A DNA stretch of 59,927 nucleotides from assembly GCA_949841465.1 (NCBI GenBank), contig CATKZW010000012.1:1-59927 (forward strand), read 5' to 3'. Made by a program: the position numbers and the translations under genes. Below, one piece after another: positions 1 to 59,927 of the stretch. The notes beneath the pieces were generated by a model that did no database searches, was not told the origin of the DNA, and saw only the letters and a program-made list of their open reading frames with translations. The DNA comes from an uncultured Oscillospiraceae bacterium. Lineage in GTDB: Bacteria > Bacillota > Clostridia > Oscillospirales > Oscillospiraceae. The first letter of the stretch is position 1. Every line of letters begins with the position of its first letter.

Positions 1-114
1 TTTGGCTGGCTCGACAAATTCCGCAGACTTTGGAAAAATTGTGAACGCAAACTCTTTATTTCTGCTCAGATTCTTACTTTTGCCCTCATTGCCATCCTTA
101 TCAGAAGATTTTAA
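1..114 (+). CDS. IS5-family transposase, C-terminal fragment (enters from left edge)
   Basis: Frame 1 is open from the first base to TAA at 112-114 and encodes 37 residues. It begins FGWLDKFRRLWKNCERKL and ends in a hydrophobic stretch followed by RRF. This resembles the C-terminal end of IS5-family DDE transposases, where a FxWLxxxRRLxKxxER segment precedes a hydrophobic helix ending in LLRR. The rest of the gene lies outside the window, so completeness cannot be judged. The base composition is AT-richer than the neighbouring GH94 gene, as expected for a mobile element. The family call rests on memory of the C-terminal motif only. Confidence 0.6.
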   Translation, partial: FGWLDKFRRLWKNCERKLFISAQILTFALIAILIRRF

Positions 115-122
115 ACAGGCTC
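1..122 (+). mobile_element. Right end of an IS5-family insertion sequence
   Basis: The transposase fragment is followed within 8 bases by AAACAGGCTC (113-122). Its reverse complement, GAGCCTGTTT, resembles terminal inverted repeats of IS5-group elements. The next three bases, TTA (123-125), could be a 3-bp target duplication and are also the stop codon of the minus-strand GH94 gene. The element would then end exactly at that gene's stop. The left end is not in the window, so the repeat pair cannot be confirmed. Confidence 0.45.
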
Positions 123-2456
123 TTACATTTTATCACTGGCGCTGACGTTGCAGACGACGGAGGCCACGCCCTTCTCCACCCCCTGGGGGTTCCGGACGGT
201 GATGCGGTATTCCGCGCCCCGCCATACCCGGGTGATTTTGAATTTCTTCCAGTCCGCCGGGACGCAGGGGTCGATGAGCAGCCCGCCGAACTGGGGCCGC
301 ACCCCCAGAATGTACCGGGTGGCGGCAAAGTAGCTCCAGCCGCCTGAGCCGGTCATGAAGGGGTGGCGGGCCCGACCGAAGGCGGTGTGGTCGGGGCCCA
401 TGACAAACTGGCAGTAGGAATAGGGTTCGCTCTGCCGCACCTCAATTTTGTCGTTCTGCGCCGCCGGACACAAGGCCCGATAGAATTTCATGGCCCGCGC
501 CCCCTGGCCCAGCGCAGCCTCCGCGCACCAGGCCCAGGGGTTGGGATGGGAGAAGATGGAGCCGTTTTCCTTCACGCCGGGGTAAACCCGGGTGATGAAG
601 CCGATGGCGTCGTCCGGCTTGGTGTAGGATGGGGCGTTGAGCCTGAGGCCGTATTCCGTATACAGATGCTGGTCCACCGCGTCCATGGCCTTGACGGCCC
701 GCTCGCGAGAGGCCGCGCCGGAGAGCACCGCCCAGGCGTTGCTCTCCAGGTGGACCCGGCCCTCGGCGTCGGAATGGGCGCCGATCTTCCGCCCGTCGGC
801 GGTGATGCCCCGGATGTACCACGCCCCGTCCCACAGCTCCCGCTCACAGGTTTCTATGGCGGACCGGCGCATGGCCTCATAGCGGGCCGCGTCCTCATCC
901 CGGCCCAGGGCATGGGCCGCGTCCACAAAGTGCCCCAGCGCCCACACGTGAAGGAAGGACACCATGGCGCTCTCCCCGCCCCCCAGGTTCAGGCAGTCGT
1001 TCCAGTCCGCCCGCAGGCCCTTGCAGACGCCGTGGGCCCCCACCTGGGCGGCGGAGAAGTCCAGAATCTTTTTCAGGTGCTCGTAGACCGTCCCCTCGCC
1101 GCCGTCGGCGTAGCCCGCGGTTTCGTCGAAGAAGGACAGCTCCCCCGTCTCCCGGACGTACTCGGCCACCGCCGCCACCAGCCACAGCGCGTCGTCGGCG
1201 CAGGCGTCCTCCAGGCCGTGGACGATGGACGCCTTGTCCGGCGTGGGAATGACGGTGGGGGACTTATAGGCGGGTTTTTCGGGCTGGGGGCCGAACCAGG
1301 CGGGGTCAAACAGGTGCAGGCCGTAGCCCTGGGTGGTGAGCCCCTGCATGAGCTGCATGATGCGCTTTCGGCACCCCGGCCGGTTGGAGTGGGGGATGGT
1401 CATGGCGTCCTGGGCGGTGTCCCGGTAGCCCAGGCCGGTGCGCCCTCCCACCTCAATGAAGGAGGCGAACCGGGAGAACATCACGTTGATCTCACTCTGG
1501 TACAGCGTCCAGGTGTTGAGCATCACGTCCATGTCCGGGTCGGGGGTGGACACCTGGAGCTTGGACAGCTTGTCGTCCCAGTACCGCGCCAGATCGGCCA
1601 GGGCGGCGTCCACCGCGGCGGGGCGGCGGTACTTCTCCCGCACGCGCCTGCCCTCCTCCCGGCCCCCCTCGCCCAGCATCCAGGTGAGCCGGGCGGTCTC
1701 CCCGGGGGCCAGGGTGAGGCGCTTTTGCAGGACGGCGCAGTGGTTGTCCCCTTTCTCAAAGGAGGAGAAGCACGTCCCCCGCTCCACCGCCAGGGGGTTG
1801 GCCTCCGTGCGGTAGGGGCCCAGGAAGCTGTCCCGGAGGCAGTCGAAGCCGTCCGGCTCAAAGGAGGCCGCCATGAACTGGTGGGCGTGCTCATAGAACA
1901 GCTCGTAATCGATGATGCCGTTGGCGTAATCGCTTCCGGCGCAGTACAGCGACATCTGGAAGTTCTGGTTGTCGATGGGAATCTGGTGGTAGGAAAACTC
2001 GGCGTAGGAGTATACGCTCAGCGAGCGGGGCCGGTCCCCGGCGTTTTCCAGGGACAGATCCCACAGCTCCACCGCATCCCCGCGGGGGATGAACAGGGTC
2101 TGGGCGGCGTTGATCCCGCGGCGGGCGCACTCGTACACCGAATAGCTCAGGCCGTGGCGGCAGCGGTAGTCCTTCAAGTCCCCGCCGCAGGGCTGCCAGG
2201 ACGCCGACCAGAACTCCCCCGTCTCGTCGTCCCGGAGGTAGACGTAGTGCCCAGGGCGGTCCATGGGCACCCCGTTGGGCCGGAAGCGGGTGATCCGGTG
2301 GTGCTCCGGGCTCTTGTAAAAAAGGTAGCCCCCGGCGGTGTGGTTGACCACGGCGGCCAGATCCTCCACCCCCAGGTAGTTGGTCCAGGACACGGGCACA
2401 TCCACCCGGTCGATGACATATTCCCGCTTTTTCTGGTCAAAGTGACCGTATTTCAT
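123..2456 (-). CDS. GH94-family glycoside phosphorylase (cellobiose/chitobiose phosphorylase-like)
   Basis: A protein of 777 residues that by family would cleave a beta-linked disaccharide with phosphate to give a sugar 1-phosphate. It has the N-terminal beta-sandwich region typical of GH94 (MKYGHFDQKKREYVI, then YLRDDETGEFWSASWQP). An (alpha/alpha)6 catalytic domain follows, with RADWNDCLNLGGGES carrying the presumed general-acid Asp, and the conserved KENGSIFSHPNPWAW segment lies further on. The ATG at 2456 is preferred over a start 33 bases upstream because an AGGGGGG ribosome site precedes it. There is no signal peptide, so the enzyme is cytoplasmic. Substrate (cellobiose, chitobiose or another) cannot be set from sequence. 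An IS end abuts the stop codon. Confidence 0.88.
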   Translation of the reverse strand: MKYGHFDQKKREYVIDRVDVPVSWTNYLGVEDLAAVVNHTAGGYLFYKSPEHHRITRFRPNGVPMDRPGHYVYLRDDETGEFWSASWQPCGGDLKDYRCRHGLSYSVYECARRGINAAQTLFIPRGDAVELWDLSLENAGDRPRSLSVYSYAEFSYHQIPIDNQNFQMSLYCAGSDYANGIIDYELFYEHAHQFMAASFEPDGFDCLRDSFLGPYRTEANPLAVERGTCFSSFEKGDNHCAVLQKRLTLAPGETARLTWMLGEGGREEGRRVREKYRRPAAVDAALADLARYWDDKLSKLQVSTPDPDMDVMLNTWTLYQSEINVMFSRFASFIEVGGRTGLGYRDTAQDAMTIPHSNRPGCRKRIMQLMQGLTTQGYGLHLFDPAWFGPQPEKPAYKSPTVIPTPDKASIVHGLEDACADDALWLVAAVAEYVRETGELSFFDETAGYADGGEGTVYEHLKKILDFSAAQVGAHGVCKGLRADWNDCLNLGGGESAMVSFLHVWALGHFVDAAHALGRDEDAARYEAMRRSAIETCERELWDGAWYIRGITADGRKIGAHSDAEGRVHLESNAWAVLSGAASRERAVKAMDAVDQHLYTEYGLRLNAPSYTKPDDAIGFITRVYPGVKENGSIFSHPNPWAWCAEAALGQGARAMKFYRALCPAAQNDKIEVRQSEPYSYCQFVMGPDHTAFGRARHPFMTGSGGWSYFAATRYILGVRPQFGGLLIDPCVPADWKKFKITRVWRGAEYRITVRNPQGVEKGVASVVCNVSASDKM

Positions 2457-2503
2457 AGCTGTCCCCCCTGAGCATCCGGTTTTTCTCACAAGTCCATGAC
2501 CTT

Positions 2504-2514
2504 ATTATAGCAGA
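2504..2514 (-). promoter_or_regulatory. Extended -10 promoter for the GH94 gene
   Basis: Read on the minus strand, this is TCTGCTATAAT: a perfect TATAAT preceded by the TGn extension. It lies about 50 bases upstream of the GH94 start. No good -35 hexamer is seen, which is typical of extended -10 promoters. Confidence 0.5.
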
Positions 2515-2552
2515 CGAGGGGCGGGGCGCTATGGTGATTTATGCGTTCTTTT

Positions 2553-2572
2553 GCCGCTGGTTGTCCAGCGGC
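2553..2572. repeat. Hairpin downstream of the small ORF
   Basis: GCCGCTGG (2553-2560) pairs perfectly with CCAGCGGC (2565-2572) around a 4-base loop. It lies 14 bases past the stop of the 46-codon minus-strand ORF. Neither side has a real U-tract, so a terminator role is only possible. Confidence 0.4.
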
Positions 2573-2586
2573 AGGCGTTGACGGTC

Positions 2587-2727
2587 TCACGCGCTGGTGT
2601 TCAGGCCCCTGCGCACCCCGGCGGCGGTCATCTCCAGCTCCCGCTTTTCAGGCTCATATTTGGTCATATAGCCGGCATACGCCCCTGTCACGCGGACAGA
2701 GGCGGAATTGACCGGCAGATCGGACAC
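2587..2727 (-). CDS. Small hypothetical protein, 46 residues, GTG start
   Basis: An unannotated short reading frame with a strong ribosome site, AGGAGG (complement of 2735-2740), seven bases before a GTG at 2727. The product starts VSDLPVNSASVRVTGAYAGY and continues with the charged segment MTKYEPEKRELEM. It has no signal peptide or membrane segment, and I do not recognise a family. It lies between the divergently placed GH94 and cysteine desulfurase genes and is followed by a hairpin. The consensus ribosome site argues that it is translated. It could also be the remnant of a longer gene. Confidence 0.45.
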   Translation of the reverse strand: MSDLPVNSASVRVTGAYAGYMTKYEPEKRELEMTAAGVRRGLNTSA

Positions 2728-2771
2728 GAGAAAGCCTCCTCATGTTCAAGGGAAAACCGCCCGTCCCCCCG

Positions 2772-2800
2772 TTGACTTTCCGGGCGGAACACAGTACAAT
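2772..2800 (+). promoter_or_regulatory. Sigma-A promoter for the cysteine desulfurase gene
   Basis: TTGACT (2772-2777) and TACAAT (2795-2800) are separated by 17 bases, 34 bases upstream of the ATG. This is close to the vegetative consensus and should drive the desulfurase and possibly the MATE gene behind it. Confidence 0.65.
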
Positions 2801-2833
2801 ACTAGGACTGCCAGCTTACAGGAGGAAACCGCC

Positions 2834-3976
2834 ATGGAACAAAACCTCATCTATTTTGACTACGCCGCCACCACCCCCGTGCGCCCCGAGGCCGCGGACG
2901 CCCTGGCGGAAGCCCTCCGGCGGTTCGGCAACCCCTCCTCCCGCTACGCCTGCGGCCGGGAGGCCGCCCGGCGGGTGAAGGAGGACCGGGAGAGCGTGGC
3001 TCAGGCCATGGGCTGTGCCCCTGCCGAGCTGTATTTCACCTCCTGCGGCACCGAGAGCGACAACTGGGCCATCCGCCGGGGGGTGGAGGTCAACCACCGG
3101 AAGGGGAAGCACATCGTCACCACCGCCGTCGAGCACGCCGCCGTGCTGGAGACCTGCAAGGACCTGGAGCGTCAGGGGTATGAGGTCACCTATCTGAAGC
3201 CCGACCGGGCGGGAAGAGTGACGGTCGGGCAGCTCACCGCCGCCCTGCGGCCGGACACCGCGCTGGTGTCCATGATGCTGGTGAACAACGAGACGGGGGT
3301 GATCCTCCCTGTGGGGGAGTGCGTCAAGGCTGTGAAAGCCTGTGACCCCGCCATCCTGTTCCACTGCGACGGTGTGCAGGGCTTTTTGAAAACGCCGGAC
3401 CCCCTGGCTCGCCTGGGCGCTGATCTTGTGGCCATCAGCGGACACAAGATCGGCGCGCCAAAGGGCATCGGGGCGCTGTACATCAAAAAGGGGGTGCGCC
3501 TGCGCCCCCTGCTCACCGGGGGCGGCCAGGAGGAGGGGCTGCGCTCCGGCACCGAGGCCACGGCCCAGATCGCCGCCTTCGCCGCCGCCGTCCGGGCCAA
3601 CGCGGCGGACCCCGGCCGCCTGGAGCGGGCCGCCGCCATCAAGGAATACACCCTCACTCGGCTGAAAGCCGCCCTGCCCGGGCTGGAGGTCATCTCCGCC
3701 GGGGACGCGCCCCACATCTGCGCCGTCACCCTCCCCGGCTACAAGAGCGAGGTCGTCGTCCGGGTGCTGGGGGATCAAGGCGTGTGCGTCGCCTCCGGCT
3801 CTGCCTGCCACAGGGGGAAGCCCAGCCACGTCTTCGCCGCCATGAGCCTGCCCAAGCCCTGGCTGGACGGGGCCCTGCGGCTGTCCTTCTCCCCGGATTC
3901 CACCAGGGAGGAGGCGGACGGGCTGGTCCGCGCCTTGAAGGGCGCGGCGGACAGCCTGTTCACCACGCTGTCATAA
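2834..3976 (+). CDS. Cysteine desulfurase (NifS/IscS family)
   Basis: A PLP enzyme of 380 residues that would remove sulfur from L-cysteine for Fe-S cluster or thio-cofactor assembly. The N-terminus IYFDYAATTPVRPEA is the family signature. HCDGVQG and SGHKIGAPKGIGALY hold the PLP-contacting Asp region and the Schiff-base Lys. VASGSACHRGKPSH contains the catalytic Cys. The ATG at 2834 follows an AGGAGG site; the longer upstream reading has no ribosome site. No IscU or regulator gene is adjacent, and the next gene is a MATE exporter, so the acceptor is unknown. The family is clear; the NifS versus IscS versus CsdA subtype is not. Confidence 0.9.
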   Translation: MEQNLIYFDYAATTPVRPEAADALAEALRRFGNPSSRYACGREAARRVKEDRESVAQAMGCAPAELYFTSCGTESDNWAIRRGVEVNHRKGKHIVTTAVEHAAVLETCKDLERQGYEVTYLKPDRAGRVTVGQLTAALRPDTALVSMMLVNNETGVILPVGECVKAVKACDPAILFHCDGVQGFLKTPDPLARLGADLVAISGHKIGAPKGIGALYIKKGVRLRPLLTGGGQEEGLRSGTEATAQIAAFAAAVRANAADPGRLERAAAIKEYTLTRLKAALPGLEVISAGDAPHICAVTLPGYKSEVVVRVLGDQGVCVASGSACHRGKPSHVFAAMSLPKPWLDGALRLSFSPDSTREEADGLVRALKGAADSLFTTLS

Positions 3977-4072
3977 GGCATCGCGTGCTCCTCGTCCCCC
4001 GCGGGGCGGAGCGCGCGCAAATCACGATTACCGGCACGAATCGCCGGTGAGGCAAAGGAGCTTCCAACCAAC

Positions 4073-5467
4073 ATGTTCAAACTATTCCGGCGGGAGGCGG
4101 GCTTCTACCGCAAATTGCTGGCGCTGGCCCTGCCCATCCTGCTTCAAAACCTCATCACCAACTCCCTGGGCCTGGTGGACACCTTCATGGTGGGCACCAT
4201 GGGCCAGGGTCCCCTGGCGGGGGTCACCCTGGCCAACATCCCCGTCTTCGTGGTCCAGCTCATGATGTTCGGCATCCAGAGCGGCTCCTCCGTCCTCATC
4301 AGCCAGTACTGGGGCAAGGGGGACAGGGCGGCCATTAACCGGGTCATGGGTATCGGCATGTACGCCGCCGGGGCCATCGGGCTGGTGTTCGCCCTCATCA
4401 TGGGCTTCCTGCCCAGCCAGTTCATGTCCCTGTTCGGCAGCGACCCCCAAGTCATCGCCACCGCCGCCCGGTACGCCCGGATTGTGGGCTGGTCCTACTT
4501 CTTCGACAGCTTCGTCCAGGTCTACAACGGCGTGCACCGGGCCATGGGCGACCCCAGGCGGGGGCTGTACATCCTGGGCGTGTCCATGGCCTGCAACACC
4601 TTCCTCAACTGGGTGTTCATCTTCGGCAATCTGGGCGCGCCCCGGCTGGGGGTGGAGGGCGCGGCCCTGGCCACCCTGCTGGCCCGGGTCGTCTCCTGTG
4701 CCATCGCCATCGGCTGGGCCGTCCGGGACAGGCGCTTTCGTATCGACCCCGCCCTGCTTTTCCGCCCCGGCGGGGAGATGACCCGGCGGTTCGTCCGCTT
4801 TGCCACCCCGGTGATGTGCAACGAGACCTTCTGGGGGCTGGGCACCTCCCTGTTCCCCACCATCATGGGCCACATGGACGGCTCGGAGGAGATCCTGGCC
4901 GCCTACGCCATCGCGGGCAACATCACCAACCTGTGCACCGTGGGCGTGTTTGCCATCGCGGGCACCGCCGCCATCTTGGTGGGCCAGGAGATCGGCTCGG
5001 GCAACGCCGACAGGGTGTACTCCCTGGGCGGGCTGCTGGACGCGCTGGCGTTCCTCTTCGGCATGGCGGCGGGGGCGGTGTTCCTGGCCCTGCTCCACTT
5101 CTTTATCGTGCCGGTGCTCTATCCCCTGTTCAAGCTCACCCCCTCGGCGGGGGACATCTGCACCATGATGCTCACCCTGGTGTTCCTTTTCCTGCCCCTG
5201 CGGTCCTTCGACACCACCAACATTGTGGGAGTGCTCCGGGGCGGCGGCGACGTGCGGGCCGCCACCATCATCGACCTGCTCCCCCTGTGGGTGATCTCCC
5301 TGCCCCTGGCCGCCCTGGCCGGGCTGGTGCTCCAGGCGGGCATTTTGTGGGTGTACGTGAGCATGATGAGTGAAAACGTGGTGAAGAGCCTGGTGGGCTT
5401 CCTGCGCTACCGGACCGGCAGGTGGGTCCGGGACGTGACCCTCCCCGACCTGCGGGAAAGGGCGTGA
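4073..5467 (+). CDS. MATE-family multidrug/cation exporter
   Basis: A 464-residue integral membrane protein with about twelve hydrophobic segments. It starts FKLFRREAGFYRKLLALALPI and continues into LITNSLGLVDTFMVG, the usual first MATE helices. MATE proteins export drugs or metabolites using sodium or proton gradients, and the substrate is not predictable here. It lies 96 bases after the desulfurase on the same strand and could share its promoter. An AAAGGAG element sits about 13 bases before the ATG, a little further than usual. It is only distantly like the second MATE gene at 30383-31741, so this is not a recent duplication. Confidence 0.88.
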   Translation: MFKLFRREAGFYRKLLALALPILLQNLITNSLGLVDTFMVGTMGQGPLAGVTLANIPVFVVQLMMFGIQSGSSVLISQYWGKGDRAAINRVMGIGMYAAGAIGLVFALIMGFLPSQFMSLFGSDPQVIATAARYARIVGWSYFFDSFVQVYNGVHRAMGDPRRGLYILGVSMACNTFLNWVFIFGNLGAPRLGVEGAALATLLARVVSCAIAIGWAVRDRRFRIDPALLFRPGGEMTRRFVRFATPVMCNETFWGLGTSLFPTIMGHMDGSEEILAAYAIAGNITNLCTVGVFAIAGTAAILVGQEIGSGNADRVYSLGGLLDALAFLFGMAAGAVFLALLHFFIVPVLYPLFKLTPSAGDICTMMLTLVFLFLPLRSFDTTNIVGVLRGGGDVRAATIIDLLPLWVISLPLAALAGLVLQAGILWVYVSMMSENVVKSLVGFLRYRTGRWVRDVTLPDLRERA

Positions 5468-5495
5468 CGGCTAAAAAAATATTTTTAGAAAGGTA

Positions 5496-5524
5496 TTGCT
5501 TAACGCCCTCAAGTGTGCTACTAT
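5496..5524 (+). promoter_or_regulatory. Sigma-A-like promoter for the Cys/His-rich gene
   Basis: TTGCTT (5496-5501) and TACTAT (5519-5524) are 17 bases apart, about 58 bases before the ATG at 5583. Both hexamers are near-consensus, in a locally AT-rich gap. Confidence 0.5.
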
Positions 5525-5582
5525 GACGATGGCAGTAGTCACAACCCAGTTAGTTCAAGATTATTTTGGAGGTCGAACCATC

Positions 5583-5972
5583 ATGTTTGTCAAGCGTATC
5601 TTACTTTCCGCCTTGACGGCTGTGTGCGCCGTCTCCCTGCTGGTTCCCACCGTCTTTGCGCACGGCGGCTGTCACGGCCGCCGCCGGACCGCCCAGCCCT
5701 GCGCCGTGGAGGACTGCACCCTCACCGGCTGGCACTACCACGACCGGGCCCTGTACTGCGGCCACACCCACGGTCAGGAGCTGTGCGACGGCAGCTGCTT
5801 CCCGCTGTGCGAGGCGGAGGACTGCACCCTCACCGAACGTCATGTCCACGACGGCGTGACCTACTGCGGCGCCGACCACGCCGACGGCTATTGCGACGGG
5901 AGCTGCCCGCTCTACCAGTCTTCCGCCTCCTCCGGCGTTTACTGCGGCGGGCACCACGGCTGCCACCACTGA
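5583..5972 (+). CDS. Secreted Cys/His-rich protein with two tandem repeats
   Basis: A 129-residue protein with a signal peptide: positive KR at 4-5, then a hydrophobic core to about residue 26 ending TVFA. The mature part holds 13 Cys and many His. Residues 40-72 and 76-108 are two copies of one unit with the pattern EDCTLT, H-x-HD, YCG, H, CDGSC. A CGGHHGCHH tail follows. The spacing suggests metal binding or disulfide cross-links outside the membrane. I do not recognise a named family. The ATG at 5583 follows TTTTGGAGG; a longer reading starting at 5496 lacks a ribosome site and would destroy the signal peptide. It appears monocistronic, with its own promoter and terminator. Confidence 0.8.
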   Translation: MFVKRILLSALTAVCAVSLLVPTVFAHGGCHGRRRTAQPCAVEDCTLTGWHYHDRALYCGHTHGQELCDGSCFPLCEAEDCTLTERHVHDGVTYCGADHADGYCDGSCPLYQSSASSGVYCGGHHGCHH

Positions 5973-5997
5973 GCGAACGTAAACATGCACACATGAA

Positions 5998-6026
5998 GGG
6001 CGGGCCTTGAAAAAGGCCCGCCCTTT
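5998..6026. terminator. Intrinsic terminator between the Cys/His-rich gene and spoIIID
   Basis: An 11-bp perfect stem, GGGCGGGCCTT (5998-6008) with AAGGCCCGCCC (6013-6023), has a GAAA loop and TTT on the plus side. It lies between two convergent genes and probably serves both. Confidence 0.75.
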
Positions 6027-6035
6027 GCCATGCGT

Positions 6036-6287
6036 TTATGATTCCCCTTTGTATTTTTTCCTGGTGGCAATTCCACCCCGGATATGGCGCTCCGCCTTGT
6101 TCTCGTTGAGGATTTCCTTCACCTGCTGGTACAGCCCCCGGTTGATGACAGGCAGGCGCTCACTTAGATCCTTGTGCACCGTCGATTTGGAAATCCCGAA
6201 CTTCTGCGCTGCCCCCCGGACGGTGGTCCTGTTCTCAATGATGTACTGGGCCAGCTCGATGGCCCGCTCCTCCATATTGCCTTTCAC
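6036..6287 (-). CDS. spoIIID: Stage III sporulation transcriptional regulator SpoIIID
   Basis: An 83-residue DNA-binding protein that in spore formers acts in the mother cell with sigma-E. The helix-turn-helix is FGISKSTVHKDLSERL, followed by the basic tail ERHIRGGIATRKKYKG, both diagnostic of SpoIIID. A GTG start at 6287 is preferred because GGGAG lies 8 bases upstream; the alternative ATG at 6275 would remove four residues (VKGN) and has a weaker site. The gene shows that the organism belongs to an endospore-forming lineage. It is convergent with the Cys/His-rich gene and downstream of the DUF4015-type gene. Confidence 0.9.
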   Translation of the reverse strand: MKGNMEERAIELAQYIIENRTTVRGAAQKFGISKSTVHKDLSERLPVINRGLYQQVKEILNENKAERHIRGGIATRKKYKGES

Positions 6288-6398
6288 ACCTGCACCACTC
6301 CCATGCTTCTTGCTGCATGGAAAATGGTATGCGCGAAGGCCCGCGGTTATGCCGGGGCTGTCAAACAGGACGCCCACATAGCGGCCGCCTGTGCTTGC

Positions 6399-6429
6399 GC
6401 ACCCAGCGGGCTGACGGCCTGCTGGGTGC
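6399..6429. repeat. Hairpin in the gap between the DUF4015 gene and spoIIID
   Basis: GCACCCAGC (6399-6407) pairs with GCTGGGTGC (6421-6429) around a 13-base loop. On the minus strand no U-tract follows, so it is more likely an RNA structure than a simple terminator. It separates two minus-strand genes. Confidence 0.35.
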
Positions 6430-6485
6430 ACAGACGCGGTTTTTCTTTTCTCAGCTGCTCAGCTATAGGCCTTGCCCGCCGCTGC

Positions 6486-7583
6486 TTACCGATACCAGCT
6501 GCCCGAGGTTTTGCTGGGACACACGATCCGGGCGTCGGTGTTGTCCAGACCGGCGGCAGAGAGGATGGCGGCGTAGTCAGTCCCCTTGACGGGGGCGGGC
6601 AGCCACACCCGCGCGGCGCACTGCGCCAGCCCTGCGGCGGTCACTCCGCTGAGGGCGTTGTCCCCCCGCAGGGCGTCCTCCGTGGTCTGGATGGACAGGG
6701 CCGTGCCCTTCTCCGCCAGCTCCTCCGACAAGCGCTGCCAGAAGGCCGTCACCGGCACGGTCAAATCCTCCGGGCGGTTGTCGCTGACGGCCAGCACCCG
6801 CACCTCGCCTTCGTCAGGGTAGCCCGCGCTGTCCAGCAGAATCTCGTCAAAGCCCATATCGGCCAGCTCCAGGCACAGTGCGGACAGGTAGTCCGCCGCC
6901 TGCTGGCTGGCCGGGCTGGTCCACCCCAGCCCCACCTTGTCGTACCACACGTTGCCGCCCCGGGTCATGATGGAGCCCACCCAATTCCGGGCCAGGACCG
7001 GGTCCCGGAAGCACTGGATCCGGGCCACCATATAAATCTGGCCGGTGTCGGCCAGGGTCCGCACCGCCTGGGCGGTCAGATCGTCGTCGGCGTTGGTGCC
7101 CAGCGTGGCGGCCAGCGGCACCTGAGACTTCCAGGCCAGCTTGCCGTACATGTTCTTCATCTCCACCACCAGGGCCCCGCCGCCGCCGTTCAGCACTGCC
7201 TGGACGGCGGTGCCGCTGCGCAGCTGGGCCGTGGTCACCGTCACCGCGCCGATGGCCGTATATTGGGGCGGCTCCGGCGTGGGCGGCGGGGTGGGGTCCA
7301 CCTCCAGGGTGGGCTCCACGGTGATGACCACAGGATCGGTGACCACCTCCAGGGGGTCGGAGGCGATGACAGGCGGGGGCGTCTCCGCCTGGGCCCAGGG
7401 CCAGTGGACAATCACCCCGTTGGGGGTGTATTCCAGATACTGGCTCATAAAGGCCATAACGCCCACGCCCGCCGCCAGCAGCACCGCCAGCAGCGCGATG
7501 ATAAACAACAGCACCGTCCGGGCGCGGCCTCCGCCCCGGCCATGGTATTCGCTATATCCATATGAGTTCCTGCGTCCGCTCAT
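6486..7583 (-). CDS. Membrane-anchored putative glycoside hydrolase (DUF4015 type)
   Basis: A 365-residue protein with a short basic, Gly/Arg/Tyr-rich N-terminus and one transmembrane anchor at about residues 23-46 (TVLLFIIALLAVLLAAGVGV). A Pro/Thr-rich linker (TPPPTPEPPQ) follows, then an extracellular domain. That domain reads like the DUF4015 putative glycosyl-hydrolase TIM barrel: VVEMKNMYGKLAW near its start, ARIQCFRDPVLA in the middle, and MGFDEILLDSAGYPDEG. A cell-wall or glycan role is likely but unproven. A sigma-A-like promoter sits about 185 bases upstream with a hairpin in the leader. Confidence 0.7.
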   Translation of the reverse strand: MSGRRNSYGYSEYHGRGGGRARTVLLFIIALLAVLLAAGVGVMAFMSQYLEYTPNGVIVHWPWAQAETPPPVIASDPLEVVTDPVVITVEPTLEVDPTPPPTPEPPQYTAIGAVTVTTAQLRSGTAVQAVLNGGGGALVVEMKNMYGKLAWKSQVPLAATLGTNADDDLTAQAVRTLADTGQIYMVARIQCFRDPVLARNWVGSIMTRGGNVWYDKVGLGWTSPASQQAADYLSALCLELADMGFDEILLDSAGYPDEGEVRVLAVSDNRPEDLTVPVTAFWQRLSEELAEKGTALSIQTTEDALRGDNALSGVTAAGLAQCAARVWLPAPVKGTDYAAILSAAGLDNTDARIVCPSKTSGSWYR

Positions 7584-7694
7584 AATGACTCCCCCAGGAG
7601 GCCGCGCGCCGTACGCAGGCCCCGTGTGTGATGCAGCCCGCTGGGGAGGCCCGCTCCCGCACGGACATATGTTTCACATTTCTCCTGAAACAGG

Positions 7695-7721
7695 AAAAAG
7701 CGGCATAAATTTCCGCTTTTT
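7695..7721. repeat. Leader hairpin with flanking A- and T-runs
   Basis: AAAAAGCGG (7695-7703) pairs with CCGCTTTTT (7713-7721) around a 9-base loop. It lies between the candidate minus promoter and the start of the DUF4015 gene. With a short GC core and T-runs in both directions it could act as a weak terminator or attenuator. Confidence 0.45.
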
Positions 7722-7767
7722 GTATCAAATTTCCAATTCGGCATACGCTATGAAAATGACCGGTGAT

Positions 7768-7797
7768 ATTATACCACAATCCTCCGCCTAATTCCAA
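7768..7797 (-). promoter_or_regulatory. Sigma-A-like promoter for the DUF4015 gene
   Basis: On the minus strand, TTGGAA (complement of 7792-7797) and TATAAT (complement of 7768-7773) are separated by 18 bases. The -10 is perfect. It faces the gene starting at 7583. Confidence 0.55.
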
Positions 7798-7854
7798 CTG
7801 TAAAATGCGGATTTTTATGAAAAGTTTGCAAAATTCCTTTGGCGAAAAGGACAA

Positions 7855-7955
7855 CGCGGCATCGCATAAACCATGCCGCGTGCGCTGGGCGGCGCAGAAG
7901 CCGCGTAAAGCGGAAGGGCTTGCCCCCTGCTGTCCACAGGAAACAAGCCCTTCCG
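7855..7955. repeat. Two tandem perfect hairpins in the 7584-8080 intergenic gap
   Basis: This 497-base gap has no convincing gene; the reading frames through it show no family or ribosome-site support. It holds CGCGGCAT (7855-7862) pairing with ATGCCGCG (7873-7880), and a 12-bp perfect stem, CGGAAGGGCTTG (7911-7922) with CAAGCCCTTCCG (7944-7955). Read on the minus strand, downstream of uxaB, the first-listed stem comes last and is followed by TTGTCCTTTT. The pair may therefore end the uxa transcript, or form a stable 3' end or small RNA. Confidence 0.45.
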
Positions 7956-8080
7956 GCCGATTCATTTATGCGTAACTCTCGAAAATATGCCGGGCTCTGC
8001 CCGCCGTCCCGCTCAATGCCCTGGCTTTGCCGCAGAAAGGCAGCCGTCTGCCGTCCTGCGGAGCAGCCGCGGGTTTTGTT

Positions 8081-9574
8081 TTACAGCAGCTCTTTCATCA
8101 CGGCGTGCGCGCCCTGGGTCCGGATCTTGTCCAGGCAGGCGGCTGCGGCCGCCTCAAAGCCGGGGATCTGAGTCAGGTCCTGACCCCACATGCGCTCGTT
8201 GGTCATGACGGCGTGGGTCAGGCCGGCCGCGCTGTCGTCTTTATGCTCATAGTAGAACTCCAGCACCCAGCGGTCGTCGGAGCAGACATAGGTGTTCCCC
8301 TTGGGCCGCCTGCACACCAGGCCCTTGTCGTTCAGCTCCTGGATGTCGTTGGAGAAGAAGGCGATATAGGCCGCGAAGCTGGCGGTGAGGCAGGGGGGGA
8401 GCTTGCCGATCTTCTCCACGTACTCCAGGAAGGAGGGCATGTTCCGGGCCCGCCACTTGGAGGTGGAGTTCAGGGAGATGCTCATCAGCTCGTGGTCCAC
8501 AAAGGGGTTGTTGAACCGGTCCTGGACGGCGGAGGCGAAGTCCTCCAGGTCCTTTTTGTCCAGGGGCAGGGTGGGGATGACCTCTTCATAGAGCATCTTG
8601 TTCATGAAGCCCCGCACGGCGTCGTCCTGCATGCAGTCCCGGACGATGTCGAAGCCCGCCAGGTACGCCCCCAGCACAAAGCCGGTGTGGGCGCCGTTGA
8701 GAATGCGCACCTTGCGCTTCTTGTAGGGGGTGACGTCGGGCACCACGGGGCAGTTGAGCCCTGCTTTTTTGAAGGGCAGCTTCTCCTCCAGCCACTCGGG
8801 GCCCTCGATGTTCCACACGCCGAAGATCTCACCCACGTCGATGAGCTCGTCATGGTAGCCGTTGGCCTCCTCCATTTTGGCGGCCTCGGCGGGGTCCTTC
8901 ACCCGGCCGGGGACGATGCGGTCCACCAGGGTGGAGCAGAAGGTGCAGTCCTCGTTGACGTACTTTTTGAACCCGTCCTCCAGCTTCCACTGCTCCACGT
9001 ACTGGTTGACGCACTTGAGCAGCTCCTTGCCGTTGTTGTCGATGAGTTCGCAGGACAGAATCACCAGGCCGCCCTTGCCCGCCTGCCAGCGCTTGTACAG
9101 CACCTGGGTCAGCTTGCCGGGGAAGGAGGCGGCGGGGGTGTCGCTCAGCTGGCAGGCGGGGTCGTAGACGATGCCCGCCTCGGTGGTGTTGGACACCACG
9201 TACTCCAAATCGTCGGAGACGGCCAGGGCCATCATGGCGTCGAAATCCGCCTTCTCGTAGGGATTCAGGCACCGGGACACGGAGGAGATCACCCGCTTGC
9301 GGTCCACCTTCTCGCCGTTCTCACGGCCCCGGAGATAGAGGGTGTACAGCCCCTCCTGCTCGTTGATGAGCTTGGCCAGGCCGGGGGCGATGGGCTGCAC
9401 CAGCACGCACTTGCCATTCCAGCCCGCCTTCTCGTTGGACACGTCGAACCAGTAGTTTACGAAGGCCCGCAGGAAGTTGCCCTCCCCAAACTGGAGCACC
9501 TTTTCCGGCGCGTTTTCCAGGATATAGCCGTCGTAACCGGACTCTTTCAGGACCTGATAATTTAACCGTTTCAT
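8081..9574 (-). CDS. uxaB: Tagaturonate reductase (altronate oxidoreductase)
   Basis: A 497-residue cytoplasmic NAD-dependent enzyme that reduces D-tagaturonate to D-altronate in galacturonate breakdown. The N-terminal Rossmann-side sequence QFGEGNFLRAFVNYW and the central NGAHTGFVLGAYLAGFD segment match the mannitol dehydrogenase/UxaB family. Length fits UxaB. It follows uxaA by 25 bases on the same strand, and the pectin esterase gene lies upstream, so the three form a plausible operon. No uronate isomerase gene (uxaC) is in the window, so that step must be encoded elsewhere. Confidence 0.92.
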   Translation of the reverse strand: MKRLNYQVLKESGYDGYILENAPEKVLQFGEGNFLRAFVNYWFDVSNEKAGWNGKCVLVQPIAPGLAKLINEQEGLYTLYLRGRENGEKVDRKRVISSVSRCLNPYEKADFDAMMALAVSDDLEYVVSNTTEAGIVYDPACQLSDTPAASFPGKLTQVLYKRWQAGKGGLVILSCELIDNNGKELLKCVNQYVEQWKLEDGFKKYVNEDCTFCSTLVDRIVPGRVKDPAEAAKMEEANGYHDELIDVGEIFGVWNIEGPEWLEEKLPFKKAGLNCPVVPDVTPYKKRKVRILNGAHTGFVLGAYLAGFDIVRDCMQDDAVRGFMNKMLYEEVIPTLPLDKKDLEDFASAVQDRFNNPFVDHELMSISLNSTSKWRARNMPSFLEYVEKIGKLPPCLTASFAAYIAFFSNDIQELNDKGLVCRRPKGNTYVCSDDRWVLEFYYEHKDDSAAGLTHAVMTNERMWGQDLTQIPGFEAAAAACLDKIRTQGAHAVMKELL

Positions 9575-9599
9575 GATATTCTACCGCCTTTCCGTATAT

Positions 9600-11081
9600 T
9601 TATAATGTGACGCCTTGCTTAAAAATCGCCATGTCGTGGAAGCCGGCCTGCTCGGCCTTGACCCCCCTGCCGGAGGCCACCTCCAGCACGTACTCAAAGA
9701 GCTTCTCCCCCAGCTCCGCCACGGTGCCGTCCTCCACCAGCACGCCGCAGTTGAAGTCGATCCAATTCTGCTTCTTCCCCGCCAGGGCGGAATTGCTGGC
9801 AATCTTCACGGTGGGCACCGGGGAGGCAAAGGGCGTCCCCCGGCCGGTGGTGAACAGCACGATGTGGGCCCCCGACGCGGCCAGGGCGGTGGAGGCCACC
9901 AGATCGTTGCCCGGCGCGCTGAGCAGGTTCAGCCCCCGGGTGCGGACAGGCTCGCCGTAGGAGAGCACCCCGGACACCGGGGCGCTGCCCGACTTCTGGG
10001 TGCAGCCCAGGGACTTGTCCTCCAGGGTGGAGATGCCGCCCTTCTTGTTGCCGGGGGAGGGGTTTTCGTAAATGGTCTGGTTGTGGCTGGTGAAGTAGTT
10101 TTTGAAGCCGTTGATGAGGGCCACCGTGTCGTCAAAAAGCTGCTCGTTCTCGCAGCGGTTCATCAGCAGGGTCTCCGCGCCGAACATCTCGGGCACCTCG
10201 GTGAGGATGGTGGTGCCGCCCTTGGAGATGAGCAGGTCGGAGAAGGCCCCCACGGTGGGGTTGGCGGTGATGCCGGACAGGCCGTCCGACCCGCCGCACT
10301 TCATGCCGACGACCAGCTCTGAGCAGGGGATGGGCTCCCGGCGGAAGCCGCCCGCGTATTGGGCCAGCTCCTCAATGAGAGCCAGCGCATCCTCCACCTC
10401 GTCCTCTGACTCCTGGCACACCAGGAACTTCACCCGGTTTTCGTCCCACTGGCCGATGTAGGGCTTGAGCACGTCGATGTTGCTGTTCTCGCACCCCAGG
10501 CCCAGCACCAGCACGCCGCCGGCATTGGGGTGGTTGATGAGGTCCGCCAGCACCTTCCGGGTGTTCTCCTGGTCGTCCCCCATCTGGGAGCAGCCGTAGG
10601 GGTGAGGAAAGGCGAAAATGCCGTCGATGGTCCCCGTCTTGAACTGCTGGGCCCGGCGCTCGATGGCCCGGGCCACGTCGTTGACGCAGCCCACGGTGGG
10701 GATGATCCAGATCTCGTTGCGCACCGCCGCCCGGCCGTCCGCCCGGCGGTAGCCCTGGAAGGTGCGCTCCTCCGTGGGGGCCAGGGGCCCGCCCTGGGGC
10801 TGGTAGGCGTAGTCCAGCACGTCCCCCAGGCCGGTTTTCACGTTGTGAACGTGGACCCAGCCGCCCATGGGGATATCCTCCTTGGCCACGCCGATGGCCG
10901 CGCCGTACTTGATGACGGGGCTGCCCGCCGGGATGGGGGCCAGGGCGAACTTGTGCCCCTGGGGGATGTCCTCCAGGAGGGTGACGGTCTGACCGTCCAC
11001 CTGGAGCACGGCGCCGGAGGCCAGAGGGGTCAGGGCCACCGCCACCAGGTCGCTGGGATGGATCTTGATGAAGTGTTTCAT
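9600..11081 (-). CDS. uxaA: Altronate dehydratase
   Basis: A 493-residue enzyme that dehydrates D-altronate to 2-keto-3-deoxy-D-gluconate. The N-terminal SAF-type domain (KHFIKIHPSDLVAVALTPL) is followed by the large catalytic domain. Conserved segments include TVGCVNDVARAIERRA, FPHPYGCSQMGDD and GMKCGGSDGLSGITANP, whose Cys and His residues are candidates for metal binding. It sits between the pectin esterase and uxaB genes. Together with the KduI/KduD branch encoded on the plus strand, both saturated and unsaturated galacturonate converge on the same intermediate. Confidence 0.93.
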   Translation of the reverse strand: MKHFIKIHPSDLVAVALTPLASGAVLQVDGQTVTLLEDIPQGHKFALAPIPAGSPVIKYGAAIGVAKEDIPMGGWVHVHNVKTGLGDVLDYAYQPQGGPLAPTEERTFQGYRRADGRAAVRNEIWIIPTVGCVNDVARAIERRAQQFKTGTIDGIFAFPHPYGCSQMGDDQENTRKVLADLINHPNAGGVLVLGLGCENSNIDVLKPYIGQWDENRVKFLVCQESEDEVEDALALIEELAQYAGGFRREPIPCSELVVGMKCGGSDGLSGITANPTVGAFSDLLISKGGTTILTEVPEMFGAETLLMNRCENEQLFDDTVALINGFKNYFTSHNQTIYENPSPGNKKGGISTLEDKSLGCTQKSGSAPVSGVLSYGEPVRTRGLNLLSAPGNDLVASTALAASGAHIVLFTTGRGTPFASPVPTVKIASNSALAGKKQNWIDFNCGVLVEDGTVAELGEKLFEYVLEVASGRGVKAEQAGFHDMAIFKQGVTL

Positions 11082-11124
11082 AAGCGGTCTGTCTTCTCCT
11101 TTCCTTGCGTTTTAATATACAAAT

Positions 11125-12012
11125 TTAAATTGCGGCTGAAACCAGAGGGGCGGCCCCCACGGGCCGGACCCAGGACACCCGGCCCTCCGCGGGCCGGTCC
11201 TCGTAAAACCGGGCGGTTCGGTCCCGGCGGGTATCGTTCCACTTGTCGAAGCCCAGGGGGGAGACGTGCTCTTCATAGGTGCAGTTTTGGAATACGCACA
11301 GCCCGTAGTCCCGCCAGGGCCGGGCCAGATAGACGGAGCCGGGGACCACCCCCTCCTGACAGGTGAAGCGGCAGCCCTGGAACAGGAATCCCCGGGTTTG
11401 GCGCAGCTCGTGGGCGGGGGCGGCGGCGTAGCCGGTGCCCCGGGCGTCCACCAGGGAGCGGATCTCGCAGCGGTCAAACACCGCCTCGCCGCAGCCGAAG
11501 ATGAGGTCCACCGTTCCCTCGATCAGGCAGTCGGTGAAGCGCTGGGCACAGGACTTGGACGGCCGCAGCCAGTGGGGCAGGAAATCATCGTAGCGCTCAA
11601 TGAGGTCGTCGGGCAGGGGGCCCAGAAACAGGGTGTCCTGGGTGGAGGTCAGCCGGCAGCGCTCCATGGAAAACCGGTCGCCGTAGACGGTGAGGGCCAC
11701 CTCCTGGCCCTTCTCCTCGGGGCGGAGGGAGTCGTTGACCACAGACAGGTCCCGCAGGGTGACGCCGTCGGCGCACACCGCCAGGGTCCAGGTGCGGAAG
11801 GTGTTGTACTCCACGCCGCTGCTATCCAGCTTTTTGGCGTAGTCGTCCCAGACGATGCGGGTGCGGTCCGCCCCCGCCCCGATGAGGGTCAGACCCGGTG
11901 TGAATACCGCGGCTTTGGCCCGGTACTCTCCCTCAGCCAGCCGGACGACCGCGCCGGGCGGGGCCTTGTCCAGAGCCTTTTGCAGGTCCTGGCCGGGATG
12001 AATGTCAAGCAT
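11125..12012 (-). CDS. Pectin methylesterase (CE8), predicted cytoplasmic
   Basis: A 295-residue carbohydrate esterase that would remove methyl esters from galacturonate residues. The right-handed beta-helix motifs are present: STQDTLFLG (Gln/Asp), GTVDLIFGCGEAVF (catalytic Asp, a DFIFG variant) and YLARPWRDYG (an LGRPW variant). The ATG at 12012 follows an AAAGGGGG ribosome site; longer upstream readings lack one and only add junk. The start MLDIHPGQDLQ has no signal peptide, so unlike most pectinesterases it probably acts on imported oligomers. First gene of the minus-strand arm, upstream of uxaA and uxaB. Confidence 0.88.
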   Translation of the reverse strand: MLDIHPGQDLQKALDKAPPGAVVRLAEGEYRAKAAVFTPGLTLIGAGADRTRIVWDDYAKKLDSSGVEYNTFRTWTLAVCADGVTLRDLSVVNDSLRPEEKGQEVALTVYGDRFSMERCRLTSTQDTLFLGPLPDDLIERYDDFLPHWLRPSKSCAQRFTDCLIEGTVDLIFGCGEAVFDRCEIRSLVDARGTGYAAAPAHELRQTRGFLFQGCRFTCQEGVVPGSVYLARPWRDYGLCVFQNCTYEEHVSPLGFDKWNDTRRDRTARFYEDRPAEGRVSWVRPVGAAPLVSAAI

Positions 12013-12043
12013 AGGAACGCCCCCTTTCCACAGGATAACTACT

Positions 12044-12049
12044 ATTATA
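12044..12049 (-). promoter_or_regulatory. Candidate -10 element for the pectin esterase-uxaAB arm
   Basis: A perfect TATAAT on the minus strand, about 32 bases upstream of the esterase start, inside the 319-base divergent gap (12013-12331). The best -35 at 17 bases is poor (TGGGCA-like), so activator dependence is possible. Confidence 0.4.
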
Positions 12050-12125
12050 AACCGCATTTCTTGATATGCCCATAGCCTGGAGACCAGGAAGTCTTTTTTG
12101 TACATAAAATGGATTGTTTTCTCTA

Positions 12126-12154
12126 TATACATGAGAGGTGACGACATTTATAAT
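12126..12154 (+). promoter_or_regulatory. Sigma-A-like promoter for the plus-strand transporter arm
   Basis: TATACA (12126-12131) and TATAAT (12149-12154) are 17 bases apart. It faces the first transporter-operon gene at 12332 and leaves a leader of about 170 bases. Confidence 0.5.
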
Positions 12155-12191
12155 AATGCTAGGATAAAACAGACGGAATGCTGGCGATGTG

Positions 12192-12214
12192 CACAAATGC
12201 GGTTGTGTTTTTTT
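12192..12214 (+). promoter_or_regulatory. Short hairpin plus T7 run in the transporter-operon leader
   Basis: CACAA (12192-12196) pairs with TTGTG (12203-12207), immediately followed by seven T. The stem is weak, so this is at most a leaky attenuator. A second small stem (CCGAAA with TTTCGG) lies 20 bases further on. The rest of the gap shows no ORF. Confidence 0.3.
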
Positions 12215-12331
12215 GTAAAAGGAGCCGAAATCGCCTTTTCGGACGGCGGCCGCTTGATTCTGAGGATGCCCTGATGCGGCAAAGAAATCCAATTTGTGCA
12301 GATGCCGGGCCGGTCGCGGCGGGGGTTCCTA

Positions 12332-12895
12332 ATGAAAAAACAGCTCACATGGAAGGAATACCGGGCCATTGACCTGAGCCTGATGGCTCTGGCTCTGGCC
12401 GTTTTCGAGTTCATCATCGTCCGGGCGGCCAACTGGTGGTTTCCGGGGCAGCCCTTCACCGTATCCCTGGCGGCGCCCATTGCATCCATCGTCTATATGC
12501 GGTGGGGGGCCTGGGGGGTCATCCACGCGGCGGAGGCCGGGCTGGTTTTCTGCTGGTTCTCCGGGGGCACCGGAGAACAGTTTGTCATCTACTGCGCGGG
12601 CAACGCGGTGTCCGTGCTGGCGGTCCTTTTGCTGAAGCTGTGCGGAAAGGAGCGGGTGCGCACAGGGAACCTGGCCCTGGTGTTCCCCCTTCTGGTGCAG
12701 GTGCTGATGCAGGCGGGGAGAGCCGCCGCGGCGCTGATGCTGGGCGCCGAGCTGGGAAACGTGGCGGGCTTTTTCACCACGGACAGCCTCTCCCTGCTCT
12801 TTACCTTTGTGATCATCTGGATAGCGCGAAAGCTGGACGGTGTCTATGAGGATCAAAAACATTACCTTCTGCGCATCCACGCGGAGAAGGAATAA
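12332..12895 (+). CDS. Small integral membrane protein, first gene of the importer operon
   Basis: A 187-residue protein with about five or six hydrophobic segments, beginning MKKQLTWKEYRAIDLSLMAL. Its compact layout and short loops recall ECF-type S components, but no diagnostic motif was found, so the family is unassigned. The ATG at 12332 follows GGGGGTTCCTA; the longer reading adds only a charged leader. It precedes the LplB-type permease by 17 bases, so its product probably works with this importer. Four other unrecognised membrane proteins follow in the same operon. Confidence 0.7.
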   Translation: MKKQLTWKEYRAIDLSLMALALAVFEFIIVRAANWWFPGQPFTVSLAAPIASIVYMRWGAWGVIHAAEAGLVFCWFSGGTGEQFVIYCAGNAVSVLAVLLLKLCGKERVRTGNLALVFPLLVQVLMQAGRAAAALMLGAELGNVAGFFTTDSLSLLFTFVIIWIARKLDGVYEDQKHYLLRIHAEKE

Positions 12896-12912
12896 AAAGG
12901 AGGAGGTAAACT

Positions 12913-13980
12913 ATGAAAGTTAGGGCAGCGGATTTCCTCGAGTACGACAAAGAAAACCAAGTCTACCGAGTAAGTCCGGAGCAGGCCGTCCGGGACGACG
13001 TGGAAAAGCACTACTGGCGCCATGTGGGCGTCACCATCCTGAAGGACTGGCGGCTGTATCTGATGCTGGTGCCCATGCTGCTGGTATTCCTGTTCTGGCG
13101 CTATTTGTCCATGTACGAGCTGCTGGGCTGCTTCAAGGTGTCGGACAGCGTGGTGCCCGTCTCGCAGCAGCTGTTTTCCGGCTTTTCGTACTTCAAGCGG
13201 CTGCTGGTGGGCGGGGACACCCTTTCCACCGAGTTCTGGAGGGCCCTGCGCAATACGTTCATCCTCAGCTTCTACGGATTGTGCTTCGGCTTCCCCATCC
13301 CCATCATCCTGGCGTTGTTCTTCAATGAGATCCGGTCCAACGCCGCACGGAGCGTCTACCAGGTGCTCACCTACCTGCCCAAGTTCATGTCCACCGTGGT
13401 CATGACGTCGCTGGTCACCATGCTGGTGAAGCAGGGCTCCCTCACCACCGGCATGGGCATCATCAGCCAGGCCATGGAGAGCTTGGGGCTCATCAGCCAC
13501 GAGGTGGCCAACGCGGGGTTGCTGAACAACCCGTCCTTCTTCCGCTCCATCTATCAGATCAGCGGAATCTGGGAGAGCGCGGGCTACGACAGCATCGTGT
13601 TCTTCGCCGCCATCATCGCCATCTCGCCAACCAGCTACGAGGCGGCCCAGATCGACGGCGCGGACAAGATGGCCCAGATGCGCTACGTGGTGCTGCCCAG
13701 CATCCTGTCCACCATCGTCATCATGCTCATCACCCGCATCGGCTCCCTGCTGAACATCGGGTATGAAAAGGTGCTGCTGCTGTACAACACCAACACCTAT
13801 GTCACCGCCGACGTGGTGTCCACCTTCGCCAACCGGCAGAGCGGCATGGCCGGCGCGGGGGCCAGCGCGGGCACCGGCATCGCCGCCGCGGCGGAAATGA
13901 TGAACAACGTCATCGGCATGCTGCTGGTCATCGGCGCCAACACCATCGCGCGCAAGGCGTCCAACACCTCGCTGTACTGA
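12913..13980 (+). CDS. Sugar ABC transporter permease, LplB/YtePtype
   Basis: A 355-residue permease with six main hydrophobic segments after an unusually long cytoplasmic N-terminus of about 45 residues. The EAA loop EAAQIDGADKMAQMRYVVLP, which contacts the ATPase, is present. The C-terminus ends ARKASNTSLY, a typical LplB-family tail. A strong AAGGAGGAGG site precedes the ATG. It pairs with the permease starting 13 bases downstream. Relatives import oligosaccharides released from pectin or rhamnogalacturonan, which fits the surrounding enzymes. Confidence 0.9.
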   Translation: MKVRAADFLEYDKENQVYRVSPEQAVRDDVEKHYWRHVGVTILKDWRLYLMLVPMLLVFLFWRYLSMYELLGCFKVSDSVVPVSQQLFSGFSYFKRLLVGGDTLSTEFWRALRNTFILSFYGLCFGFPIPIILALFFNEIRSNAARSVYQVLTYLPKFMSTVVMTSLVTMLVKQGSLTTGMGIISQAMESLGLISHEVANAGLLNNPSFFRSIYQISGIWESAGYDSIVFFAAIIAISPTSYEAAQIDGADKMAQMRYVVLPSILSTIVIMLITRIGSLLNIGYEKVLLLYNTNTYVTADVVSTFANRQSGMAGAGASAGTGIAAAAEMMNNVIGMLLVIGANTIARKASNTSLY

Positions 13981-13993
13981 CGGGAGGGGCCAC

Positions 13994-14884
13994 ATGAAAA
14001 GAAAACTTGAGATCTCCGAGCTGATCTTCAAGATCATCAGCTACACCCTGCTTACGGTGTTCGCCCTGTGCTGCCTGTACCCCTTCGTATACGCGGTGTC
14101 CGCCTCCGTCAGCGGCCGGTCCGCCGTGGAGTACGGCTCCATTGTGCTCTTCCCCAAGGACGTGCAGTTCGACGCCTTTGCCCGGATGTTCAGCGACAAC
14201 ATGTTCTGGAACGCCTACTCCAACACCCTGTTCCTCACCCTGTACGGCACGCTGTGGTCCATGCTCACCGCCATCCTGGGGGCCTACGCCCTGTCCAAGC
14301 GGCGGCTGCTGTTCCGCAAGTTCTTCAACTTCTTCCTGGTGTTCACCATGTGGTTCTCCGCGGGTATCGTGCCCCAGTACCTGAACTACATCGCCACCCG
14401 GAAGGTGTTCAACGCCGCGGGCATCATGGACGACAAGTGGCTGGTGGTCATCGCCATGGGCATGGCGGCCATGAACATCATCCTGCTGAGAAACGCCTTC
14501 GAGGGCGTGCCCTCCGAGATCGAAGAGGCCGCCATTGTGGACGGCGCCTCCGAATTCCAGGTGCTCAGCAAGGTGTACATCCCCATGAGCAAGTCCACCA
14601 TCGCCACCGTGGCCCTGTTCTTCGCCATCTCCCGCTGGAACGGCTACTTCTGGGCCCGGCAGATGATTTCCAACCAGAATGAGCACCCCCTGCAGGTGTT
14701 CATCCGTCTCCGCCTGGAGCAGTACACCGACCCCGAGGTGATCGCGGGCTGGAACGAGACCTTTGCCGCCGACTCCGTGATCTACGCGCTGATCGTGTGC
14801 TCCATCGTCCCCATCCTCATCATCTACCCCTTCATCCAGAAATACTTCGCCAAGGGCGTCAACGTCGGCGGCGTGAAAGAATAA
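13994..14884 (+). CDS. Sugar ABC transporter permease, YtcP type
   Basis: A 296-residue second permease with about six membrane helices. It starts MKRKLEISELIFKIISYTLL and has LCCLYPFVYAVSASVSG in the first helix. Its EAA loop is IEEAAIVDGASEFQVLSKVYI, and it ends with the typical KGVNVGGVKE tail. It is the partner of the preceding LplB-type permease and is followed by the binding-protein gene after a structured 138-base spacer. No signal peptide, as expected for a polytopic inner-membrane protein. Confidence 0.92.
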   Translation: MKRKLEISELIFKIISYTLLTVFALCCLYPFVYAVSASVSGRSAVEYGSIVLFPKDVQFDAFARMFSDNMFWNAYSNTLFLTLYGTLWSMLTAILGAYALSKRRLLFRKFFNFFLVFTMWFSAGIVPQYLNYIATRKVFNAAGIMDDKWLVVIAMGMAAMNIILLRNAFEGVPSEIEEAAIVDGASEFQVLSKVYIPMSKSTIATVALFFAISRWNGYFWARQMISNQNEHPLQVFIRLRLEQYTDPEVIAGWNETFAADSVIYALIVCSIVPILIIYPFIQKYFAKGVNVGGVKE

Positions 14885-14978
14885 GGCAGTCCGCAGGACT
14901 GCCGGGCCGGTCGTTGACGGTCGAAGACCGGCAATGACGTCCCACAGTATTCTGTATGGTTTACCCGGGCGCTGCCCG
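14885..14978 (+). repeat. Three successive hairpins between permease and binding-protein genes
   Basis: GGCAGTCC (14885-14892) pairs with GGACTGCC (14896-14903). GCCGGTC (14906-14912) pairs with GACCGGC (14926-14932). CGGGC (14966-14970) pairs with GCCCG (14974-14978). None has a proper U-tract, so mRNA processing or stabilisation is more likely than termination. Such spacers often raise binding-protein expression above that of the permeases. Confidence 0.5.
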
Positions 14979-15022
14979 ATAATAAAGCAAAGCTCATTCA
15001 GACATTTCATAAGGAGGACATC

Positions 15023-17185
15023 ATGAAAAAGTTCAAATCCCTCACCGCGATGCTTCTTGCCATCGTCATGACCGCCGCCCTGATGACCGGCTGCGGCCCC
15101 AGCATCTCTTACGAGCAGTCCCAGCCCCCGGTGCAGAACAGCACCGCCGCCGACCCCGGCCCCCAGACCAGCGACACCCCCGAGGCTCCCCAGGACCTGA
15201 GCTTCGCCCCCGGCACCGTGCTGCGCATGGCCACCGGCTACAACAGCGCCAAGACCGGCCTGTTCTTCGACGCGGAGACCGCCGGCGACGGCGTCACCCT
15301 GGCCGACGGCAAGACCTACCACACCGGTGAGCTGAAGCCCACCTGGGCGGCCGTCCAGGATAAGCTGGGCATGGTCTTCAAAGACATGTACCAGGGCAAC
15401 AGCGCTACCAAGGAGTTCGACTTCTGGAAAGAGCGCCTGGGCGACGTGGACATGGTCAGCGGCACCGCCACCAAGCTCACCGAGAACGGCGAGGTGGGCA
15501 GCATGGTGAACATCGCCGAGTACCTGGACCAGATGCCCAACTTCAAGGCCTATCTGGAGGCCAACCCCATCGTCCGCATGTCCATCACCGGCAACACCGA
15601 CACCGGCGCCATCTACTTCAGCCCCTACTTTGACGGCGTAGACGACATCGAGCGCATGCCCCTGATGCGCACCGACTGGGTGGAGAAGCTGCTCAACGGC
15701 GAGGGCGCGTTCACCGCCTCCGCCAGCAACAACACCGCCGCCCCCGTGTACCAGCCCTATATGCCCACCTCCGGCAAGGTGACCGTGGACGTGGTCAAGC
15801 TGGACGGCTCCGGCGTGGAGTCCGTGACCAAGGACTATGACGCCGCGGGCAACATCATCGACAAGATGAACGCCGCCGGCTCCATGAGCGGCGTGGACGC
15901 CGTCAACATGCTGCGCACCTATATCGACGAGGCTTATGCCGGCTACTACGGCACCGACCGCGCCAACCTGTTCGTGGGCCAGAACGCCGCCTGGGACGCC
16001 GACGAGCTGGTGGCCCTGCTGCGCTGCGTGGTGGCCAACCCCCAGACCCTCAACGGCAAGGACTCCGTCCAGGGCCTGTTCTCCCGCGAGGACGACAACA
16101 ACCAGCGCCGCGTGGATATGTTCCGCTTTGCCGGCACCCTGTTCGGCGTGCGCGGCCTGGAGTCCCGCCAGGACTACCTGTACGTGGGCAGCGACAACGC
16201 CATGCACGACGCCCGCCAGGAGCCCGAGGCCTATGAGGCCATGGAGCGGATGAACGCCATGGTTAAGGAGGGCCTGGTTTCCAAGGCTTTCGTGGAGAAC
16301 TCCAAGGAGAGCTCCGCCACCTATCTGGAGAACGACCTGGGCTTCATGCACTACGACTACAACCAGACCCAGACCCTGATGAACGCCACCAAGCTCCAGG
16401 AGGGCGAGAAGTACATGGCCGCCATGGTGCCCGTGGCCCGCTGGTACGACGGCTCCAATGACGACGGCGTGTACATGCGCTTTACCGAGTCTTGGCGCTC
16501 CGTCAAGACCGACGGCTGGGGCATCTCCAAGGCCGGCGTGGGCGACGACAAGGATAAGCTGAACGCCTGCCTGGCGCTGATCGACTTCGCCTACTCCGAG
16601 GAGGGCCAGATCCTGATGAGCTACGGTCCCGAGGCTTGGCGCTCCAGCGAGACCTTCACCTTCAACGGCAAGGTCATGCCCCAAATCTCCGATGCCTGCC
16701 GCGAGGAGCTGTGGAATCCGGATCTGGGCGCCAACGGCAACTACACCAACTATGCCCGCTGGTATCTGGGCTCCACCCTGTCCTTCCTGAAGAGCCAGGC
16801 CTTCGAGTATCAGTGCACCCATGATGTGGGCCGCGAGGGCGCGGGCTACATCTCCACCGCCATCGGCCTGGGCACCATCAAGCACCCCGAGCTGGCCCTG
16901 GCCTCCAACCCCTGGTACACCATCGTGCCCACCGTCCTGCCCACCACCAAGGTTGAGAACGATACCATCGCCGGCTACACCGACCTGCAGGACCGCTTCA
17001 ACCAGCAGAAGGACGGCGACAACCTGCTGCTGAACATCATGGTCAACGGCTACACCGAGGCCGGCATGCAGGACGCCGCCAGCTGCGCCGACACCGTGAC
17101 CAACACCTGGTCCGGCAAGCAGTACCTGGCCCTCAAGCAGGGCGCCTGGGAGCGGGACGTCGCGTTCTACGATACCCTGAAGTGA
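15023..17185 (+). CDS. Sugar-binding lipoprotein of the ABC importer
   Basis: A 720-residue extracellular solute-binding protein. The signal is a KK start, a hydrophobic stretch and the lipobox LMTGC, so the mature protein would be lipid-anchored at about Cys24. A Pro/Ser/Thr-rich linker follows. The body resembles LipO/YtcQ family binding proteins but is longer than the usual 500-550 residues, suggesting an insert or a larger cleft. Codon choice is very uniform (CTG, AAG, ATC, GGC), as in highly expressed genes. A strong AAGGAGG site precedes the ATG. Context says it captures oligogalacturonides or rhamnogalacturonan fragments; the ligand is inferred. Confidence 0.88.
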   Translation: MKKFKSLTAMLLAIVMTAALMTGCGPSISYEQSQPPVQNSTAADPGPQTSDTPEAPQDLSFAPGTVLRMATGYNSAKTGLFFDAETAGDGVTLADGKTYHTGELKPTWAAVQDKLGMVFKDMYQGNSATKEFDFWKERLGDVDMVSGTATKLTENGEVGSMVNIAEYLDQMPNFKAYLEANPIVRMSITGNTDTGAIYFSPYFDGVDDIERMPLMRTDWVEKLLNGEGAFTASASNNTAAPVYQPYMPTSGKVTVDVVKLDGSGVESVTKDYDAAGNIIDKMNAAGSMSGVDAVNMLRTYIDEAYAGYYGTDRANLFVGQNAAWDADELVALLRCVVANPQTLNGKDSVQGLFSREDDNNQRRVDMFRFAGTLFGVRGLESRQDYLYVGSDNAMHDARQEPEAYEAMERMNAMVKEGLVSKAFVENSKESSATYLENDLGFMHYDYNQTQTLMNATKLQEGEKYMAAMVPVARWYDGSNDDGVYMRFTESWRSVKTDGWGISKAGVGDDKDKLNACLALIDFAYSEEGQILMSYGPEAWRSSETFTFNGKVMPQISDACREELWNPDLGANGNYTNYARWYLGSTLSFLKSQAFEYQCTHDVGREGAGYISTAIGLGTIKHPELALASNPWYTIVPTVLPTTKVENDTIAGYTDLQDRFNQQKDGDNLLLNIMVNGYTEAGMQDAASCADTVTNTWSGKQYLALKQGAWERDVAFYDTLK

Positions 17186-17255
17186 GACAGCCCCATACCC
17201 CGCGCTGAGACCAGACCGGCATCAGCCAACGTAACCATCCCGGTTTCCCGCCCGG

Positions 17256-17302
17256 GCCGGGGAGCGCACGCTCCCCGGCTCAGGGGAGACCTGATTCCCC
17301 TG
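17256..17302 (+). repeat. Two strong hairpins after the binding-protein gene
   Basis: GCCGGGGAGC (17256-17265) pairs with GCTCCCCGGC (17270-17279), followed by CAGGGGA (17281-17287) pairing with TCCCCTG (17296-17302). The first is a stable 10-bp stem without a U-tract. It probably protects the binding-protein mRNA 3' end or limits read-through into the membrane-protein genes. Confidence 0.5.
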
Positions 17303-17315
17303 GGAGGAGGTCGTC

Positions 17316-17909
17316 ATGTATAAAAAGCAAATGACCGCACAAAAGTTCCTTTGTATGGCGGCTATCATTGTGAGCGCGATCTTTTTCCTCTATACGCTCG
17401 GGATCATGACCGATCTGTATGATAGCCTCTACGACACCATGCGCAACCCCAACGATGTGACCCAGACCGACGTCCCCGGGTCCATCCTCTACTACGCCAT
17501 GCAGGCGTTCAACCGCAGGTTCCTCATCCTCAGCATCGTCCAGATCCTGCTGGGCGCGCTGCTGTTCCTCACCAACACCCACAGCCGCCGGCGCTACTAC
17601 ATCGGCAACTTCACCGCCACCGGGCTGTTCGTGGCGGGCGCCATCTACAATTCCGTATACGCACACGTCAACATTGAGGACGCCAAGCGTCAGTTCGTCA
17701 ACAACATCGACTTCGCCGCCCTGAAGGAACACGCCGAGATGTGGGGCACGCTGTACACCGAGTCCACCTTCTGGTTCGACGCGCACTACCTGGTCTTCGG
17801 CCTGCTGCTGCTGGTCAGCGTGCTGCTGGTGGCCAACGCGGTGTGGAAGGTGCAGCTGATGAAGGACGAGGCCGCGCTGGTGGAAGAGGGAAGGAGGGCT
17901 GCCGGATGA
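17316..17909 (+). CDS. Four-helix membrane protein A in importer operon
   Basis: A 197-residue protein with hydrophobic segments near residues 12-30, 68-85, 95-115 and 155-175. A polar loop with a DVTQTDVPGS segment lies between the first two, and a longer one (NIEDAKRQFVNNIDF) before the last. I do not recognise a family. It starts 13 bases after the second hairpin behind a GGGAGGAGG site. Its stop overlaps the next start (ATGA), so it is translationally coupled to the 163-residue membrane protein, and the two may form a complex. The length and helix count differ from the DUF624 proteins of Bacillus pectin loci. Confidence 0.75.
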   Translation: MYKKQMTAQKFLCMAAIIVSAIFFLYTLGIMTDLYDSLYDTMRNPNDVTQTDVPGSILYYAMQAFNRRFLILSIVQILLGALLFLTNTHSRRRYYIGNFTATGLFVAGAIYNSVYAHVNIEDAKRQFVNNIDFAALKEHAEMWGTLYTESTFWFDAHYLVFGLLLLVSVLLVANAVWKVQLMKDEAALVEEGRRAAG

Positions 17910-18397
17910 CCGCCGAGGAACGTACCATTCAACGGGACCGGATGCGCTTCATCAAGAATTCCCTGTCCTCCAATCTGGCCATCCTGGGCATCCTGTTCAA
18001 CGTGTTCTACTTTGTGAGCCTCTACAAGTCCGATGTGGGCACCTACTATTACAATTACCTCATCGGCATCTCCATCGTCTATAACCTGGTGTTCATGCTG
18101 GCGGTGTTCCTGTCCTCCGAGGGCGTGAAAAATTACAAGCGGAACTATTCCTATCTGCTGGCCGTCATCGGCGTGATGCAGATCGTGCGCATCTTTATCA
18201 TCCCCGTCCAGGCCCACAGCACCAGTACCATCGTCAACGGTGAGTCCGTGGTGGTCATGCAGGACGCCCAGTTCATCCGGATCCTGGTCTACCTGATCAT
18301 CTCGGCGGTCTGCCTCATCGGCTCCGCCGTGGTGAACTTCATCCGGTGCAGTGAGCTGGAGGCGCACCTCAAGACCCTGGACACCCAGGGCGCATAA
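17906..18397 (+). CDS. Four-helix membrane protein B in importer operon
   Basis: A 163-residue protein beginning MTAEERTIQRDRMRFIKNSL, with four hydrophobic segments. The first hairpin loop carries YKSDVGTYYYNYLIG; the last external loop is polar (QAHSTSTIVNGESVVVMQDA). Unassigned family. The ATG at 17906 overlaps the previous stop by four bases; longer readings in this frame are out-of-frame translations of the preceding gene. It is followed after 12 bases by the ATPase gene, which places it within the importer operon. Confidence 0.75.
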   Translation: MTAEERTIQRDRMRFIKNSLSSNLAILGILFNVFYFVSLYKSDVGTYYYNYLIGISIVYNLVFMLAVFLSSEGVKNYKRNYSYLLAVIGVMQIVRIFIIPVQAHSTSTIVNGESVVVMQDAQFIRILVYLIISAVCLIGSAVVNFIRCSELEAHLKTLDTQGA

Positions 18398-18409
18398 GGA
18401 GGCGAAGAC

Positions 18410-19498
18410 ATGGCAACACTGAATTTGCAGCATATCGACAAGATATACGACAATAACGTGCAGGCGGTCTTTGACTTCAATCTGGACGTGAAGGACGGTG
18501 AGCTCATCGTGCTGGTGGGCCCCTCCGGCTGCGGCAAGTCCACCACGCTGCGCATGGTGGCCGGCCTGGAGGACATCTCCGCGGGCAAGCTGCTGCTGGA
18601 CGGCCGGGACATCACCGCCACCCCCGCCAAGGATCGCGACATGGCCATGGTGTTCCAGAGCTACGCCCTGTACGGCCACATGACCATTTACGAGAACATG
18701 GCGTTCTCGCTGACCCTGCGCAAGGAGAACCCCAACGTCATCCACAAGAAGGTGCTGGCGGCGGCGGAGATCCTGGGCCTGACCAGTCAGCTGAACAAGA
18801 AGCCCGCCCAGCTGTCCGGCGGCCAGCGCCAGCGGGTGGCCATGGGCCGCTCCATCGTGCGCAACCCCAAGGTGTTCCTCTTCGACGAGCCGCTGTCCAA
18901 CCTGGACGCCAAGCTGCGCGGCGCCACCCGGCGGGAGATTCTGCTCCTGCATAAGCGCCTCCAGGCCACCATGCTCTACGTCACCCACGACCAGACCGAG
19001 GCCCTGACCCTGGCCGACCGCATCGTGTGCATGTCCATGGGCCATGTCCAGCAGGTGGGCACGCCGCTGGAGCTGTACGACTCCCCGGCCAACGTGTTTG
19101 TGGCCAGCTTCATCGGCCTGCCCCCCATGAACTTCTACGACGTGCGGGTGAACGGCGACAAGCTGGTGGGCGAGGGCTTCCAGGTGGGCCTGACCGCCGA
19201 GGAGCAGCACACCCTGCGGACCTACAACAACAAGGAGATCACCCTGGGCGTCCGCCCGGAGAACATCGTGGAGGGGCCGGATGTGCCCGTCACCGTCAGC
19301 TCCAACGAGAACCTGGGCATGAACACCCTGGTCCACGGCCACATCGGGGCCTCCAAGGCCCCCAGCGCCAAGATCTCCGCCAAGCTGAAGGGCTGGCGGG
19401 ATTACAAGGTGGGGGACACCGCGTCCTTTACCTTCAACCGCAAGCACTTCTTCGACAAGGAGACCACCAACGCCATCCGGGGAGGTGAGGGCAGATGA
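18410..19498 (+). CDS. Sugar ABC importer ATPase (MsmX/UgpC family), copy 1
   Basis: A 362-residue ATPase with Walker A GPSGCGKST, signature LSGGQRQRVAMGRSI, Walker B VFLFDEPLSNLD and the switch His in THDQTEA. A C-terminal TOBE-like domain starts at about residue 240. It would energise the LplB/YtcP permeases. In Bacillus one shared MsmX serves many such importers, so a dedicated copy inside the operon is notable, and a second lies at 24421. An AAGGAGG site precedes the start, and its end overlaps the next gene by four bases. Confidence 0.93.
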   Translation: MATLNLQHIDKIYDNNVQAVFDFNLDVKDGELIVLVGPSGCGKSTTLRMVAGLEDISAGKLLLDGRDITATPAKDRDMAMVFQSYALYGHMTIYENMAFSLTLRKENPNVIHKKVLAAAEILGLTSQLNKKPAQLSGGQRQRVAMGRSIVRNPKVFLFDEPLSNLDAKLRGATRREILLLHKRLQATMLYVTHDQTEALTLADRIVCMSMGHVQQVGTPLELYDSPANVFVASFIGLPPMNFYDVRVNGDKLVGEGFQVGLTAEEQHTLRTYNNKEITLGVRPENIVEGPDVPVTVSSNENLGMNTLVHGHIGASKAPSAKISAKLKGWRDYKVGDTASFTFNRKHFFDKETTNAIRGGEGR

Positions 19499-20058
19499 CA
19501 AAGAAGCAGAACCGTGGATTGAAAGAGGTTTGGCGCAAGTTCCTGGTGTCCATCAAGCGCCGCCCCCAGATGATCCCCCTTGCGGTGCTGGTGATCGCTT
19601 TCGTGTTCTACTCCCTGAACCTGATGCACATCTCGGACACCACCGCCCGCATCCAGGGCGCGGGCATGGGCCTGGCGGGCTTCGCCACCATGCTGTTCTC
19701 CATGCTGTCCTTCATGTGCTTCCTCAACGCGTTCCCCTACCGGAAGAAGCCCAACATCCCCATGGTGGTGCTGATGTTCATCATGCTGGGCATCGTCATC
19801 TTCTCCGATCTGTACTACAGAAGCGCCATCCTCGCCGCGGTGAACCGTCCGGACAACCCCATTGTGGTGACGGCGGAGACCGCCTACATCGCCCTGGCGG
19901 AGTGGTATCTGCAGATCCACGTTGCCATTTTGCTGGTGGCCATCGTGCTGATTCTGCTGCTGCCGGTGTATTCCAAGCTGCTGCGCAAGATCAAGACCTC
20001 CGTGGAGGTGGAGGACAACGGCAGCCTGGGCGCCATCGACATCTCCGGCGAGGCGTGA
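19495..20058 (+). CDS. Membrane protein C in importer operon
   Basis: A 187-residue protein with a basic N-terminus (KKQNRGLKEVWRKFLVSIKRR) and four hydrophobic segments. The outside loop contains YYRSAILAAVNRPDNP. It ends with an acidic cytoplasmic tail (VEVEDNGSLGAIDISGEA). Its ATGA overlap with the ATPase stop means the two are coupled, which suggests contact with the transporter. No family is recognised. Helix spacing is similar to the proteins at 17316 and 17906, so the three could be distant relatives. Confidence 0.75.
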   Translation: MTKKQNRGLKEVWRKFLVSIKRRPQMIPLAVLVIAFVFYSLNLMHISDTTARIQGAGMGLAGFATMLFSMLSFMCFLNAFPYRKKPNIPMVVLMFIMLGIVIFSDLYYRSAILAAVNRPDNPIVVTAETAYIALAEWYLQIHVAILLVAIVLILLLPVYSKLLRKIKTSVEVEDNGSLGAIDISGEA

Positions 20059-20109
20059 GCCCGCGCAGTCAACCACCGCTATCAATCCAACGACCGGATG
20101 ACAGGATCT

Positions 20110-20134
20110 GGGAGGCCCGGCGTCCGGGCCTCCC
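20110..20134 (+). repeat. Strong hairpin before membrane protein D
   Basis: GGGAGGCCCGG (20110-20120) pairs perfectly with CCGGGCCTCCC (20124-20134) around a 3-base loop. No U-tract follows, so read-through is expected; it may define an mRNA segment boundary. Confidence 0.5.
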
Positions 20135-20155
20135 ATCTGCCAAATAGGAGACTTC

Positions 20156-20791
20156 ATGAGCAAAAAGCGTAAAAACCAGCCCGAAAAGCCTGAGATCGAG
20201 AGGCAGTCGGACTACTACAAGCTGAAAACCGACGCGGTGAACGACCTGGTCACCGCCAGCGAGGACAACTCGCCGGAGGTGTCCGAGGAGGAGCTGCGCG
20301 CCTACCGCTCAGGGCCCAAGATGAAGGTGGCCGACTGGGTGAAGATGCTGTTCATCAAGGCATGGTTCGCCGGTGCGGTGTGTTTTTTCTTCCTGTGGGG
20401 GCTGGGCATCTTCCTGCCCAGTGAGCTGGACCTGCTGGTGGTCACCGGCTTCGCTCTGGGCGTGGTCACCGACCTGATGACCAACCCGGTGCTCCGCTTC
20501 TTCGAAAAGACCAAGGGGGAGAACGCCCGGTGGATGATGGTCACCCGGAAGAGCTATTCCGGGCTGTTTCTCAATATTCTGTACGGCTACGTAATCCTGT
20601 TCCTGGTCTATATGCTGTATAACGTCATCAATCTGGTCATCATCCATTTTACTGGTCCGGCGGACACCGTGCCTCTGGGGGTAGAGCCCGTCCTGTTTGG
20701 GGCGTTCTGCCTGGGGTTCGATCTGCTGCTCATCCAGCTCAAGCGGGCGATCGGCCAGATGGTCCACGGCGCGGCGAAAAAGCCGGCCTGA
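20156..20791 (+). CDS. Membrane protein D in importer operon
   Basis: A 211-residue protein with a highly charged cytoplasmic N-terminus of about 65 residues (KKRKNQPEKPEIERQ, then ASEDNSPEVSEEEL). Four hydrophobic segments follow, with an ALGVVTDLMTNPVLRFFEK turn in the middle. A TAGGAG site precedes the ATG. No family is recognised. It comes 15 bases before the GH28 gene, so it links the transport and degradation parts of the operon. The charged N-terminus could contact cytoplasmic partners; that is speculation. Confidence 0.75.
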   Translation: MSKKRKNQPEKPEIERQSDYYKLKTDAVNDLVTASEDNSPEVSEEELRAYRSGPKMKVADWVKMLFIKAWFAGAVCFFFLWGLGIFLPSELDLLVVTGFALGVVTDLMTNPVLRFFEKTKGENARWMMVTRKSYSGLFLNILYGYVILFLVYMLYNVINLVIIHFTGPADTVPLGVEPVLFGAFCLGFDLLLIQLKRAIGQMVHGAAKKPA

Positions 20792-20806
20792 TCGAGGTTT
20801 TGAAAC

Positions 20807-22375
20807 ATGATACAAACTGTTTACTGCGCGTCCAGCTCCGCCTGCTTTGAACTGGAGGGCAGCTCGCCCTACTACGCGAAAGCCGGCTACACCGTCCTGG
20901 TGGACGGGGAGGAGCGCTTTACCGGCGATACCAACGTCTTTTCCCTGTTCGGGCTGCGGCCGGGCGCCGAATACACCGTCGCCGTCCGGTTTGAGGACGG
21001 CGGGGAGGAGCAGGTTCAGCTGACCACCAAACCGGAGACCTGCTGCGTCAACGTCAGGGACTTCGGCGCGGCGGGGGACGGCGTCCACGAGGACACCGCC
21101 GCCATCCAGGCCGCTGTCAGCTTCCTGCCCGAGGGCGGGCGGCTGTGGTTCCCGGCGGGGACCTACCTGACCCTGCCCCTGTCCCTGAAAAGCCACATCA
21201 CCCTGGACCTGGACGAGGGAGCGACCATTCTGGGCTCCACCGACCGGGCCCGCTACCCCATCATCCCCAGCTTCACCGTGGACCCGGCGACGGGGGAGCA
21301 CACCCTCCAGGCTGGATTTGAGGGCCAGGAGCTGAACTCCTATCAGTCGCTGATTCAGGCGGCCTACGCCGAGGATATCGCCATCGTGGGCCGGGGCGTC
21401 ATCGACGGCAACGGCCAGAACGGGGACTGGTGGGGGGATTTCAAGAGCTTTCCCGCCTCCCGGCCCCGGGTGATCTTCCTGAACCACACCAAAAACGTGA
21501 CCCTCCACGGCGTCACGGTGAAAAACGGCCCGTCCTGGCACATCCACCCCTTCTATTCCCAGAACTTCTCCATGCTGGATGTTTTCATCACCGCGCCCAA
21601 GGTCAGTCCCAACACCGACGGCATCGACCCGGAGAGCTGCGATGGGGTGGACATCATCGGCTGCAGGTTCTCCGTGGGGGACGACTGCATCGCGGTGAAG
21701 GCGGGCAAGATCGACATGGCCCGGAAGTACAAGACCCCCGCCGACCACCACACCATCCGCAACTGCCTGATGGAGTTCGGCCACGGGGCGGTGACCCTGG
21801 GCAGCGAGCTGTCCGCCGGCATCCGGAACCTCAGCGTGACCCGCTGCTGGTTCCACGCCACCGACCGGGGGCTGCGCATCAAGACCCGCCGGGGGAGGGG
21901 AAAGGAGAGCGTCATTGACAACGTGCTGTTCGACGGCATCCGGATGGACAAGGTGCTCACCCCAATCGTGATCAATATGTGGTACAACTGCTGCGACCCG
22001 GACCGGTTCTCTGAGTACGTCTGGTGCCGAGACCCGCTGCCCGTGGACGACCGGACGCCCCATCTGGGCTCTTTCGCCTTCCGGGATATGGAGTGCACCG
22101 GCGCGGAGGTGGCCGCCTGCTACATCGACGGCCTGCCCGAAAGCCCCATCGACGAGGTGACGCTGGAGAACATCAGCGTGTCCTTCGCCCAGGACGCCAA
22201 GCCCGGCATGCCCTCCATGAAGAACCAGAACCAGGAGCAGTGCCGCCTGGGGCTGTACCTGGACAACGTGAAGACCATCCGTGTGAAAAACGTGAAGCTC
22301 CACGGCGTGGAGGGGAAGGCCCTGGCGGCCGACCACTATGAGACCGTGGAGACCGAGAATTTTGAGGAAAACTGA
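20807..22375 (+). CDS. GH28 polygalacturonase (exo-type, predicted cytoplasmic)
   Basis: A 522-residue GH28 enzyme that hydrolyses alpha-1,4-galacturonan. All four family motifs are visible: NTDGIDPES, GDDCIAVKAG, GHGAVTLGSE and LRIKTRRGRG. A fibronectin-like N-terminal part of about 85 residues (VLVDGEERFTGDTNVF) precedes the beta-helix, as in exo-polygalacturonases of the PehX type. There is no signal peptide, so it should trim imported oligogalacturonides. Its TGA shares an A with the start of the GH105 gene (TGATG), so the two are co-translated. Confidence 0.92.
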   Translation: MIQTVYCASSSACFELEGSSPYYAKAGYTVLVDGEERFTGDTNVFSLFGLRPGAEYTVAVRFEDGGEEQVQLTTKPETCCVNVRDFGAAGDGVHEDTAAIQAAVSFLPEGGRLWFPAGTYLTLPLSLKSHITLDLDEGATILGSTDRARYPIIPSFTVDPATGEHTLQAGFEGQELNSYQSLIQAAYAEDIAIVGRGVIDGNGQNGDWWGDFKSFPASRPRVIFLNHTKNVTLHGVTVKNGPSWHIHPFYSQNFSMLDVFITAPKVSPNTDGIDPESCDGVDIIGCRFSVGDDCIAVKAGKIDMARKYKTPADHHTIRNCLMEFGHGAVTLGSELSAGIRNLSVTRCWFHATDRGLRIKTRRGRGKESVIDNVLFDGIRMDKVLTPIVINMWYNCCDPDRFSEYVWCRDPLPVDDRTPHLGSFAFRDMECTGAEVAACYIDGLPESPIDEVTLENISVSFAQDAKPGMPSMKNQNQEQCRLGLYLDNVKTIRVKNVKLHGVEGKALAADHYETVETENFEEN

Positions 22376-23505
22376 TGGATTATCAAAGAATTGACGACTA
22401 CGTCCTCCAGCTGGTGGAGCAGTCCACTCCGGAGCGCACCGTGTGGAACATGGAGAAGATCCGGGAGGGCAAGCCCGCCTCCTGGAACTACATCGACGGG
22501 TGCATGCTCACCGCGCTGATGGAGATGGAGAGCCTCACCGGCGACCAGCGCTATTCCCGGTTCGCCCGGGCCTGCGTGGACCACTTCGTGGGGGATGACG
22601 GCTCCATCCGCACCTTCAAGCCCGAGGCCTGCAACCTGGACGACATCAACGAGGGCCGGGTGCTGTTCGCCCTCTATGAGCGCACCGGGGAGGAGAAGTA
22701 CCGCAAGGCGGCGGAGTTCCTCCGGGGGCAGCTGGAGAAGCAGCCCCGTACTGTGGAGGGGAACTTCTGGCACAAGGCCATCTATCCCAACCAGGTGTGG
22801 CTGGACGGCATCTACATGGCCCAGCCCTTCTACGCCCTGTATGAAAAGCACTTTGGAAGCGAAAACTATTCCGACACCGTGGGGCAGATCAAGAACGTGC
22901 GGGCCAAAATGTTCTCAGAGGAAAAGGGCCTGTACTTCCACGGCTACGACGCATCCAGGACCGCCTTCTGGGCAGACCCGGCGACAGGGTGTTCCCAAAA
23001 CTTCTGGCTGCGGTCCCTGGGTTGGTTCGCCGTGGCGCTGGCCGACCTGCTGGATATCCTTCCAGATGGGAAGGATCGGGACAGCCTGCGCGGCATCTTT
23101 ACTGAGCTGATGGCCTCCATTGACCGCTATGCCGACCAAGAGACCGGCCTGTACTGGCAGGTGCCCGACCAGGGCGGCCGGGAGGGCAACTACCTGGAGA
23201 CCAGCGGCAGCGCCATGATGGCCTACGCCATGCTGAAGGGTGCGCGGCTGGGCGTGCTGGACAAGGAATGTGCCGCCAAAGGCCAAAAGACCTTTGACGG
23301 CATCATGGAAAAGTATCTGACCTTTACGGAAAGCGGGCTGAACCTGGGCGGCATCTGCCTGGTGGCCGGGCTGGGCCCGGAGAACAACCGCCGCCGGGAC
23401 GGCTCCTATGCGTATTATATCTCCGAGCCGGTGGTGGAGAACGACGCCAAGGGCGTGGCCCCCTTCGTGCTGGCCTACACCGAGGTCAAGCGGCTCAGAG
23501 CATGA
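22375..23505 (+). CDS. GH105 unsaturated galacturonyl/rhamnogalacturonyl hydrolase
   Basis: A 376-residue (alpha/alpha)6-barrel enzyme of the YteR/YesR type that removes delta-4,5-unsaturated galacturonate from pectin-lyase products. Conserved points are IDGCMLTALMEME, VWLDGIYMAQPFYALY (catalytic Asp) and FWLRSLGWFAVAL. No signal peptide. Its product, unsaturated galacturonate, opens spontaneously and feeds KduI and KduD encoded about 2 kb downstream. No polysaccharide lyase is in this window, so the unsaturated oligomers must come from enzymes elsewhere or from other gut bacteria. The 3' end overlaps the convergent AraC gene by 11 bases. Confidence 0.92.
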   Translation: MDYQRIDDYVLQLVEQSTPERTVWNMEKIREGKPASWNYIDGCMLTALMEMESLTGDQRYSRFARACVDHFVGDDGSIRTFKPEACNLDDINEGRVLFALYERTGEEKYRKAAEFLRGQLEKQPRTVEGNFWHKAIYPNQVWLDGIYMAQPFYALYEKHFGSENYSDTVGQIKNVRAKMFSEEKGLYFHGYDASRTAFWADPATGCSQNFWLRSLGWFAVALADLLDILPDGKDRDSLRGIFTELMASIDRYADQETGLYWQVPDQGGREGNYLETSGSAMMAYAMLKGARLGVLDKECAAKGQKTFDGIMEKYLTFTESGLNLGGICLVAGLGPENNRRRDGSYAYYISEPVVENDAKGVAPFVLAYTEVKRLRA

Positions 23506-24271
23506 TTTTTACGCTGTCCGGATTGGAGGCCTCCGGGAGAGCAGGTTCCCCGGCGTAGCTCCGGGGGGAGACGCCGTACTTTTTCTTGAACAGCCGGGAG
23601 AAGTACAGCGGGTCGGCAAAGCCGCACAGCCGCGCCGTCTCCGAGACGTTCCCCTTCCCATAGAAGGTGGACAACGTTCTGGCCGCGTTTTCCAGCCGCT
23701 TGTCCGTCAGGTATTGCAGCGGCGTCAAACCCGTCTCCTTTTTAAACAGCTTTTTCAAATATTCCGTGTTGAAGGGGAGAGAACCGAGGTAGGCGTTCAG
23801 ATCGTAGGAGCAGTCCGGGTAGTGCTGGAGGATGTTGTCCTCAATCTGCTGGACCACCTCGCTGTGCCGCCGGAAGGACTGGTAGGTGGTGAGGAAGGCC
23901 GTGATGAGCTGGCCGTAGATGGGCAGCAGGGCCCGCCCTACGGCGGCCTCCGAGTAGTAGTAGAACGCCGCCCGGAACGCGTCCAGCAGGAACCCGTTGG
24001 AGTCGGCCCGGATAATGAGCGGCTCCGTGCTGGGAAGGGCCGCGTCCATCAGGTTCATGTGGATGTTGGTGAAGCCCTCCGCACTCTGGTTCTCGTGGGG
24101 CAGCATGGGCGGGATGACGGCCACGTCATTGGCGCTGTAGCGCAGCGCCCGGTCCTCGAAGACCATCTCGCCGCTGCCGCCGGTGCAGTAAATCAGCTCC
24201 CAGCCCCTGTGGACGTGGCGGGAAACGGTCCACGTGAGGGCATGCTTGCCCACATAGATGATGTTGTTCAT
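23495..24271 (-). CDS. AraC-family transcriptional regulator
   Basis: A 258-residue regulator with an N-terminal cupin sensing domain (HVHRGWELIYCTGGSGEMVF, then VIPPMLPHENQS). The C-terminal double helix-turn-helix contains LKKLFKKETGLTPLQYL and ARLCGFADPLYFSRLFKKK. It sits inside the pectin island on the opposite strand and is the only regulator gene there. It probably senses a uronate-derived sugar and controls one or both arms; effector and operator are not identifiable. Its own promoter lies about 40 bases upstream and faces away from the ATPase/kdu genes. Confidence 0.9.
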   Translation of the reverse strand: MNNIIYVGKHALTWTVSRHVHRGWELIYCTGGSGEMVFEDRALRYSANDVAVIPPMLPHENQSAEGFTNIHMNLMDAALPSTEPLIIRADSNGFLLDAFRAAFYYYSEAAVGRALLPIYGQLITAFLTTYQSFRRHSEVVQQIEDNILQHYPDCSYDLNAYLGSLPFNTEYLKKLFKKETGLTPLQYLTDKRLENAARTLSTFYGKGNVSETARLCGFADPLYFSRLFKKKYGVSPRSYAGEPALPEASNPDSVKIML

Positions 24272-24311
24272 GCGTGTCCCCTCCGTATCAAGTTATGTTC
24301 CCAACATACGA

Positions 24312-24340
24312 ATTATATCGCATTTGGTCGGTTTTGTCCA
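24312..24340 (-). promoter_or_regulatory. Sigma-A promoter for the AraC gene
   Basis: On the minus strand, TGGACA (complement of 24335-24340) and TATAAT (complement of 24312-24317) are 17 bases apart. One of the clearest promoters in the window, in the gap between the AraC gene and the second ATPase gene. Confidence 0.7.
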
Positions 24341-24420
24341 TATGGGGAATCAAGGAACCAGGCAAAGCTCCCGCGGCTTTCCGCGTGAGCCGGAAATCCA
24401 TGTGTAAGGAGACAAAGACT

Positions 24421-25524
<1,104 letters not shown>

Positions 25525-25535
25525 AGGAGAGCAAT

Positions 25536-26378
25536 ATGGATATCCGTTATTCCGCCAGTCCCAAAGACGTCAAGCGGTACACCACCCAGGAGCTCCGGGA
25601 CGAGTTCCTCATTACGGACCTGTATGAGCCGGACATGGTGAAGGCCACCTACTCCCATGTGGACCGTATGGTGGTCATGGGCATTATGCCGGTGAAGGAG
25701 ACGGTGTCCATCGACAAGGGCATCGACGTATGGGCTAACTTCGGCACCGGGTATTTCCTGGAGCGCCGGGAGGCCGGGGTGTTCAACCTGGGGGGCAGGG
25801 GCTTCATCCAGGTGGACGGCGCCCGGTACGAGCTGGGGTACGAGGACTGCCTGTATATCTCCAAGGGGGCGAAAGAGGTGCTGTTCGGCAGCGAGGACGG
25901 GGCCAGCCCCGCCCGGTTCTACCTGGCCTCCACCCCCGCCCACAAGGCATGCGAAACCACCCTGCTCACCATGGAAAACGCCAACCACCGCCCCTGCGGC
26001 GAGGCGGCCACCGCCAACAAGCGGGTCATCAACCAGTTCATCCACCCCGATGTGCTGGAGACCTGCCAGCTGTCCATGGGCCTGACCCAGCTGTCCGAGG
26101 GCAGCGTGTGGAACACCATGCCCAGCCACACCCACGAGCGGCGCATGGAGGTGTACACCTACTTTGAGATCCCCGAAAACCAGGCGGTGATCCACATGAT
26201 GGGTCAGCCGGAGGAGACCCGGCATCTCGTGATGCAGAATTTCGACGCGGTAATCTCCCCCTCCTGGTCCATCCACAGCGGGTGCGGCACGGCCAACTAC
26301 ACGTTTATCTGGGCCATGGGCGGCGAAAATCAGGCCTTTGACGACATGGACAATTTAAAACCCGTCGATCTGAAATAA
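25536..26378 (+). CDS. kduI: 5-keto-4-deoxyuronate isomerase
   Basis: A 280-residue cupin metalloenzyme that converts 4-deoxy-5-ketouronate (from unsaturated galacturonate) to 2,5-diketo-3-deoxygluconate. Length matches KduI. The metal site is visible in MPSHTHERRMEVYTYFE (two His and Glu), and SIHSGCGTANYTFIWAMGGE is the conserved end. It lies between the second ATPase gene and kduD. Strong AAAGGAGAG ribosome site. Its substrate is the expected product of the GH105 enzyme. Confidence 0.95.
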   Translation: MDIRYSASPKDVKRYTTQELRDEFLITDLYEPDMVKATYSHVDRMVVMGIMPVKETVSIDKGIDVWANFGTGYFLERREAGVFNLGGRGFIQVDGARYELGYEDCLYISKGAKEVLFGSEDGASPARFYLASTPAHKACETTLLTMENANHRPCGEAATANKRVINQFIHPDVLETCQLSMGLTQLSEGSVWNTMPSHTHERRMEVYTYFEIPENQAVIHMMGQPEETRHLVMQNFDAVISPSWSIHSGCGTANYTFIWAMGGENQAFDDMDNLKPVDLK

Positions 26379-26436
26379 GCGCGCCAGCGGCGCGGGACAG
26401 ACAATCACTTTGACAATGAGAGGAGAAGCAATTATT

Positions 26437-27234
26437 ATGGATATGAACGCTTTCAGCCTGAAGGGCAAGGTTGCCCTGGTTACCGGCGCGTCCTACGGCA
26501 TCGGCTTCGCCATCGCGTCGGCCATGGCGGACGCCGGGGCCACCATCGTGTTCAACGACATCAAGCAGGAGCTGGTGGACAAGGGCGTGGCCGCCTACAA
26601 AGAGGTGGGCATCGAGGCCCACGGCTACGTCTGCGACGTGACCAGCGAGGACGCGGTCAACGAGCTGGTGGCCAAGGTGGAGCAGGAGGTCGGCGTCATC
26701 GACATCCTGGTGAACAACGCCGGCATCATCAAGCGCATCCCCATGCTGGAGATGTCCGCCAAGGACTTCCGTCAGGTCATCGACGTGGACCTGAACGCCC
26801 CCTTTATCGTGGCTAAGGCCGTGATCCCCTCCATGATTAAGAAGGGCGGCGGCAAGATCATCAACATCTGCTCCATGATGAGCGAGCTGGGCCGGGAGAC
26901 CGTCTCCGCCTACGCCGCGGCCAAGGGCGGCCTGAAAATGCTCACCAAGAACATTGCCAGCGAGTACGGCCAGTACAACATCCAGTGCAATGGCATCGGC
27001 CCCGGCTATATCGCCACGCCTCAGACCGCGCCCCTGCGGGAGATCCAGCCCGACGGCTCCAAGCACCCCTTCGACCAGTTCATCCTGGCCAAGACCCCGG
27101 CCAACCGCTGGGGCGAGGCCTCCGACCTGAGCGGCCCCGCCGTGTTCCTGGCCTCCTCCGCCTCCGACTTCGTCAACGGCCACATCCTGTATGTGGACGG
27201 CGGCATCTTGGCCTATATCGGCAAGCAGCCGTAA
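26437..27234 (+). CDS. kduD: 2-keto-3-deoxygluconate 5-dehydrogenase
   Basis: A 265-residue short-chain dehydrogenase acting on 2,5-diketo-3-deoxygluconate to give 2-keto-3-deoxygluconate. It has the dinucleotide motif VTGASYGIGFA, the structural NNAG and the catalytic SAYAAAKGG (Tyr, Lys). The ATG at 26437 follows GAGAGGAG. It lies 58 bases after kduI, and its TAA overlaps the start of the esterase gene (TAATG). The downstream kinase and aldolase (KdgK, KdgA) are not in this window. Confidence 0.93.
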   Translation: MDMNAFSLKGKVALVTGASYGIGFAIASAMADAGATIVFNDIKQELVDKGVAAYKEVGIEAHGYVCDVTSEDAVNELVAKVEQEVGVIDILVNNAGIIKRIPMLEMSAKDFRQVIDVDLNAPFIVAKAVIPSMIKKGGGKIINICSMMSELGRETVSAYAAAKGGLKMLTKNIASEYGQYNIQCNGIGPGYIATPQTAPLREIQPDGSKHPFDQFILAKTPANRWGEASDLSGPAVFLASSASDFVNGHILYVDGGILAYIGKQP

Positions 27235-28013
27235 TGGAGACGGTCTCGTTCCAGGCGCTGGAGGCCCGGGTGAGGGGATATCTCCTGGACGATTACGACA
27301 CGTTAGCGGCCCACAAGGTGCGCCCCGCCCTGGTGATCTGCCCAGGCGGGGCCTACCGCTGGCGGTCCCCCCGGGAGAAGGACGCGCCTGCTTTGGAATT
27401 CCTGTCCATGGGATATCAGGTGTTTATCCTGGAGTATTCCTGTGCCCAGCGGGCGGGGGAATACCGCCCCCTCCGGGAGCTGGCGGAAGCGGTGCGCCTG
27501 CTGCGGGAGCGCCATGAGGAGTGGCACATCGACCCGGATAAGATCGCCGTGCTGGGCTTTTCCGCCGGAGGGCATCTGGCGGCCAGCCTGGGAGCCTTGT
27601 GGAACGACCCCCAGCTGGCCCTGCCCCAGGGGGCCAGGCCGGACGCGCTGGTGCTGTGCTACCCGGTGGTTAGCACCAGGGAGTTCGCCCATGAGGAGTC
27701 GGCGGAGTGGGTGTCCGGTGGAGACCCGGCCCTGCGGGAAAAGCTGCACCTCTGGGACCGGGTGACGGCGGATTTCCCGCCTGCCTTCCTGTGGCATGGC
27801 GGGGCGGACGACAGCGTCCCCCCGGAGAACAGCCTGCTGCTGGCGGTGGAGCTGAAACGCCATGGGGTGCCCTTCGAGTACCATCTGTTTGGGAGCGGAG
27901 CCCACGGCATCTCCACCTGCACCCAGGAGGTGGAGACCCCCGACCAGGTGTGCCGGGCGTGGGTGCCGCTGTGCAAGACCTGGCTCAACCGGCGGTTTGG
28001 GTATACGCCGTAA
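27234..28013 (+). CDS. Alpha/beta-hydrolase carbohydrate esterase
   Basis: A 259-residue serine hydrolase without a signal peptide. CPGGAYRWRSPREKD forms the oxyanion side, GFSAGGHLAAS contains the nucleophile Ser, WHGGADDSVPPEN the acid and GSGAHGIS the His. It resembles acetyl-xylan esterase/BD-FAE-type enzymes that remove acetyl groups from sugars; pectin is often acetylated, so an intracellular pectin acetylesterase role fits. The start overlaps the kduD stop by one base, so the genes are coupled. A longer reading from 26985 is the out-of-frame 3' part of kduD. Confidence 0.85.
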   Translation: METVSFQALEARVRGYLLDDYDTLAAHKVRPALVICPGGAYRWRSPREKDAPALEFLSMGYQVFILEYSCAQRAGEYRPLRELAEAVRLLRERHEEWHIDPDKIAVLGFSAGGHLAASLGALWNDPQLALPQGARPDALVLCYPVVSTREFAHEESAEWVSGGDPALREKLHLWDRVTADFPPAFLWHGGADDSVPPENSLLLAVELKRHGVPFEYHLFGSGAHGISTCTQEVETPDQVCRAWVPLCKTWLNRRFGYTP

Positions 28014-28021
28014 ATATGCTG

Positions 28022-28056
28022 AAAATTGGGGTGCGGCCGGCTACGCCCCAATTTTT
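28022..28056 (+). terminator. Hairpin with T-tract between the esterase and isomerase genes
   Basis: AAAATTGGGG (28022-28031) pairs with CCCCAATTTT (28046-28055), followed by T and then GTTGGAGG. It has terminator form but lies just before the ribosome site of the next operon gene, so it may only attenuate expression of the last two genes. Confidence 0.6.
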
Positions 28057-28072
28057 GTTGGAGGGATTGAAC

Positions 28073-28930
28073 ATGATGCAAATCGGAATCAGACTGCATG
28101 ACGTGAACGCCGGGCTGGCCCCGGAGCTCCAGACCATGGAGGCCAGGGCGGCAAAGGCCCGGGAAGAGGGCTTTTCCTGCGTCCATCTGGCCTTCTCCAA
28201 GGTCATCAAGGGTGTGACCTTCGACAGCTGCGCCCTCACCGAGGGCCTTGCGGCGCACACCAGGCGGGTGTTTGCCCAAAACGGCCTGGACGTGGCGGTG
28301 CTGGGGTGCTACCTGAACCTGGCCCACCCGGACCCGGACAAGCTGCGGGACATCCAGAGCCGGTATTACGGCCATCTCCGGGCGGCGGCCCTGATGGGGG
28401 CCGGCGTAGTGGGCACCGAGACGGGCGCGCCCAACCCGGAGTACAGGATGGACGCCAACACCCACTCCGACAGGGCGCTGGAGACCTTCATCCGCAATCT
28501 GGCCCCGGTGGTGGAGCGGGCGGAGCACTGGGGGGTGTCCATGGCCATTGAGCCGGTGTGGAAGCATATCGTGTACAACGCGGACCGGGCCCTCCGGGTG
28601 CTGGAGGCCATCAAGAGCCCCAACCTGCGCATCATCCTGGACCCGGTGAACCTGCTGTATCCCGGCAACGCCGACCAGAAGGAGAAGGTCATTGGGGACG
28701 CCATTGACAAGCTGGCCGAGCACGTGGCGGTGGTCCACCTGAAGGACTTCGTCCGGGATGGGGACGAGCTGCGCTCCATTGCCGCCGGGACGGGGGAGAT
28801 GGACTACACCCAGATCCTGCGCTTCATGAAGGAGCGCAAGCCCTACATCCAGGCCACCCTGGAGAACACCACTAACGACAACGCCGTGTCCTCCCGGGAG
28901 TTCCTGGAGCGGCTGTACGACGGGCTGTAA
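28073..28930 (+). CDS. Sugar phosphate isomerase/epimerase-like TIM-barrel protein
   Basis: A 285-residue protein of the xylose-isomerase-like TIM-barrel family (AP-endonuclease 2 fold). AIEPVWKHIVYNADRALRVL contains the usual metal Glu; further candidates are in IILDPVNLLYP, VVHLKDFVRDGDE and IQATLENT. These enzymes isomerise or epimerise sugars, keto-acids or inositol derivatives. In a uronate operon it might act on tagaturonate, a rare uronate or an acetylated intermediate, but the substrate cannot be read from sequence. Two in-frame candidates lie in ACATGATG; the first (28073) suits the GGAGGG site. Confidence 0.82.
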   Translation: MMQIGIRLHDVNAGLAPELQTMEARAAKAREEGFSCVHLAFSKVIKGVTFDSCALTEGLAAHTRRVFAQNGLDVAVLGCYLNLAHPDPDKLRDIQSRYYGHLRAAALMGAGVVGTETGAPNPEYRMDANTHSDRALETFIRNLAPVVERAEHWGVSMAIEPVWKHIVYNADRALRVLEAIKSPNLRIILDPVNLLYPGNADQKEKVIGDAIDKLAEHVAVVHLKDFVRDGDELRSIAAGTGEMDYTQILRFMKERKPYIQATLENTTNDNAVSSREFLERLYDGL

Positions 28931-28943
28931 CAGGGGGCGGGCC

Positions 28944-30344
28944 ATGAGATACGAAGCGCACAAGGTCAGCGGCATCCGGCTGGCCTATATCGGCGGCGGC
29001 TCCCGGGGCTGGGCGTGGAAGTTCATGACCGACCTGGCCATGGAGCCCGCCCTCAGCGGGGAGGTGGCGCTGTACGACATCGACCGGGCGGCGGCCCAGG
29101 CCAATGAGATCATCGGGAACAGGATCGACCACATGCCCCAGGCGGCGGGCCGGTGGCGCTACACGGTGGCGGACACCCTGGCGGAGGCCCTCACCGGGGC
29201 GGACTTTGTGGTCATATCCATTCTCCCCGGCACCTTCGACGAGATGGCGGTGGACGTACACCTGCCCGAGCGGCTGAACATCTGGCAGTCGGTGGGGGAC
29301 ACGGCGGGGCCGGGCGGCATCATCCGCGCCCTGCGCACCCTGCCCATGTTCGTCCCCATTGCCCAGGGCGTCCGGGATATCTGCCCCGACGCCTGGGTGA
29401 TCAACTACACCAATCCCATGTCTCTGTGCGTGCAGGTGCTGTACCATGTGTTCCCGGAAATCAAAGCCTTCGGCTGCTGCCACGAGGTATTCAACACCCA
29501 GATGGTGCTGGCCGCGGCGGCAGGGGAGGCGCTGGGCGTCCCCGCCCCCGCCCGGCGGGACATCCACGTTAACGTGCTGGGCATCAACCACTTCACCTGG
29601 TTTGACCGCGCCTCCTATGAGGGGCTGGACCTGTTCCCGGTATACCGGGACTTTGTGGACCGGTACTATGAGGACGGCTTCAACGAGCCGGACCAGAACT
29701 GGGCCAACGCCTCCTTCGCCTGCGCCCACCGGGTGAAGTTCGACCTGTTCCGTCGGTTCGGGCTCATCGCCGCCGCCGGGGACCGCCATCTGGCGGAGTT
29801 CATGCCCGGAGACGAGTATCTCAAAGACCCGGACGCTGTGCGGGATTGGAGGTTCGGCCTGACCACCGCCCAGTGGCGGAAGGACGATTTGAAAGAGCGG
29901 ATGGAAAAGAGCCGCACCATGGTCTCCGGGGAGCGGGCGGTGGACCTGGAGCCCTCCGGGGAGGAGGGCATCCTGCTGATGAAGGCGCTGTGCGGCCTGG
30001 ACCGGGTGGTGAGCAACGTGAACCTGCCCAACGCCGGGCAGATCTCCAACCTGCCCCTGGGGGCGGTGGTGGAGACCAACGCGGTGTTTGCCCGGGACAG
30101 CGTCCGGCCGGTGCTGGCGGGAGCGCTGCCGGAGGAGATCCGGCGGCTCATCCTGCCCCACGTGGAGAACCACGCCCTCACCCTGCGGGCGGCGCTGGAG
30201 TGCGACCGGGAGTTGGTGGTGCGGGCGTTCCTCAATGACCCGAATACCAAAGCGAAGTGCGCCGACGAGGCGGCCGTCCGGGCCCTGGTGGACGACATGC
30301 TGGCCGGGACGGCGAAGTACCTCCCGGCGGGCTGGGGGCTGTAA
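28944..30344 (+). CDS. GH4 alpha-galacturonidase (LplD type)
   Basis: A 466-residue NAD- and Mn-dependent glycosidase. The Rossmann motif is YIGGGSRGWAWKF. SVGDTAGPGGIIRALRTLP, NYTNPMS, GCCHEVFN (metal Cys/His) and GINHFTWF are all GH4 hallmarks. The SRGW and GGIIRALR variants point to the alpha-galacturonidase/LplD subgroup rather than maltose or melibiose enzymes; that subgroup call is from family knowledge. Last gene of the plus-strand pectin arm, 13 bases after the isomerase gene, and ends at a strong bidirectional terminator. The galacturonate released would pass through UxaC (absent here), UxaB and UxaA. Confidence 0.88.
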   Translation: MRYEAHKVSGIRLAYIGGGSRGWAWKFMTDLAMEPALSGEVALYDIDRAAAQANEIIGNRIDHMPQAAGRWRYTVADTLAEALTGADFVVISILPGTFDEMAVDVHLPERLNIWQSVGDTAGPGGIIRALRTLPMFVPIAQGVRDICPDAWVINYTNPMSLCVQVLYHVFPEIKAFGCCHEVFNTQMVLAAAAGEALGVPAPARRDIHVNVLGINHFTWFDRASYEGLDLFPVYRDFVDRYYEDGFNEPDQNWANASFACAHRVKFDLFRRFGLIAAAGDRHLAEFMPGDEYLKDPDAVRDWRFGLTTAQWRKDDLKERMEKSRTMVSGERAVDLEPSGEEGILLMKALCGLDRVVSNVNLPNAGQISNLPLGAVVETNAVFARDSVRPVLAGALPEEIRRLILPHVENHALTLRAALECDRELVVRAFLNDPNTKAKCADEAAVRALVDDMLAGTAKYLPAGWGL

Positions 30345-30347
30345 CAC

Positions 30348-30382
30348 AAAAAACGGGGGAGGCCGAAGCCTCTCCCGTTTTG
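30348..30382. terminator. Bidirectional terminator closing the pectin operon and a MATE gene
   Basis: A run AAAACGGG-GGAGGC, a CGAA loop and GCCTC-CCCGTTTT pair with one mismatch, with A/T runs on both sides. It lies 4 bases after the GH4 stop and touches the stop of the convergent MATE gene. Confidence 0.8.
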
Positions 30383-31741
30383 TCATTCACCTGGAGCGGG
30401 TCGGAGCTTCCTCCGGGCCACCAGGAAATAGCTGGGGATCAGCACCAGGTCCGCCCCCAGCCAGGCGGCGATTTCGGCGAAGAAAATGCCCGTGGAGCCC
30501 ATGACCATGGGCAGGAGGAAGGCGGCGGTGGTGCGCATGAGAAATTCCACGATGCCGGACACCATGGGGAGGGCGGTGTTGCCCATGCCCTGGATGGCGG
30601 AGCGGACCACATGAAGTATGTACAGCACGGGCAGGCAGAGGCTCATGATGGACAGATAGGTGTAGGCCACCTCCATGGCCTGCTCCACCTCCTCGGGGGT
30701 GCCGGAGATGAAGCGGCCCAGAATGATCCGGCCCAGGGCCAGCATGACGGCGGCGATGACCAGCGAGGTGCCCAGGGCGATGGCGGCGGCGGACCGGGTC
30801 CCCTGGCGGACGCGGTCGTATTTCTCCGCCCCCAGGTTCTGGCCCACATAGGTAATCATGGCGTAGCCGTAGGAGGTGGCGGCAATCTCCAGCACGCCGT
30901 AGAGCTTGTTGGCGGCGGTGTAGCCCGCGATGAAGATGACGCCCACCTGGTTGACCATGAACTGGAGGATCATGCCGCCCACGGCAATGACGCAGTTCTG
31001 AAAGGCCATGGGCGCGCCCAGCCCCAGCAGCCGGAGGGACACCTGGGGCTGGAGGCGGAGGTCCTCCCGGGACAGGCGCAGAATGTCCAGCCGGGCCACC
31101 CGCCCCAGGCAGAACAGGCCGGACACCCCCTGGGCGATGAGGGTAGCGGCAGCGGCCCCGGCGATGCCCCACTGAAAGACCATGACAAAAATCACGTCCA
31201 GCACGATATTGGTGACGGAGGCCACCGCCATGGCCTGCAGGGGCGTCTTGCCGTCCCCCAGGGAGCGCAGGATGCAGGCCAGCAGGTTGTAGAACATGAC
31301 GATAGGGGTGCCGGAGAAGATGATGCGCAGATAGAGCAGGGTGCCGGGAAGGATGCCCCCAGGGGTCTGGAGGAGCAGGAGGATGGGCCGGGCGGCCAGC
31401 TGCCCCGCCCCCACCAGCACCAGAGAGAAGGCGGCGGCCAGCACCGCAGAGTTGCCCACCACCCGGCGAAGCCTGCCGTACTGCCCCGCCCCGAACTCGT
31501 GGGACATGAGGATGGCGAAGCCCTGGGCAAAGCCCTGAACAATGCCCAGCATCATCCAGGTCAGCCAGTCGGAGGCCCCCAGGGCGGCCAGGGCGCTGAC
31601 ACCCAGGTATTTGCCCACCACCATGGTGTCCACCACAGTGTAGAGCTGCTGGAACACGTTGCCCAGCATGAGGGGCAGGGCAAAGGTGAAGATCAGCCCG
31701 GCGGGCCGTCCCTCGGTCATGCTTTTGATGCGTGAGGTCAT
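30383..31741 (-). CDS. MATE-family exporter, second copy
   Basis: A 452-residue membrane protein with about twelve helices. Its start, MTSRIKSMTEGRPAGLIFTF, and LMLGNVFQQLYTVVDTMVVG are typical of the NorM/DinF-like MATE subgroup common in clostridia. A GGGAGGAG site precedes the ATG. It is convergent with the pectin operon and divergent from the exonuclease gene, so it is its own unit. Substrate is unknown. It belongs to a different MATE subgroup from the protein at 4073. Confidence 0.9.
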   Translation of the reverse strand: MTSRIKSMTEGRPAGLIFTFALPLMLGNVFQQLYTVVDTMVVGKYLGVSALAALGASDWLTWMMLGIVQGFAQGFAILMSHEFGAGQYGRLRRVVGNSAVLAAAFSLVLVGAGQLAARPILLLLQTPGGILPGTLLYLRIIFSGTPIVMFYNLLACILRSLGDGKTPLQAMAVASVTNIVLDVIFVMVFQWGIAGAAAATLIAQGVSGLFCLGRVARLDILRLSREDLRLQPQVSLRLLGLGAPMAFQNCVIAVGGMILQFMVNQVGVIFIAGYTAANKLYGVLEIAATSYGYAMITYVGQNLGAEKYDRVRQGTRSAAAIALGTSLVIAAVMLALGRIILGRFISGTPEEVEQAMEVAYTYLSIMSLCLPVLYILHVVRSAIQGMGNTALPMVSGIVEFLMRTTAAFLLPMVMGSTGIFFAEIAAWLGADLVLIPSYFLVARRKLRPAPGE

Positions 31742-31868
31742 GTTCTCCTCCCATGCTGCGGGGCGGCTGGCCCCGGGAAATGTCCCATTATGCTATCATA
31801 AAATGGGGGAAATGTCCAGAGTGGACGAAAATAAAAACAGCCGGCGCCAAAACCGGTTGTTTTTACCC

Positions 31869-31897
31869 TTGACGGGAGGGCGATGATTCAATACAAT
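31869..31897 (+). promoter_or_regulatory. Sigma-A promoter for the DEDDh exonuclease gene
   Basis: TTGACG (31869-31874) and TACAAT (31892-31897) are 17 bases apart, 42 bases before the ATG at 31940. Confidence 0.65.
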
Positions 31898-31939
31898 AGA
31901 AAGCAGATCGACACAGAGAAATGAAGTGACATAGATAAT

Positions 31940-32911
31940 ATGATCGTTTTGGATCTGGAATGGAACCGGGGCTATGACAAAAAGCCGCTGAATGAGATCC
32001 TCCAAATCGGCGCGGTGCGCATTGAGCGGCTGGGCGGGCCGGTGGTGGATGTATTCAACGCCTGCATCCGGCCCACGGTGCATAAGAAATTTGACCTGGG
32101 AGCCAAAAAGCTGCCGGAGGGAAAGGAATTCCGGTCCTCCCACGTCCGCTTCCCCGGGGCGGCGGAGGCCTTCCGGACCTGGTGCGCCGGGGAGACGGCT
32201 TTCGCCGGCTGGGGCGTAGGCGATGTGGAGGTGCTGAACGAAAACTGCAAATACTGGGGGCTGGCTCCCTTCCCGGCGGAGACGGTGTACGATTTCCAGC
32301 GGGCCTTCGGCCACGCGGCGGGCGCCGACCAGCAGATCGCCCTGTGGCGGGCGGCGGAGTACTGCGGCATCCCCGACGTTTTTGACTACCACAGCGCCGT
32401 GAACGACGCCATGTACACCGCGCTGCTCAGCGCCTGGATCACCCCGGAGGACCTGGCCTACCGGCCGGAGCCTGCCCCGCCCCGCCGCCGGAGGCTGGCG
32501 CTGCGCATGTCCAAGCTGCCCTTTCCCAAGCAGCCCAGGCAGAAGGTGGGGCCGCTGCCTGCGCCGGAGGATGTGCTCAACGCCAAGGGCGGGCGGAACC
32601 CCGCCTGCCCCCTGTGCGGGCAGAGGTACAGCGTGGCCCGATGGTTCACCCCCGCGCCGGAGGAGGGCGCGGCCGGGCAGTATTACTCGGTGTTCACCTG
32701 TCCGGAGCACGGACGGTTTCTGTGCCGCATGGCCCTCAGCCAGGGGGAGGACGGCCAGTGGTCGGGGCGGTGGTCCGTCCCCGCCATCACCCCGGAGCTG
32801 AAGCTGGAGTATGCCGCGGCCCTGGAGGGGAGCGTCCACATATGCAGAGGGCCGGGCAGACGGCGGAAAAAGTCCAAAACCGGGCGCGGGAAGCGCCATG
32901 AGAAACCGTAA
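31940..32911 (+). CDS. DEDDh 3'-5' exonuclease with C-terminal zinc-ribbon-like region
   Basis: A 323-residue protein whose first about 175 residues form an RNase T/KapD-like exonuclease fold. The four acids and the His are visible: VLDLEWN (Asp, Glu), GWGVGDVEVL (Asp) and YHSAVNDAMYT (His, Asp). A Pro/Arg-rich linker (EPAPPRRRRLALRM) leads to a second domain with CPLCGQRYS and FTCPEHGRFLC, which looks like a Cys4 or Cys3His zinc-binding module. The tail is strongly basic (GRRRKKSKTGRGKRHEKP) and could bind nucleic acid. RNA trimming is a reasonable guess. The gene stands alone and is followed by a very long hairpin. Confidence 0.78.
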   Translation: MIVLDLEWNRGYDKKPLNEILQIGAVRIERLGGPVVDVFNACIRPTVHKKFDLGAKKLPEGKEFRSSHVRFPGAAEAFRTWCAGETAFAGWGVGDVEVLNENCKYWGLAPFPAETVYDFQRAFGHAAGADQQIALWRAAEYCGIPDVFDYHSAVNDAMYTALLSAWITPEDLAYRPEPAPPRRRRLALRMSKLPFPKQPRQKVGPLPAPEDVLNAKGGRNPACPLCGQRYSVARWFTPAPEEGAAGQYYSVFTCPEHGRFLCRMALSQGEDGQWSGRWSVPAITPELKLEYAAALEGSVHICRGPGRRRKKSKTGRGKRHEKP

Positions 32912-32921
32912 CAGAAAACCA

Positions 32922-32971
32922 CCAGCATAAGACAAGCCCCCGCCTGACGGCGGGGGCTTGTCTTATGCTGG
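32922..32971. terminator. Long perfect hairpin (23-bp stem) after the exonuclease gene
   Basis: Bases 32922-32944 are perfectly complementary to 32949-32971, with a TGAC loop. The core is GCCCCCGCC with GGCGGGGGC, flanked by outer arms such as CCAGCATAAG. There is no U-tract on the plus side. It is longer than usual terminators and could be processed by RNase III or be a small palindromic repeat. Confidence 0.6.
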
Positions 32972-33057
32972 AAGCGCTCCCCAATGCCCGGCGGCCTGCG
33001 GGCATATCCTGTGTGCGGCGCACAAGCTCGGGCGCACTTTGCAAAGGCGTGGAAGCT

Positions 33058-33888
33058 CTACCCATCGTGTCCATCCAACAGCCATCTCAGCTCCAATTCC
33101 AGCTTTGCAAGCCGGATATCCGGCTTCACCTGTTCCCCGTGGAAATCGCTGCCGCCTGACTGATTGAGGTGGTACTTTTCTGCCAATTTGAGATAAAACC
33201 TCTGCTGTTCCGGCGTGTATTTAGGATAATAGCATTCAATGGCATCCAGACCCCAACCCTTGAGCCGCCCCACCAAAGCGTCCAGCTCATCGTCGGGCAG
33301 ACCCATTTGATAGGGGTGGGCCAAAGATACTTTCCCGCCCGCCGCCTTGATGGCCTCCACGCAGGTGCGGGCGTCCGCCTTGAACCGCTTTACATTCTGC
33401 CGGAACTCCTCCGTGTCCAGATAGCGGTCGAAGGCTTCCCGGTTGGAAGAGACGTACCCGCACCGTACCAGCACCTGGGCAAAGTGCGGCCGGGCAATTA
33501 CCTCGCCCCCCGCCAGCTCCTCCACCTCAGCCAGGTCGATGTCCACGCCCTTTCCCCTGAGAAAGTCCACAATTTTGTACTTTCGTTCATCCCGGCCTGC
33601 CCGGAATTTCTCGCACAGGCGGAACAGCTCCGTTTCTCCATCCTGAAATCCGTAGCCCAGTATGTGAAAATTGTGATGTTCCCTTGCGCTCAGCTCCACG
33701 CCCCGGATCACCCGGAGGCCCAGACTTTTTCCGGCGGCGATGGCCGCAGCTGTCCCGGCAATGGTATCGTGGTCCGTCACAGCCAGCACGTCAAGGCCCT
33801 GCCCTTGAGCCAGTTCCACCAGCTGCGCGGGCGTGTACTGCCCGTCGGACGCCGCAGTGTGGGTGTGTAGGTCGGCAAACAGCTTCAT
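33058..33888 (-). CDS. PHP-family phosphoesterase (3',5'-nucleoside bisphosphate phosphatase-like)
   Basis: A 276-residue metal-dependent PHP hydrolase: FADLHTHTAASDGQYTP, AVTDHDT, RGVELSAREH, RPHFAQVL and GGSDFHGE hold the expected His/Asp/Glu metal ligands. COG0613-type relatives remove the 3'-phosphate from 3',5'-bisphosphonucleotides or act as 5'-3' exonucleases. Its ATG overlaps the stop of the nucleotidyltransferase gene (ATGA), and it is the last gene of the flagellar island. That position suggests it recycles a 3'-phosphocytidine by-product of phosphoramidate transfer; this is inference. A general RNA-degradation role is the alternative. Confidence 0.82.
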   Translation of the reverse strand: MKLFADLHTHTAASDGQYTPAQLVELAQGQGLDVLAVTDHDTIAGTAAAIAAGKSLGLRVIRGVELSAREHHNFHILGYGFQDGETELFRLCEKFRAGRDERKYKIVDFLRGKGVDIDLAEVEELAGGEVIARPHFAQVLVRCGYVSSNREAFDRYLDTEEFRQNVKRFKADARTCVEAIKAAGGKVSLAHPYQMGLPDDELDALVGRLKGWGLDAIECYYPKYTPEQQRFYLKLAEKYHLNQSGGSDFHGEQVKPDIRLAKLELELRWLLDGHDG

Positions 33889-34628
33889 CAGGATAACTCC
33901 TTTATAAATTCCCGCTCATAGACCTTGATATCCTGCTCGGAGTCGCACTCCAGCCAAAGCGCGTCGGTGGAGATGGCCCGGATGGGGTATCCCAGCTGGA
34001 GCATCCCCTGCAATAGCGTGGTCATATCCAGCTTTTCCACCGGCTTGGGCAGAGGATGCCTGATGGTCTCCGTCACCCAGCCCCAGCTCTCCGGCGTGAA
34101 TCGCAGCAGGCCCATGAACTGCCCCTGTATGTCCGCGGGGCCGCCCGGCTTCAAGCCGATTTCCAGCAGTCCGCCGTTCCCGTCCGTGCGAAAGCTCTCC
34201 AAATCCTCCAGTGGGTCGTCCATGCGCAGCTTCCACAAATCCCAATAGCCGCTGTAGGACGTGACGGCCAATGGGGCGCCGCTCTCCCGCAGTCTGACGA
34301 TGGCCTCCGGCGCGAACACGATGTCGGAGTAACAGACCATGCAGGTTTCCCGCTCCAGCCATTCCCGGGCCATGGTCAGGGACCAGAACATATTCGTCCG
34401 CTCCCAATCCGGGTTGTGGAAACAGGTTACGCCCTCCACCTGGAACATGCCGCTCCGGTAGCCCGTTACGATGCCGATGTCCGAACGAGAAATTCCCGCC
34501 TTCTCCAGCGTGTCCAGGCAGCGGTCCAGCAAGGTCCGGCCCGCCAGCTCACACATGCACTTAGGCCGGTCCTTTGTCCGCGCTCCCAGGCGGCTCCCCC
34601 GCCCGGCGGCCAAAATAATGACTTTCAC
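33888..34628 (-). CDS. Nucleotidyltransferase, CTP:phosphoglutamine cytidylyltransferase-like (Cj1416 type)
   Basis: A 246-residue sugar-phosphate-type nucleotidyltransferase with the P-loop-like ILAAGRGSRLGARTKDRPK and a metal Asp in VCYSDIVFA. A GTG start at 34628 follows AGAGG and forms a GTGA overlap with the amidotransferase stop; the longer reading is an out-of-frame part of that gene. Alone it would be called a LicC-like phosphocholine cytidylyltransferase. Beside glutamine-kinase-like, amidotransferase and APS-kinase-like genes it fits Cj1416 of C. jejuni, which joins CMP to N-phosphoglutamine. No choline kinase or LicD gene is near, which argues against phosphocholine. Confidence 0.8.
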   Translation of the reverse strand: MKVIILAAGRGSRLGARTKDRPKCMCELAGRTLLDRCLDTLEKAGISRSDIGIVTGYRSGMFQVEGVTCFHNPDWERTNMFWSLTMAREWLERETCMVCYSDIVFAPEAIVRLRESGAPLAVTSYSGYWDLWKLRMDDPLEDLESFRTDGNGGLLEIGLKPGGPADIQGQFMGLLRFTPESWGWVTETIRHPLPKPVEKLDMTTLLQGMLQLGYPIRAISTDALWLECDSEQDIKVYEREFIKELS

Positions 34629-35221
34629 AGTGAAAACACCTCTTTGATTCGCGCAATGTCCTGCGGCCGGGCCGGGTGATACCGTTCCGGGTGCCACATG
34701 ATCCCTTTGATCCAGGGATAGTCCTGATGACTCACCGCTTCCAGCACGCCGTCGGTACTCCGGGCTTCCGGGACCAACGGGCTGCGGCACTCCGCCGCTC
34801 CCCAGCCGTGGAAGCTGTTGACGGTTTCGCCGCTGTCCAAAGCGTGCTCCACCCGGACGTGGCCGTCCACCCGCCGAAGGGGAGTGCCGAAATAGTCCAG
34901 CACCGTCTGCATCCCCCGGCACACCCCCAGCAGAGGGATGCGCCTGTCCACAGCGGTCTGTATCAGATGCCGTTCCACCTCATCCCGCTCCGGAGCGTCC
35001 CCGCCATAGGCAGCCAGGTCATTGCCGCCAGTGAGCAGGAGCCCCTCCACCGGCAGCGCCGCCAGCAGCTCTTGGACCGTGGGCAGATGGTTGGGCAGGA
35101 GCAGCGGGACAAATCGGCAGGCATCCGCCAGCCTGGCCCACTCCTGGGACAGCGCGTCCCGGCGCTCCCCGATTTGCTCCATGTATTCCACCCGCTGGGT
35201 GATTGCAATCAGCTTTTTCAT
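34625..35221 (-). CDS. Class I glutamine amidotransferase-like hydrolase (Cj1417 type)
   Basis: A 198-residue protein of the gamma-glutamyl hydrolase/PuuD group. The catalytic Cys101 is in PLLGVCRGMQTV, and His177 and Glu179 in IMWHPERYHP; the oxyanion region is LLLTGGNDLAAYGG. No synthase partner domain is nearby, so it is a free hydrolase. In Campylobacter, Cj1417 hydrolyses gamma-glutamyl-CDP-amidate to CDP-amidate plus glutamate, and that is the best reading here. The ATG at 35221 overlaps the stop of the kinase gene (ATGA). Confidence 0.82.
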   Translation of the reverse strand: MKKLIAITQRVEYMEQIGERRDALSQEWARLADACRFVPLLLPNHLPTVQELLAALPVEGLLLTGGNDLAAYGGDAPERDEVERHLIQTAVDRRIPLLGVCRGMQTVLDYFGTPLRRVDGHVRVEHALDSGETVNSFHGWGAAECRSPLVPEARSTDGVLEAVSHQDYPWIKGIMWHPERYHPARPQDIARIKEVFSL

Positions 35222-37530
35222 AGGATGGCCACCGTCCGATTCCTGCAGTCCACTTCCAGGCACCGCGCCGCCGCGTATCGGGCGAACTGCTTCTCCCCCA
35301 CGCCGATCACGGCCGGTATGCCGAACTCTGCCGCCCGGATGGCCATGTGGGAGTTGGCTCCGCCATAGGCGGTGATGAACCCGGCGATGGAGTGGGAGAA
35401 AATCCAGTCATAACCGGGGTCGGCCCCACGGATGAGCACCAGCTTCCCCTCCAGCGGCTTCTCCGAGGGCAGCAGGACTGTCTCCGCCGCGCAGCGGTTC
35501 TGAGTGATGAAGTTGGGGCTTCCGTCCGGCAGGAAGAAGCTGTAAATCTGCTCCTCCCCCCACAAAAGGGGCGGCAGGGTCAGACCGGCGGATTCCCGCT
35601 CCAGCGCCCGGCCCTCCCGGATGGTGTCCCTCAGCACCGTTTCCAAATCTCCCGCGCTGGAATAGGCCGTCGTCACCCGCTGGATGGTCACATGGGACAT
35701 GTCCTCCCGGCTCAGGCCGAAGTTCTCCCCCAGCTCCACCAGCAGCTCCAGTACATCCGACAGGGTGTGGGTAAACACAAATTTTGCGTACTCACGCCCC
35801 TCAATGGCATGGCGGATAAAGTGGAATAGAGATAGAACATCAACATTCAACTGATGTTCTTCCAGCATATGCTGGAAGAATTCGTACTGCTTCAGGGTGA
35901 GCCTGAACTCGCCCTGCGCCTCCTCCAGCCCGTCCTGAACCCGGGCAAAGTCGAAATACAATTCCCTCCCCTGGTCGTACCGGGGAGAGCAGATGTCATA
36001 GGTGCCGGGGCGCAGATGGCCGTATTTGGCCAGAAACCCGGCGGGAGACAACGCGGCCAAATCCTGGGTAATGTTTTTGCCCACCGTGGACAGGCCGTTC
36101 ATGTACAGGGAGCGCTCCTCCTCGGTGATGCCCCCCACCGCCACCATGGAGCGCAGCAGCTCCACCGCGATAAACCCGGCCCGGGCCAGGCCCGCGAAGG
36201 GCAATGTGCCGTACCGCTTGCAGTATTCCAGCAGCCAGTAAATCTTGTCCGCCGTCCCCAGGGAGCTGGTCATGATCTCCCGATGCTTTTCCTTCAGCGT
36301 CTCAATCTTCTGGGCGTCCTTCCGCCACAGCCCGTCCTCCCGGATGATGGAATTGGTCAGCTCCCGCAGAGACTGCACCAGGCAGCCCCGCTCCTGGGCC
36401 GTAAAGCCGCGTTTCTCCAGCACCTCTACCCGCTCCTGCAGGTCGAAGGTATAACAGGTGAAGGCAATCTCGAACTCCACCTTGTCGTGGTACTCCGGAT
36501 GGGTGCGCAGCCGGTCCAGGTAGTAGTCCACCAGCTTTTCCGCCAGCGGCTGGGGCAGTGTTTTGGGCAGGAACGAGTTGAAGCTCACCCGCGTGTCGAT
36601 ATACGGCAGACCGCAGAAGTCCACCATCAGCGGGAAGGAGCGCAGGTTGCGGTAGCCATAGTTGTCCCGCTGATAGGCCCATACGCCGCTGGTGATGATC
36701 TCCTTGTACAGGCTCAGCGCCAGCGCCCGGGGCCGAAGGCCGATCATCTCCGCCGGGTTCCAGTCGGGCATGACGCCGTAAATTGTCTTTTGCCCGCACA
36801 GATCCGGGTGGGGCAGCATGGACGTGCGAAGCTTGTCCCGGATTTGCCGAAGGCCGTTTGCCTGTGCCTCCAGATCCACCAGCGGTTTGGTGATGACCAA
36901 AGGCCGAACCTGGAGCAGGTACAGCGTTTCATTCGCGACTGCAAATTCCAGGTCCAGGGCGGGACGCTGGAACAGCCCCTCCAGCTCCCGGCACAGGGCA
37001 ATGACCCGGTCCAGAGGCGGCGGGACCGACGACATATCCGCGCCCTTGAAGTGGTAGAAGGTCTGCAGATGGGTACCCGTCCCGTCTGTCACTGAGCTGG
37101 TGGAGCCGGTGGTGTCGTCATAGTTCAGGATGTAATAATTCCCGCCGGTGTTGGGGTCCATGGTGAAGGCCACGCCGCACATATCCACGTCCGTCAAAAA
37201 GGGCTGGATGAACACCTGGTTGGCCGGGTCCGGGCCCATGGCTTCTGCCACCTGTGCCACAGCAGCCAAAATCGACTCTTCGCCCGACACATCGGCGATG
37301 GACAGAAATTTCCCCGCGTTGGAGCTCTCCGCGGTGTCCTCATTTTGTGCGCTGCTGCGTACGATGAGCCGCCGGCCCGACAGTCCGGCCTGCTCCAGAA
37401 GGGCCGAAATGCGGCGGGAATCGCTCCGGATTTCTCCGACGCTCAGACACACCTGGGGCAGGACCCGGGCGGATGTGAGCCGTCCGGCCAATGTGCGCAG
37501 TGTATCAGCTTTTGTGGTAAAGGTCAACAT
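35218..37530 (-). CDS. PEP-synthase-like kinase, probable L-glutamine kinase (Cj1418 type)
   Basis: A 770-residue protein with an ATP-grasp domain of the pyruvate phosphate dikinase N-terminal type (RSSAQNEDTAESSNAGKF near residue 57, RPALDLEFAV, LYLLQVRPLV). A long helical middle part follows. The C-terminal phosphohistidine domain has GGANSHMAIRAAEFGIPAV with His at about residue 728. It lacks the PEP/pyruvate-binding barrel of true PEP synthase and PPDK. This layout and size match Cj1418 of C. jejuni, which phosphorylates the amide nitrogen of glutamine using ATP. It starts 3 bases after the methyltransferase stop. Rifampicin phosphotransferase has a similar layout and is the main alternative, but context disfavours it. 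Confidence 0.82.
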   Translation of the reverse strand: MLTFTTKADTLRTLAGRLTSARVLPQVCLSVGEIRSDSRRISALLEQAGLSGRRLIVRSSAQNEDTAESSNAGKFLSIADVSGEESILAAVAQVAEAMGPDPANQVFIQPFLTDVDMCGVAFTMDPNTGGNYYILNYDDTTGSTSSVTDGTGTHLQTFYHFKGADMSSVPPPLDRVIALCRELEGLFQRPALDLEFAVANETLYLLQVRPLVITKPLVDLEAQANGLRQIRDKLRTSMLPHPDLCGQKTIYGVMPDWNPAEMIGLRPRALALSLYKEIITSGVWAYQRDNYGYRNLRSFPLMVDFCGLPYIDTRVSFNSFLPKTLPQPLAEKLVDYYLDRLRTHPEYHDKVEFEIAFTCYTFDLQERVEVLEKRGFTAQERGCLVQSLRELTNSIIREDGLWRKDAQKIETLKEKHREIMTSSLGTADKIYWLLEYCKRYGTLPFAGLARAGFIAVELLRSMVAVGGITEEERSLYMNGLSTVGKNITQDLAALSPAGFLAKYGHLRPGTYDICSPRYDQGRELYFDFARVQDGLEEAQGEFRLTLKQYEFFQHMLEEHQLNVDVLSLFHFIRHAIEGREYAKFVFTHTLSDVLELLVELGENFGLSREDMSHVTIQRVTTAYSSAGDLETVLRDTIREGRALERESAGLTLPPLLWGEEQIYSFFLPDGSPNFITQNRCAAETVLLPSEKPLEGKLVLIRGADPGYDWIFSHSIAGFITAYGGANSHMAIRAAEFGIPAVIGVGEKQFARYAAARCLEVDCRNRTVAIL

Positions 37531-37533
37531 AAA

Positions 37534-38286
37534 TCAGTGTTTTTTGCGTGCCATCCAGATTCGGGTTGTATAAGGCACTGTGATCGTCTCCTGGTGCAGT
37601 GCCTCCACCACCTGTCGAATCTCAGACACGATTTTCTCAAACACCTCCGGAGACTGGCGGTAGACGGTGCCATGGGACTTCCAGCCCTCAATAAAGTCTT
37701 CCGCGCGTATCTGATGCTTCACCTGTCCGGAAACAAACTCCACCGGCTCAAATAAGCCGGAGCTCTCGATGACCTCAGTTTGATCCTCCCGGCGGGTGCC
37801 GTAGCTGTAACCCGCAATATTCTTCTTGATCACATCCTCAATCTGCTTTTGAAGCGGATCGTCCAGGTTGCGGTGATTCCACATACAGGCAAACCATCCG
37901 CCGGGCTTCAAAATCCGGCTGGTTTCCGCCAGCGCCTGCCGACGGTCGCAGACGTTGAAAGAGGAGCCAAATGTCACCAGATCAAACTTCCCGGCCTCCA
38001 TTTTGGTGTCCTCGCCCACCCCCTCAAACCACTGCACATCGGGATACGTCTCTGTGCGCTTGATCCCGTTTGCCCGCATGGCGTCGTTTGGCTCCACGGC
38101 CCAGACGCGCAGGCCGAATTTTGCCAGCTCCAGGGTCAGGTGGGCCGCGCCCGCCCCCACGTCACACGCCGCGTCGCCAGGGTTGACGCCGGCCCGGGAC
38201 AGCATTTCGGCGATGGCATCCGGCGCGTATTCCGGACGGTGAAGATAGGCTTCGGCCAAATTTGTATAATCCCACTCGGTTTTCAT
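37534..38286 (-). CDS. Class I SAM-dependent methyltransferase in the phosphoramidate block
   Basis: A 250-residue methyltransferase with motif I CDVGAGAAHLTLELAKFG, the acidic end of strand 2 in VWAVEPNDAMR, and FDLVTFGSSFN. It resembles small-molecule methyltransferases of the Methyltransf_11 group. Its start overlaps the stop of the APS-kinase-like gene (ATGA), and the glutamine-kinase-like gene follows at once. In C. jejuni two methyltransferases (Cj1419, Cj1420) belong to the O-methyl phosphoramidate cluster, so O-methylation of the phosphoramidate is a natural hypothesis. A glycan methyltransferase is equally allowed by sequence. Confidence 0.82.
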   Translation of the reverse strand: MKTEWDYTNLAEAYLHRPEYAPDAIAEMLSRAGVNPGDAACDVGAGAAHLTLELAKFGLRVWAVEPNDAMRANGIKRTETYPDVQWFEGVGEDTKMEAGKFDLVTFGSSFNVCDRRQALAETSRILKPGGWFACMWNHRNLDDPLQKQIEDVIKKNIAGYSYGTRREDQTEVIESSGLFEPVEFVSGQVKHQIRAEDFIEGWKSHGTVYRQSPEVFEKIVSEIRQVVEALHQETITVPYTTRIWMARKKH

Positions 38287-38804
38287 AATAGCTTGTCCTC
38301 CTGATTTTTATCGATAATGCTCTGGGCCAAAAGCTCCGCCTGCTCCGCCGGCGTCCTCTGTCCGTCGTTTTCCAGGATCAGGTCCGGTGTTTTGGGCTCC
38401 TCCACCTGGAAGTGAACGCCTGCAACATCCTGCGTTCCCTTGCTGTACAGACCCTTTTGGTTCCGCCGGCGGAGGGTGTCCATAGATGCTTTCACGTAGA
38501 CCTCAAAATATCCCGGGATGTTCTCTCGGTTCCATTCCCGCACGCTGTCAAACATGGAGATCGTACAGCAGACCACGGTGATCCCCTGACCGGCCAGCAG
38601 CGCGCACAGCCGGGCGTTGCGCATGGCGCTCTTGCGGCGGTCCGCCTTGGTGAAGCCCAAATCATCCCCGAGCACCTGACGCAGCTCGTCGCCGTCCAAG
38701 AAAACCACGGCTTCGCCGGCGGCTTTCAATTTCTTGTACCAGAGGCGGCCGATGGTGGTTTTACCTGCGCCGGAGAGACCGGTGAGCCAGTAGACACGGT
38801 TCAT
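38283..38804 (-). CDS. APS-kinase-like protein, probable CDP-amidate 3'-kinase (Cj1415 type)
   Basis: A 173-residue P-loop kinase. Walker A is GLSGAGKTTIGR at residues 9-20; FLDGDELRQVLGDDLGFTKADRR is shortened here to its key parts DGDELR and GFTKADR, both typical of adenylylsulfate kinases. No ATP sulfurylase (CysD/CysN or Sat) or sulfate uptake gene is near, so classical PAPS synthesis is unlikely. Cj1415 of C. jejuni is an APS-kinase homologue that phosphorylates the 3'-OH of CDP-amidate, and the three downstream genes match the rest of that pathway. Its start overlaps the FkbM gene stop by 4 bases. Confidence 0.82.
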   Translation of the reverse strand: MNRVYWLTGLSGAGKTTIGRLWYKKLKAAGEAVVFLDGDELRQVLGDDLGFTKADRRKSAMRNARLCALLAGQGITVVCCTISMFDSVREWNRENIPGYFEVYVKASMDTLRRRNQKGLYSKGTQDVAGVHFQVEEPKTPDLILENDGQRTPAEQAELLAQSIIDKNQEDKLL

Positions 38805-39955
38805 GTATTCACCTCTTCTTCCGGGATTGCATATAAAACAGTCCCGTATAAACTGCTCTCATGATGACGCAAAAAGTAGCGATATGGGAGTTGTAGGCTA
38901 TGAATATACTCCGGGATCTCAAATATATCCTCAGGCTTATGGTAAACACAAATCGCCAGCTTTGGCTGGCACTTGCGTATTGTGCACTCTGCACCACGCA
39001 GCGCCGACAGTTCCGAACCTTCAATATCCATTTTGATAAAAGTGACGTCCGGCTCACACTGCGCAATCGAATCAATGGTTACGGACGGAACGCTGACACA
39101 ACCATCTTTCGCTTCTGACGTAACATGTGAGCCCGTCGTTTCCTCTGTATTTTCAAAATACAGGGATCCCACAGTATCGGAAAGGCACTTGGGAATCAGC
39201 TCTATCCGGCCTATCTGCAAGTCGTTGGCAAAGAATCGGGAAAATGCCCGTGTCTGCTGTTCACCCGGCTCAAAACAGACCGCTTTCTTCATCTGTCCAC
39301 CGGTACGCCTGAGAAATTCCCTCACCGTATCGCCTTCCCACGCTCCGCAGTCAAAGAATACTTCGTCCCTTTGGAGCCGGATGATATCTTCCGGAAAATA
39401 CTCGTTTCCAACACACACATCCTTCACATAATCCAAATTCCAGCTTAACCTGGCCTTTAACAGAGCCAGCAGTGTTTTTTGAGACAACTCGTCTTGAAAG
39501 AATCCGTTCACCCTTTCAATCCTGACAGCATTGCTTCTCAAAAAAGACCTGTATTCTTCTGCGGAAGGAACTGTCCCCAAAGAGATTGTCAGTGGGAAGG
39601 TGAAATAGAACACTTCACAATCCGGTGCGATCCTGCGTATATCTCGCTCAATTTCATCTCGATACGCAACAGATGCTATAATAACCTGGTAATATTGTAA
39701 TCCCCGCGTTACTTCCTTGAACTCTCGTACCTCTCCAATACCGGGAACAGTTTGCCCTGCCAAATTCTTGTCGCACACGGCGGCCACAGGGATGCGGTAA
39801 AACTGGCACCACCGCAAATATAGCCGCCCTATATAGCCGGCACCGTAAATTACAACCGGTTTGTTGATGTCATTTTGAAAGTGATGCAACTCTTCATAAT
39901 TTGTATCCAAATCCTCTTTCAATAACTCTTCTATATCCAATTTTAAGAAACTCAT
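38801..39955 (-). CDS. FkbM-family methyltransferase with N-terminal GAGY Rossmann-like domain
   Basis: A 384-residue two-part protein. Residues about 30-130 hold KPVVIYGAGYIGRLYLRW and AAVCDKN, a small nucleotide-binding-like domain shared with other island proteins. Residues about 180-380 are an FkbM methyltransferase: FFDCGAWEGDTVREF (motif I), VCFEPGEQQ and FIKMDIEGSELSALRGAE. FkbM enzymes usually O-methylate sugars or glycan ends. Overlaps both neighbours by 4 bases. Less GC-rich than the genes downstream, consistent with separate origin. Confidence 0.85.
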   Translation of the reverse strand: MSFLKLDIEELLKEDLDTNYEELHHFQNDINKPVVIYGAGYIGRLYLRWCQFYRIPVAAVCDKNLAGQTVPGIGEVREFKEVTRGLQYYQVIIASVAYRDEIERDIRRIAPDCEVFYFTFPLTISLGTVPSAEEYRSFLRSNAVRIERVNGFFQDELSQKTLLALLKARLSWNLDYVKDVCVGNEYFPEDIIRLQRDEVFFDCGAWEGDTVREFLRRTGGQMKKAVCFEPGEQQTRAFSRFFANDLQIGRIELIPKCLSDTVGSLYFENTEETTGSHVTSEAKDGCVSVPSVTIDSIAQCEPDVTFIKMDIEGSELSALRGAECTIRKCQPKLAICVYHKPEDIFEIPEYIHSLQLPYRYFLRHHESSLYGTVLYAIPEEEVNT

Positions 39956-40872
39956 ATTGCATTTCTCCCAAAGAAATCGTCATCTCCGCCTTGAACACGT
40001 TCAAACAGGTAAATATTATCCAGTTGATGGCGCTCTTTAGCCGCGGTGAGCTGATAGCCCAATTTCTGCATATATAGAATCAACTCATGGGGATAAATGT
40101 TAGTAAGAAATCCATGTTCAAACCGGGTGCGCATTGTCGGATATCCTTGGTTAAATATGTCTGCTGTTACAATACTAATAATCATCCTATGGGTAATTTT
40201 GCTTGTTTTTTGCAAAAGCCATTTCCAATCTCTGACCAGTTCAAGTGTGCCCGAAAGAATTGCGCAATCTATAGAAGAGCCTTCTATTGACGGATATTCA
40301 TATGCATCCAAATTGCAAACAATTGTCTCTTTTGAATATGGAATAAAATCAATCGGAATGTATTTGCAGCTTTCAGAAAGCGGTAAATATTTCTTTATCA
40401 GCATCGCCCCCGCAGCGAGGTCTAAAACTGAGTGAAATGTTTCCCATGGCAACATTTTTGAAATAATTTGGGTTCGCTCTTGAAAATATCCCTGGTCAAT
40501 CAAATCCTTGTTTTTCTTATAGAGTTCCGTCCAATGATTTTTATCGTAGTAAAAAGGCGGAACAACTTCATCGCCGTGCCAGTTCGGTGCCCAGAACAGA
40601 TTATGCCCCTCCTTGAAGCCCATGCCCGCAAGCTGGTTTGAAATCACAGCCCGGTGTGCTAGGCTGCCGATAAAAACCACAGTTTGGTTCACTTTTTCTG
40701 CCCGCAGGACTTCCGGCGCCCTTATTTCTTTGCCCATAAATGTCTTTCCGTGCCACATCGGATCATTATCCACAAAATAGTCCAAACATGAAAGAGCCTC
40801 ATCTCGCATATTGTAGCGGACTTCCCAGCCAACCGTAAACATTACATAAGTTTTCTTTGTCTCCATATTCAT
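39952..40872 (-). CDS. Putative methyltransferase-like protein of unknown function
   Basis: A 306-residue protein. The N-terminal half carries VNQTVVFIGSLAHRAVISNQ and FKEGHNLFWAPNW, comparable in layout to the GAGY-type domains of neighbouring proteins but without the motif. The second half has FHSVLDLAAGAMLIKKYLP and YIPIDFIPY, which look like a degenerate SAM-methyltransferase motif I and strand 2, then CAILSGTLELV and HRMIISIVTAD. I cannot name a family with certainty. Clearly AT-richer than the flanks. Start could be the first or third codon (MNMETKK). Confidence 0.65.
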   Translation of the reverse strand: MNMETKKTYVMFTVGWEVRYNMRDEALSCLDYFVDNDPMWHGKTFMGKEIRAPEVLRAEKVNQTVVFIGSLAHRAVISNQLAGMGFKEGHNLFWAPNWHGDEVVPPFYYDKNHWTELYKKNKDLIDQGYFQERTQIISKMLPWETFHSVLDLAAGAMLIKKYLPLSESCKYIPIDFIPYSKETIVCNLDAYEYPSIEGSSIDCAILSGTLELVRDWKWLLQKTSKITHRMIISIVTADIFNQGYPTMRTRFEHGFLTNIYPHELILYMQKLGYQLTAAKERHQLDNIYLFERVQGGDDDFFGRNAI

Positions 40873-42570
40873 TCAGCGCTCCTCCGTATCGAACTTTTCC
40901 GGCCAAAACACATCCGAAAACAGCTCGTGTCCGCTCTGAGCCATATATCCCGTCAGCAACTCCGCGATATAGTCATGGCTGACAGGGCGTTCATCTGGAA
41001 GCAAATATCCTTTCTTCATCGCCTCTTCCCCCGCGCGGTCGAGCGCGGCCTCAAACCGGAACGGATGCCGGTACAGCTCATCCAAAAACGCTTCGGAAAA
41101 CTCTGTATAGTGTGGAACATCACAGTCATATCCGAACGTGCGCTTGAAATTCTGAACCGCCAGGTTCAGACGAAAAATGTCATAGGAGGTCATCAGCGCG
41201 GAAAAATCTTTTCGGTCAACTGCCGTCGTGTCCCGCGACGAAATGGTTCCCTTTCCATTTCCAGAAGAGGGGAAATACACCGGAAAGCCGTTGGTTGTCG
41301 CCTCTAGTGTTTTCTCATCAAATGGGAGGTCCATCCATTTGAATACGGCTCGCATTGTCGCCTCTGTTTTCAGCTTCACGTCCTCAAAGCGAACAACTTT
41401 CACAGTCTTTCCCTGGTTGCATCTATTTTTTTCCAGCATGATCCCAAGATCGCAGGAAAGCCGGCCCACATACTGTTCAGGCCGCCCCGGATACCAGAGA
41501 CTTTCCGGTTTTTCCTCCAAAACAAAACGTTTCAGCCAGGAGAACCAGTGCTGGATCGGCTCGCGGACAATAAACCAGTACTCCAAGCGGTCAAAGTCCC
41601 CTGGCGTCAATAGTGCATCCATCTCGCACATATCATAATTTTCCTTGTGCCGCATAAAAAACATCCAATAAGTCTGGCTTGGGCAGCATCTCCTGCCCGT
41701 ACTGTTGGCGTAGGCGGCAAAAATTGCTTTCATCAATACCGCGAAGGAGACGCGGCCGCGGTCAAAAAGCTCCGCACTCAGCGCAGAGACAAATTTTGCC
41801 GAATCAATATATACGCGCTCCTCCGGCTGTCCGTCTTCATTCAAGAAAAATCGGGAAGCAAGCCGGGATATCATTGGGAAATAGGCCTCATCCGGAACCT
41901 GCGAGACAAAATATGGCGACATCTGGCTGGCGGTTTCCAGCACTAGTTCCTTCCCCTCCAGATATTGAAGCCGTTCCAAATAAATGTCTTTCAGCGGAAC
42001 CAAATTGCCCAGCATGGCAATGTTGATGACATTGGGGTGTCCATCCATCAAGGTCCCGAAGAAAGCGCTTCCGCTATTGGACATATGATTAAAGACCACC
42101 ATATTTCTGAGGTTCTCCACCCGAAATCCATCTTCCTGCGGCGTTTGTCCCTGTTCAAACAGGTCCAAGCCACAGTCCAGCAAAAATAAGTAACGGACAG
42201 GATGGAATCCGGAGCATTCGCTGAGAAGTCCCCGCTCCTTCAGCCGCCGGTTCATCACCGCCCGCGGCGCGTCTTTCCCTCCGCCGCTGGCCACCGCCGC
42301 AAAATAAATGGCATCAGGATATTTTTCTGCTGCGTCATCCAAAGCTAAGACAGGAATTGTTCTCCCGGCATTCGTAACCATAGTACCCTGTTTTGCCGGG
42401 TCGTCGTCACAAAAGCAGATGGGACCTACGCCAAACAGGGAAAATATCCGCAAGGAAGCCTCCCCCCAATAGCCTGCCCCGTATATAACCAGGCCGTTTG
42501 CTTGAACCCGCTCTACAATATCGTAAATGCTCCGGTAAAACTTTGTAACGCCGGAAGTTAAAATTTCCAT
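40873..42570 (-). CDS. Sulfotransferase-fold protein with N-terminal GAGY domain
   Basis: A 565-residue two-part protein. Residues 27-65 (LVIYGAGYWGEASLRIFSLF, ICFCDDDPAKQG) form the shared N-terminal domain. From about residue 157, VVFNHMSNSGSAFFGTLMDG resembles a sulfotransferase phosphate-binding loop, and FIVREPIQHWFSW (REPIQ at 336-340) the 3'-phosphate-binding segment. Sulfotransferase folds bind 3'-phosphonucleotide donors, so it may use either PAPS or the 3'-phospho-CDP-amidate expected here. The ATG at 42570 has an AGGAG site; a GTG 18 bases upstream is less likely. No PAPS synthesis genes are nearby. Confidence 0.72.
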   Translation of the reverse strand: MEILTSGVTKFYRSIYDIVERVQANGLVIYGAGYWGEASLRIFSLFGVGPICFCDDDPAKQGTMVTNAGRTIPVLALDDAAEKYPDAIYFAAVASGGGKDAPRAVMNRRLKERGLLSECSGFHPVRYLFLLDCGLDLFEQGQTPQEDGFRVENLRNMVVFNHMSNSGSAFFGTLMDGHPNVINIAMLGNLVPLKDIYLERLQYLEGKELVLETASQMSPYFVSQVPDEAYFPMISRLASRFFLNEDGQPEERVYIDSAKFVSALSAELFDRGRVSFAVLMKAIFAAYANSTGRRCCPSQTYWMFFMRHKENYDMCEMDALLTPGDFDRLEYWFIVREPIQHWFSWLKRFVLEEKPESLWYPGRPEQYVGRLSCDLGIMLEKNRCNQGKTVKVVRFEDVKLKTEATMRAVFKWMDLPFDEKTLEATTNGFPVYFPSSGNGKGTISSRDTTAVDRKDFSALMTSYDIFRLNLAVQNFKRTFGYDCDVPHYTEFSEAFLDELYRHPFRFEAALDRAGEEAMKKGYLLPDERPVSHDYIAELLTGYMAQSGHELFSDVFWPEKFDTEER

Positions 42571-42584
42571 GCCGGACCCTCTCC

Positions 42585-43586
42585 TCACTTTTCAAAATCA
42601 AGCTTGCGCACTTTGGAATACCACCCAAACAGCCGGGGGCACAGGCGAATCAGGCAGAGCCGAAGCCTCGTGGTGGGACTCCAACGCTTGTCCTGCATTA
42701 AAATCGGAAAATTTTCACGTATTACCCGATAATGATAGTCAATCACTTCTCTATGCGCATGGTTTTTCTTCAGCTGATCTATGTGCTGTGCGGAGACATA
42801 GCAGCAACGTTTCCTGTTCAGCGCAGCCAATTCCTCTTCGCCGCGGCAAAGGAAGTATTGAGTTTTTTCCTCCCAGGCACAGATCATATCCATGCAGTTT
42901 TCTGACGCGGTATCCGCCAGCGAGGTGCTGCCGCCGTGGATGACCCAGTAGTACAGCACATTGGGAATTAGTACAATTTTTTTTGCGGGGTAGATTACCT
43001 GATAGCTGGTAAATATATCCTCAAAAGCATGCGTTTCATCAAACCGGATGCCGTCCCACCGTTCCCGACGGAAAATTTTATTCCAGATAATCGAACTCGG
43101 TGTATACATTCCAACAAAAGATACCTGCATACGGCTCAATTCCCGCCCATTTACACATACTTTCCTGTCGATTGGAACATATGCCTTGGAAATGGCATCT
43201 GTGACACGGGCATAACAGCACTGGACAATATCCGCGTCCTCCCGGCGTAGCGTCTCCACCATTATTTCCACAAAACGGCGATCCACATAGTCATCGCTGT
43301 CTACAAACATTAAATAGCTGCCTTGGGCGGCGCTCAATCCGCTGTTTCGTGCCCTTCCAGCCCCGCAATGCCGGTTCAGGATGACCCTGACTCTGGAATC
43401 TCGTTTGGCAATAGACTCTAAGTATTCCGCACTGCCGTCTGTACTGCCGTCATCCACCACAATAATTTCAAGCTCTTTCCAGCTCTGGCAAAGCAGACTT
43501 TTCAGGCAGGTATCTAAAAATTGAACTCTGTTGTAAACGGGGATTATAATGCTGACCAAATCAGATTCTCCTGCTATGTTGGACAT
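42585..43586 (-). CDS. GT2-family glycosyltransferase
   Basis: A 333-residue GT-A glycosyltransferase. VSIIIPVYNRVQFLDTCLKS, VVDDGSTDGSAEYL and LMFVDSDDYVDRRF (the DxD metal site) mark the nucleotide-sugar-binding half; the C-terminal half is less conserved. No membrane helix, so it acts in the cytoplasm, as expected for flagellin glycosylation. It is a paralogue of the next gene upstream: both have similar GIRF/GLRF and YYWVIH segments. Donor and acceptor are unknown. Confidence 0.9.
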   Translation of the reverse strand: MSNIAGESDLVSIIIPVYNRVQFLDTCLKSLLCQSWKELEIIVVDDGSTDGSAEYLESIAKRDSRVRVILNRHCGAGRARNSGLSAAQGSYLMFVDSDDYVDRRFVEIMVETLRREDADIVQCCYARVTDAISKAYVPIDRKVCVNGRELSRMQVSFVGMYTPSSIIWNKIFRRERWDGIRFDETHAFEDIFTSYQVIYPAKKIVLIPNVLYYWVIHGGSTSLADTASENCMDMICAWEEKTQYFLCRGEEELAALNRKRCCYVSAQHIDQLKKNHAHREVIDYHYRVIRENFPILMQDKRWSPTTRLRLCLIRLCPRLFGWYSKVRKLDFEK

Positions 43587-43607
43587 CTCACACCCCGGCT
43601 TTCAACG

Positions 43608-44636
43608 TTATATTTGAAAATTCAGCTTATGCCTTAAAGAAAATCCCCCAAATGTGGTTGGGAAGATTCGGATAAATATGATGCGCAGCTTTGTTCGCAA
43701 TCCAAAATACGACATTTTCATTAGTTTCGGGAAATATTCCCGAATCAATCCGCAGAAGTCATCCAGCACAATCTGATCGCCATGAATCTTTTTGATATTA
43801 TAAATGTGCTGCGCCGCAACATAATAGCAGCGTTTCATATTCAGCGCGGTTAGCTCGGCATCCCCCACCGACTGGAAAAAGCGGACGCGGTCTGCGTAAT
43901 TATATATTTCAGAGGCCCTGCCCATACGATAAGCAGGCGCTGTAGTTCCGCTTTTGTCGTGGATCACCCAATAGTAAAGCTGATCCGGAATCCATGCCAC
44001 CCGCTCTTGGGGATAGATGAGCTTGTGCGCCAGGGCAATGTCCTCATATTCCCTCTCCTCACTGAAACGGAGCCCGTCAAAAACCTTGCGGCGGTATATT
44101 TTGTTCCACAGCACCGTCTGAGGTGTGCTTAACCCCACAAAGGAAGCCTGTAAGACGCTTAATTCCCGCCCAGAATAGACGCCCGGCTGTTTATAAGGAA
44201 GGTATTGCCGCGCCGCGCCCTTTTCCACGCGGTAAAAGCAGCACTGTGCAATCTCCGTGCCGTATTCCTGCAGCGTGGATAATAAGCGCTCCACATAATT
44301 GGGCGCTGCATAATCATCGCTGTCCACAAACATGATATACTGCCCTGTGACGGCATTCAAACCGGCATTGCGGGCAGAACCCGCCAGGCCGTGTTCTTTG
44401 GTTACAACGCGCACGCGGGAGTCCAAATTCGCAAATTTCCCCAAAATAGCGGCACTGTTGTCGGTGGAACCGTTATTTACCAGCACGATTTCCAGGTCTG
44501 AATAGGTCTGACACAGCAGTGAGGTGATGCACTTCTCCAGAAAGCCGGCAGTGTTGTAAACCGGCACGATGATGCTGACAGTGCCTTCCTTCAGACTGCC
44601 TATTTCTTTTCCGTTGACCATATTTCTGTCCGTCAT
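43608..44636 (-). CDS. GT2-family glycosyltransferase, paralogue
   Basis: A 342-residue GT2 enzyme with VSIIVPVYNTAGFLEKCITS, VLVNNGSTDNSAAI and IMFVDSDDYAAPNY. It shares the overall plan and several segments with the 42585 protein (LSVLQASFVGLSTPQT against LSRMQVSFVGMYTPSS, and YYWVIH), so the pair probably arose by tandem duplication and may add successive sugars. It starts 3 bases after the stop of the radical SAM gene. Confidence 0.9.
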   Translation of the reverse strand: MTDRNMVNGKEIGSLKEGTVSIIVPVYNTAGFLEKCITSLLCQTYSDLEIVLVNNGSTDNSAAILGKFANLDSRVRVVTKEHGLAGSARNAGLNAVTGQYIMFVDSDDYAAPNYVERLLSTLQEYGTEIAQCCFYRVEKGAARQYLPYKQPGVYSGRELSVLQASFVGLSTPQTVLWNKIYRRKVFDGLRFSEEREYEDIALAHKLIYPQERVAWIPDQLYYWVIHDKSGTTAPAYRMGRASEIYNYADRVRFFQSVGDAELTALNMKRCYYVAAQHIYNIKKIHGDQIVLDDFCGLIREYFPKLMKMSYFGLRTKLRIIFIRIFPTTFGGFSLRHKLNFQI

Positions 44637-44639
44637 CTA

Positions 44640-45914
44640 CTAAAAGGTGGAAATCAACAACGCATCTTCTTTGGAAAAAAGAGAGAAAAATGGAGTAACA
44701 GGTATTCTATTTTCTCGAGCACTTACAATCATGCGCTGTATCATATTTAAGGTCTGCTTTGGCAATGCCGCAAATCCATCTTCAAAATTTCTAGAAATCG
44801 TGATTTCTCTTACATCAACTTCTTTGGCCAGCGCAATAAAGCCGTCCACATCCTCATCTGTGTCATTGATGCCAGGTAAAAAGACATACTTGATGTAAAT
44901 GCTATTACCAAATCTGCGATATTTTTTTAAGTTCTCCCGGACATTTTTAAAGGCAGGTGTTCCCTTTACCTTTCGGAACGTCTCTTCTGTACCGGCATCA
45001 ACACTGACCAAAAGTTGCAATGCATTTCCATTTTTGATTTGTGCTGCAATTCGCTCACTATAAATTCCGGCATTTGTAAATAAAAATGTAAAATAATTGT
45101 CCGCAACATCAAATATTTCATTCTGACGGGGATTCACACAGATTTCTCCCGTCCCAATTTCAATTATGGCATCTGGGTGAATCAGGTTGTTTTGTTCCAA
45201 ATACTCCATGACCTCGGGAAAGGTGGCGCTCTTTTCCCATGTCTCTGAAATCATAGTGTGTCGAGCCACTGACCCACAATATACACAGTTAAATTGGCAT
45301 CCGCCCCCAACGCTGTAAGCAATCCTTCGGAATCGTTGGTCAACAGGCCAATAGTCCTCTACTGCCCAGCGGCAATTGCTGCAATATTGGGCTAATTCCT
45401 GCGCCTCTCCGTTCAAATCACTCAAAACACCCTCTCGGCGGGTAAAAAAAGCATCCAAACTATCAGCAATACTTCCATTGAATCCAACACAATGAGACTT
45501 ATAAATCGTCTCTGTTGAATCACAAGAGCAACACATCAGAAGCCGTTTCGAATAATGAAAATCAATATAACCGCATAGATCGTGACAGCTTTTCCGCTTT
45601 GTCCAGGGTTCATAATTCAGAATCTGGTCCTTTGTGACCAGGCCCCGCTCCAAAAGGTCTTCCATAATGTGAAACCGCAGCGGATAGCGGGGCGTAACTA
45701 CCATGAGGAAATCCGGATATTGCTTCACTGCCTGCTCAAGGGAAATACAGTCAAACCCTAAAAATTTTGTTCCCCATTTAGCGGCGTCACGATCACAAAA
45801 GCAAGCCGGTGCAACACCCTTTTTGTGGTACTTTGCAACTTCAAAAAAAGCCTCGTGTCCGGCGCCATAAAAAATGACCGGACGGCCTTTCGTATCAATT
45901 TGATTAACAATCAC
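44640..45914 (-). CDS. Radical SAM enzyme with N-terminal GAGH domain, copy 1
   Basis: A 424-residue protein. Residues 10-100 hold the shared N-terminal domain (RPVIFYGAGHEAFFEVAKY, CFCDRDAAKWG, VVTPRYPLRF). Radical SAM motif GGGCQFNCVYC has Cys206, Cys210 and Cys213 in the CxxxCxxC pattern, followed by IEIGTGEICVNP and a half barrel. Further Cys (CCSC at 128-131, CSNC at 178-181) could bind an extra cluster. GTG start at 45914 with a GGAGGG site 8 bases before. Its paralogue is the next gene upstream. Reaction unknown; a glycan or amino-acid modification is possible. Confidence 0.8.
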   Translation of the reverse strand: MIVNQIDTKGRPVIFYGAGHEAFFEVAKYHKKGVAPACFCDRDAAKWGTKFLGFDCISLEQAVKQYPDFLMVVTPRYPLRFHIMEDLLERGLVTKDQILNYEPWTKRKSCHDLCGYIDFHYSKRLLMCCSCDSTETIYKSHCVGFNGSIADSLDAFFTRREGVLSDLNGEAQELAQYCSNCRWAVEDYWPVDQRFRRIAYSVGGGCQFNCVYCGSVARHTMISETWEKSATFPEVMEYLEQNNLIHPDAIIEIGTGEICVNPRQNEIFDVADNYFTFLFTNAGIYSERIAAQIKNGNALQLLVSVDAGTEETFRKVKGTPAFKNVRENLKKYRRFGNSIYIKYVFLPGINDTDEDVDGFIALAKEVDVREITISRNFEDGFAALPKQTLNMIQRMIVSARENRIPVTPFFSLFSKEDALLISTF

Positions 45915-46021
45915 AAAAAATTCCCTCCTCGTGTCCTTGATATACTGGTCGCTTCATGGCTGCCAGCCAAAAACGGTGAAGCAACCGCTTCGATAACAGA
46001 ATTACGCGGCGCCGTGCGACT

Positions 46022-47293
46022 TCAAAGCGAAACGGAATTCAGCAGCTTGATTTCATCGTCCGTAAAAAAGCCGCTGGCCAAAATGGCGGCGATCCCATTT
46101 TTATGAGCACAGGAAATCATGTATTTCATCAATGAAAATATATGCGCTTCTTCAGATACGACCCCATTCCGATGATCCTTTGAAATGCTGATTCGATTTA
46201 CGCCAAGCTCTTTTGCCAATGCCACAAAACCTTCCACATCCTCGATCTTATCGTTGACACCCTTTACAAAGATGTATTTCAAATCTACCAGCGCTCCCAG
46301 CGCGATATATTTTGCCAGATTTGCTTTAACCTGATTGAAATTGCCTGCGCCGCCTTTCACAATTTGAAACGTCTCTGCCGTTCCGGCATCCAGGCTGACA
46401 AGCATTGCGCGCACTCTTCCCATTGCAATCAATTCAGCCAATCCCGGACTGTACTGTCCCGCATTTGTAATAATGACTGAATCGTAATGCTCCAGCACCC
46501 CATAAATTTCCTCCTGATTGGGCGCCACGCATATTTCACCGGCAGCATATTCAATTACAGCCTCTGGATGAAGCGCGTCTATCTGCTTTAAGCAGGCGGT
46601 CAGCTCCGGCAGCCGCGCTTGCTTGGACCATTCCGGTTCCACCATGTTATGCCTGGCGGGGGAAAAGCAATAGGTGCAGTTAAACTGGCATCTCCCGCCA
46701 AAATCGTATTTCAGGGTCCTGATACGGGTATCGACCGGCCAATAGTCAACGGTGGCCCACCGGCAGTTATCACAAGCACAAAAATTGTCTTTCGGATTTG
46801 GCGAATTTAAGTTTTCAAGTATCTCTTGTCTATACTGTTCTATTTTTTGTATGTTCTCCACCAAATTCCCATCAAAGGGGATTTGGGGCCTGCGGCTCGA
46901 CTCAATCTGCCCACAGCATATCGCGAAAACCTTTGCCGCATTTGCATCCAGAATTGAGTGCAGGCTGAGGCAGCTTTTCATCTTGATATAGGGCTCATAA
47001 TTCAACAGCTGATCCTTTGTAACCGTTTTACTGTTTAAAAGCTCTTCCATAATCCGAAAGCGGAGCGGAAAGCGCGGCGTGATCACCATCGCGAAATCCG
47101 GGTATTTTTTAACCGCCGCCTCCAAGGGAATACACTCGACGCCCCAAAAAGATCTGCCCCATTTTTCTGTGTCTTTGTCGCACAAACACACAGGTTCTAC
47201 CCCTATTTTGCGATACTTTGAAATCTCAAACTGCGCTTCATGACCGGCACCATAGAAAATGACGGCTTTGCCTCGCGTGTCAATAGCATCCAT
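46022..47293 (-). CDS. Radical SAM enzyme with N-terminal GAGH domain, copy 2
   Basis: A 423-residue paralogue of the 44640 protein, collinear along its whole length. N-terminal AVIFYGAGHEAQFEISKY, CLCDKDTEKWG and VITPRFPLRFR match the same domain. The radical SAM motif is GGRCQFNCTYC (Cys202, Cys206, Cys209), followed by IEYAAGEICVAP. Extra Cys occur in CACDNC near 172-177. Separated from copy 1 by 107 bases without a gene. Two diverged tandem copies suggest different substrates or a heterodimer. Confidence 0.8.
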   Translation of the reverse strand: MDAIDTRGKAVIFYGAGHEAQFEISKYRKIGVEPVCLCDKDTEKWGRSFWGVECIPLEAAVKKYPDFAMVITPRFPLRFRIMEELLNSKTVTKDQLLNYEPYIKMKSCLSLHSILDANAAKVFAICCGQIESSRRPQIPFDGNLVENIQKIEQYRQEILENLNSPNPKDNFCACDNCRWATVDYWPVDTRIRTLKYDFGGRCQFNCTYCFSPARHNMVEPEWSKQARLPELTACLKQIDALHPEAVIEYAAGEICVAPNQEEIYGVLEHYDSVIITNAGQYSPGLAELIAMGRVRAMLVSLDAGTAETFQIVKGGAGNFNQVKANLAKYIALGALVDLKYIFVKGVNDKIEDVEGFVALAKELGVNRISISKDHRNGVVSEEAHIFSLMKYMISCAHKNGIAAILASGFFTDDEIKLLNSVSL

Positions 47294-47325
47294 ATAGATT
47301 CCCCATTTGCGTATTCAACGAACAA

Positions 47326-48912
47326 TTAAATGTTCTGCATTTCCGGGCCTAAAATAAACCAGCACAGCTGCTGCATTTCAACATCCTGTCCAAAAAGCAC
47401 CCGGGCGCTTGCCGCCAGAACTACCGCCAATTCATGTTCGCCAATCAGTTCTGCCAGCTGGATACGATAATAGATCCCTTCCCGATGAAGGGGGCTTTTT
47501 TTGCTGAGCTCTGACAGCAGTTCGCTGGCTTGCTCATACTGTTCCTTCTGAAACGCCTCGCGGATCTGCTGCGCCAGCACATCTGCCCCGCTGCTTTCGC
47601 CATCCAATCGCTGAATCTGTTCCATCCACCAATTTCGCAGGCTGTTGTGCCGGTTTGTCCAGTCCATATAGACTTTGATCTGGATGGATTTTTGAATTCC
47701 TGAAAACGCTTTTCCCAATAGAGGCAGCATGTCAAATCCCAACAGATTTTCGTTCTCCACATCACTGAGGATTCCCACAATTAGGATCGGCAGTAAATCG
47801 CTGTCCGGGCATGCGTTTGCCACTTTTCGCGCATACATCAGCCGGATCGGATAGCGCAGGTATAATTCCATTCTCTGCCTGCTCTTTGTAAACGCCGCCT
47901 GCAAAACCGGCTCCAGCTGCTTGCAGATCTCTTGACTGTTCTGCGCGAGGTAGCTTGAAGCCACCCGATTGTTCAGCACGGTGATGACGCGGTCCAAATT
48001 CTCCGGCGCGGCCTCAGTCGCCCGCTGAAGTCCCTCAATCGTCTCCCAGCAAAAGGCCCAGTTCAGCTGAAAAAGGAACTGATGGTTGGCCTGGGTCAAT
48101 GCGTCCACCGACTCGAGCCAAGATCTCGTCTCCGCATATAAAGCCTCCGCCTGCAATGATTTTGCCACGCTATATATTGACAAAAAGTTTGAATAGGTAG
48201 AACCGCTGCTTACTGTAAACAAATACATTGGTTTTGTAACACATGACAGGCGTTTACACCGTTTTAGATATCTCAGCATGACAACGGTATCAAAAAAGTA
48301 GTGCCCAGCCACAAGCGGCCACGCCTCGTCGTAGTGCCGCAGAAAGAACTCACGTTGAAACAGTTTTCCCCAGTAGGTGCGAAACGAGTTGTACAGCTGG
48401 GCAAACGTATCAAAATTTCTCAGCGCCGGCCCCCAGTCTTCCTTCTCTCGGAGGCAGAGGGATGGCGGCAGGCGTACACCCACGGAGGTTTTGCCGTCCT
48501 GCATAAAGAAATTCCCGCATACGGTAATTTCCGCGTGGCTGCGCTCTGCCGTATGCAGCATCTCTTCCACAAAAGTTGGCTGGAGACTGTCATCCGCATC
48601 CAGAAAGGCCACATAATCGCCCAATGTTTCCCGATTGATGGGCCAGATGTCAAAGGCTCCCTTTTCGTTCGTGAAGGGAATTTCTCCCGCCTCATCCTTC
48701 CGCCAGTTGATCTTGTTTTCCACCAGATGAACCCGGCCATCCCCCTCGGCAATTTCCCTGACAATCGCTCCGGTCCGGTCCGTGGAGCCGTTGTTGCGCA
48801 CATAAATCTCAATGTCCGGCTCCGTCTGGTCCAGGACACTCTGAATTGCCCGGCGAATGAGCTTTTCCTCATTGTAGGCGATCATGAAAAACGTCACCTT
48901 AGCCCGTCCCAT
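47326..48912 (-). CDS. GT2-family glycosyltransferase with long C-terminal helical region
   Basis: A 528-residue protein. The first about 230 residues are a GT2 domain: KVTFFMIAYNEEKLIRRAIQ, YVRNNGSTDRTGAIVRE and AFLDADDSLQPTF (DxD site). The rest is helical and TPR-like (REAFQKEQYEQASELLSELS), similar in plan to the transferase next to flagellin at 57449. Such tails often bind protein acceptors, so a flagellin-facing role is possible. It lies 15 bases after the stop of glf. Confidence 0.87.
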   Translation of the reverse strand: MGRAKVTFFMIAYNEEKLIRRAIQSVLDQTEPDIEIYVRNNGSTDRTGAIVREIAEGDGRVHLVENKINWRKDEAGEIPFTNEKGAFDIWPINRETLGDYVAFLDADDSLQPTFVEEMLHTAERSHAEITVCGNFFMQDGKTSVGVRLPPSLCLREKEDWGPALRNFDTFAQLYNSFRTYWGKLFQREFFLRHYDEAWPLVAGHYFFDTVVMLRYLKRCKRLSCVTKPMYLFTVSSGSTYSNFLSIYSVAKSLQAEALYAETRSWLESVDALTQANHQFLFQLNWAFCWETIEGLQRATEAAPENLDRVITVLNNRVASSYLAQNSQEICKQLEPVLQAAFTKSRQRMELYLRYPIRLMYARKVANACPDSDLLPILIVGILSDVENENLLGFDMLPLLGKAFSGIQKSIQIKVYMDWTNRHNSLRNWWMEQIQRLDGESSGADVLAQQIREAFQKEQYEQASELLSELSKKSPLHREGIYYRIQLAELIGEHELAVVLAASARVLFGQDVEMQQLCWFILGPEMQNI

Positions 48913-48927
48913 GCCTCGCCCTCCTTT

Positions 48928-50067
48928 CTAAAAACCCAAAACTCGGGCAGCTTCCATCGCCGCCCAGATAACCTCATCCATGTTATAGTACCGGAACTCT
49001 GCCAGCCGCCCGCACAAGTACAAGCTGGGAAGCTTCTCCGCCAGCGCTCGGTATTGATCTGCCAGATGCTGTGTTTTTTCCGTCAAAATCGGATAATAGG
49101 GCTCCGCTCCATCGGTGTAGGGGATTGGATACTCCCTGGCAATCACTGTCCGGCCAAGCCCGGTCTGCACGGGAAGCTTGGTATATTCCGTGATCCGGGT
49201 AAAGCCCTTTGCCTTGGGGTGGGCCACCCCGCACGCCTCCTGATAGCTCTCCATCTCCAGCGTTTCGTACTCAAAGCGCAGGGAGCGGTACTGGAGGCGG
49301 CCGAACCTGCACTCAAACAGCTCGTCCAGCGCCCCGGTGTATACCATGGGCACAGACAGCGGTTCGCCATCCCAAAGGATGCTATCCCCTTGGAGCTTCA
49401 AATGCGCCAGAATATCCTCACCCAGCCGCACCTCGATAAGCGGACTGGACAGCATCTTTTCAAAAAATACGGTATATCCGTCCTTTGGCAGGCACTCCCA
49501 GGCATCATCAAAATACCCGTCCTTGTAGGTCAGCCGCACCGGTACCCGGTTCCAGACGCTTTCGTCCAAATCCTCCGGCGCAATGCCCCACTGCTTCGCC
49601 GTGTAGGGGCGGTAGTCCTCTTCGATGAGAAACCGCGCGTATTCCCGCACCAGCGAGTCCTCGCACTGGGCCAGCCGCAGCACAGGGACCTTTTCCTCCC
49701 CGGGGAACGCGGCCTGCAAACGCTCTTTTAACAGTTCCGCTTGCTTTGGGGGCCAGTAATCGTCAACCGTCTTGAAATTGAACGGCGAGGGCGTCACCTT
49801 GCCCCGAATCATCACCCTGGCCCGCAGGGTATAGGGTTCCCATCCGCTAATCTCTTCCAGCAGGTCCATGACCTCTTTTCGGTTGGTGTGCAGCGTATGA
49901 GGGCCGTACCGCTGAACCAGCACCCCATCAACGTACTCGTCGTACATATTCCCGGCAATGTGGTTCCGGCGCTCATACAACAGGGCACGCTTTCCCGCCT
50001 TTGCCGCCAGATAGGCGATGACAGAACCGGCAAAGCCGCTGCCCGCAATTATGATGTCAGGTTTCAT
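48928..50067 (-). CDS. glf: UDP-galactopyranose mutase
   Basis: A 379-residue FAD enzyme that interconverts UDP-galactopyranose and UDP-galactofuranose. FAD motif IIAGSGFAGSVIAYLAAKAG, then ALLYERRNHIAGNMYDE, YGPHTLHTNRKEVMD and the C-terminal CGRLAEFRYYNMDEVIWAA are classical Glf signatures. Its presence predicts galactofuranose in the island's glycan. The start overlaps the stop of the upstream SDR gene by 11 bases. Confidence 0.93.
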   Translation of the reverse strand: MKPDIIIAGSGFAGSVIAYLAAKAGKRALLYERRNHIAGNMYDEYVDGVLVQRYGPHTLHTNRKEVMDLLEEISGWEPYTLRARVMIRGKVTPSPFNFKTVDDYWPPKQAELLKERLQAAFPGEEKVPVLRLAQCEDSLVREYARFLIEEDYRPYTAKQWGIAPEDLDESVWNRVPVRLTYKDGYFDDAWECLPKDGYTVFFEKMLSSPLIEVRLGEDILAHLKLQGDSILWDGEPLSVPMVYTGALDELFECRFGRLQYRSLRFEYETLEMESYQEACGVAHPKAKGFTRITEYTKLPVQTGLGRTVIAREYPIPYTDGAEPYYPILTEKTQHLADQYRALAEKLPSLYLCGRLAEFRYYNMDEVIWAAMEAARVLGF

Positions 50068-50971
50068 AGTTCTCTACCCCTAATTGCATTCGCCAATAGT
50101 CAATTGATCTTCGAATCCCTTCCGAAAATGATATTTGGGGCGGCATACGCAGTTCTTCTCTTAGCAGCGAATTGTCGGCTGTCAGTATCGTTTCGGCTCC
50201 AAACTTGTCGTTATAGTAAACCTCGTTAGGGCAGTGAAGCTGACTTGCAATTTCAGAAAAAACTTCTCGCATCGAACGAGGGACACCAGAGCCGATATCC
50301 ATTGATCCAGCAAAACGACTTTTCAACAGACGCGTTATCGCTTCCACCGCGTCATCAATATAAATATAATCTCGAATTGCTCTGGGATTTTTGCATATGA
50401 ATTTTTTCCCCTTGAGTAACGAGCAAATAGCAGTTGGAATTGCCCCAAATCGATGGGTATCCCCCGGTCCATAGACCGTAAAGCAGCGTGCTACCTGCAC
50501 CTGCACATTTGAGTTGGATCTTAAAAGCAGGTCAGATACCGTTTTTTTACATTGACCATACAAGGACATATTTTTGGGGCATAAGGTTTCTGATATGCCT
50601 TCTGAATAGTCCTCGTATTCGCCGCTGCTCCCAGCAAATAAGAATTGCTTTCCCCCACCATTCTGAAACTGCGCAAACATTGAAATGCTTGTCGCCAACC
50701 ACTGATAATTTGAAAGAGCGTTACGATAGCTGCTTTCGTGCTGCCCCCAAGCCAAATGTATACAGATCTCCGGTTGAATGTGTTTCATCAGCCGTTCCAT
50801 TTCCCTTATATCCAATAAATCCACTGTTTCAACCACAATTTGCTCCGGAAGCTTCAAGTTTTTTGGCCGGGATGTAGTAACCACCAAATCGTACTCCTTC
50901 TCGTCTGCCAACTTGCGGATGAGCCTGTGGCCCAGAAATCCGCTAGCACCTGTTACCAAAACTCGTTTCAT
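50057..50971 (-). CDS. NAD-dependent epimerase/reductase (extended SDR), paralogue 1
   Basis: A 304-residue extended SDR. KRVLVTGASGFLGHRLIR binds NAD(P); ICIHLAWGQHESS, LFAGSSGEYEDYSEG and SLYGQCKKTVSD (Tyr, Lys) form the active site; RDYIYIDDAVEAITRLL is the usual late motif. It resembles CDP-sugar or dTDP-sugar 4-reductases and epimerases. It is a close paralogue of the 51008 protein and a more distant one of 54696. Exact substrate not predictable. AT-richer than genes on the flagellin side. Confidence 0.88.
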   Translation of the reverse strand: MKRVLVTGASGFLGHRLIRKLADEKEYDLVVTTSRPKNLKLPEQIVVETVDLLDIREMERLMKHIQPEICIHLAWGQHESSYRNALSNYQWLATSISMFAQFQNGGGKQFLFAGSSGEYEDYSEGISETLCPKNMSLYGQCKKTVSDLLLRSNSNVQVQVARCFTVYGPGDTHRFGAIPTAICSLLKGKKFICKNPRAIRDYIYIDDAVEAITRLLKSRFAGSMDIGSGVPRSMREVFSEIASQLHCPNEVYYNDKFGAETILTADNSLLREELRMPPQISFSEGIRRSIDYWRMQLGVENYET

Positions 50972-51007
50972 TCTTCACCTTCATACATTTGCATTTTTTA
51001 CATGGAA

Positions 51008-51919
51008 CTAGGTCTTTGTTTGCCGCATTTTCCACCAACTGATTGTTCTTTGCATACCCTCTTCAAAACTGAATTCAGGCAAAAATTTTACCCTTTTCCT
51101 TAAACAATCAGCATTTGCGACCAGCACTTGTCCAGACTTGTCTTGGTTCAGGAAGGTTACCAAATCTGGTCGTCCACAAAGGTTTGCCGTCGTCAGAAAT
51201 ACTTCTCGCATGCTTATTGGTACTCCGGAGGCTATGTTCACTGACGCAGTAATTTTACTTTTTATTAGTCTGACTGTTGCCTCAGCTGCGTCTCTAATAT
51301 ATAAGTAATCCCAAACTGAATTCGGAGCCTTGCAAATCGCTCTTTCTCCCGCTAACAGCTGTTGAATCGCATACGGAATTGCCCTGGCCGGCCGCACATC
51401 ATACTCCCCATATATGGAAAAGTATCTGGCACAGGCAAACTGAATTCCATGCTGTTCAGCAAATTTCAACGCAGTTTCTGTAAAAGCACGCTTGCTCACA
51501 CCATATAAGGAACTGATCGGAGCATGTGGATCCTCGTGCAGCTCGCTCTCTAAAGCGCCATACTCTGAACTGCTTCCGGCAAAAATAAACCGCTCTCCTC
51601 CGTGTTTCACAAATTGTTGGAGAAGATCAATACTTGCCCGCAACCAATCCAGGTTTTTAGAGGATTGCTGAAATGCGTCATCGCCCGGCAATTCCCAGGC
51701 TAAGTGTACGCAGACATCCGCCTTTACACGGCTCATAAGCGTCGCGACCTGCTCAGGGCACAGCAGGTCTGTTTTGATCACAGCAACATCCTGCCCCAGA
51801 GAGACCTCCCTGCGCCCGGAAATAACTGCGTATATGCAAAAGTCATGTTCCTGCGCCAAACGCTGTGTTACTGCACGACCGATAAACCCGCTTGCCCCGG
51901 TCACCAATACCCGTTTCAT
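51008..51919 (-). CDS. NAD-dependent epimerase/reductase (extended SDR), paralogue 2
   Basis: A 303-residue extended SDR with KRVLVTGASGFIGRAVTQ, VCVHLAWELPGDDAF, FIFAGSSSEYGALES, SSLYGVSKRAFTE and DYLYIRDAAEATVRL. The ATG at 51919 overlaps the transketolase C-subunit stop (ATGA); the 522-residue longer reading is an out-of-frame part of that gene. It sits directly after the split transketolase, so it may reduce or epimerise the keto sugar made there. The GC content drops inside this gene relative to the upstream genes. Confidence 0.88.
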   Translation of the reverse strand: MKRVLVTGASGFIGRAVTQRLAQEHDFCIYAVISGRREVSLGQDVAVIKTDLLCPEQVATLMSRVKADVCVHLAWELPGDDAFQQSSKNLDWLRASIDLLQQFVKHGGERFIFAGSSSEYGALESELHEDPHAPISSLYGVSKRAFTETALKFAEQHGIQFACARYFSIYGEYDVRPARAIPYAIQQLLAGERAICKAPNSVWDYLYIRDAAEATVRLIKSKITASVNIASGVPISMREVFLTTANLCGRPDLVTFLNQDKSGQVLVANADCLRKRVKFLPEFSFEEGMQRTISWWKMRQTKT

Positions 51920-52836
51920 GCCGTCCCCTTTACCGCGTCCAGGATGCTCTGGGCCAGCCTGCCGCCGGACAGCCCGTATTCCTCCGCCTGCTCCTGCCAG
52001 GACAGCACCGGACCGGCGAACTGGTCCGGGACAGCAAAGCTGCGGAATGTTTTCAGCTGCGCCCCGCCCTCCAGCAGGATCCGGGCGATATCGCCGCCCA
52101 CTCCGGCGCTGCGCTGCTGCTCCTCCACCACGAACACCCGGCCCGTATTGGCCGCAGTACAGATTTCCCCTGCGTCCAGCGGCTTGAGGGTGTGCAGCCC
52201 GTACACGCTCATGTGAACGCCCTGCCGCTCCAGCTGCTCCGCCGCCCGGAGGGCCTCCGCCGCGCTGTGTCCCACGGCAAAGATCGTCCCGTCCGCCCCC
52301 GTGCGGTAGCACACCGGCCTGCCCGGAACAAACTGGTGCTCCGGCAGCTTCGGCGAGGCGGTTTTTGGCATGCTGATATAGGTGGGGTGCTCCGATTTCA
52401 GCCCGTATCGGAACATCTCCCCCAGCTCCTCCCCGCAGGCCGGGAAGAAAACCGTCAGGTTGGGCAGCGCCCGCATCAGCGCGCTCTCCTCCGCGGCGTG
52501 GTGGGTGGCCCCCAAATTGCCGTAGGAAAGCCCCGTGCCCGTGCTCACCAGCACCACCGGCAAATCCTGATAGCATACATCGATTTTGATCTGCTCGAAG
52601 CCCCGGCTGGGCAGAAACGCCGACATGGAGTAGGCCACCGGCCGCAGTCCGCCCAGAGCCATCCCCGCCGCGACGGAGACCAGGTCCTGCTCCGCGATGC
52701 CCGTGTTGTAAAAACGGTCCGGAAACCGCTGCTGAAACGGCTCCACCACCGAAAATCCAGTCTCCGCCATCAGCAGCGAGACCCGCTCATCGGCGGCAGC
52801 CCCCTCCAGCATTGCCTGGAGAAACGCGTTTCTCAT
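51916..52836 (-). CDS. Transketolase-like protein, C-terminal subunit
   Basis: A 306-residue protein with the transketolase pyrimidine-binding and C-terminal domains. Signatures are MAETGFSVVEPFQQRFPDRF, NTGIAEQDLVSVAAGMA (the ThDP-activating Glu), GLSYGNLGATHHAAEESA and VVEEQQRSAGVGGD. The ATG at 52836 overlaps the N-subunit stop. Together the two halves make one ThDP enzyme that moves a two-carbon ketol unit. In this cluster it is more likely to act on a nucleotide-linked keto sugar than in central metabolism. Confidence 0.9.
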   Translation of the reverse strand: MRNAFLQAMLEGAAADERVSLLMAETGFSVVEPFQQRFPDRFYNTGIAEQDLVSVAAGMALGGLRPVAYSMSAFLPSRGFEQIKIDVCYQDLPVVLVSTGTGLSYGNLGATHHAAEESALMRALPNLTVFFPACGEELGEMFRYGLKSEHPTYISMPKTASPKLPEHQFVPGRPVCYRTGADGTIFAVGHSAAEALRAAEQLERQGVHMSVYGLHTLKPLDAGEICTAANTGRVFVVEEQQRSAGVGGDIARILLEGGAQLKTFRSFAVPDQFAGPVLSWQEQAEEYGLSGGRLAQSILDAVKGTA

Positions 52837-53681
52837 TGCCCTTCCAGCTCCTTCCTCGCCTGGAGATAGTGCGCCTCCTCCGGCCACTTGTAGTGCCACA
52901 GGACCAGGTTTTCAAACAGGCTGCACCCCTTCCCCTTCACCGTGTTGGCAATCAGCGCCGTGGGGCGCTCTTTTTCTGCCCAGGCGTTTGCCAGGGCGGC
53001 GTGGATGGCCCTGTGGTCGTGGCCGTCCAGCTCCACGGCGTTCCAGCCGAAGGCCTGGAACTTCACCGCCATATCGCCCATGTTCAGCACGTCCTGGTCC
53101 GAGCCGTAGGACTGAAGCCGGTTGCGGTCCACGACGGCGATCAGGTTGGACAGCCCGAACCGGACGGCGAACATGGCGCTCTCCCAGACGGAGCCCTCGT
53201 TGCACTCCCCGTCGCCCAGCAGGACGCAGACCCTGCCCGCTCCGCCCCGGATGCGCTTGGCCTGGGCCAAACCGCACCCAAGCCCCAGGCCGTGGCCCAG
53301 CGAACCGGAGGATGCCGCCACGCCCGGCAGCCCGCCCCGCTTCGGGTGGACGCCCAGATAGCTGCCCGAGGTGTTGAACTCGGACAGCCGCTCCCTGGGG
53401 AAGTACCCCACATTGGCCAGCGCCGCATACCACGCGCTGGCGCCGTGTCCCTTGCTGAGCAGGAAGGTATTCTCATCCGGGTCCTGGGGATGAAGCGCCT
53501 CCCGCCCCAGAAAGCCGCCGTACAGCACGGCCAGCACATCGGCGCAGGAAAACGACGTGCCGATAAACCCGGCCTTCTTTCGATAGGTCATCTCCAGCAC
53601 GTCCAGGCGGATCGCCTTGGACAGGCTGCGGTAATATTCCAGCTGCCGGCCGTCACAGCTCCGCGCTGCAGGCTTGGACAT
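52833..53681 (-). CDS. Transketolase-like protein, N-terminal (ThDP-binding) subunit
   Basis: A 282-residue protein with the ThDP/metal motif LLGDGECNEGSVWESAMF, the conserved LSKGHGASAWYAALA and SGSLGHGLGLGCGLA. Its stop overlaps the C-subunit start by 4 bases, and its own start lies 29 bases inside the end of rfbG, so all three genes are tightly coupled. Split transketolases occur in both pentose metabolism and sugar-modification clusters; the neighbours point to the latter. Confidence 0.9.
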   Translation of the reverse strand: MSKPAARSCDGRQLEYYRSLSKAIRLDVLEMTYRKKAGFIGTSFSCADVLAVLYGGFLGREALHPQDPDENTFLLSKGHGASAWYAALANVGYFPRERLSEFNTSGSYLGVHPKRGGLPGVAASSGSLGHGLGLGCGLAQAKRIRGGAGRVCVLLGDGECNEGSVWESAMFAVRFGLSNLIAVVDRNRLQSYGSDQDVLNMGDMAVKFQAFGWNAVELDGHDHRAIHAALANAWAEKERPTALIANTVKGKGCSLFENLVLWHYKWPEEAHYLQARKELEGQ

Positions 53682-54699
53682 ATCGCTCCAGCTCCTCTCG
53701 CATCAAATCGTCCGTCCGTTCTCCCCCGCGCTCCCGGCGGCAGAACTCCAGCGTCCGCGCCAACCCCTCCTCCAGGGGCACCCGGACCCGCCAGCCCAGC
53801 TCGGCCGCGCTTTTCTCCGCGTTCAGGCACAGGGTTTTGGCCTCCGCAAAAGCGGGGGTATCGCCGAAAACGGCGGCCCCGGACAGCAGCTCTACAATCC
53901 GACCCACCGTGACGCACTGGTCCAGGCTCGGCCCGAAATTCCAGCCCTCCACCCGCTCCGGCGTCCGCGCCAGCAGCTCCTCCGCCAGCCGCAGGTAGCC
54001 CTCCAGCAGGCACAGCACATACTGCCACGGCCGCACCGCGCCGGGATTGCGGATGGGCTGGGGCTGATTCCGCAGCAGCCCGTCAATCAGCCCCGGAATC
54101 AGCCGGTCGTAATGGTAATCCCCGCCGCCGTAGACGTTGCTCCCCCGGGCGGCGGCAAGCCCCACGCCGTGGGGCAGGAAGTAGGAGGCCCCGTAGGCCG
54201 CCGCTGCCTGCTCCTGGCAGACCTTGCTGGCGGAATAGGGCTCCGTCCCGCCCAGAGGATCATCCTCCTGAAAGGGCCTGCCCGTCTCCAGGTTCCGGTA
54301 CACCTTGTCGCTGGTGACCACCACCACCGCCCGCAGGTCGGGGCAGGTCCGGAGGGCCTCCAGCAGGCGGACGGCGCCCATCACGTTGCTCCGGAAGGTC
54401 TCCAGCGGCCGCTCATAGGCCCGGCCCACCAGCGCCTGGGCCGCCAGGTGGAACACCACCTCCGGCTTGAACCCAGCCACTGCCGCCTCCAGGCCGTCCG
54501 CCGAGGCCAGGTCCATGGTCAGGGATTTGGCCCGCGGGGAGAGCTTCAATTTTTCGTAAGCGCTGAACCCGTCCGGGGCCAGGGAAATCCCCAGGGTTTC
54601 CGCCCCCATCAGGTCCAGCCATTTGATCAGCCAGCTGCCCTTGAACCCGGTGTGCCCCGTCACCAGCACCCGCCGGTTCTGCCACAGACTCGGATTCAT
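53653..54699 (-). CDS. rfbG: CDP-glucose 4,6-dehydratase
   Basis: A 348-residue extended SDR that turns CDP-glucose into CDP-4-keto-6-deoxyglucose. The start NRRVLVTGHTGFKGSWLIKW is highly characteristic of RfbG; VFHLAAQALVGRAYERP, VVTSDKVYRN, EPYSASKVCQEQ and AARGSNVYGGGDYHYDRLIP follow. ATG at 54699 with GGAGG eight bases upstream. It works after RfbF, encoded two genes upstream. No RfbH 3-dehydrase is present, so the pathway does not go to the usual 3,6-dideoxyhexoses. Confidence 0.93.
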   Translation of the reverse strand: MNPSLWQNRRVLVTGHTGFKGSWLIKWLDLMGAETLGISLAPDGFSAYEKLKLSPRAKSLTMDLASADGLEAAVAGFKPEVVFHLAAQALVGRAYERPLETFRSNVMGAVRLLEALRTCPDLRAVVVVTSDKVYRNLETGRPFQEDDPLGGTEPYSASKVCQEQAAAAYGASYFLPHGVGLAAARGSNVYGGGDYHYDRLIPGLIDGLLRNQPQPIRNPGAVRPWQYVLCLLEGYLRLAEELLARTPERVEGWNFGPSLDQCVTVGRIVELLSGAAVFGDTPAFAEAKTLCLNAEKSAAELGWRVRVPLEEGLARTLEFCRRERGGERTDDLMREELERYVQACSAEL

Positions 54700-55550
54700 G
54701 GCCGCGCCTCCATTTCCCGGCGCAAAGCGGAGATCTCCTCCGTGATGCCCTCCGCCAGGGAGATTTGGGGCGTCCAGCCAAAGCTCCGCAGCTTGGACAC
54801 GTCCGCCCACACGCCGGCGGGCTGATTTGCGCACTCCGCCGCGCTCCGAAACACCACCTGTCCCGGTCCGCCGATCTGCCGCCACACCTCGTCCGCAATC
54901 TCCCCGATGGTGGTCTGACGGCCGCCGGCGATGTTTACCGCCGACACGCCCTCCTGCTCCAGGCAGCAGCGCAGGGCCCGGGCTAAATCGGACGCATGGA
55001 CATAATCCCGGACGAAGGAATTACAGGAGCAGGTCACCGTCTCCCCCCGCAGCAGACCGTTGATCAGGGAGGGCATCAGCCGGGCGGGCTTTTCCCCCGC
55101 GCCGTAGACGAAGAAGATACGGCACCAGGCAAAGCTCCCGCCCCGTATCCGGCTGTTCTCCAGCAGGGCGCGGCCCAGGCTCTCCTTGCAGACGGCGTAG
55201 AGGGATTGCGGGGCCAGGGGGCTGTCCTCCCTCAGGGGCCGGTCCGTCCGGGCATACTCCTGCTCCGTGCCCACAAACACCGCCCGCTGCCCGCCGCAGC
55301 CGTAGAACGCCCGGTACAGCTCAATGCTCTTTTGCAGGAAGATCAGGTTTTTCTCCGAATCGGAATACCCTGCTCCGGTGACCCAGGCCAGGTGCACCAG
55401 AAGGTCGGGCCGTACCCGCGCCATATAGTCGTCCCAGTCCTCGGTCAACACGTCCCCGGAATAGGGCAGCCACTGATAGCGGCCCTCCAGCTCCTTTCGC
55501 AGATAGCCGCCGATAAACCCGCCCGCGCCGGTTACCAGCACCCGTTTCAT
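54696..55550 (-). CDS. NAD-dependent epimerase/reductase (extended SDR), paralogue 3
   Basis: A 284-residue extended SDR with KRVLVTGAGGFIGGYLRK, LLVHLAWVTGAGYSD, AVFVGTEQEYARTDRP (SSxEY replaced by TEQEY), QSLYAVCKESLGRAL and FVRDYVHASDLARAL. The shared HLAW and DY..A.DLA segments relate it to the two SDRs at 50057 and 51008. Lying between the SPASM radical SAM and rfbG genes, coupled to both by ATGA overlaps, it probably acts on a CDP-sugar. Function beyond SDR is undetermined. Confidence 0.87.
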   Translation of the reverse strand: MKRVLVTGAGGFIGGYLRKELEGRYQWLPYSGDVLTEDWDDYMARVRPDLLVHLAWVTGAGYSDSEKNLIFLQKSIELYRAFYGCGGQRAVFVGTEQEYARTDRPLREDSPLAPQSLYAVCKESLGRALLENSRIRGGSFAWCRIFFVYGAGEKPARLMPSLINGLLRGETVTCSCNSFVRDYVHASDLARALRCCLEQEGVSAVNIAGGRQTTIGEIADEVWRQIGGPGQVVFRSAAECANQPAGVWADVSKLRSFGWTPQISLAEGITEEISALRREMEARP

Positions 55551-56653
55551 GCCCTGCTCCAATCGGGGGAGAAGGTCTCCTCCAGCTGCAGGAAGGATTC
55601 CCTCCGGTTCCAGCTGCAGTGGGAGGACTGGTAGCACCGGCGGCAGGGACCGTCCATTTTGAGCCGGTCGTTCACCGCTGCCCGGTACTGTTGGAACTCC
55701 GGCGCGTTCCAAAGCTCCTCAAAGGGTTTGTCCATCGTGAAGGGGAAGAACTGCACCGGCGTGGACATACAGGGCCGCACCATCCCGTCCGACCCCAGGA
55801 AGAAGTCCCGCCAGGCCACGAAGCAGTCCTTGTGCAGAGCGTCACCCGCCGGGTCCTCCCCCTGGAGGTGGGGCAGCTTCAGGGCGACGCCCAGCTCCCC
55901 GCCCAGCTCGGCGGCCTCCTGGAACACCTCCTCCACTTCCGAGCGGCAGTCCCACAGGCTCTCCCCGGCCATCGCCTGGTCGAAGGCGGTGAGGTAGACC
56001 GCCTTGACCTCCTCCAGGCCGATGTCGGCCGCCAGCCGGACCAGGCCGGGCAGCTCATGGAGGTTGGACTTCATGGCGCAGAACACAAAGTTGATATACG
56101 GATAGCTCAGCCCCTGGCTGTGCTGAATCCGCTTGATCTCCCGCAGGTTTTTCACGATATAGTCCAGGTCGGACCCCCGCCGGACCCGGCCGTTGGTCTC
56201 TGCTGTGGCCCCGTCCACGCTGACGGCGAACACGTCCACGTGGTTGTCGAAAATCGCCTTCTGGAGCTGGCCCAGCCGCATCCCGTTGGTGCAGAAGTAG
56301 GTGCGGGCGTCGTGGCGGTGGATGAGCTCCAGCATGTCCGTAAAATTGGGGTGGATGGTGGGCTCGCCCCAGCCCATCAGGGTGACCTCCTCCACCGTGT
56401 CCAGCATGGGCTCGAAATGGCGCAGCCAGTCCATCTGAAACACGGTGGGCTTAAACTGGGCGGCGTTGCGCCCGCACATGACGCAGTTCAGGTTGCAGGC
56501 GTTGGTCAGCTCCAGCACCAGCCGCCGGGGCAGCGATTCCAATACCGTGGCCCCGGCCTGTATCTCGGCCAGGTTGCGGTCGGAATTCTCCTGCTGCCGC
56601 GGGGTGAGCGGCCGCCCCTGAAACAGGTATTTTGTTTTTGCCCGTATAATCAT
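55547..56653 (-). CDS. Radical SAM/SPASM-domain enzyme in CDP-sugar block
   Basis: A 368-residue radical SAM enzyme. LVLELTNACNLNCVMCGRN gives the CxxxCxxC cluster (Cys53, Cys57, Cys60); MGWGEPTIHPNF is the GEP motif. The C-terminal SPASM region has KDCFVAWRDFF, GMVRPCMSTP and PCRRCYQSSHC, able to hold auxiliary clusters. SPASM enzymes modify peptides, sugars or aminocyclitols. ATG at 56653 with a GGAGGAG site. Encoded between RfbF and the SDR/RfbG, so radical chemistry on the CDP-sugar or a flagellin-linked sugar is plausible but unproven. Confidence 0.87.
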   Translation of the reverse strand: MIIRAKTKYLFQGRPLTPRQQENSDRNLAEIQAGATVLESLPRRLVLELTNACNLNCVMCGRNAAQFKPTVFQMDWLRHFEPMLDTVEEVTLMGWGEPTIHPNFTDMLELIHRHDARTYFCTNGMRLGQLQKAIFDNHVDVFAVSVDGATAETNGRVRRGSDLDYIVKNLREIKRIQHSQGLSYPYINFVFCAMKSNLHELPGLVRLAADIGLEEVKAVYLTAFDQAMAGESLWDCRSEVEEVFQEAAELGGELGVALKLPHLQGEDPAGDALHKDCFVAWRDFFLGSDGMVRPCMSTPVQFFPFTMDKPFEELWNAPEFQQYRAAVNDRLKMDGPCRRCYQSSHCSWNRRESFLQLEETFSPDWSRA

Positions 56654-56669
56654 GTTGCCAGCTCCTCCG

Positions 56670-57452
56670 TCAGGTTTCGTCCCACCGCTTCCACGGCGCT
56701 TTTCCGATGCTCCACAGGTGCTCCAATATGCCCCGGTCCCGCTGGGTGTCCATGCACTGCCAGAACCCGGAGTGCTTGTAGACCCCCAGCTTCCCGTCCC
56801 GGGCCAATGCCTCCAGGGGCCTGCGCTCCAGGACGCAGCTTTCCTCCACACTTAAATAGCTGAAAACCTCCGGCTCCATCACCATGAAGCCGCCGTTGAT
56901 CCAGCCGCCGTCCTCCCTGGCCTTCTCCCGGAAGCCGGTGACGGCCTGCCCCTTGATGTCCAGCACGCCGAAGCGCCCGCCGGGCTGGATGCCGGTGAGC
57001 GTCACCGCCTTGCCGGAGGCGCGGTGCTGCGCCAGCAGGGCGTCCAAGTCCACATTGCTGACGCCGTCCCCGTAGGTGAGCAGGAACGGCTCGCCTCCGA
57101 TGTATTGCTCCACCCGCTTTACCCGCGCACCGGTCTGGGCGTTCAGCCCGGTGTCCACCACCGTCACCCGCCAGGGCTCCGCCACGTTTTCGTGGATCGT
57201 CATGCGGTTCTCCGCGGAGAAATCGAAGGTCACGTCGGAGCGGTGCAGATAGTAGTCTGCGAAATACTCCTTGATGACATGGCCCTTGTAGCCGCAGCAG
57301 ATGATGAAGTCGTGAAACCCATAGCTGGAATAATACTTCATGATATGCCACAGGATGGGCTGGTCGCCGATCTCAATCATGGGCTTGGGCTTTAAATAGC
57401 TCTCCTCGCTGATGCGGGTGCCCAGGCCGCCGGCCAGGATGACTGCCTTCAT
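56670..57452 (-). CDS. rfbF: Glucose-1-phosphate cytidylyltransferase
   Basis: A 260-residue nucleotidyltransferase making CDP-glucose from CTP and glucose 1-phosphate. KAVILAGGLGTRISEESYL, the KPKPMIEIGDQPILWHIMKYY segment (given here as KPKPM and GDQPILWHIM) and WINGGFMVMEPEVF are RfbF signatures. ATG at 57452 overlaps the stop of the transferase gene (ATGA) and has a GGGAGGA site; the longer reading is out-of-frame coding of that gene. Supplies RfbG. Confidence 0.94.
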   Translation of the reverse strand: MKAVILAGGLGTRISEESYLKPKPMIEIGDQPILWHIMKYYSSYGFHDFIICCGYKGHVIKEYFADYYLHRSDVTFDFSAENRMTIHENVAEPWRVTVVDTGLNAQTGARVKRVEQYIGGEPFLLTYGDGVSNVDLDALLAQHRASGKAVTLTGIQPGGRFGVLDIKGQAVTGFREKAREDGGWINGGFMVMEPEVFSYLSVEESCVLERRPLEALARDGKLGVYKHSGFWQCMDTQRDRGILEHLWSIGKAPWKRWDET

Positions 57453-59596
57453 TGCAGCTGTCCTCCCACGATAGGCGGCTGCGTCCCCTCTATCAGGCAG
57501 GCCACCTTTTGATAGGCCTCGCTCTGCTTCAGCATTTCCACCGCCGGGTCGTCCGGGGCGAAGCGGGACAGTACCGCTCTGACTTGCTCCGCCAGGGCGC
57601 ACAGCTCGTCCGCAGGAGTGGGCGCGTGAAGCTCCGGCGTGTGGTCCAGGAGAAATTCCACCATCGGCTTCATGCCCTCGCAGCTGGACAGCCCGTCCCG
57701 GAGCAGGCGCACATAACCGGCGGTATCGCCGGCGTCCAGCGCCGCGAACGCCTGAACACAGCACCAGCCAAAGCGGTGCAGAGGGGGAAGAATGAACAGG
57801 TTCTCCGCCCGCAGGACTTCCGCGGCAAAGCAGCGGGGAAGGAACAAGCCCTCTGTCCGCGCAAACAGCCGGGCCGCGTCCAAACCAAGCTCCGCGTCGC
57901 TTCCCTCCGCCTTCCAGCCTAGGACCTGGATGGCAGCGATGGCGATTCCTCTGGTCCAAACCAATTTTTGCATATCCTCGGGAACCGGCTCGTGCATAAT
58001 CTGACGGATCAAGGACGCAAACATGCTCGGCTCATGGGTCAGGCGGCTAATCAATTGGTCTGTCTCCTCAATATTCAGCGGCCTGTCTTCCAGAGGAAAG
58101 CTGACGCCAAATTCCAGGGCGTGAGCCAAGGCGGAAATAGGCAGCTCTTCCCAGTTCTCTACCCGTTCCAGAAGCTCCTCAATTTCCGGTCTGCTGTACG
58201 ATTCCAAAATAGCCGCGCCCCGGCCTGTCTCGCATGTGTTTTTCAGCGGCAGGAACAGGGTGTACGCATGCCGGAAGCCCAGCCCGTCTTCCGAATCCCG
58301 GTATCCTTTTTCGAACACCAGCTGCGCCGTAGCAAGCGCCGCTTTTTTTCGCTGCTCCGCCCTCGCTTCATCCGGGACGGGCGCGGTGATCTGATTCCAG
58401 AAATCAGCGATTCCCGAAGACATATCAAGCCCGCTTTGGGCGTGGAGATTCAGCATGATGCCGAGATAGTTTCCGATGCTCCCAACCTCCAGCTTCCCCG
58501 GCTCCAGGGTGAGCAGCATTTCCTTTGCCTCCTGAAATCTCTTTTCGGCAAAATACGCGTTGGCGAGAAAATACCGCACCTGCTCCTCCCGGGATTTTGC
58601 CGCCATCATCAAGGTGCTGAAGAAAATGTCGCGGACGTCAAAGCGGCCCTCCTTATAGTTTTTTAAGCTGCGCAGATAAGCCTCGCCCACCGGGATCGCC
58701 TGGGCATACGCTTCATCCTTGACCAGATTGCAGAACTCCAGGCACGCCACATCAATGGTGGTAAACGGGGAGTCCGGAAACCACTCTTTGGCGCGGCTTA
58801 CCCATGCCTGAAAATCAGGCAGCATATCCAGGCTGGCGGCATTGGCCGCGTAGCGCATAATTGGGGGGCCAAATTCCTCCCAGCCCTCTCGCTTTTCCTC
58901 TACTGCCGCCGCCGCCCTGAGGATATAGTATCCGTGCTCCGAAGTCCCCGCGCTGCTCTCCACAGCTTGAAGCAGGGTCGATGTTTTGTTTGGATTCTGT
59001 TCCAGCTCCGCTTTCAGCAGCTCCATGTTCCGCTTTTTCTTGGCGGCATAGACACTGCTTCCTCCCACATAGCCATCGTGCTTTAAAATCGTTTTTGCCA
59101 GGCCCAGCAAATTGTGCTCAAGGCCCTCCCAATGCTCATGAATCGCCCCTACATACCGCGCTCCCGTATCCATCCGCGCAATCCGGATGGCAAAAAAATC
59201 ATTGCTGTCCCCGGCGAAGTCCTCTGTAAGAAAATTGCGCACCATCACCCCGACGCCGGTAAATCCGCGCTGACTGCGGTTGTTCAGAAACGCCGTCAAT
59301 TCCGTGATATCCTCATCCAGCCACTCGTCGGCGTCCACCGTGAGATACCAAAATCCGGAGCAGCGGTCCATCACTGCGTTGCGGGCCGCGGCAAAGTCGT
59401 TGATCCAAGGGAAGTCAAATAGAATGTCTGCATACTTCTCCGCGATCTCCCGGCTGCCGTCCGTGGAGCCGGTATCAGCCATCACCAGCTCACAGGGCAC
59501 GGCGGCGCGCAGGGCCTGGAAGGATTGCAGACAGCGCTCCAGGCAGCGAATCTCGTTTTTGAAAATAATTCCAATGGAAAGAACAGGTTGTGACAT
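57449..59596 (-). CDS. GT2-family glycosyltransferase with TPR-like tail, adjacent to flagellin
   Basis: A 715-residue protein. Residues about 1-230 are a GT2 domain: VLSIGIIFKNEIRCLERCLQ, MADTGSTDGSREIAEK and WYLTVDADEWLDE (DxD-like). The remaining about 480 residues are helical and TPR-like (YFLANAYFAEKRFQEAKEML). The ATG at 59596 has an AAAAGGAG site. It is the first gene after flagellin; transferases of this layout in clostridial flagellin loci add the first sugar to flagellin Ser/Thr, so that role is favoured here. Cytoplasmic, with no signal peptide. Confidence 0.85.
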   Translation of the reverse strand: MSQPVLSIGIIFKNEIRCLERCLQSFQALRAAVPCELVMADTGSTDGSREIAEKYADILFDFPWINDFAAARNAVMDRCSGFWYLTVDADEWLDEDITELTAFLNNRSQRGFTGVGVMVRNFLTEDFAGDSNDFFAIRIARMDTGARYVGAIHEHWEGLEHNLLGLAKTILKHDGYVGGSSVYAAKKKRNMELLKAELEQNPNKTSTLLQAVESSAGTSEHGYYILRAAAAVEEKREGWEEFGPPIMRYAANAASLDMLPDFQAWVSRAKEWFPDSPFTTIDVACLEFCNLVKDEAYAQAIPVGEAYLRSLKNYKEGRFDVRDIFFSTLMMAAKSREEQVRYFLANAYFAEKRFQEAKEMLLTLEPGKLEVGSIGNYLGIMLNLHAQSGLDMSSGIADFWNQITAPVPDEARAEQRKKAALATAQLVFEKGYRDSEDGLGFRHAYTLFLPLKNTCETGRGAAILESYSRPEIEELLERVENWEELPISALAHALEFGVSFPLEDRPLNIEETDQLISRLTHEPSMFASLIRQIMHEPVPEDMQKLVWTRGIAIAAIQVLGWKAEGSDAELGLDAARLFARTEGLFLPRCFAAEVLRAENLFILPPLHRFGWCCVQAFAALDAGDTAGYVRLLRDGLSSCEGMKPMVEFLLDHTPELHAPTPADELCALAEQVRAVLSRFAPDDPAVEMLKQSEAYQKVACLIEGTQPPIVGGQLQ

Positions 59597-59677
59597 GGCA
59601 GCTACGCTCCTTTTCAGTTGAGGTACATGGAAAAAACGCCGGAACCAGCGGCTTTTCCGCAAACCTCCACAGCATGG

Positions 59678-59707
59678 AATGGGGGCGGGCTTCGGCCCGC
59701 CCCCATT
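59678..59707. terminator. Strong hairpin terminator after flagellin
   Basis: AATGGGGGCGGGC (59678-59690) pairs perfectly with GCCCGCCCCCATT (59695-59707) around a TTCG loop (CGAA on the minus strand). It lies 47 bases past the flagellin stop. Partial read-through into the island would give low levels of the modification enzymes relative to flagellin. Confidence 0.75.
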
Positions 59708-59754
59708 TGTGCATTGGGCTGTGTGCGGCAGGTAAGAACTGAGCTGGCAGCTTT

Positions 59755-59927
59755 TTACTGGAGGAGCTGCAGCACGCCCTGGGGCACCTGATTGGCCTGA
59801 GCCAGCATGGCCTGAGCGGACTGGATCAGGATGTTGTTCTTGGTGTAGGCCATCATTTCCTCGGCCACGTCCACGTCGCGGATGGTGGACTCGGCGTCCT
59901 GGATGTTCTCGGTCATCACGGACAGGT
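59755..59927 (-). CDS. Flagellin, C-terminal fragment (gene runs off right edge)
   Basis: The minus strand ends with an open frame of 57 codons to TAA at 59755-59757. The residues include [45 protein letters not shown] and the end [10 protein letters not shown]. This is the conserved C-terminal D0 helix of bacterial flagellin, which packs in the filament core. The rest of the gene and its promoter lie outside the window. Flagellins are exported unfolded after cytoplasmic glycosylation, which explains the cytoplasmic transferases downstream. Confidence 0.95.

Follow-up and report, generated by a model that had tools for sequence, protein, structure and literature searches.

A putative phosphoramidate operon in a clostridial flagellin island: gene content, recurrence and possible targets

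Introduction

What is made by an operon that encodes a kinase related to PEP synthase, an amidotransferase-fold hydrolase, a LicC-like cytidylyltransferase, an APS-kinase-like protein and a methyltransferase, and that shares a contig with flagellin? This question is raised by a 59,927-nucleotide stretch of DNA from an uncultured Oscillospiraceae bacterium, here called the window, which is a whole contig ending inside a flagellin gene. A precedent is the O-methyl phosphoramidate (MeOPN) pathway of Campylobacter jejuni, with the enzymes Cj1415 to Cj1418 and the transferases Cj1421 and Cj1422. Phosphoramidate chemistry is known mainly from the Campylobacter capsule, and the gene set is now seen in many phyla. 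In the sections available, a 2022 review presents glutamine kinase as specific to C. jejuni (PMC9561416), a paper on the C. botulinum flagellar island cites the MeOPN work solely in connection with a different sugar and does not mention phosphoramidate genes (PMC2674064), and work on Legionella longbeachae mentions phosphoramidate as a comparison only (PMC11419355). The reading favored here is that the operon probably makes 3′-phospho-CDP-amidate and places a phosphoramidate, probably methylated, on a glycan of the flagellin encoded just upstream. It draws on gene order, protein families, catalytic residues, recurrence, fusions, the failure to find ATP sulfurylase and the closeness of flagellin; from these, all substrates, the product and the target are predicted.

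Gene content of the operon and its island

The five coupled minus-strand genes at 33888-38804 (P0001, P0002, P0003, P0004 and P0005; Table 1) lie, exact to the base, where an initial annotation had placed them. Junctions throughout are ATGA or GTGA overlaps or gaps of at most 3 bases, and they run from a glycosyltransferase gene ending at 42585 via P0008, P0007, P0006 and the five genes to a PHP-domain gene. The operon is therefore longer than the initial annotation had it, tight junctions continuing upstream and downstream of the five genes. The cluster of the PHP gene is represented in 6 of 88 sequence stretches, the window included.

The term flagellin island was apt. The last bases of the contig (59755-59925, minus strand) encode a flagellin C-terminus; a congeneric genome (G026) has this cassette next to a flagellin that agrees with it at 56 of 56 residues. 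In addition, the surface-sugar genes are contiguous with flagellin, as expected of a flagellar glycosylation island. A glucose-1-phosphate cytidylyltransferase-like ORF was read by eye in 56650-57351.

Table 1. Features of the window, in order of position, with the matches on which their naming relies
Feature	Position	Strand	Evidence
PHP-domain phosphoesterase-like gene, end of operon	33058..33888	-	PF02811 E 2.2e-12
P0005, LicC-like cytidylyltransferase, proposed phosphoglutamine cytidylyltransferase	33888..34628	-	PF12804 E 1.9e-17; LicC structure 1jyk E 1.3e-6
P0004, class I amidotransferase-fold hydrolase, proposed gamma-glutamyl-CDP-amidate hydrolase	34625..35221	-	NF045546 E 2.2e-31, 109.5 bits, under cut-off 250
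P0003, L-glutamine-kinase-type protein, phospho-His728	35218..37530	-	NF004508/PRK05849 937 bits, cut-off 501
P0002, class I SAM methyltransferase, proposed O-methylation step	37534..38286	-	PF08241 E 1.6e-15
P0001, APS-kinase-like, proposed CDP-amidate 3′-kinase	38283..38804	-	PRK05541 179 bits, cut-off 127
P0006, FkbM-family methyltransferase	38801..39955	-	PF05050 E 7e-17; TIGR01444 over cut-off
P0007, methyltransferase-like by eye	39952..40872	-	no Pfam or NCBIfam match
P0008, sulfotransferase-superfamily protein, proposed phosphoramidate transferase	40873..42588	-	38-member family profile versus PDB sulfotransferases 1e-14
CDP-glucose 4,6-dehydratase, island sugar	53653..54885	-	TIGR02622 335 bits, cut-off 278; ORF start uncertain
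Glycosyltransferase family 2, long C-terminal part, first gene after flagellin	57449..59662	-	PF00535 E 4.9e-14; start codon uncertain
Flagellin gene 3′ end, cut by contig end	59755..59927	-	encoded C-terminus; 56 amino acids equal to G026 flagellin

Recurrence of the cassette

Recurrence was assessed in 80 named loci, the best 80 of at least 562 matching stretches, a sample that leans to the type of the window; 77 were analyzed, L039, L073 and L099 being left out as a simple ORF caller gave no kinase ORF. A gene was scored as present on a match anywhere in the locus, by profile at E < 1e-5 or, in the case of the four core partners, also by tblastn at E < 1e-8. Among these 77 (of the best 80 of at least 562), the kinase is accompanied by the hydrolase in 73, the cytidylyltransferase in 72, the APS-kinase-like gene in 65 and the methyltransferase in 56; some matches of the broad cytidylyltransferase and methyltransferase families may be unrelated genes, the counts within 6 kb being 71/77 and 54/77. 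The APS-kinase-like gene is missing from 12 and the methyltransferase from 21, in some cases merely because contigs end. Kinase, hydrolase and cytidylyltransferase occur together in 71 of the 77 (hereafter three-gene loci), and all five genes in 53, from several phyla; the last count takes the cassette beyond chance. The loci are mutually related and the counts not independent. Hosts include commensal clostridia, spirochaetes, Pseudomonas and Acidobacteria, among others, and viral contigs held one partial relative. The label ‘Campylobacter-type in a clostridium’ was too narrow for so widespread a cassette.

Fusions occur among the same best 80 of at least 562 stretches: kinase and APS-kinase-like domain share one ORF and frame in seven loci (L078, L086, L090, L101, L105, L108 and L109), as do kinase and hydrolase in L025 and L033. 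An apparent methyltransferase-kinase fusion in L100 was dismissed, its two matches being in different frames, and a nucleotidyltransferase-like N-terminal extension on the L027/L028 kinase, weakly supported and in L028 alone, was not counted. From its sequence relatives, glutamine kinase looks like a widespread family with recurring partners, in contrast to the view that it is specific to C. jejuni.

A proposed route from glutamine to CDP-amidate

According to Pfam, P0003 (770 amino acids) consists of an ATP-binding PPDK_N segment and, at the C-terminus, a phosphohistidine domain (PEP-utilizers); no third domain is given, hence the pyruvate barrel is lacking. All 83 rows with a residue at the position of His728, within YGGANSHMAIR, have the histidine (86 rows in total, P0003 included). 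Both results agree with its first description as a barrel-less PEP-synthase-like protein with a phosphohistidine at about 728. This histidine and the PRK05849 score, over the cut-off (Table 1), place P0003 in the glutamine-kinase type; the model is itself titled ‘hypothetical protein’, and Cj1418 is presumably a member.

The catalytic residues of P0004 are Cys115/His191/Glu193 in the 212-amino-acid ORF, that is Cys101/His177/Glu179, as originally numbered, from the ATG at 35221; an alternative GTG lies at 35263. All three are conserved in every one of the 61 rows aligned, P0004 included. The top NCBIfam family of P0004 is gamma-glutamyl-CDP-amidate hydrolase NF045546, whose cut-off it misses by 140 bits. 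The hydrolase alignment comprises P0004 and 56 of 60 hydrolases, and all 57 scanned proteins (P0004 and 56 of 60 homologues) match NF045546 at E ≤ 1e-10. P0005 fits the nucleotidyltransferase family and is a putative cytidylyltransferase of the LicC/COG1213 type, with phosphoglutamine as proposed substrate.

In the proposed pathway, P0003 would use phospho-His728 to phosphorylate the amide of L-glutamine, P0005 would couple the phosphoglutamine to CMP from CTP, and P0004 would remove glutamate through its Cys/His/Glu triad to leave CDP-amidate. Such chemistry, proposed in the initial annotation, is supported at the sequence level by the PRK05849 score of P0003 and the best family of P0004. The link to Campylobacter is drawn from one curated family name, together with synteny and family membership.

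The APS-kinase-like protein and a candidate transferase

P0001 would next phosphorylate the 3′-OH of CDP-amidate, as APS kinase does with APS. It exceeds the cut-off of PRK05541, a model itself named adenylyl-sulfate kinase, and carries ISMF where five solved APS kinases have SPY; SMF or SLF occupies this site in 47 of 57 family members. Of the 46 separate APS-kinase-like proteins, 45 were aligned with P0001. A search of the host genome (92.87% complete) for ATP sulfurylase gave no Sat (PF01747) match and a CysD score of 21.7 bits versus a cut-off of 396.6. In a survey of 43 cassette genomes, made up of the host, G026 and a hand-picked set of 41 clostridia-like organisms and spirochaetes from among the 80 named, Sat gave no match over cut-off and two weak ones, and CysD gave nine over cut-off and 11 at E ≤ 1e-20. 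With ATP sulfurylase apparently missing from the host, P0001 is unlikely to act on APS.

These results bear on a prosaic reading of the operon, in which the kinase is rifampicin-phosphotransferase-like, phosphocholine is activated, and sulfate is activated for a true sulfotransferase. The domain order of P0003 does resemble rifampicin phosphotransferase and its PDB matches are PEP-synthase-named chains, and P0001 matches solved APS kinases in the PDB, all its NCBIfam matches above 90 bits being APS kinase models. Neither protein reaches the curated cut-off: P0003 scores 38 bits against rifampicin phosphotransferase model NF041857 (cut-off 999), and P0001 115.9 bits against curated APS kinase TIGR00455 (cut-off 138.7). 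On sequence, the pattern of homologues that would have overturned the initial annotation was not seen. With ATP sulfurylase not found in the host and the kinase partnered by the hydrolase in 73 of 77 loci (of the best 80 of at least 562), this reading is very improbable. Rifampicin inactivation, phosphocholine activation and PAPS synthesis were all rejected, on curated profile cut-offs and the ATP sulfurylase search in the host.

For the CDP-amidate pathway, a candidate for the last transfer, absent from the initial annotation, is P0008, three genes upstream. Its family is the commonest extra gene family of cassette loci; by profile a P0008-type gene is present in 35 of 77 loci, 32 of them in a single-linkage cluster (best 80 of at least 562 stretches). 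The family profile matches known sulfotransferases, with E 1e-14 to CurM and further matches to tyrosylprotein sulfotransferases, mainly over positions 363-460 of 592, which places the family in the sulfotransferase superfamily at profile level; Sulfotransfer_3 is matched at E ≤ 0.01 by only 18 of 38 members, and hardly at all by P0008 itself (E 0.011). R342 of VREP and E402 of RFED are invariant across 38 rows (38 of 39 cluster members, L102 omitted). Membership of this superfamily would suit a transferase for the PAPS-like donor 3′-phospho-CDP-amidate: P0008 would recognize the 3′-phosphate, as sulfotransferases do in PAPS, and transfer the phosphoramidate to a sugar, and P0002 would methylate the phosphoramidate.

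The APS-kinase-like gene and the candidate transferase may be linked. Among the 58 three-gene loci with at least 3 kb on both sides (from the best 80 of at least 562), the P0008 family or a second sulfotransferase-like cluster is found in 30 of 52 with an APS-kinase-like gene versus 0 of 6 without, and a methyltransferase in 43 of 52 versus 0 of 6. Two loci run contrary to this link: L042, the one such case among all 71 three-gene loci, has a P0008-type gene and no APS-kinase-like gene, its contig ending 105 bases away; at L091 a P0008-type gene accompanies kinase and hydrolase, with no cytidylyltransferase, APS-kinase-like gene or methyltransferase in nearly 10 kb on either side. At 26 of 62 three-gene loci with an APS-kinase-like gene (same best 80), no sulfotransferase-like gene was found.

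Possible targets

Among the best 80 of at least 562 stretches, flagellin or flgL lies within about 10 kb at 17 loci and is present anywhere in the genome in 73 of the 80 hosts, compared with 53 of 295 genomes of the window’s order, which are not a matched control as the 80 span several phyla. Flagellin stands beside the cassette in the window, in G026 and at all but one of the eight closest named loci (L034-L041). In gammaproteobacteria, five cassettes have an flgL-like gene on one side and a fliC-like gene on the other. The flagellar target first suggested gains support from both observations. The same observations weigh against a rival in which this CDP-amidate pathway tags a capsule, exopolysaccharide or wall glycan, flagellin being near simply where surface-sugar islands accumulate. 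That rival, which is possible but unlikely, draws on the 63 of 80 loci where no flagellin lies in the surrounding 10 kb or so (many contigs being short) and the 7 of 80 genomes lacking any, on the Pseudohalocynthiibacter cassette L028, which adjoins capsule-type genes, and on the C. jejuni tag, which sits on capsule in the part of the source available (PMC3907429). In view of these counts from the best 80 of at least 562, flagellin is probably not the sole target, other glycans being used too or instead.

Another phosphorylated group, such as phosphoglutamine or a different phospho-amino acid, might be moved to flagellin. In a C. difficile model, as far as the available text goes, LicC-like CD0242 gives CDP-threonine and TagF-like CD0244 puts phosphothreonine on GlcNAc of FliC (PMC10714395), and Cj1416 is reported, in an excerpt, to be promiscuous with manganese (PMC12275187). 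TagF-like genes, so named from one annotation and by eye, lie near 16 of 71 three-gene loci (best 80 of at least 562). The window gives no match to the TagF-like family profile, an APS-kinase-like step would be useless in the CDP-threonine scheme, and the hydrolase homologue stands beside the kinase at 73 of 77 loci of that sample with its triad intact in 61 of 61 rows, so that this route is quite improbable.

A broader view has an even chance of being right: phosphoramidate would be a common, overlooked flagellar decoration carried by a mobile cassette over many phyla, a sulfotransferase branch would have switched from PAPS to 3′-phospho-CDP-amidate, and cassettes without the 3′-kinase would use TagF-type transferases. 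If glutamine kinase is as widespread as it looks, P–N chemistry on cell surfaces would be a general matter; its final transferase step has a candidate. The predicted flagellin modification, of which no description was found in the literature, can be checked by mass spectrometry, and ‘adenylyl-sulfate kinase’ or ‘sulfotransferase’ annotations in such islands may be unrelated to sulfate.

Comparison with known systems

The C. difficile genes CD0240-CD0244 and P. aeruginosa genes PA1088-PA1091 lie near flagellin. In the type A flagellin glycan of C. difficile and its P. aeruginosa counterpart, as in the window, a CDP-activated phospho group is proposed to reach a flagellin sugar, according to the text available (PMC10714395); that system uses phosphothreonine and a TagF-like transferase, whereas the window has the glutamine-kinase set and a sulfotransferase-type gene. 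Borg extrachromosomal elements carry genes annotated for O-methyl phosphoramidate; they are alike in that one region for glycoconjugates has a predicted phosphoglutamine cytidylyltransferase, and differ in being archaeal and, in the section available, in stating no flagellin link (PMC12660748).

PAPS synthesis and its sulfotransferases share with the window the APS-kinase family, sulfotransferase motifs and, presumably, the logic of a 3′-phosphonucleotide donor with its transferase; the window departs from them in the ATP sulfurylase not found in the host, in P0001 falling under the curated APS kinase cut-off and in SMF instead of SPY. The MeOPN system of C. jejuni is alike in its four enzyme types side by side (Cj1415 to Cj1418) and in the curated family nearest to P0004, the CDP-amidate hydrolase. 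In contrast to it, the window has a Gram-positive host, flagellin instead of a capsule locus and a transferase candidate of the sulfotransferase superfamily, and other loci have the APS-kinase-like domain or the hydrolase fused to the kinase.

Core genes of the cassette in the window

The five-gene cassette is real: its coordinates, protein sizes and catalytic residues, re-read in the window, all agree with the initial annotation, which had proposed a Campylobacter-type CDP-amidate pathway in a clostridial flagellin island. The genes are joined by stop/start overlaps (ATGA or GTGA) or by gaps of at most 3 bases, and equally tight junctions continue upstream through P0006 (an FkbM-family methyltransferase), P0007 (methyltransferase-like by eye) and P0008 (a candidate transferase) to a glycosyltransferase, and downstream to the PHP gene.

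Closely spaced core genes of the cassette in the window
Gene	Product	Position	Strand	Order
P0001	APS-kinase-like	38283-38804	minus	first of five
P0002	methyltransferase	37534-38286	minus	second of five
P0003	L-glutamine-kinase-type	35218-37530	minus	third of five
P0004	putative gamma-glutamyl-CDP-amidate hydrolase	34625-35221	minus	fourth of five
P0005	cytidylyltransferase	33888-34628	minus	fifth of five

The cassette very probably encodes a CDP-amidate pathway. P0003 scores 937 bits against PRK05849 (cut-off 501), a model entitled 'hypothetical protein' of which the C. jejuni glutamine kinase Cj1418 is presumably a member, and 38 bits against the rifampicin phosphotransferase model (cut-off 999). 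Pfam recognises an ATP-binding portion in it as well as a phosphohistidine domain, and no domain was found between the two. The top NCBIfam family of P0004 is gamma-glutamyl-CDP-amidate hydrolase (E 2.2e-31; 109.5 bits, below the model cut-off of 250), P0005 is LicC-like and P0002 is a class I methyltransferase. Conservation extends to the catalytic residues, since His728 of the kinase is kept in 83/83 rows with a residue there (86 rows aligned) and the Cys/His/Glu triad of the hydrolase in 61/61 aligned rows; all 57 hydrolases scanned match NF045546, the gamma-glutamyl-CDP-amidate hydrolase model.

The APS-kinase-like gene and sulfate activation

P0001 lies above the PRK05541 cut-off (179 versus 127) and below that of the APS kinase equivalog TIGR00455 (115.9 versus 138.7). 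Both models are matched by 46/46 APS-kinase-like proteins scanned at the same threshold, so that this tally cannot separate them. Five solved APS kinases read SPY at an aligned site where 57 cassette-type proteins read SMF (35), SLF (12), SIF or CIF (2) and SPF (1), the remaining seven having another or an unrecognisable reading. The host genome gave no match to a Sat-type ATP sulfurylase, and the best result of the CysD search there was a CysD-like stretch of 21.7 bits (cut-off 396.6). Among 43 hand-picked cassette genomes, many of them incomplete metagenome bins, Sat exceeds its cut-off in none (with two weak matches) and CysD in nine (11/43 at E <= 1e-20); about three quarters of them are therefore apparently unable to make APS. 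Judged from these comparisons, the APS-kinase-like gene of the cassette is probably not one of sulfate activation.

Distribution and composition of the cassette

Within the genus of the window, the kinase exceeds its cut-off in 2/37 genomes, host included. Matches at E <= 1e-30 occur in 3/394 genomes of the order sample, host included, and the phylum sample holds two matches in 398, the host alone being over the cut-off. Kinase relatives are also carried by 14 plasmid records (Azospirillum, Vibrio, Cupriavidus, Agrobacterium and others), and a scan of named genomes yielded at least 562 stretches encoding a relative at E <= 1e-3, one gene possibly accounting for more than one stretch. The best 80 of these, referred to as named loci, include in their record titles Oscillospiraceae, Lachnospiraceae, Treponema, Pseudomonas, Shewanella, Bacillus, Paenibacillus, Acidobacteria, Verrucomicrobia, Nitrospina and others; strains of Pseudomonas taiwanensis and Chitinibacter tainanensis are examples of cultured environmental carriers. 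A kinase tree built quickly from 84 rows groups the window with G026, a congeneric genome with the same cassette, and with the closest clostridial loci. The five label changes needed for Bacillota and the five for Pseudomonadota are consistent with gene transfer, but are not proof of it.

A kinase ORF was called in 77 of the named loci (from the best 80 of at least 562), where the partners are the hydrolase (73), the cytidylyltransferase (72), the APS-kinase-like gene (65) and the methyltransferase (56). The triad of kinase, hydrolase and cytidylyltransferase occurs in 71/77, the triad with the APS-kinase-like gene in 62/77 and all five genes in 53/77. At L103 (Clostridium guangxiense), none of the four partners of the glutamine-kinase-type gene was found within 10 kb.

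Fusions were also encountered. At seven loci the kinase lies in a single ORF, in frame, with the APS-kinase-like domain, and at two (L025:1381-4509 and L033:652-3687) with the hydrolase. No P0005 match was found near the latter fusion in the stretches searched, the flank of L025 being short, and such a fusion might yield phosphoramidate in free form. The L033 record, 9.5 kb long and labelled bacteriophage, comes from human faeces, and its remaining ORFs look bacterial by eye. On an Agrobacterium vitis plasmid (L031:8914-14003), genes for a LysE-type exporter and a CDP-alcohol phosphatidyltransferase come after the triad; the product there is perhaps a small-molecule phosphoramidate and not a glycan. 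On a Vibrio alfacsensis plasmid (L027:5472-14009), the triad is flanked by cysDN and a CDP-glycerol glycerophosphotransferase-family gene, and the kinase bears an N-terminal extension.

Flagellin neighbourhood and probable target

The contig of the window terminates inside a flagellin gene. In G026, a flagellin gene is succeeded by one for FliB lysine methylase (167.6 bits against a cut-off of 85); then come two P0008-family members, the cassette, PHP, a P0008 relative and a second flagellin piece. A flagellin or flgL-like gene lies in the flanks (up to 10 kb) of 17/80 named loci (best 80 of at least 562), and in 7/8 of those closest to the window. At L054, L062, L064, L066 and L088, the cassette is bracketed on its contig by two flagellin-family genes, with flgL/fliC calls made by eye and length and positions obtained by overlaying locus coordinates on genome matches. 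Flagellin-family genes occur in 39/40 and 34/40 of the cassette genomes hosting the named loci (best 80 of at least 562 stretches), and in 53/295 genomes of the window's order, an unmatched control for other phyla. For L034-L041 (8/8 versus 53/295), Fisher's test gives p 1.8e-6, kinship being ignored and all eight loci assumed to belong to that order. The target in the window is most likely a flagellin glycan.

Positions 51916-57959 hold a CDP-glucose dehydratase, a split transketolase pair and an ORF that by eye resembles glucose-1-phosphate cytidylyltransferase; from this gene content, the acceptor sugar may be a branched CDP-deoxysugar.

A candidate transferase family

The proteins of the 80 named loci, of five plasmid loci, of two G026 stretches and of the window (88 stretches in all) were clustered. 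The family containing P0008 is the commonest after the core genes, with 39 members in 35/88 stretches and a median of 599 residues; among named loci it is found in 35/77 by profile and in 32/80 by clustering alone. It is diverse, the 37 other aligned members being 13-44% identical to P0008. Sulfotransfer_3 is matched by 18/38 members and Sulfotransfer_1 by four. Searched against the PDB, the family profile aligns with CurM sulfotransferase (1e-14) and tyrosylprotein sulfotransferases (about 1e-13), in matches mainly covering about 100/592 positions; P0008 by itself gives a weak match (E 0.011). Going by the family at large, the resemblance is chemically plausible: a 3'-phosphonucleotide is what sulfotransferases bind, and 3'-phospho-CDP-amidate resembles PAPS. 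To our knowledge, the proposal of a P0008-type transferase is new. Two radical SAM proteins at window positions 44640-47293 have a nucleotide-binding-like N-terminal part resembling that of P0008 and P0006 by eye, and the P0008-family profile matches one of them at 4.7e-5.

Co-occurrence was followed in the 58 triad loci whose flanks reach 3 kb or more on either side; their rows are related to one another, and the group without the APS-kinase-like gene is small. The P0008 family, together with a second sulfotransferase-like cluster, is present in 30/52 loci with the APS-kinase-like gene and 0/6 without, the methyltransferase in 43/52 and 0/6, and TagF-like genes in 12/52 and 4/6. Over all 71 triad loci, the respective figures are 36/62 and 1/9 for sulfotransferase-like genes and 53/62 and 1/9 for the methyltransferase. 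Both exceptions, L042 and L037, are on short contigs. A counter-example, L091, has a P0008-type gene, kinase and hydrolase without the remaining partners. The triad with a TagF-like gene, and with no APS-kinase-like or methyltransferase match, is seen at L056 and L074 (Treponema), L065 (Spirochaetia) and L079 (Oscillospiraceae); by gene content, these likely represent a second version of the pathway.

Comparison with known systems

Among the matches listed in the open literature (titles and beginnings of abstracts), no account was found of the pathway in Bacillota or on flagellin. A 2019 review describes the modification as identified so far in Campylobacter only (PMC6429109), a 2022 review terms the glutamine kinase C. 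jejuni-specific (PMC9561416), and genes related to phosphoramidate are noted for Borg elements in a 2025 paper (PMC12660748). According to PMC3907429, Cj1415-Cj1418 are needed for the biosynthesis of O-methyl phosphoramidate (MeOPN) and Cj1421/Cj1422 are the MeOPN transferases of the C. jejuni capsule; unmethylated phosphoramidate is reported on the lipopolysaccharide of Xanthomonas and Shewanella (for the latter, also in PMC3210612).
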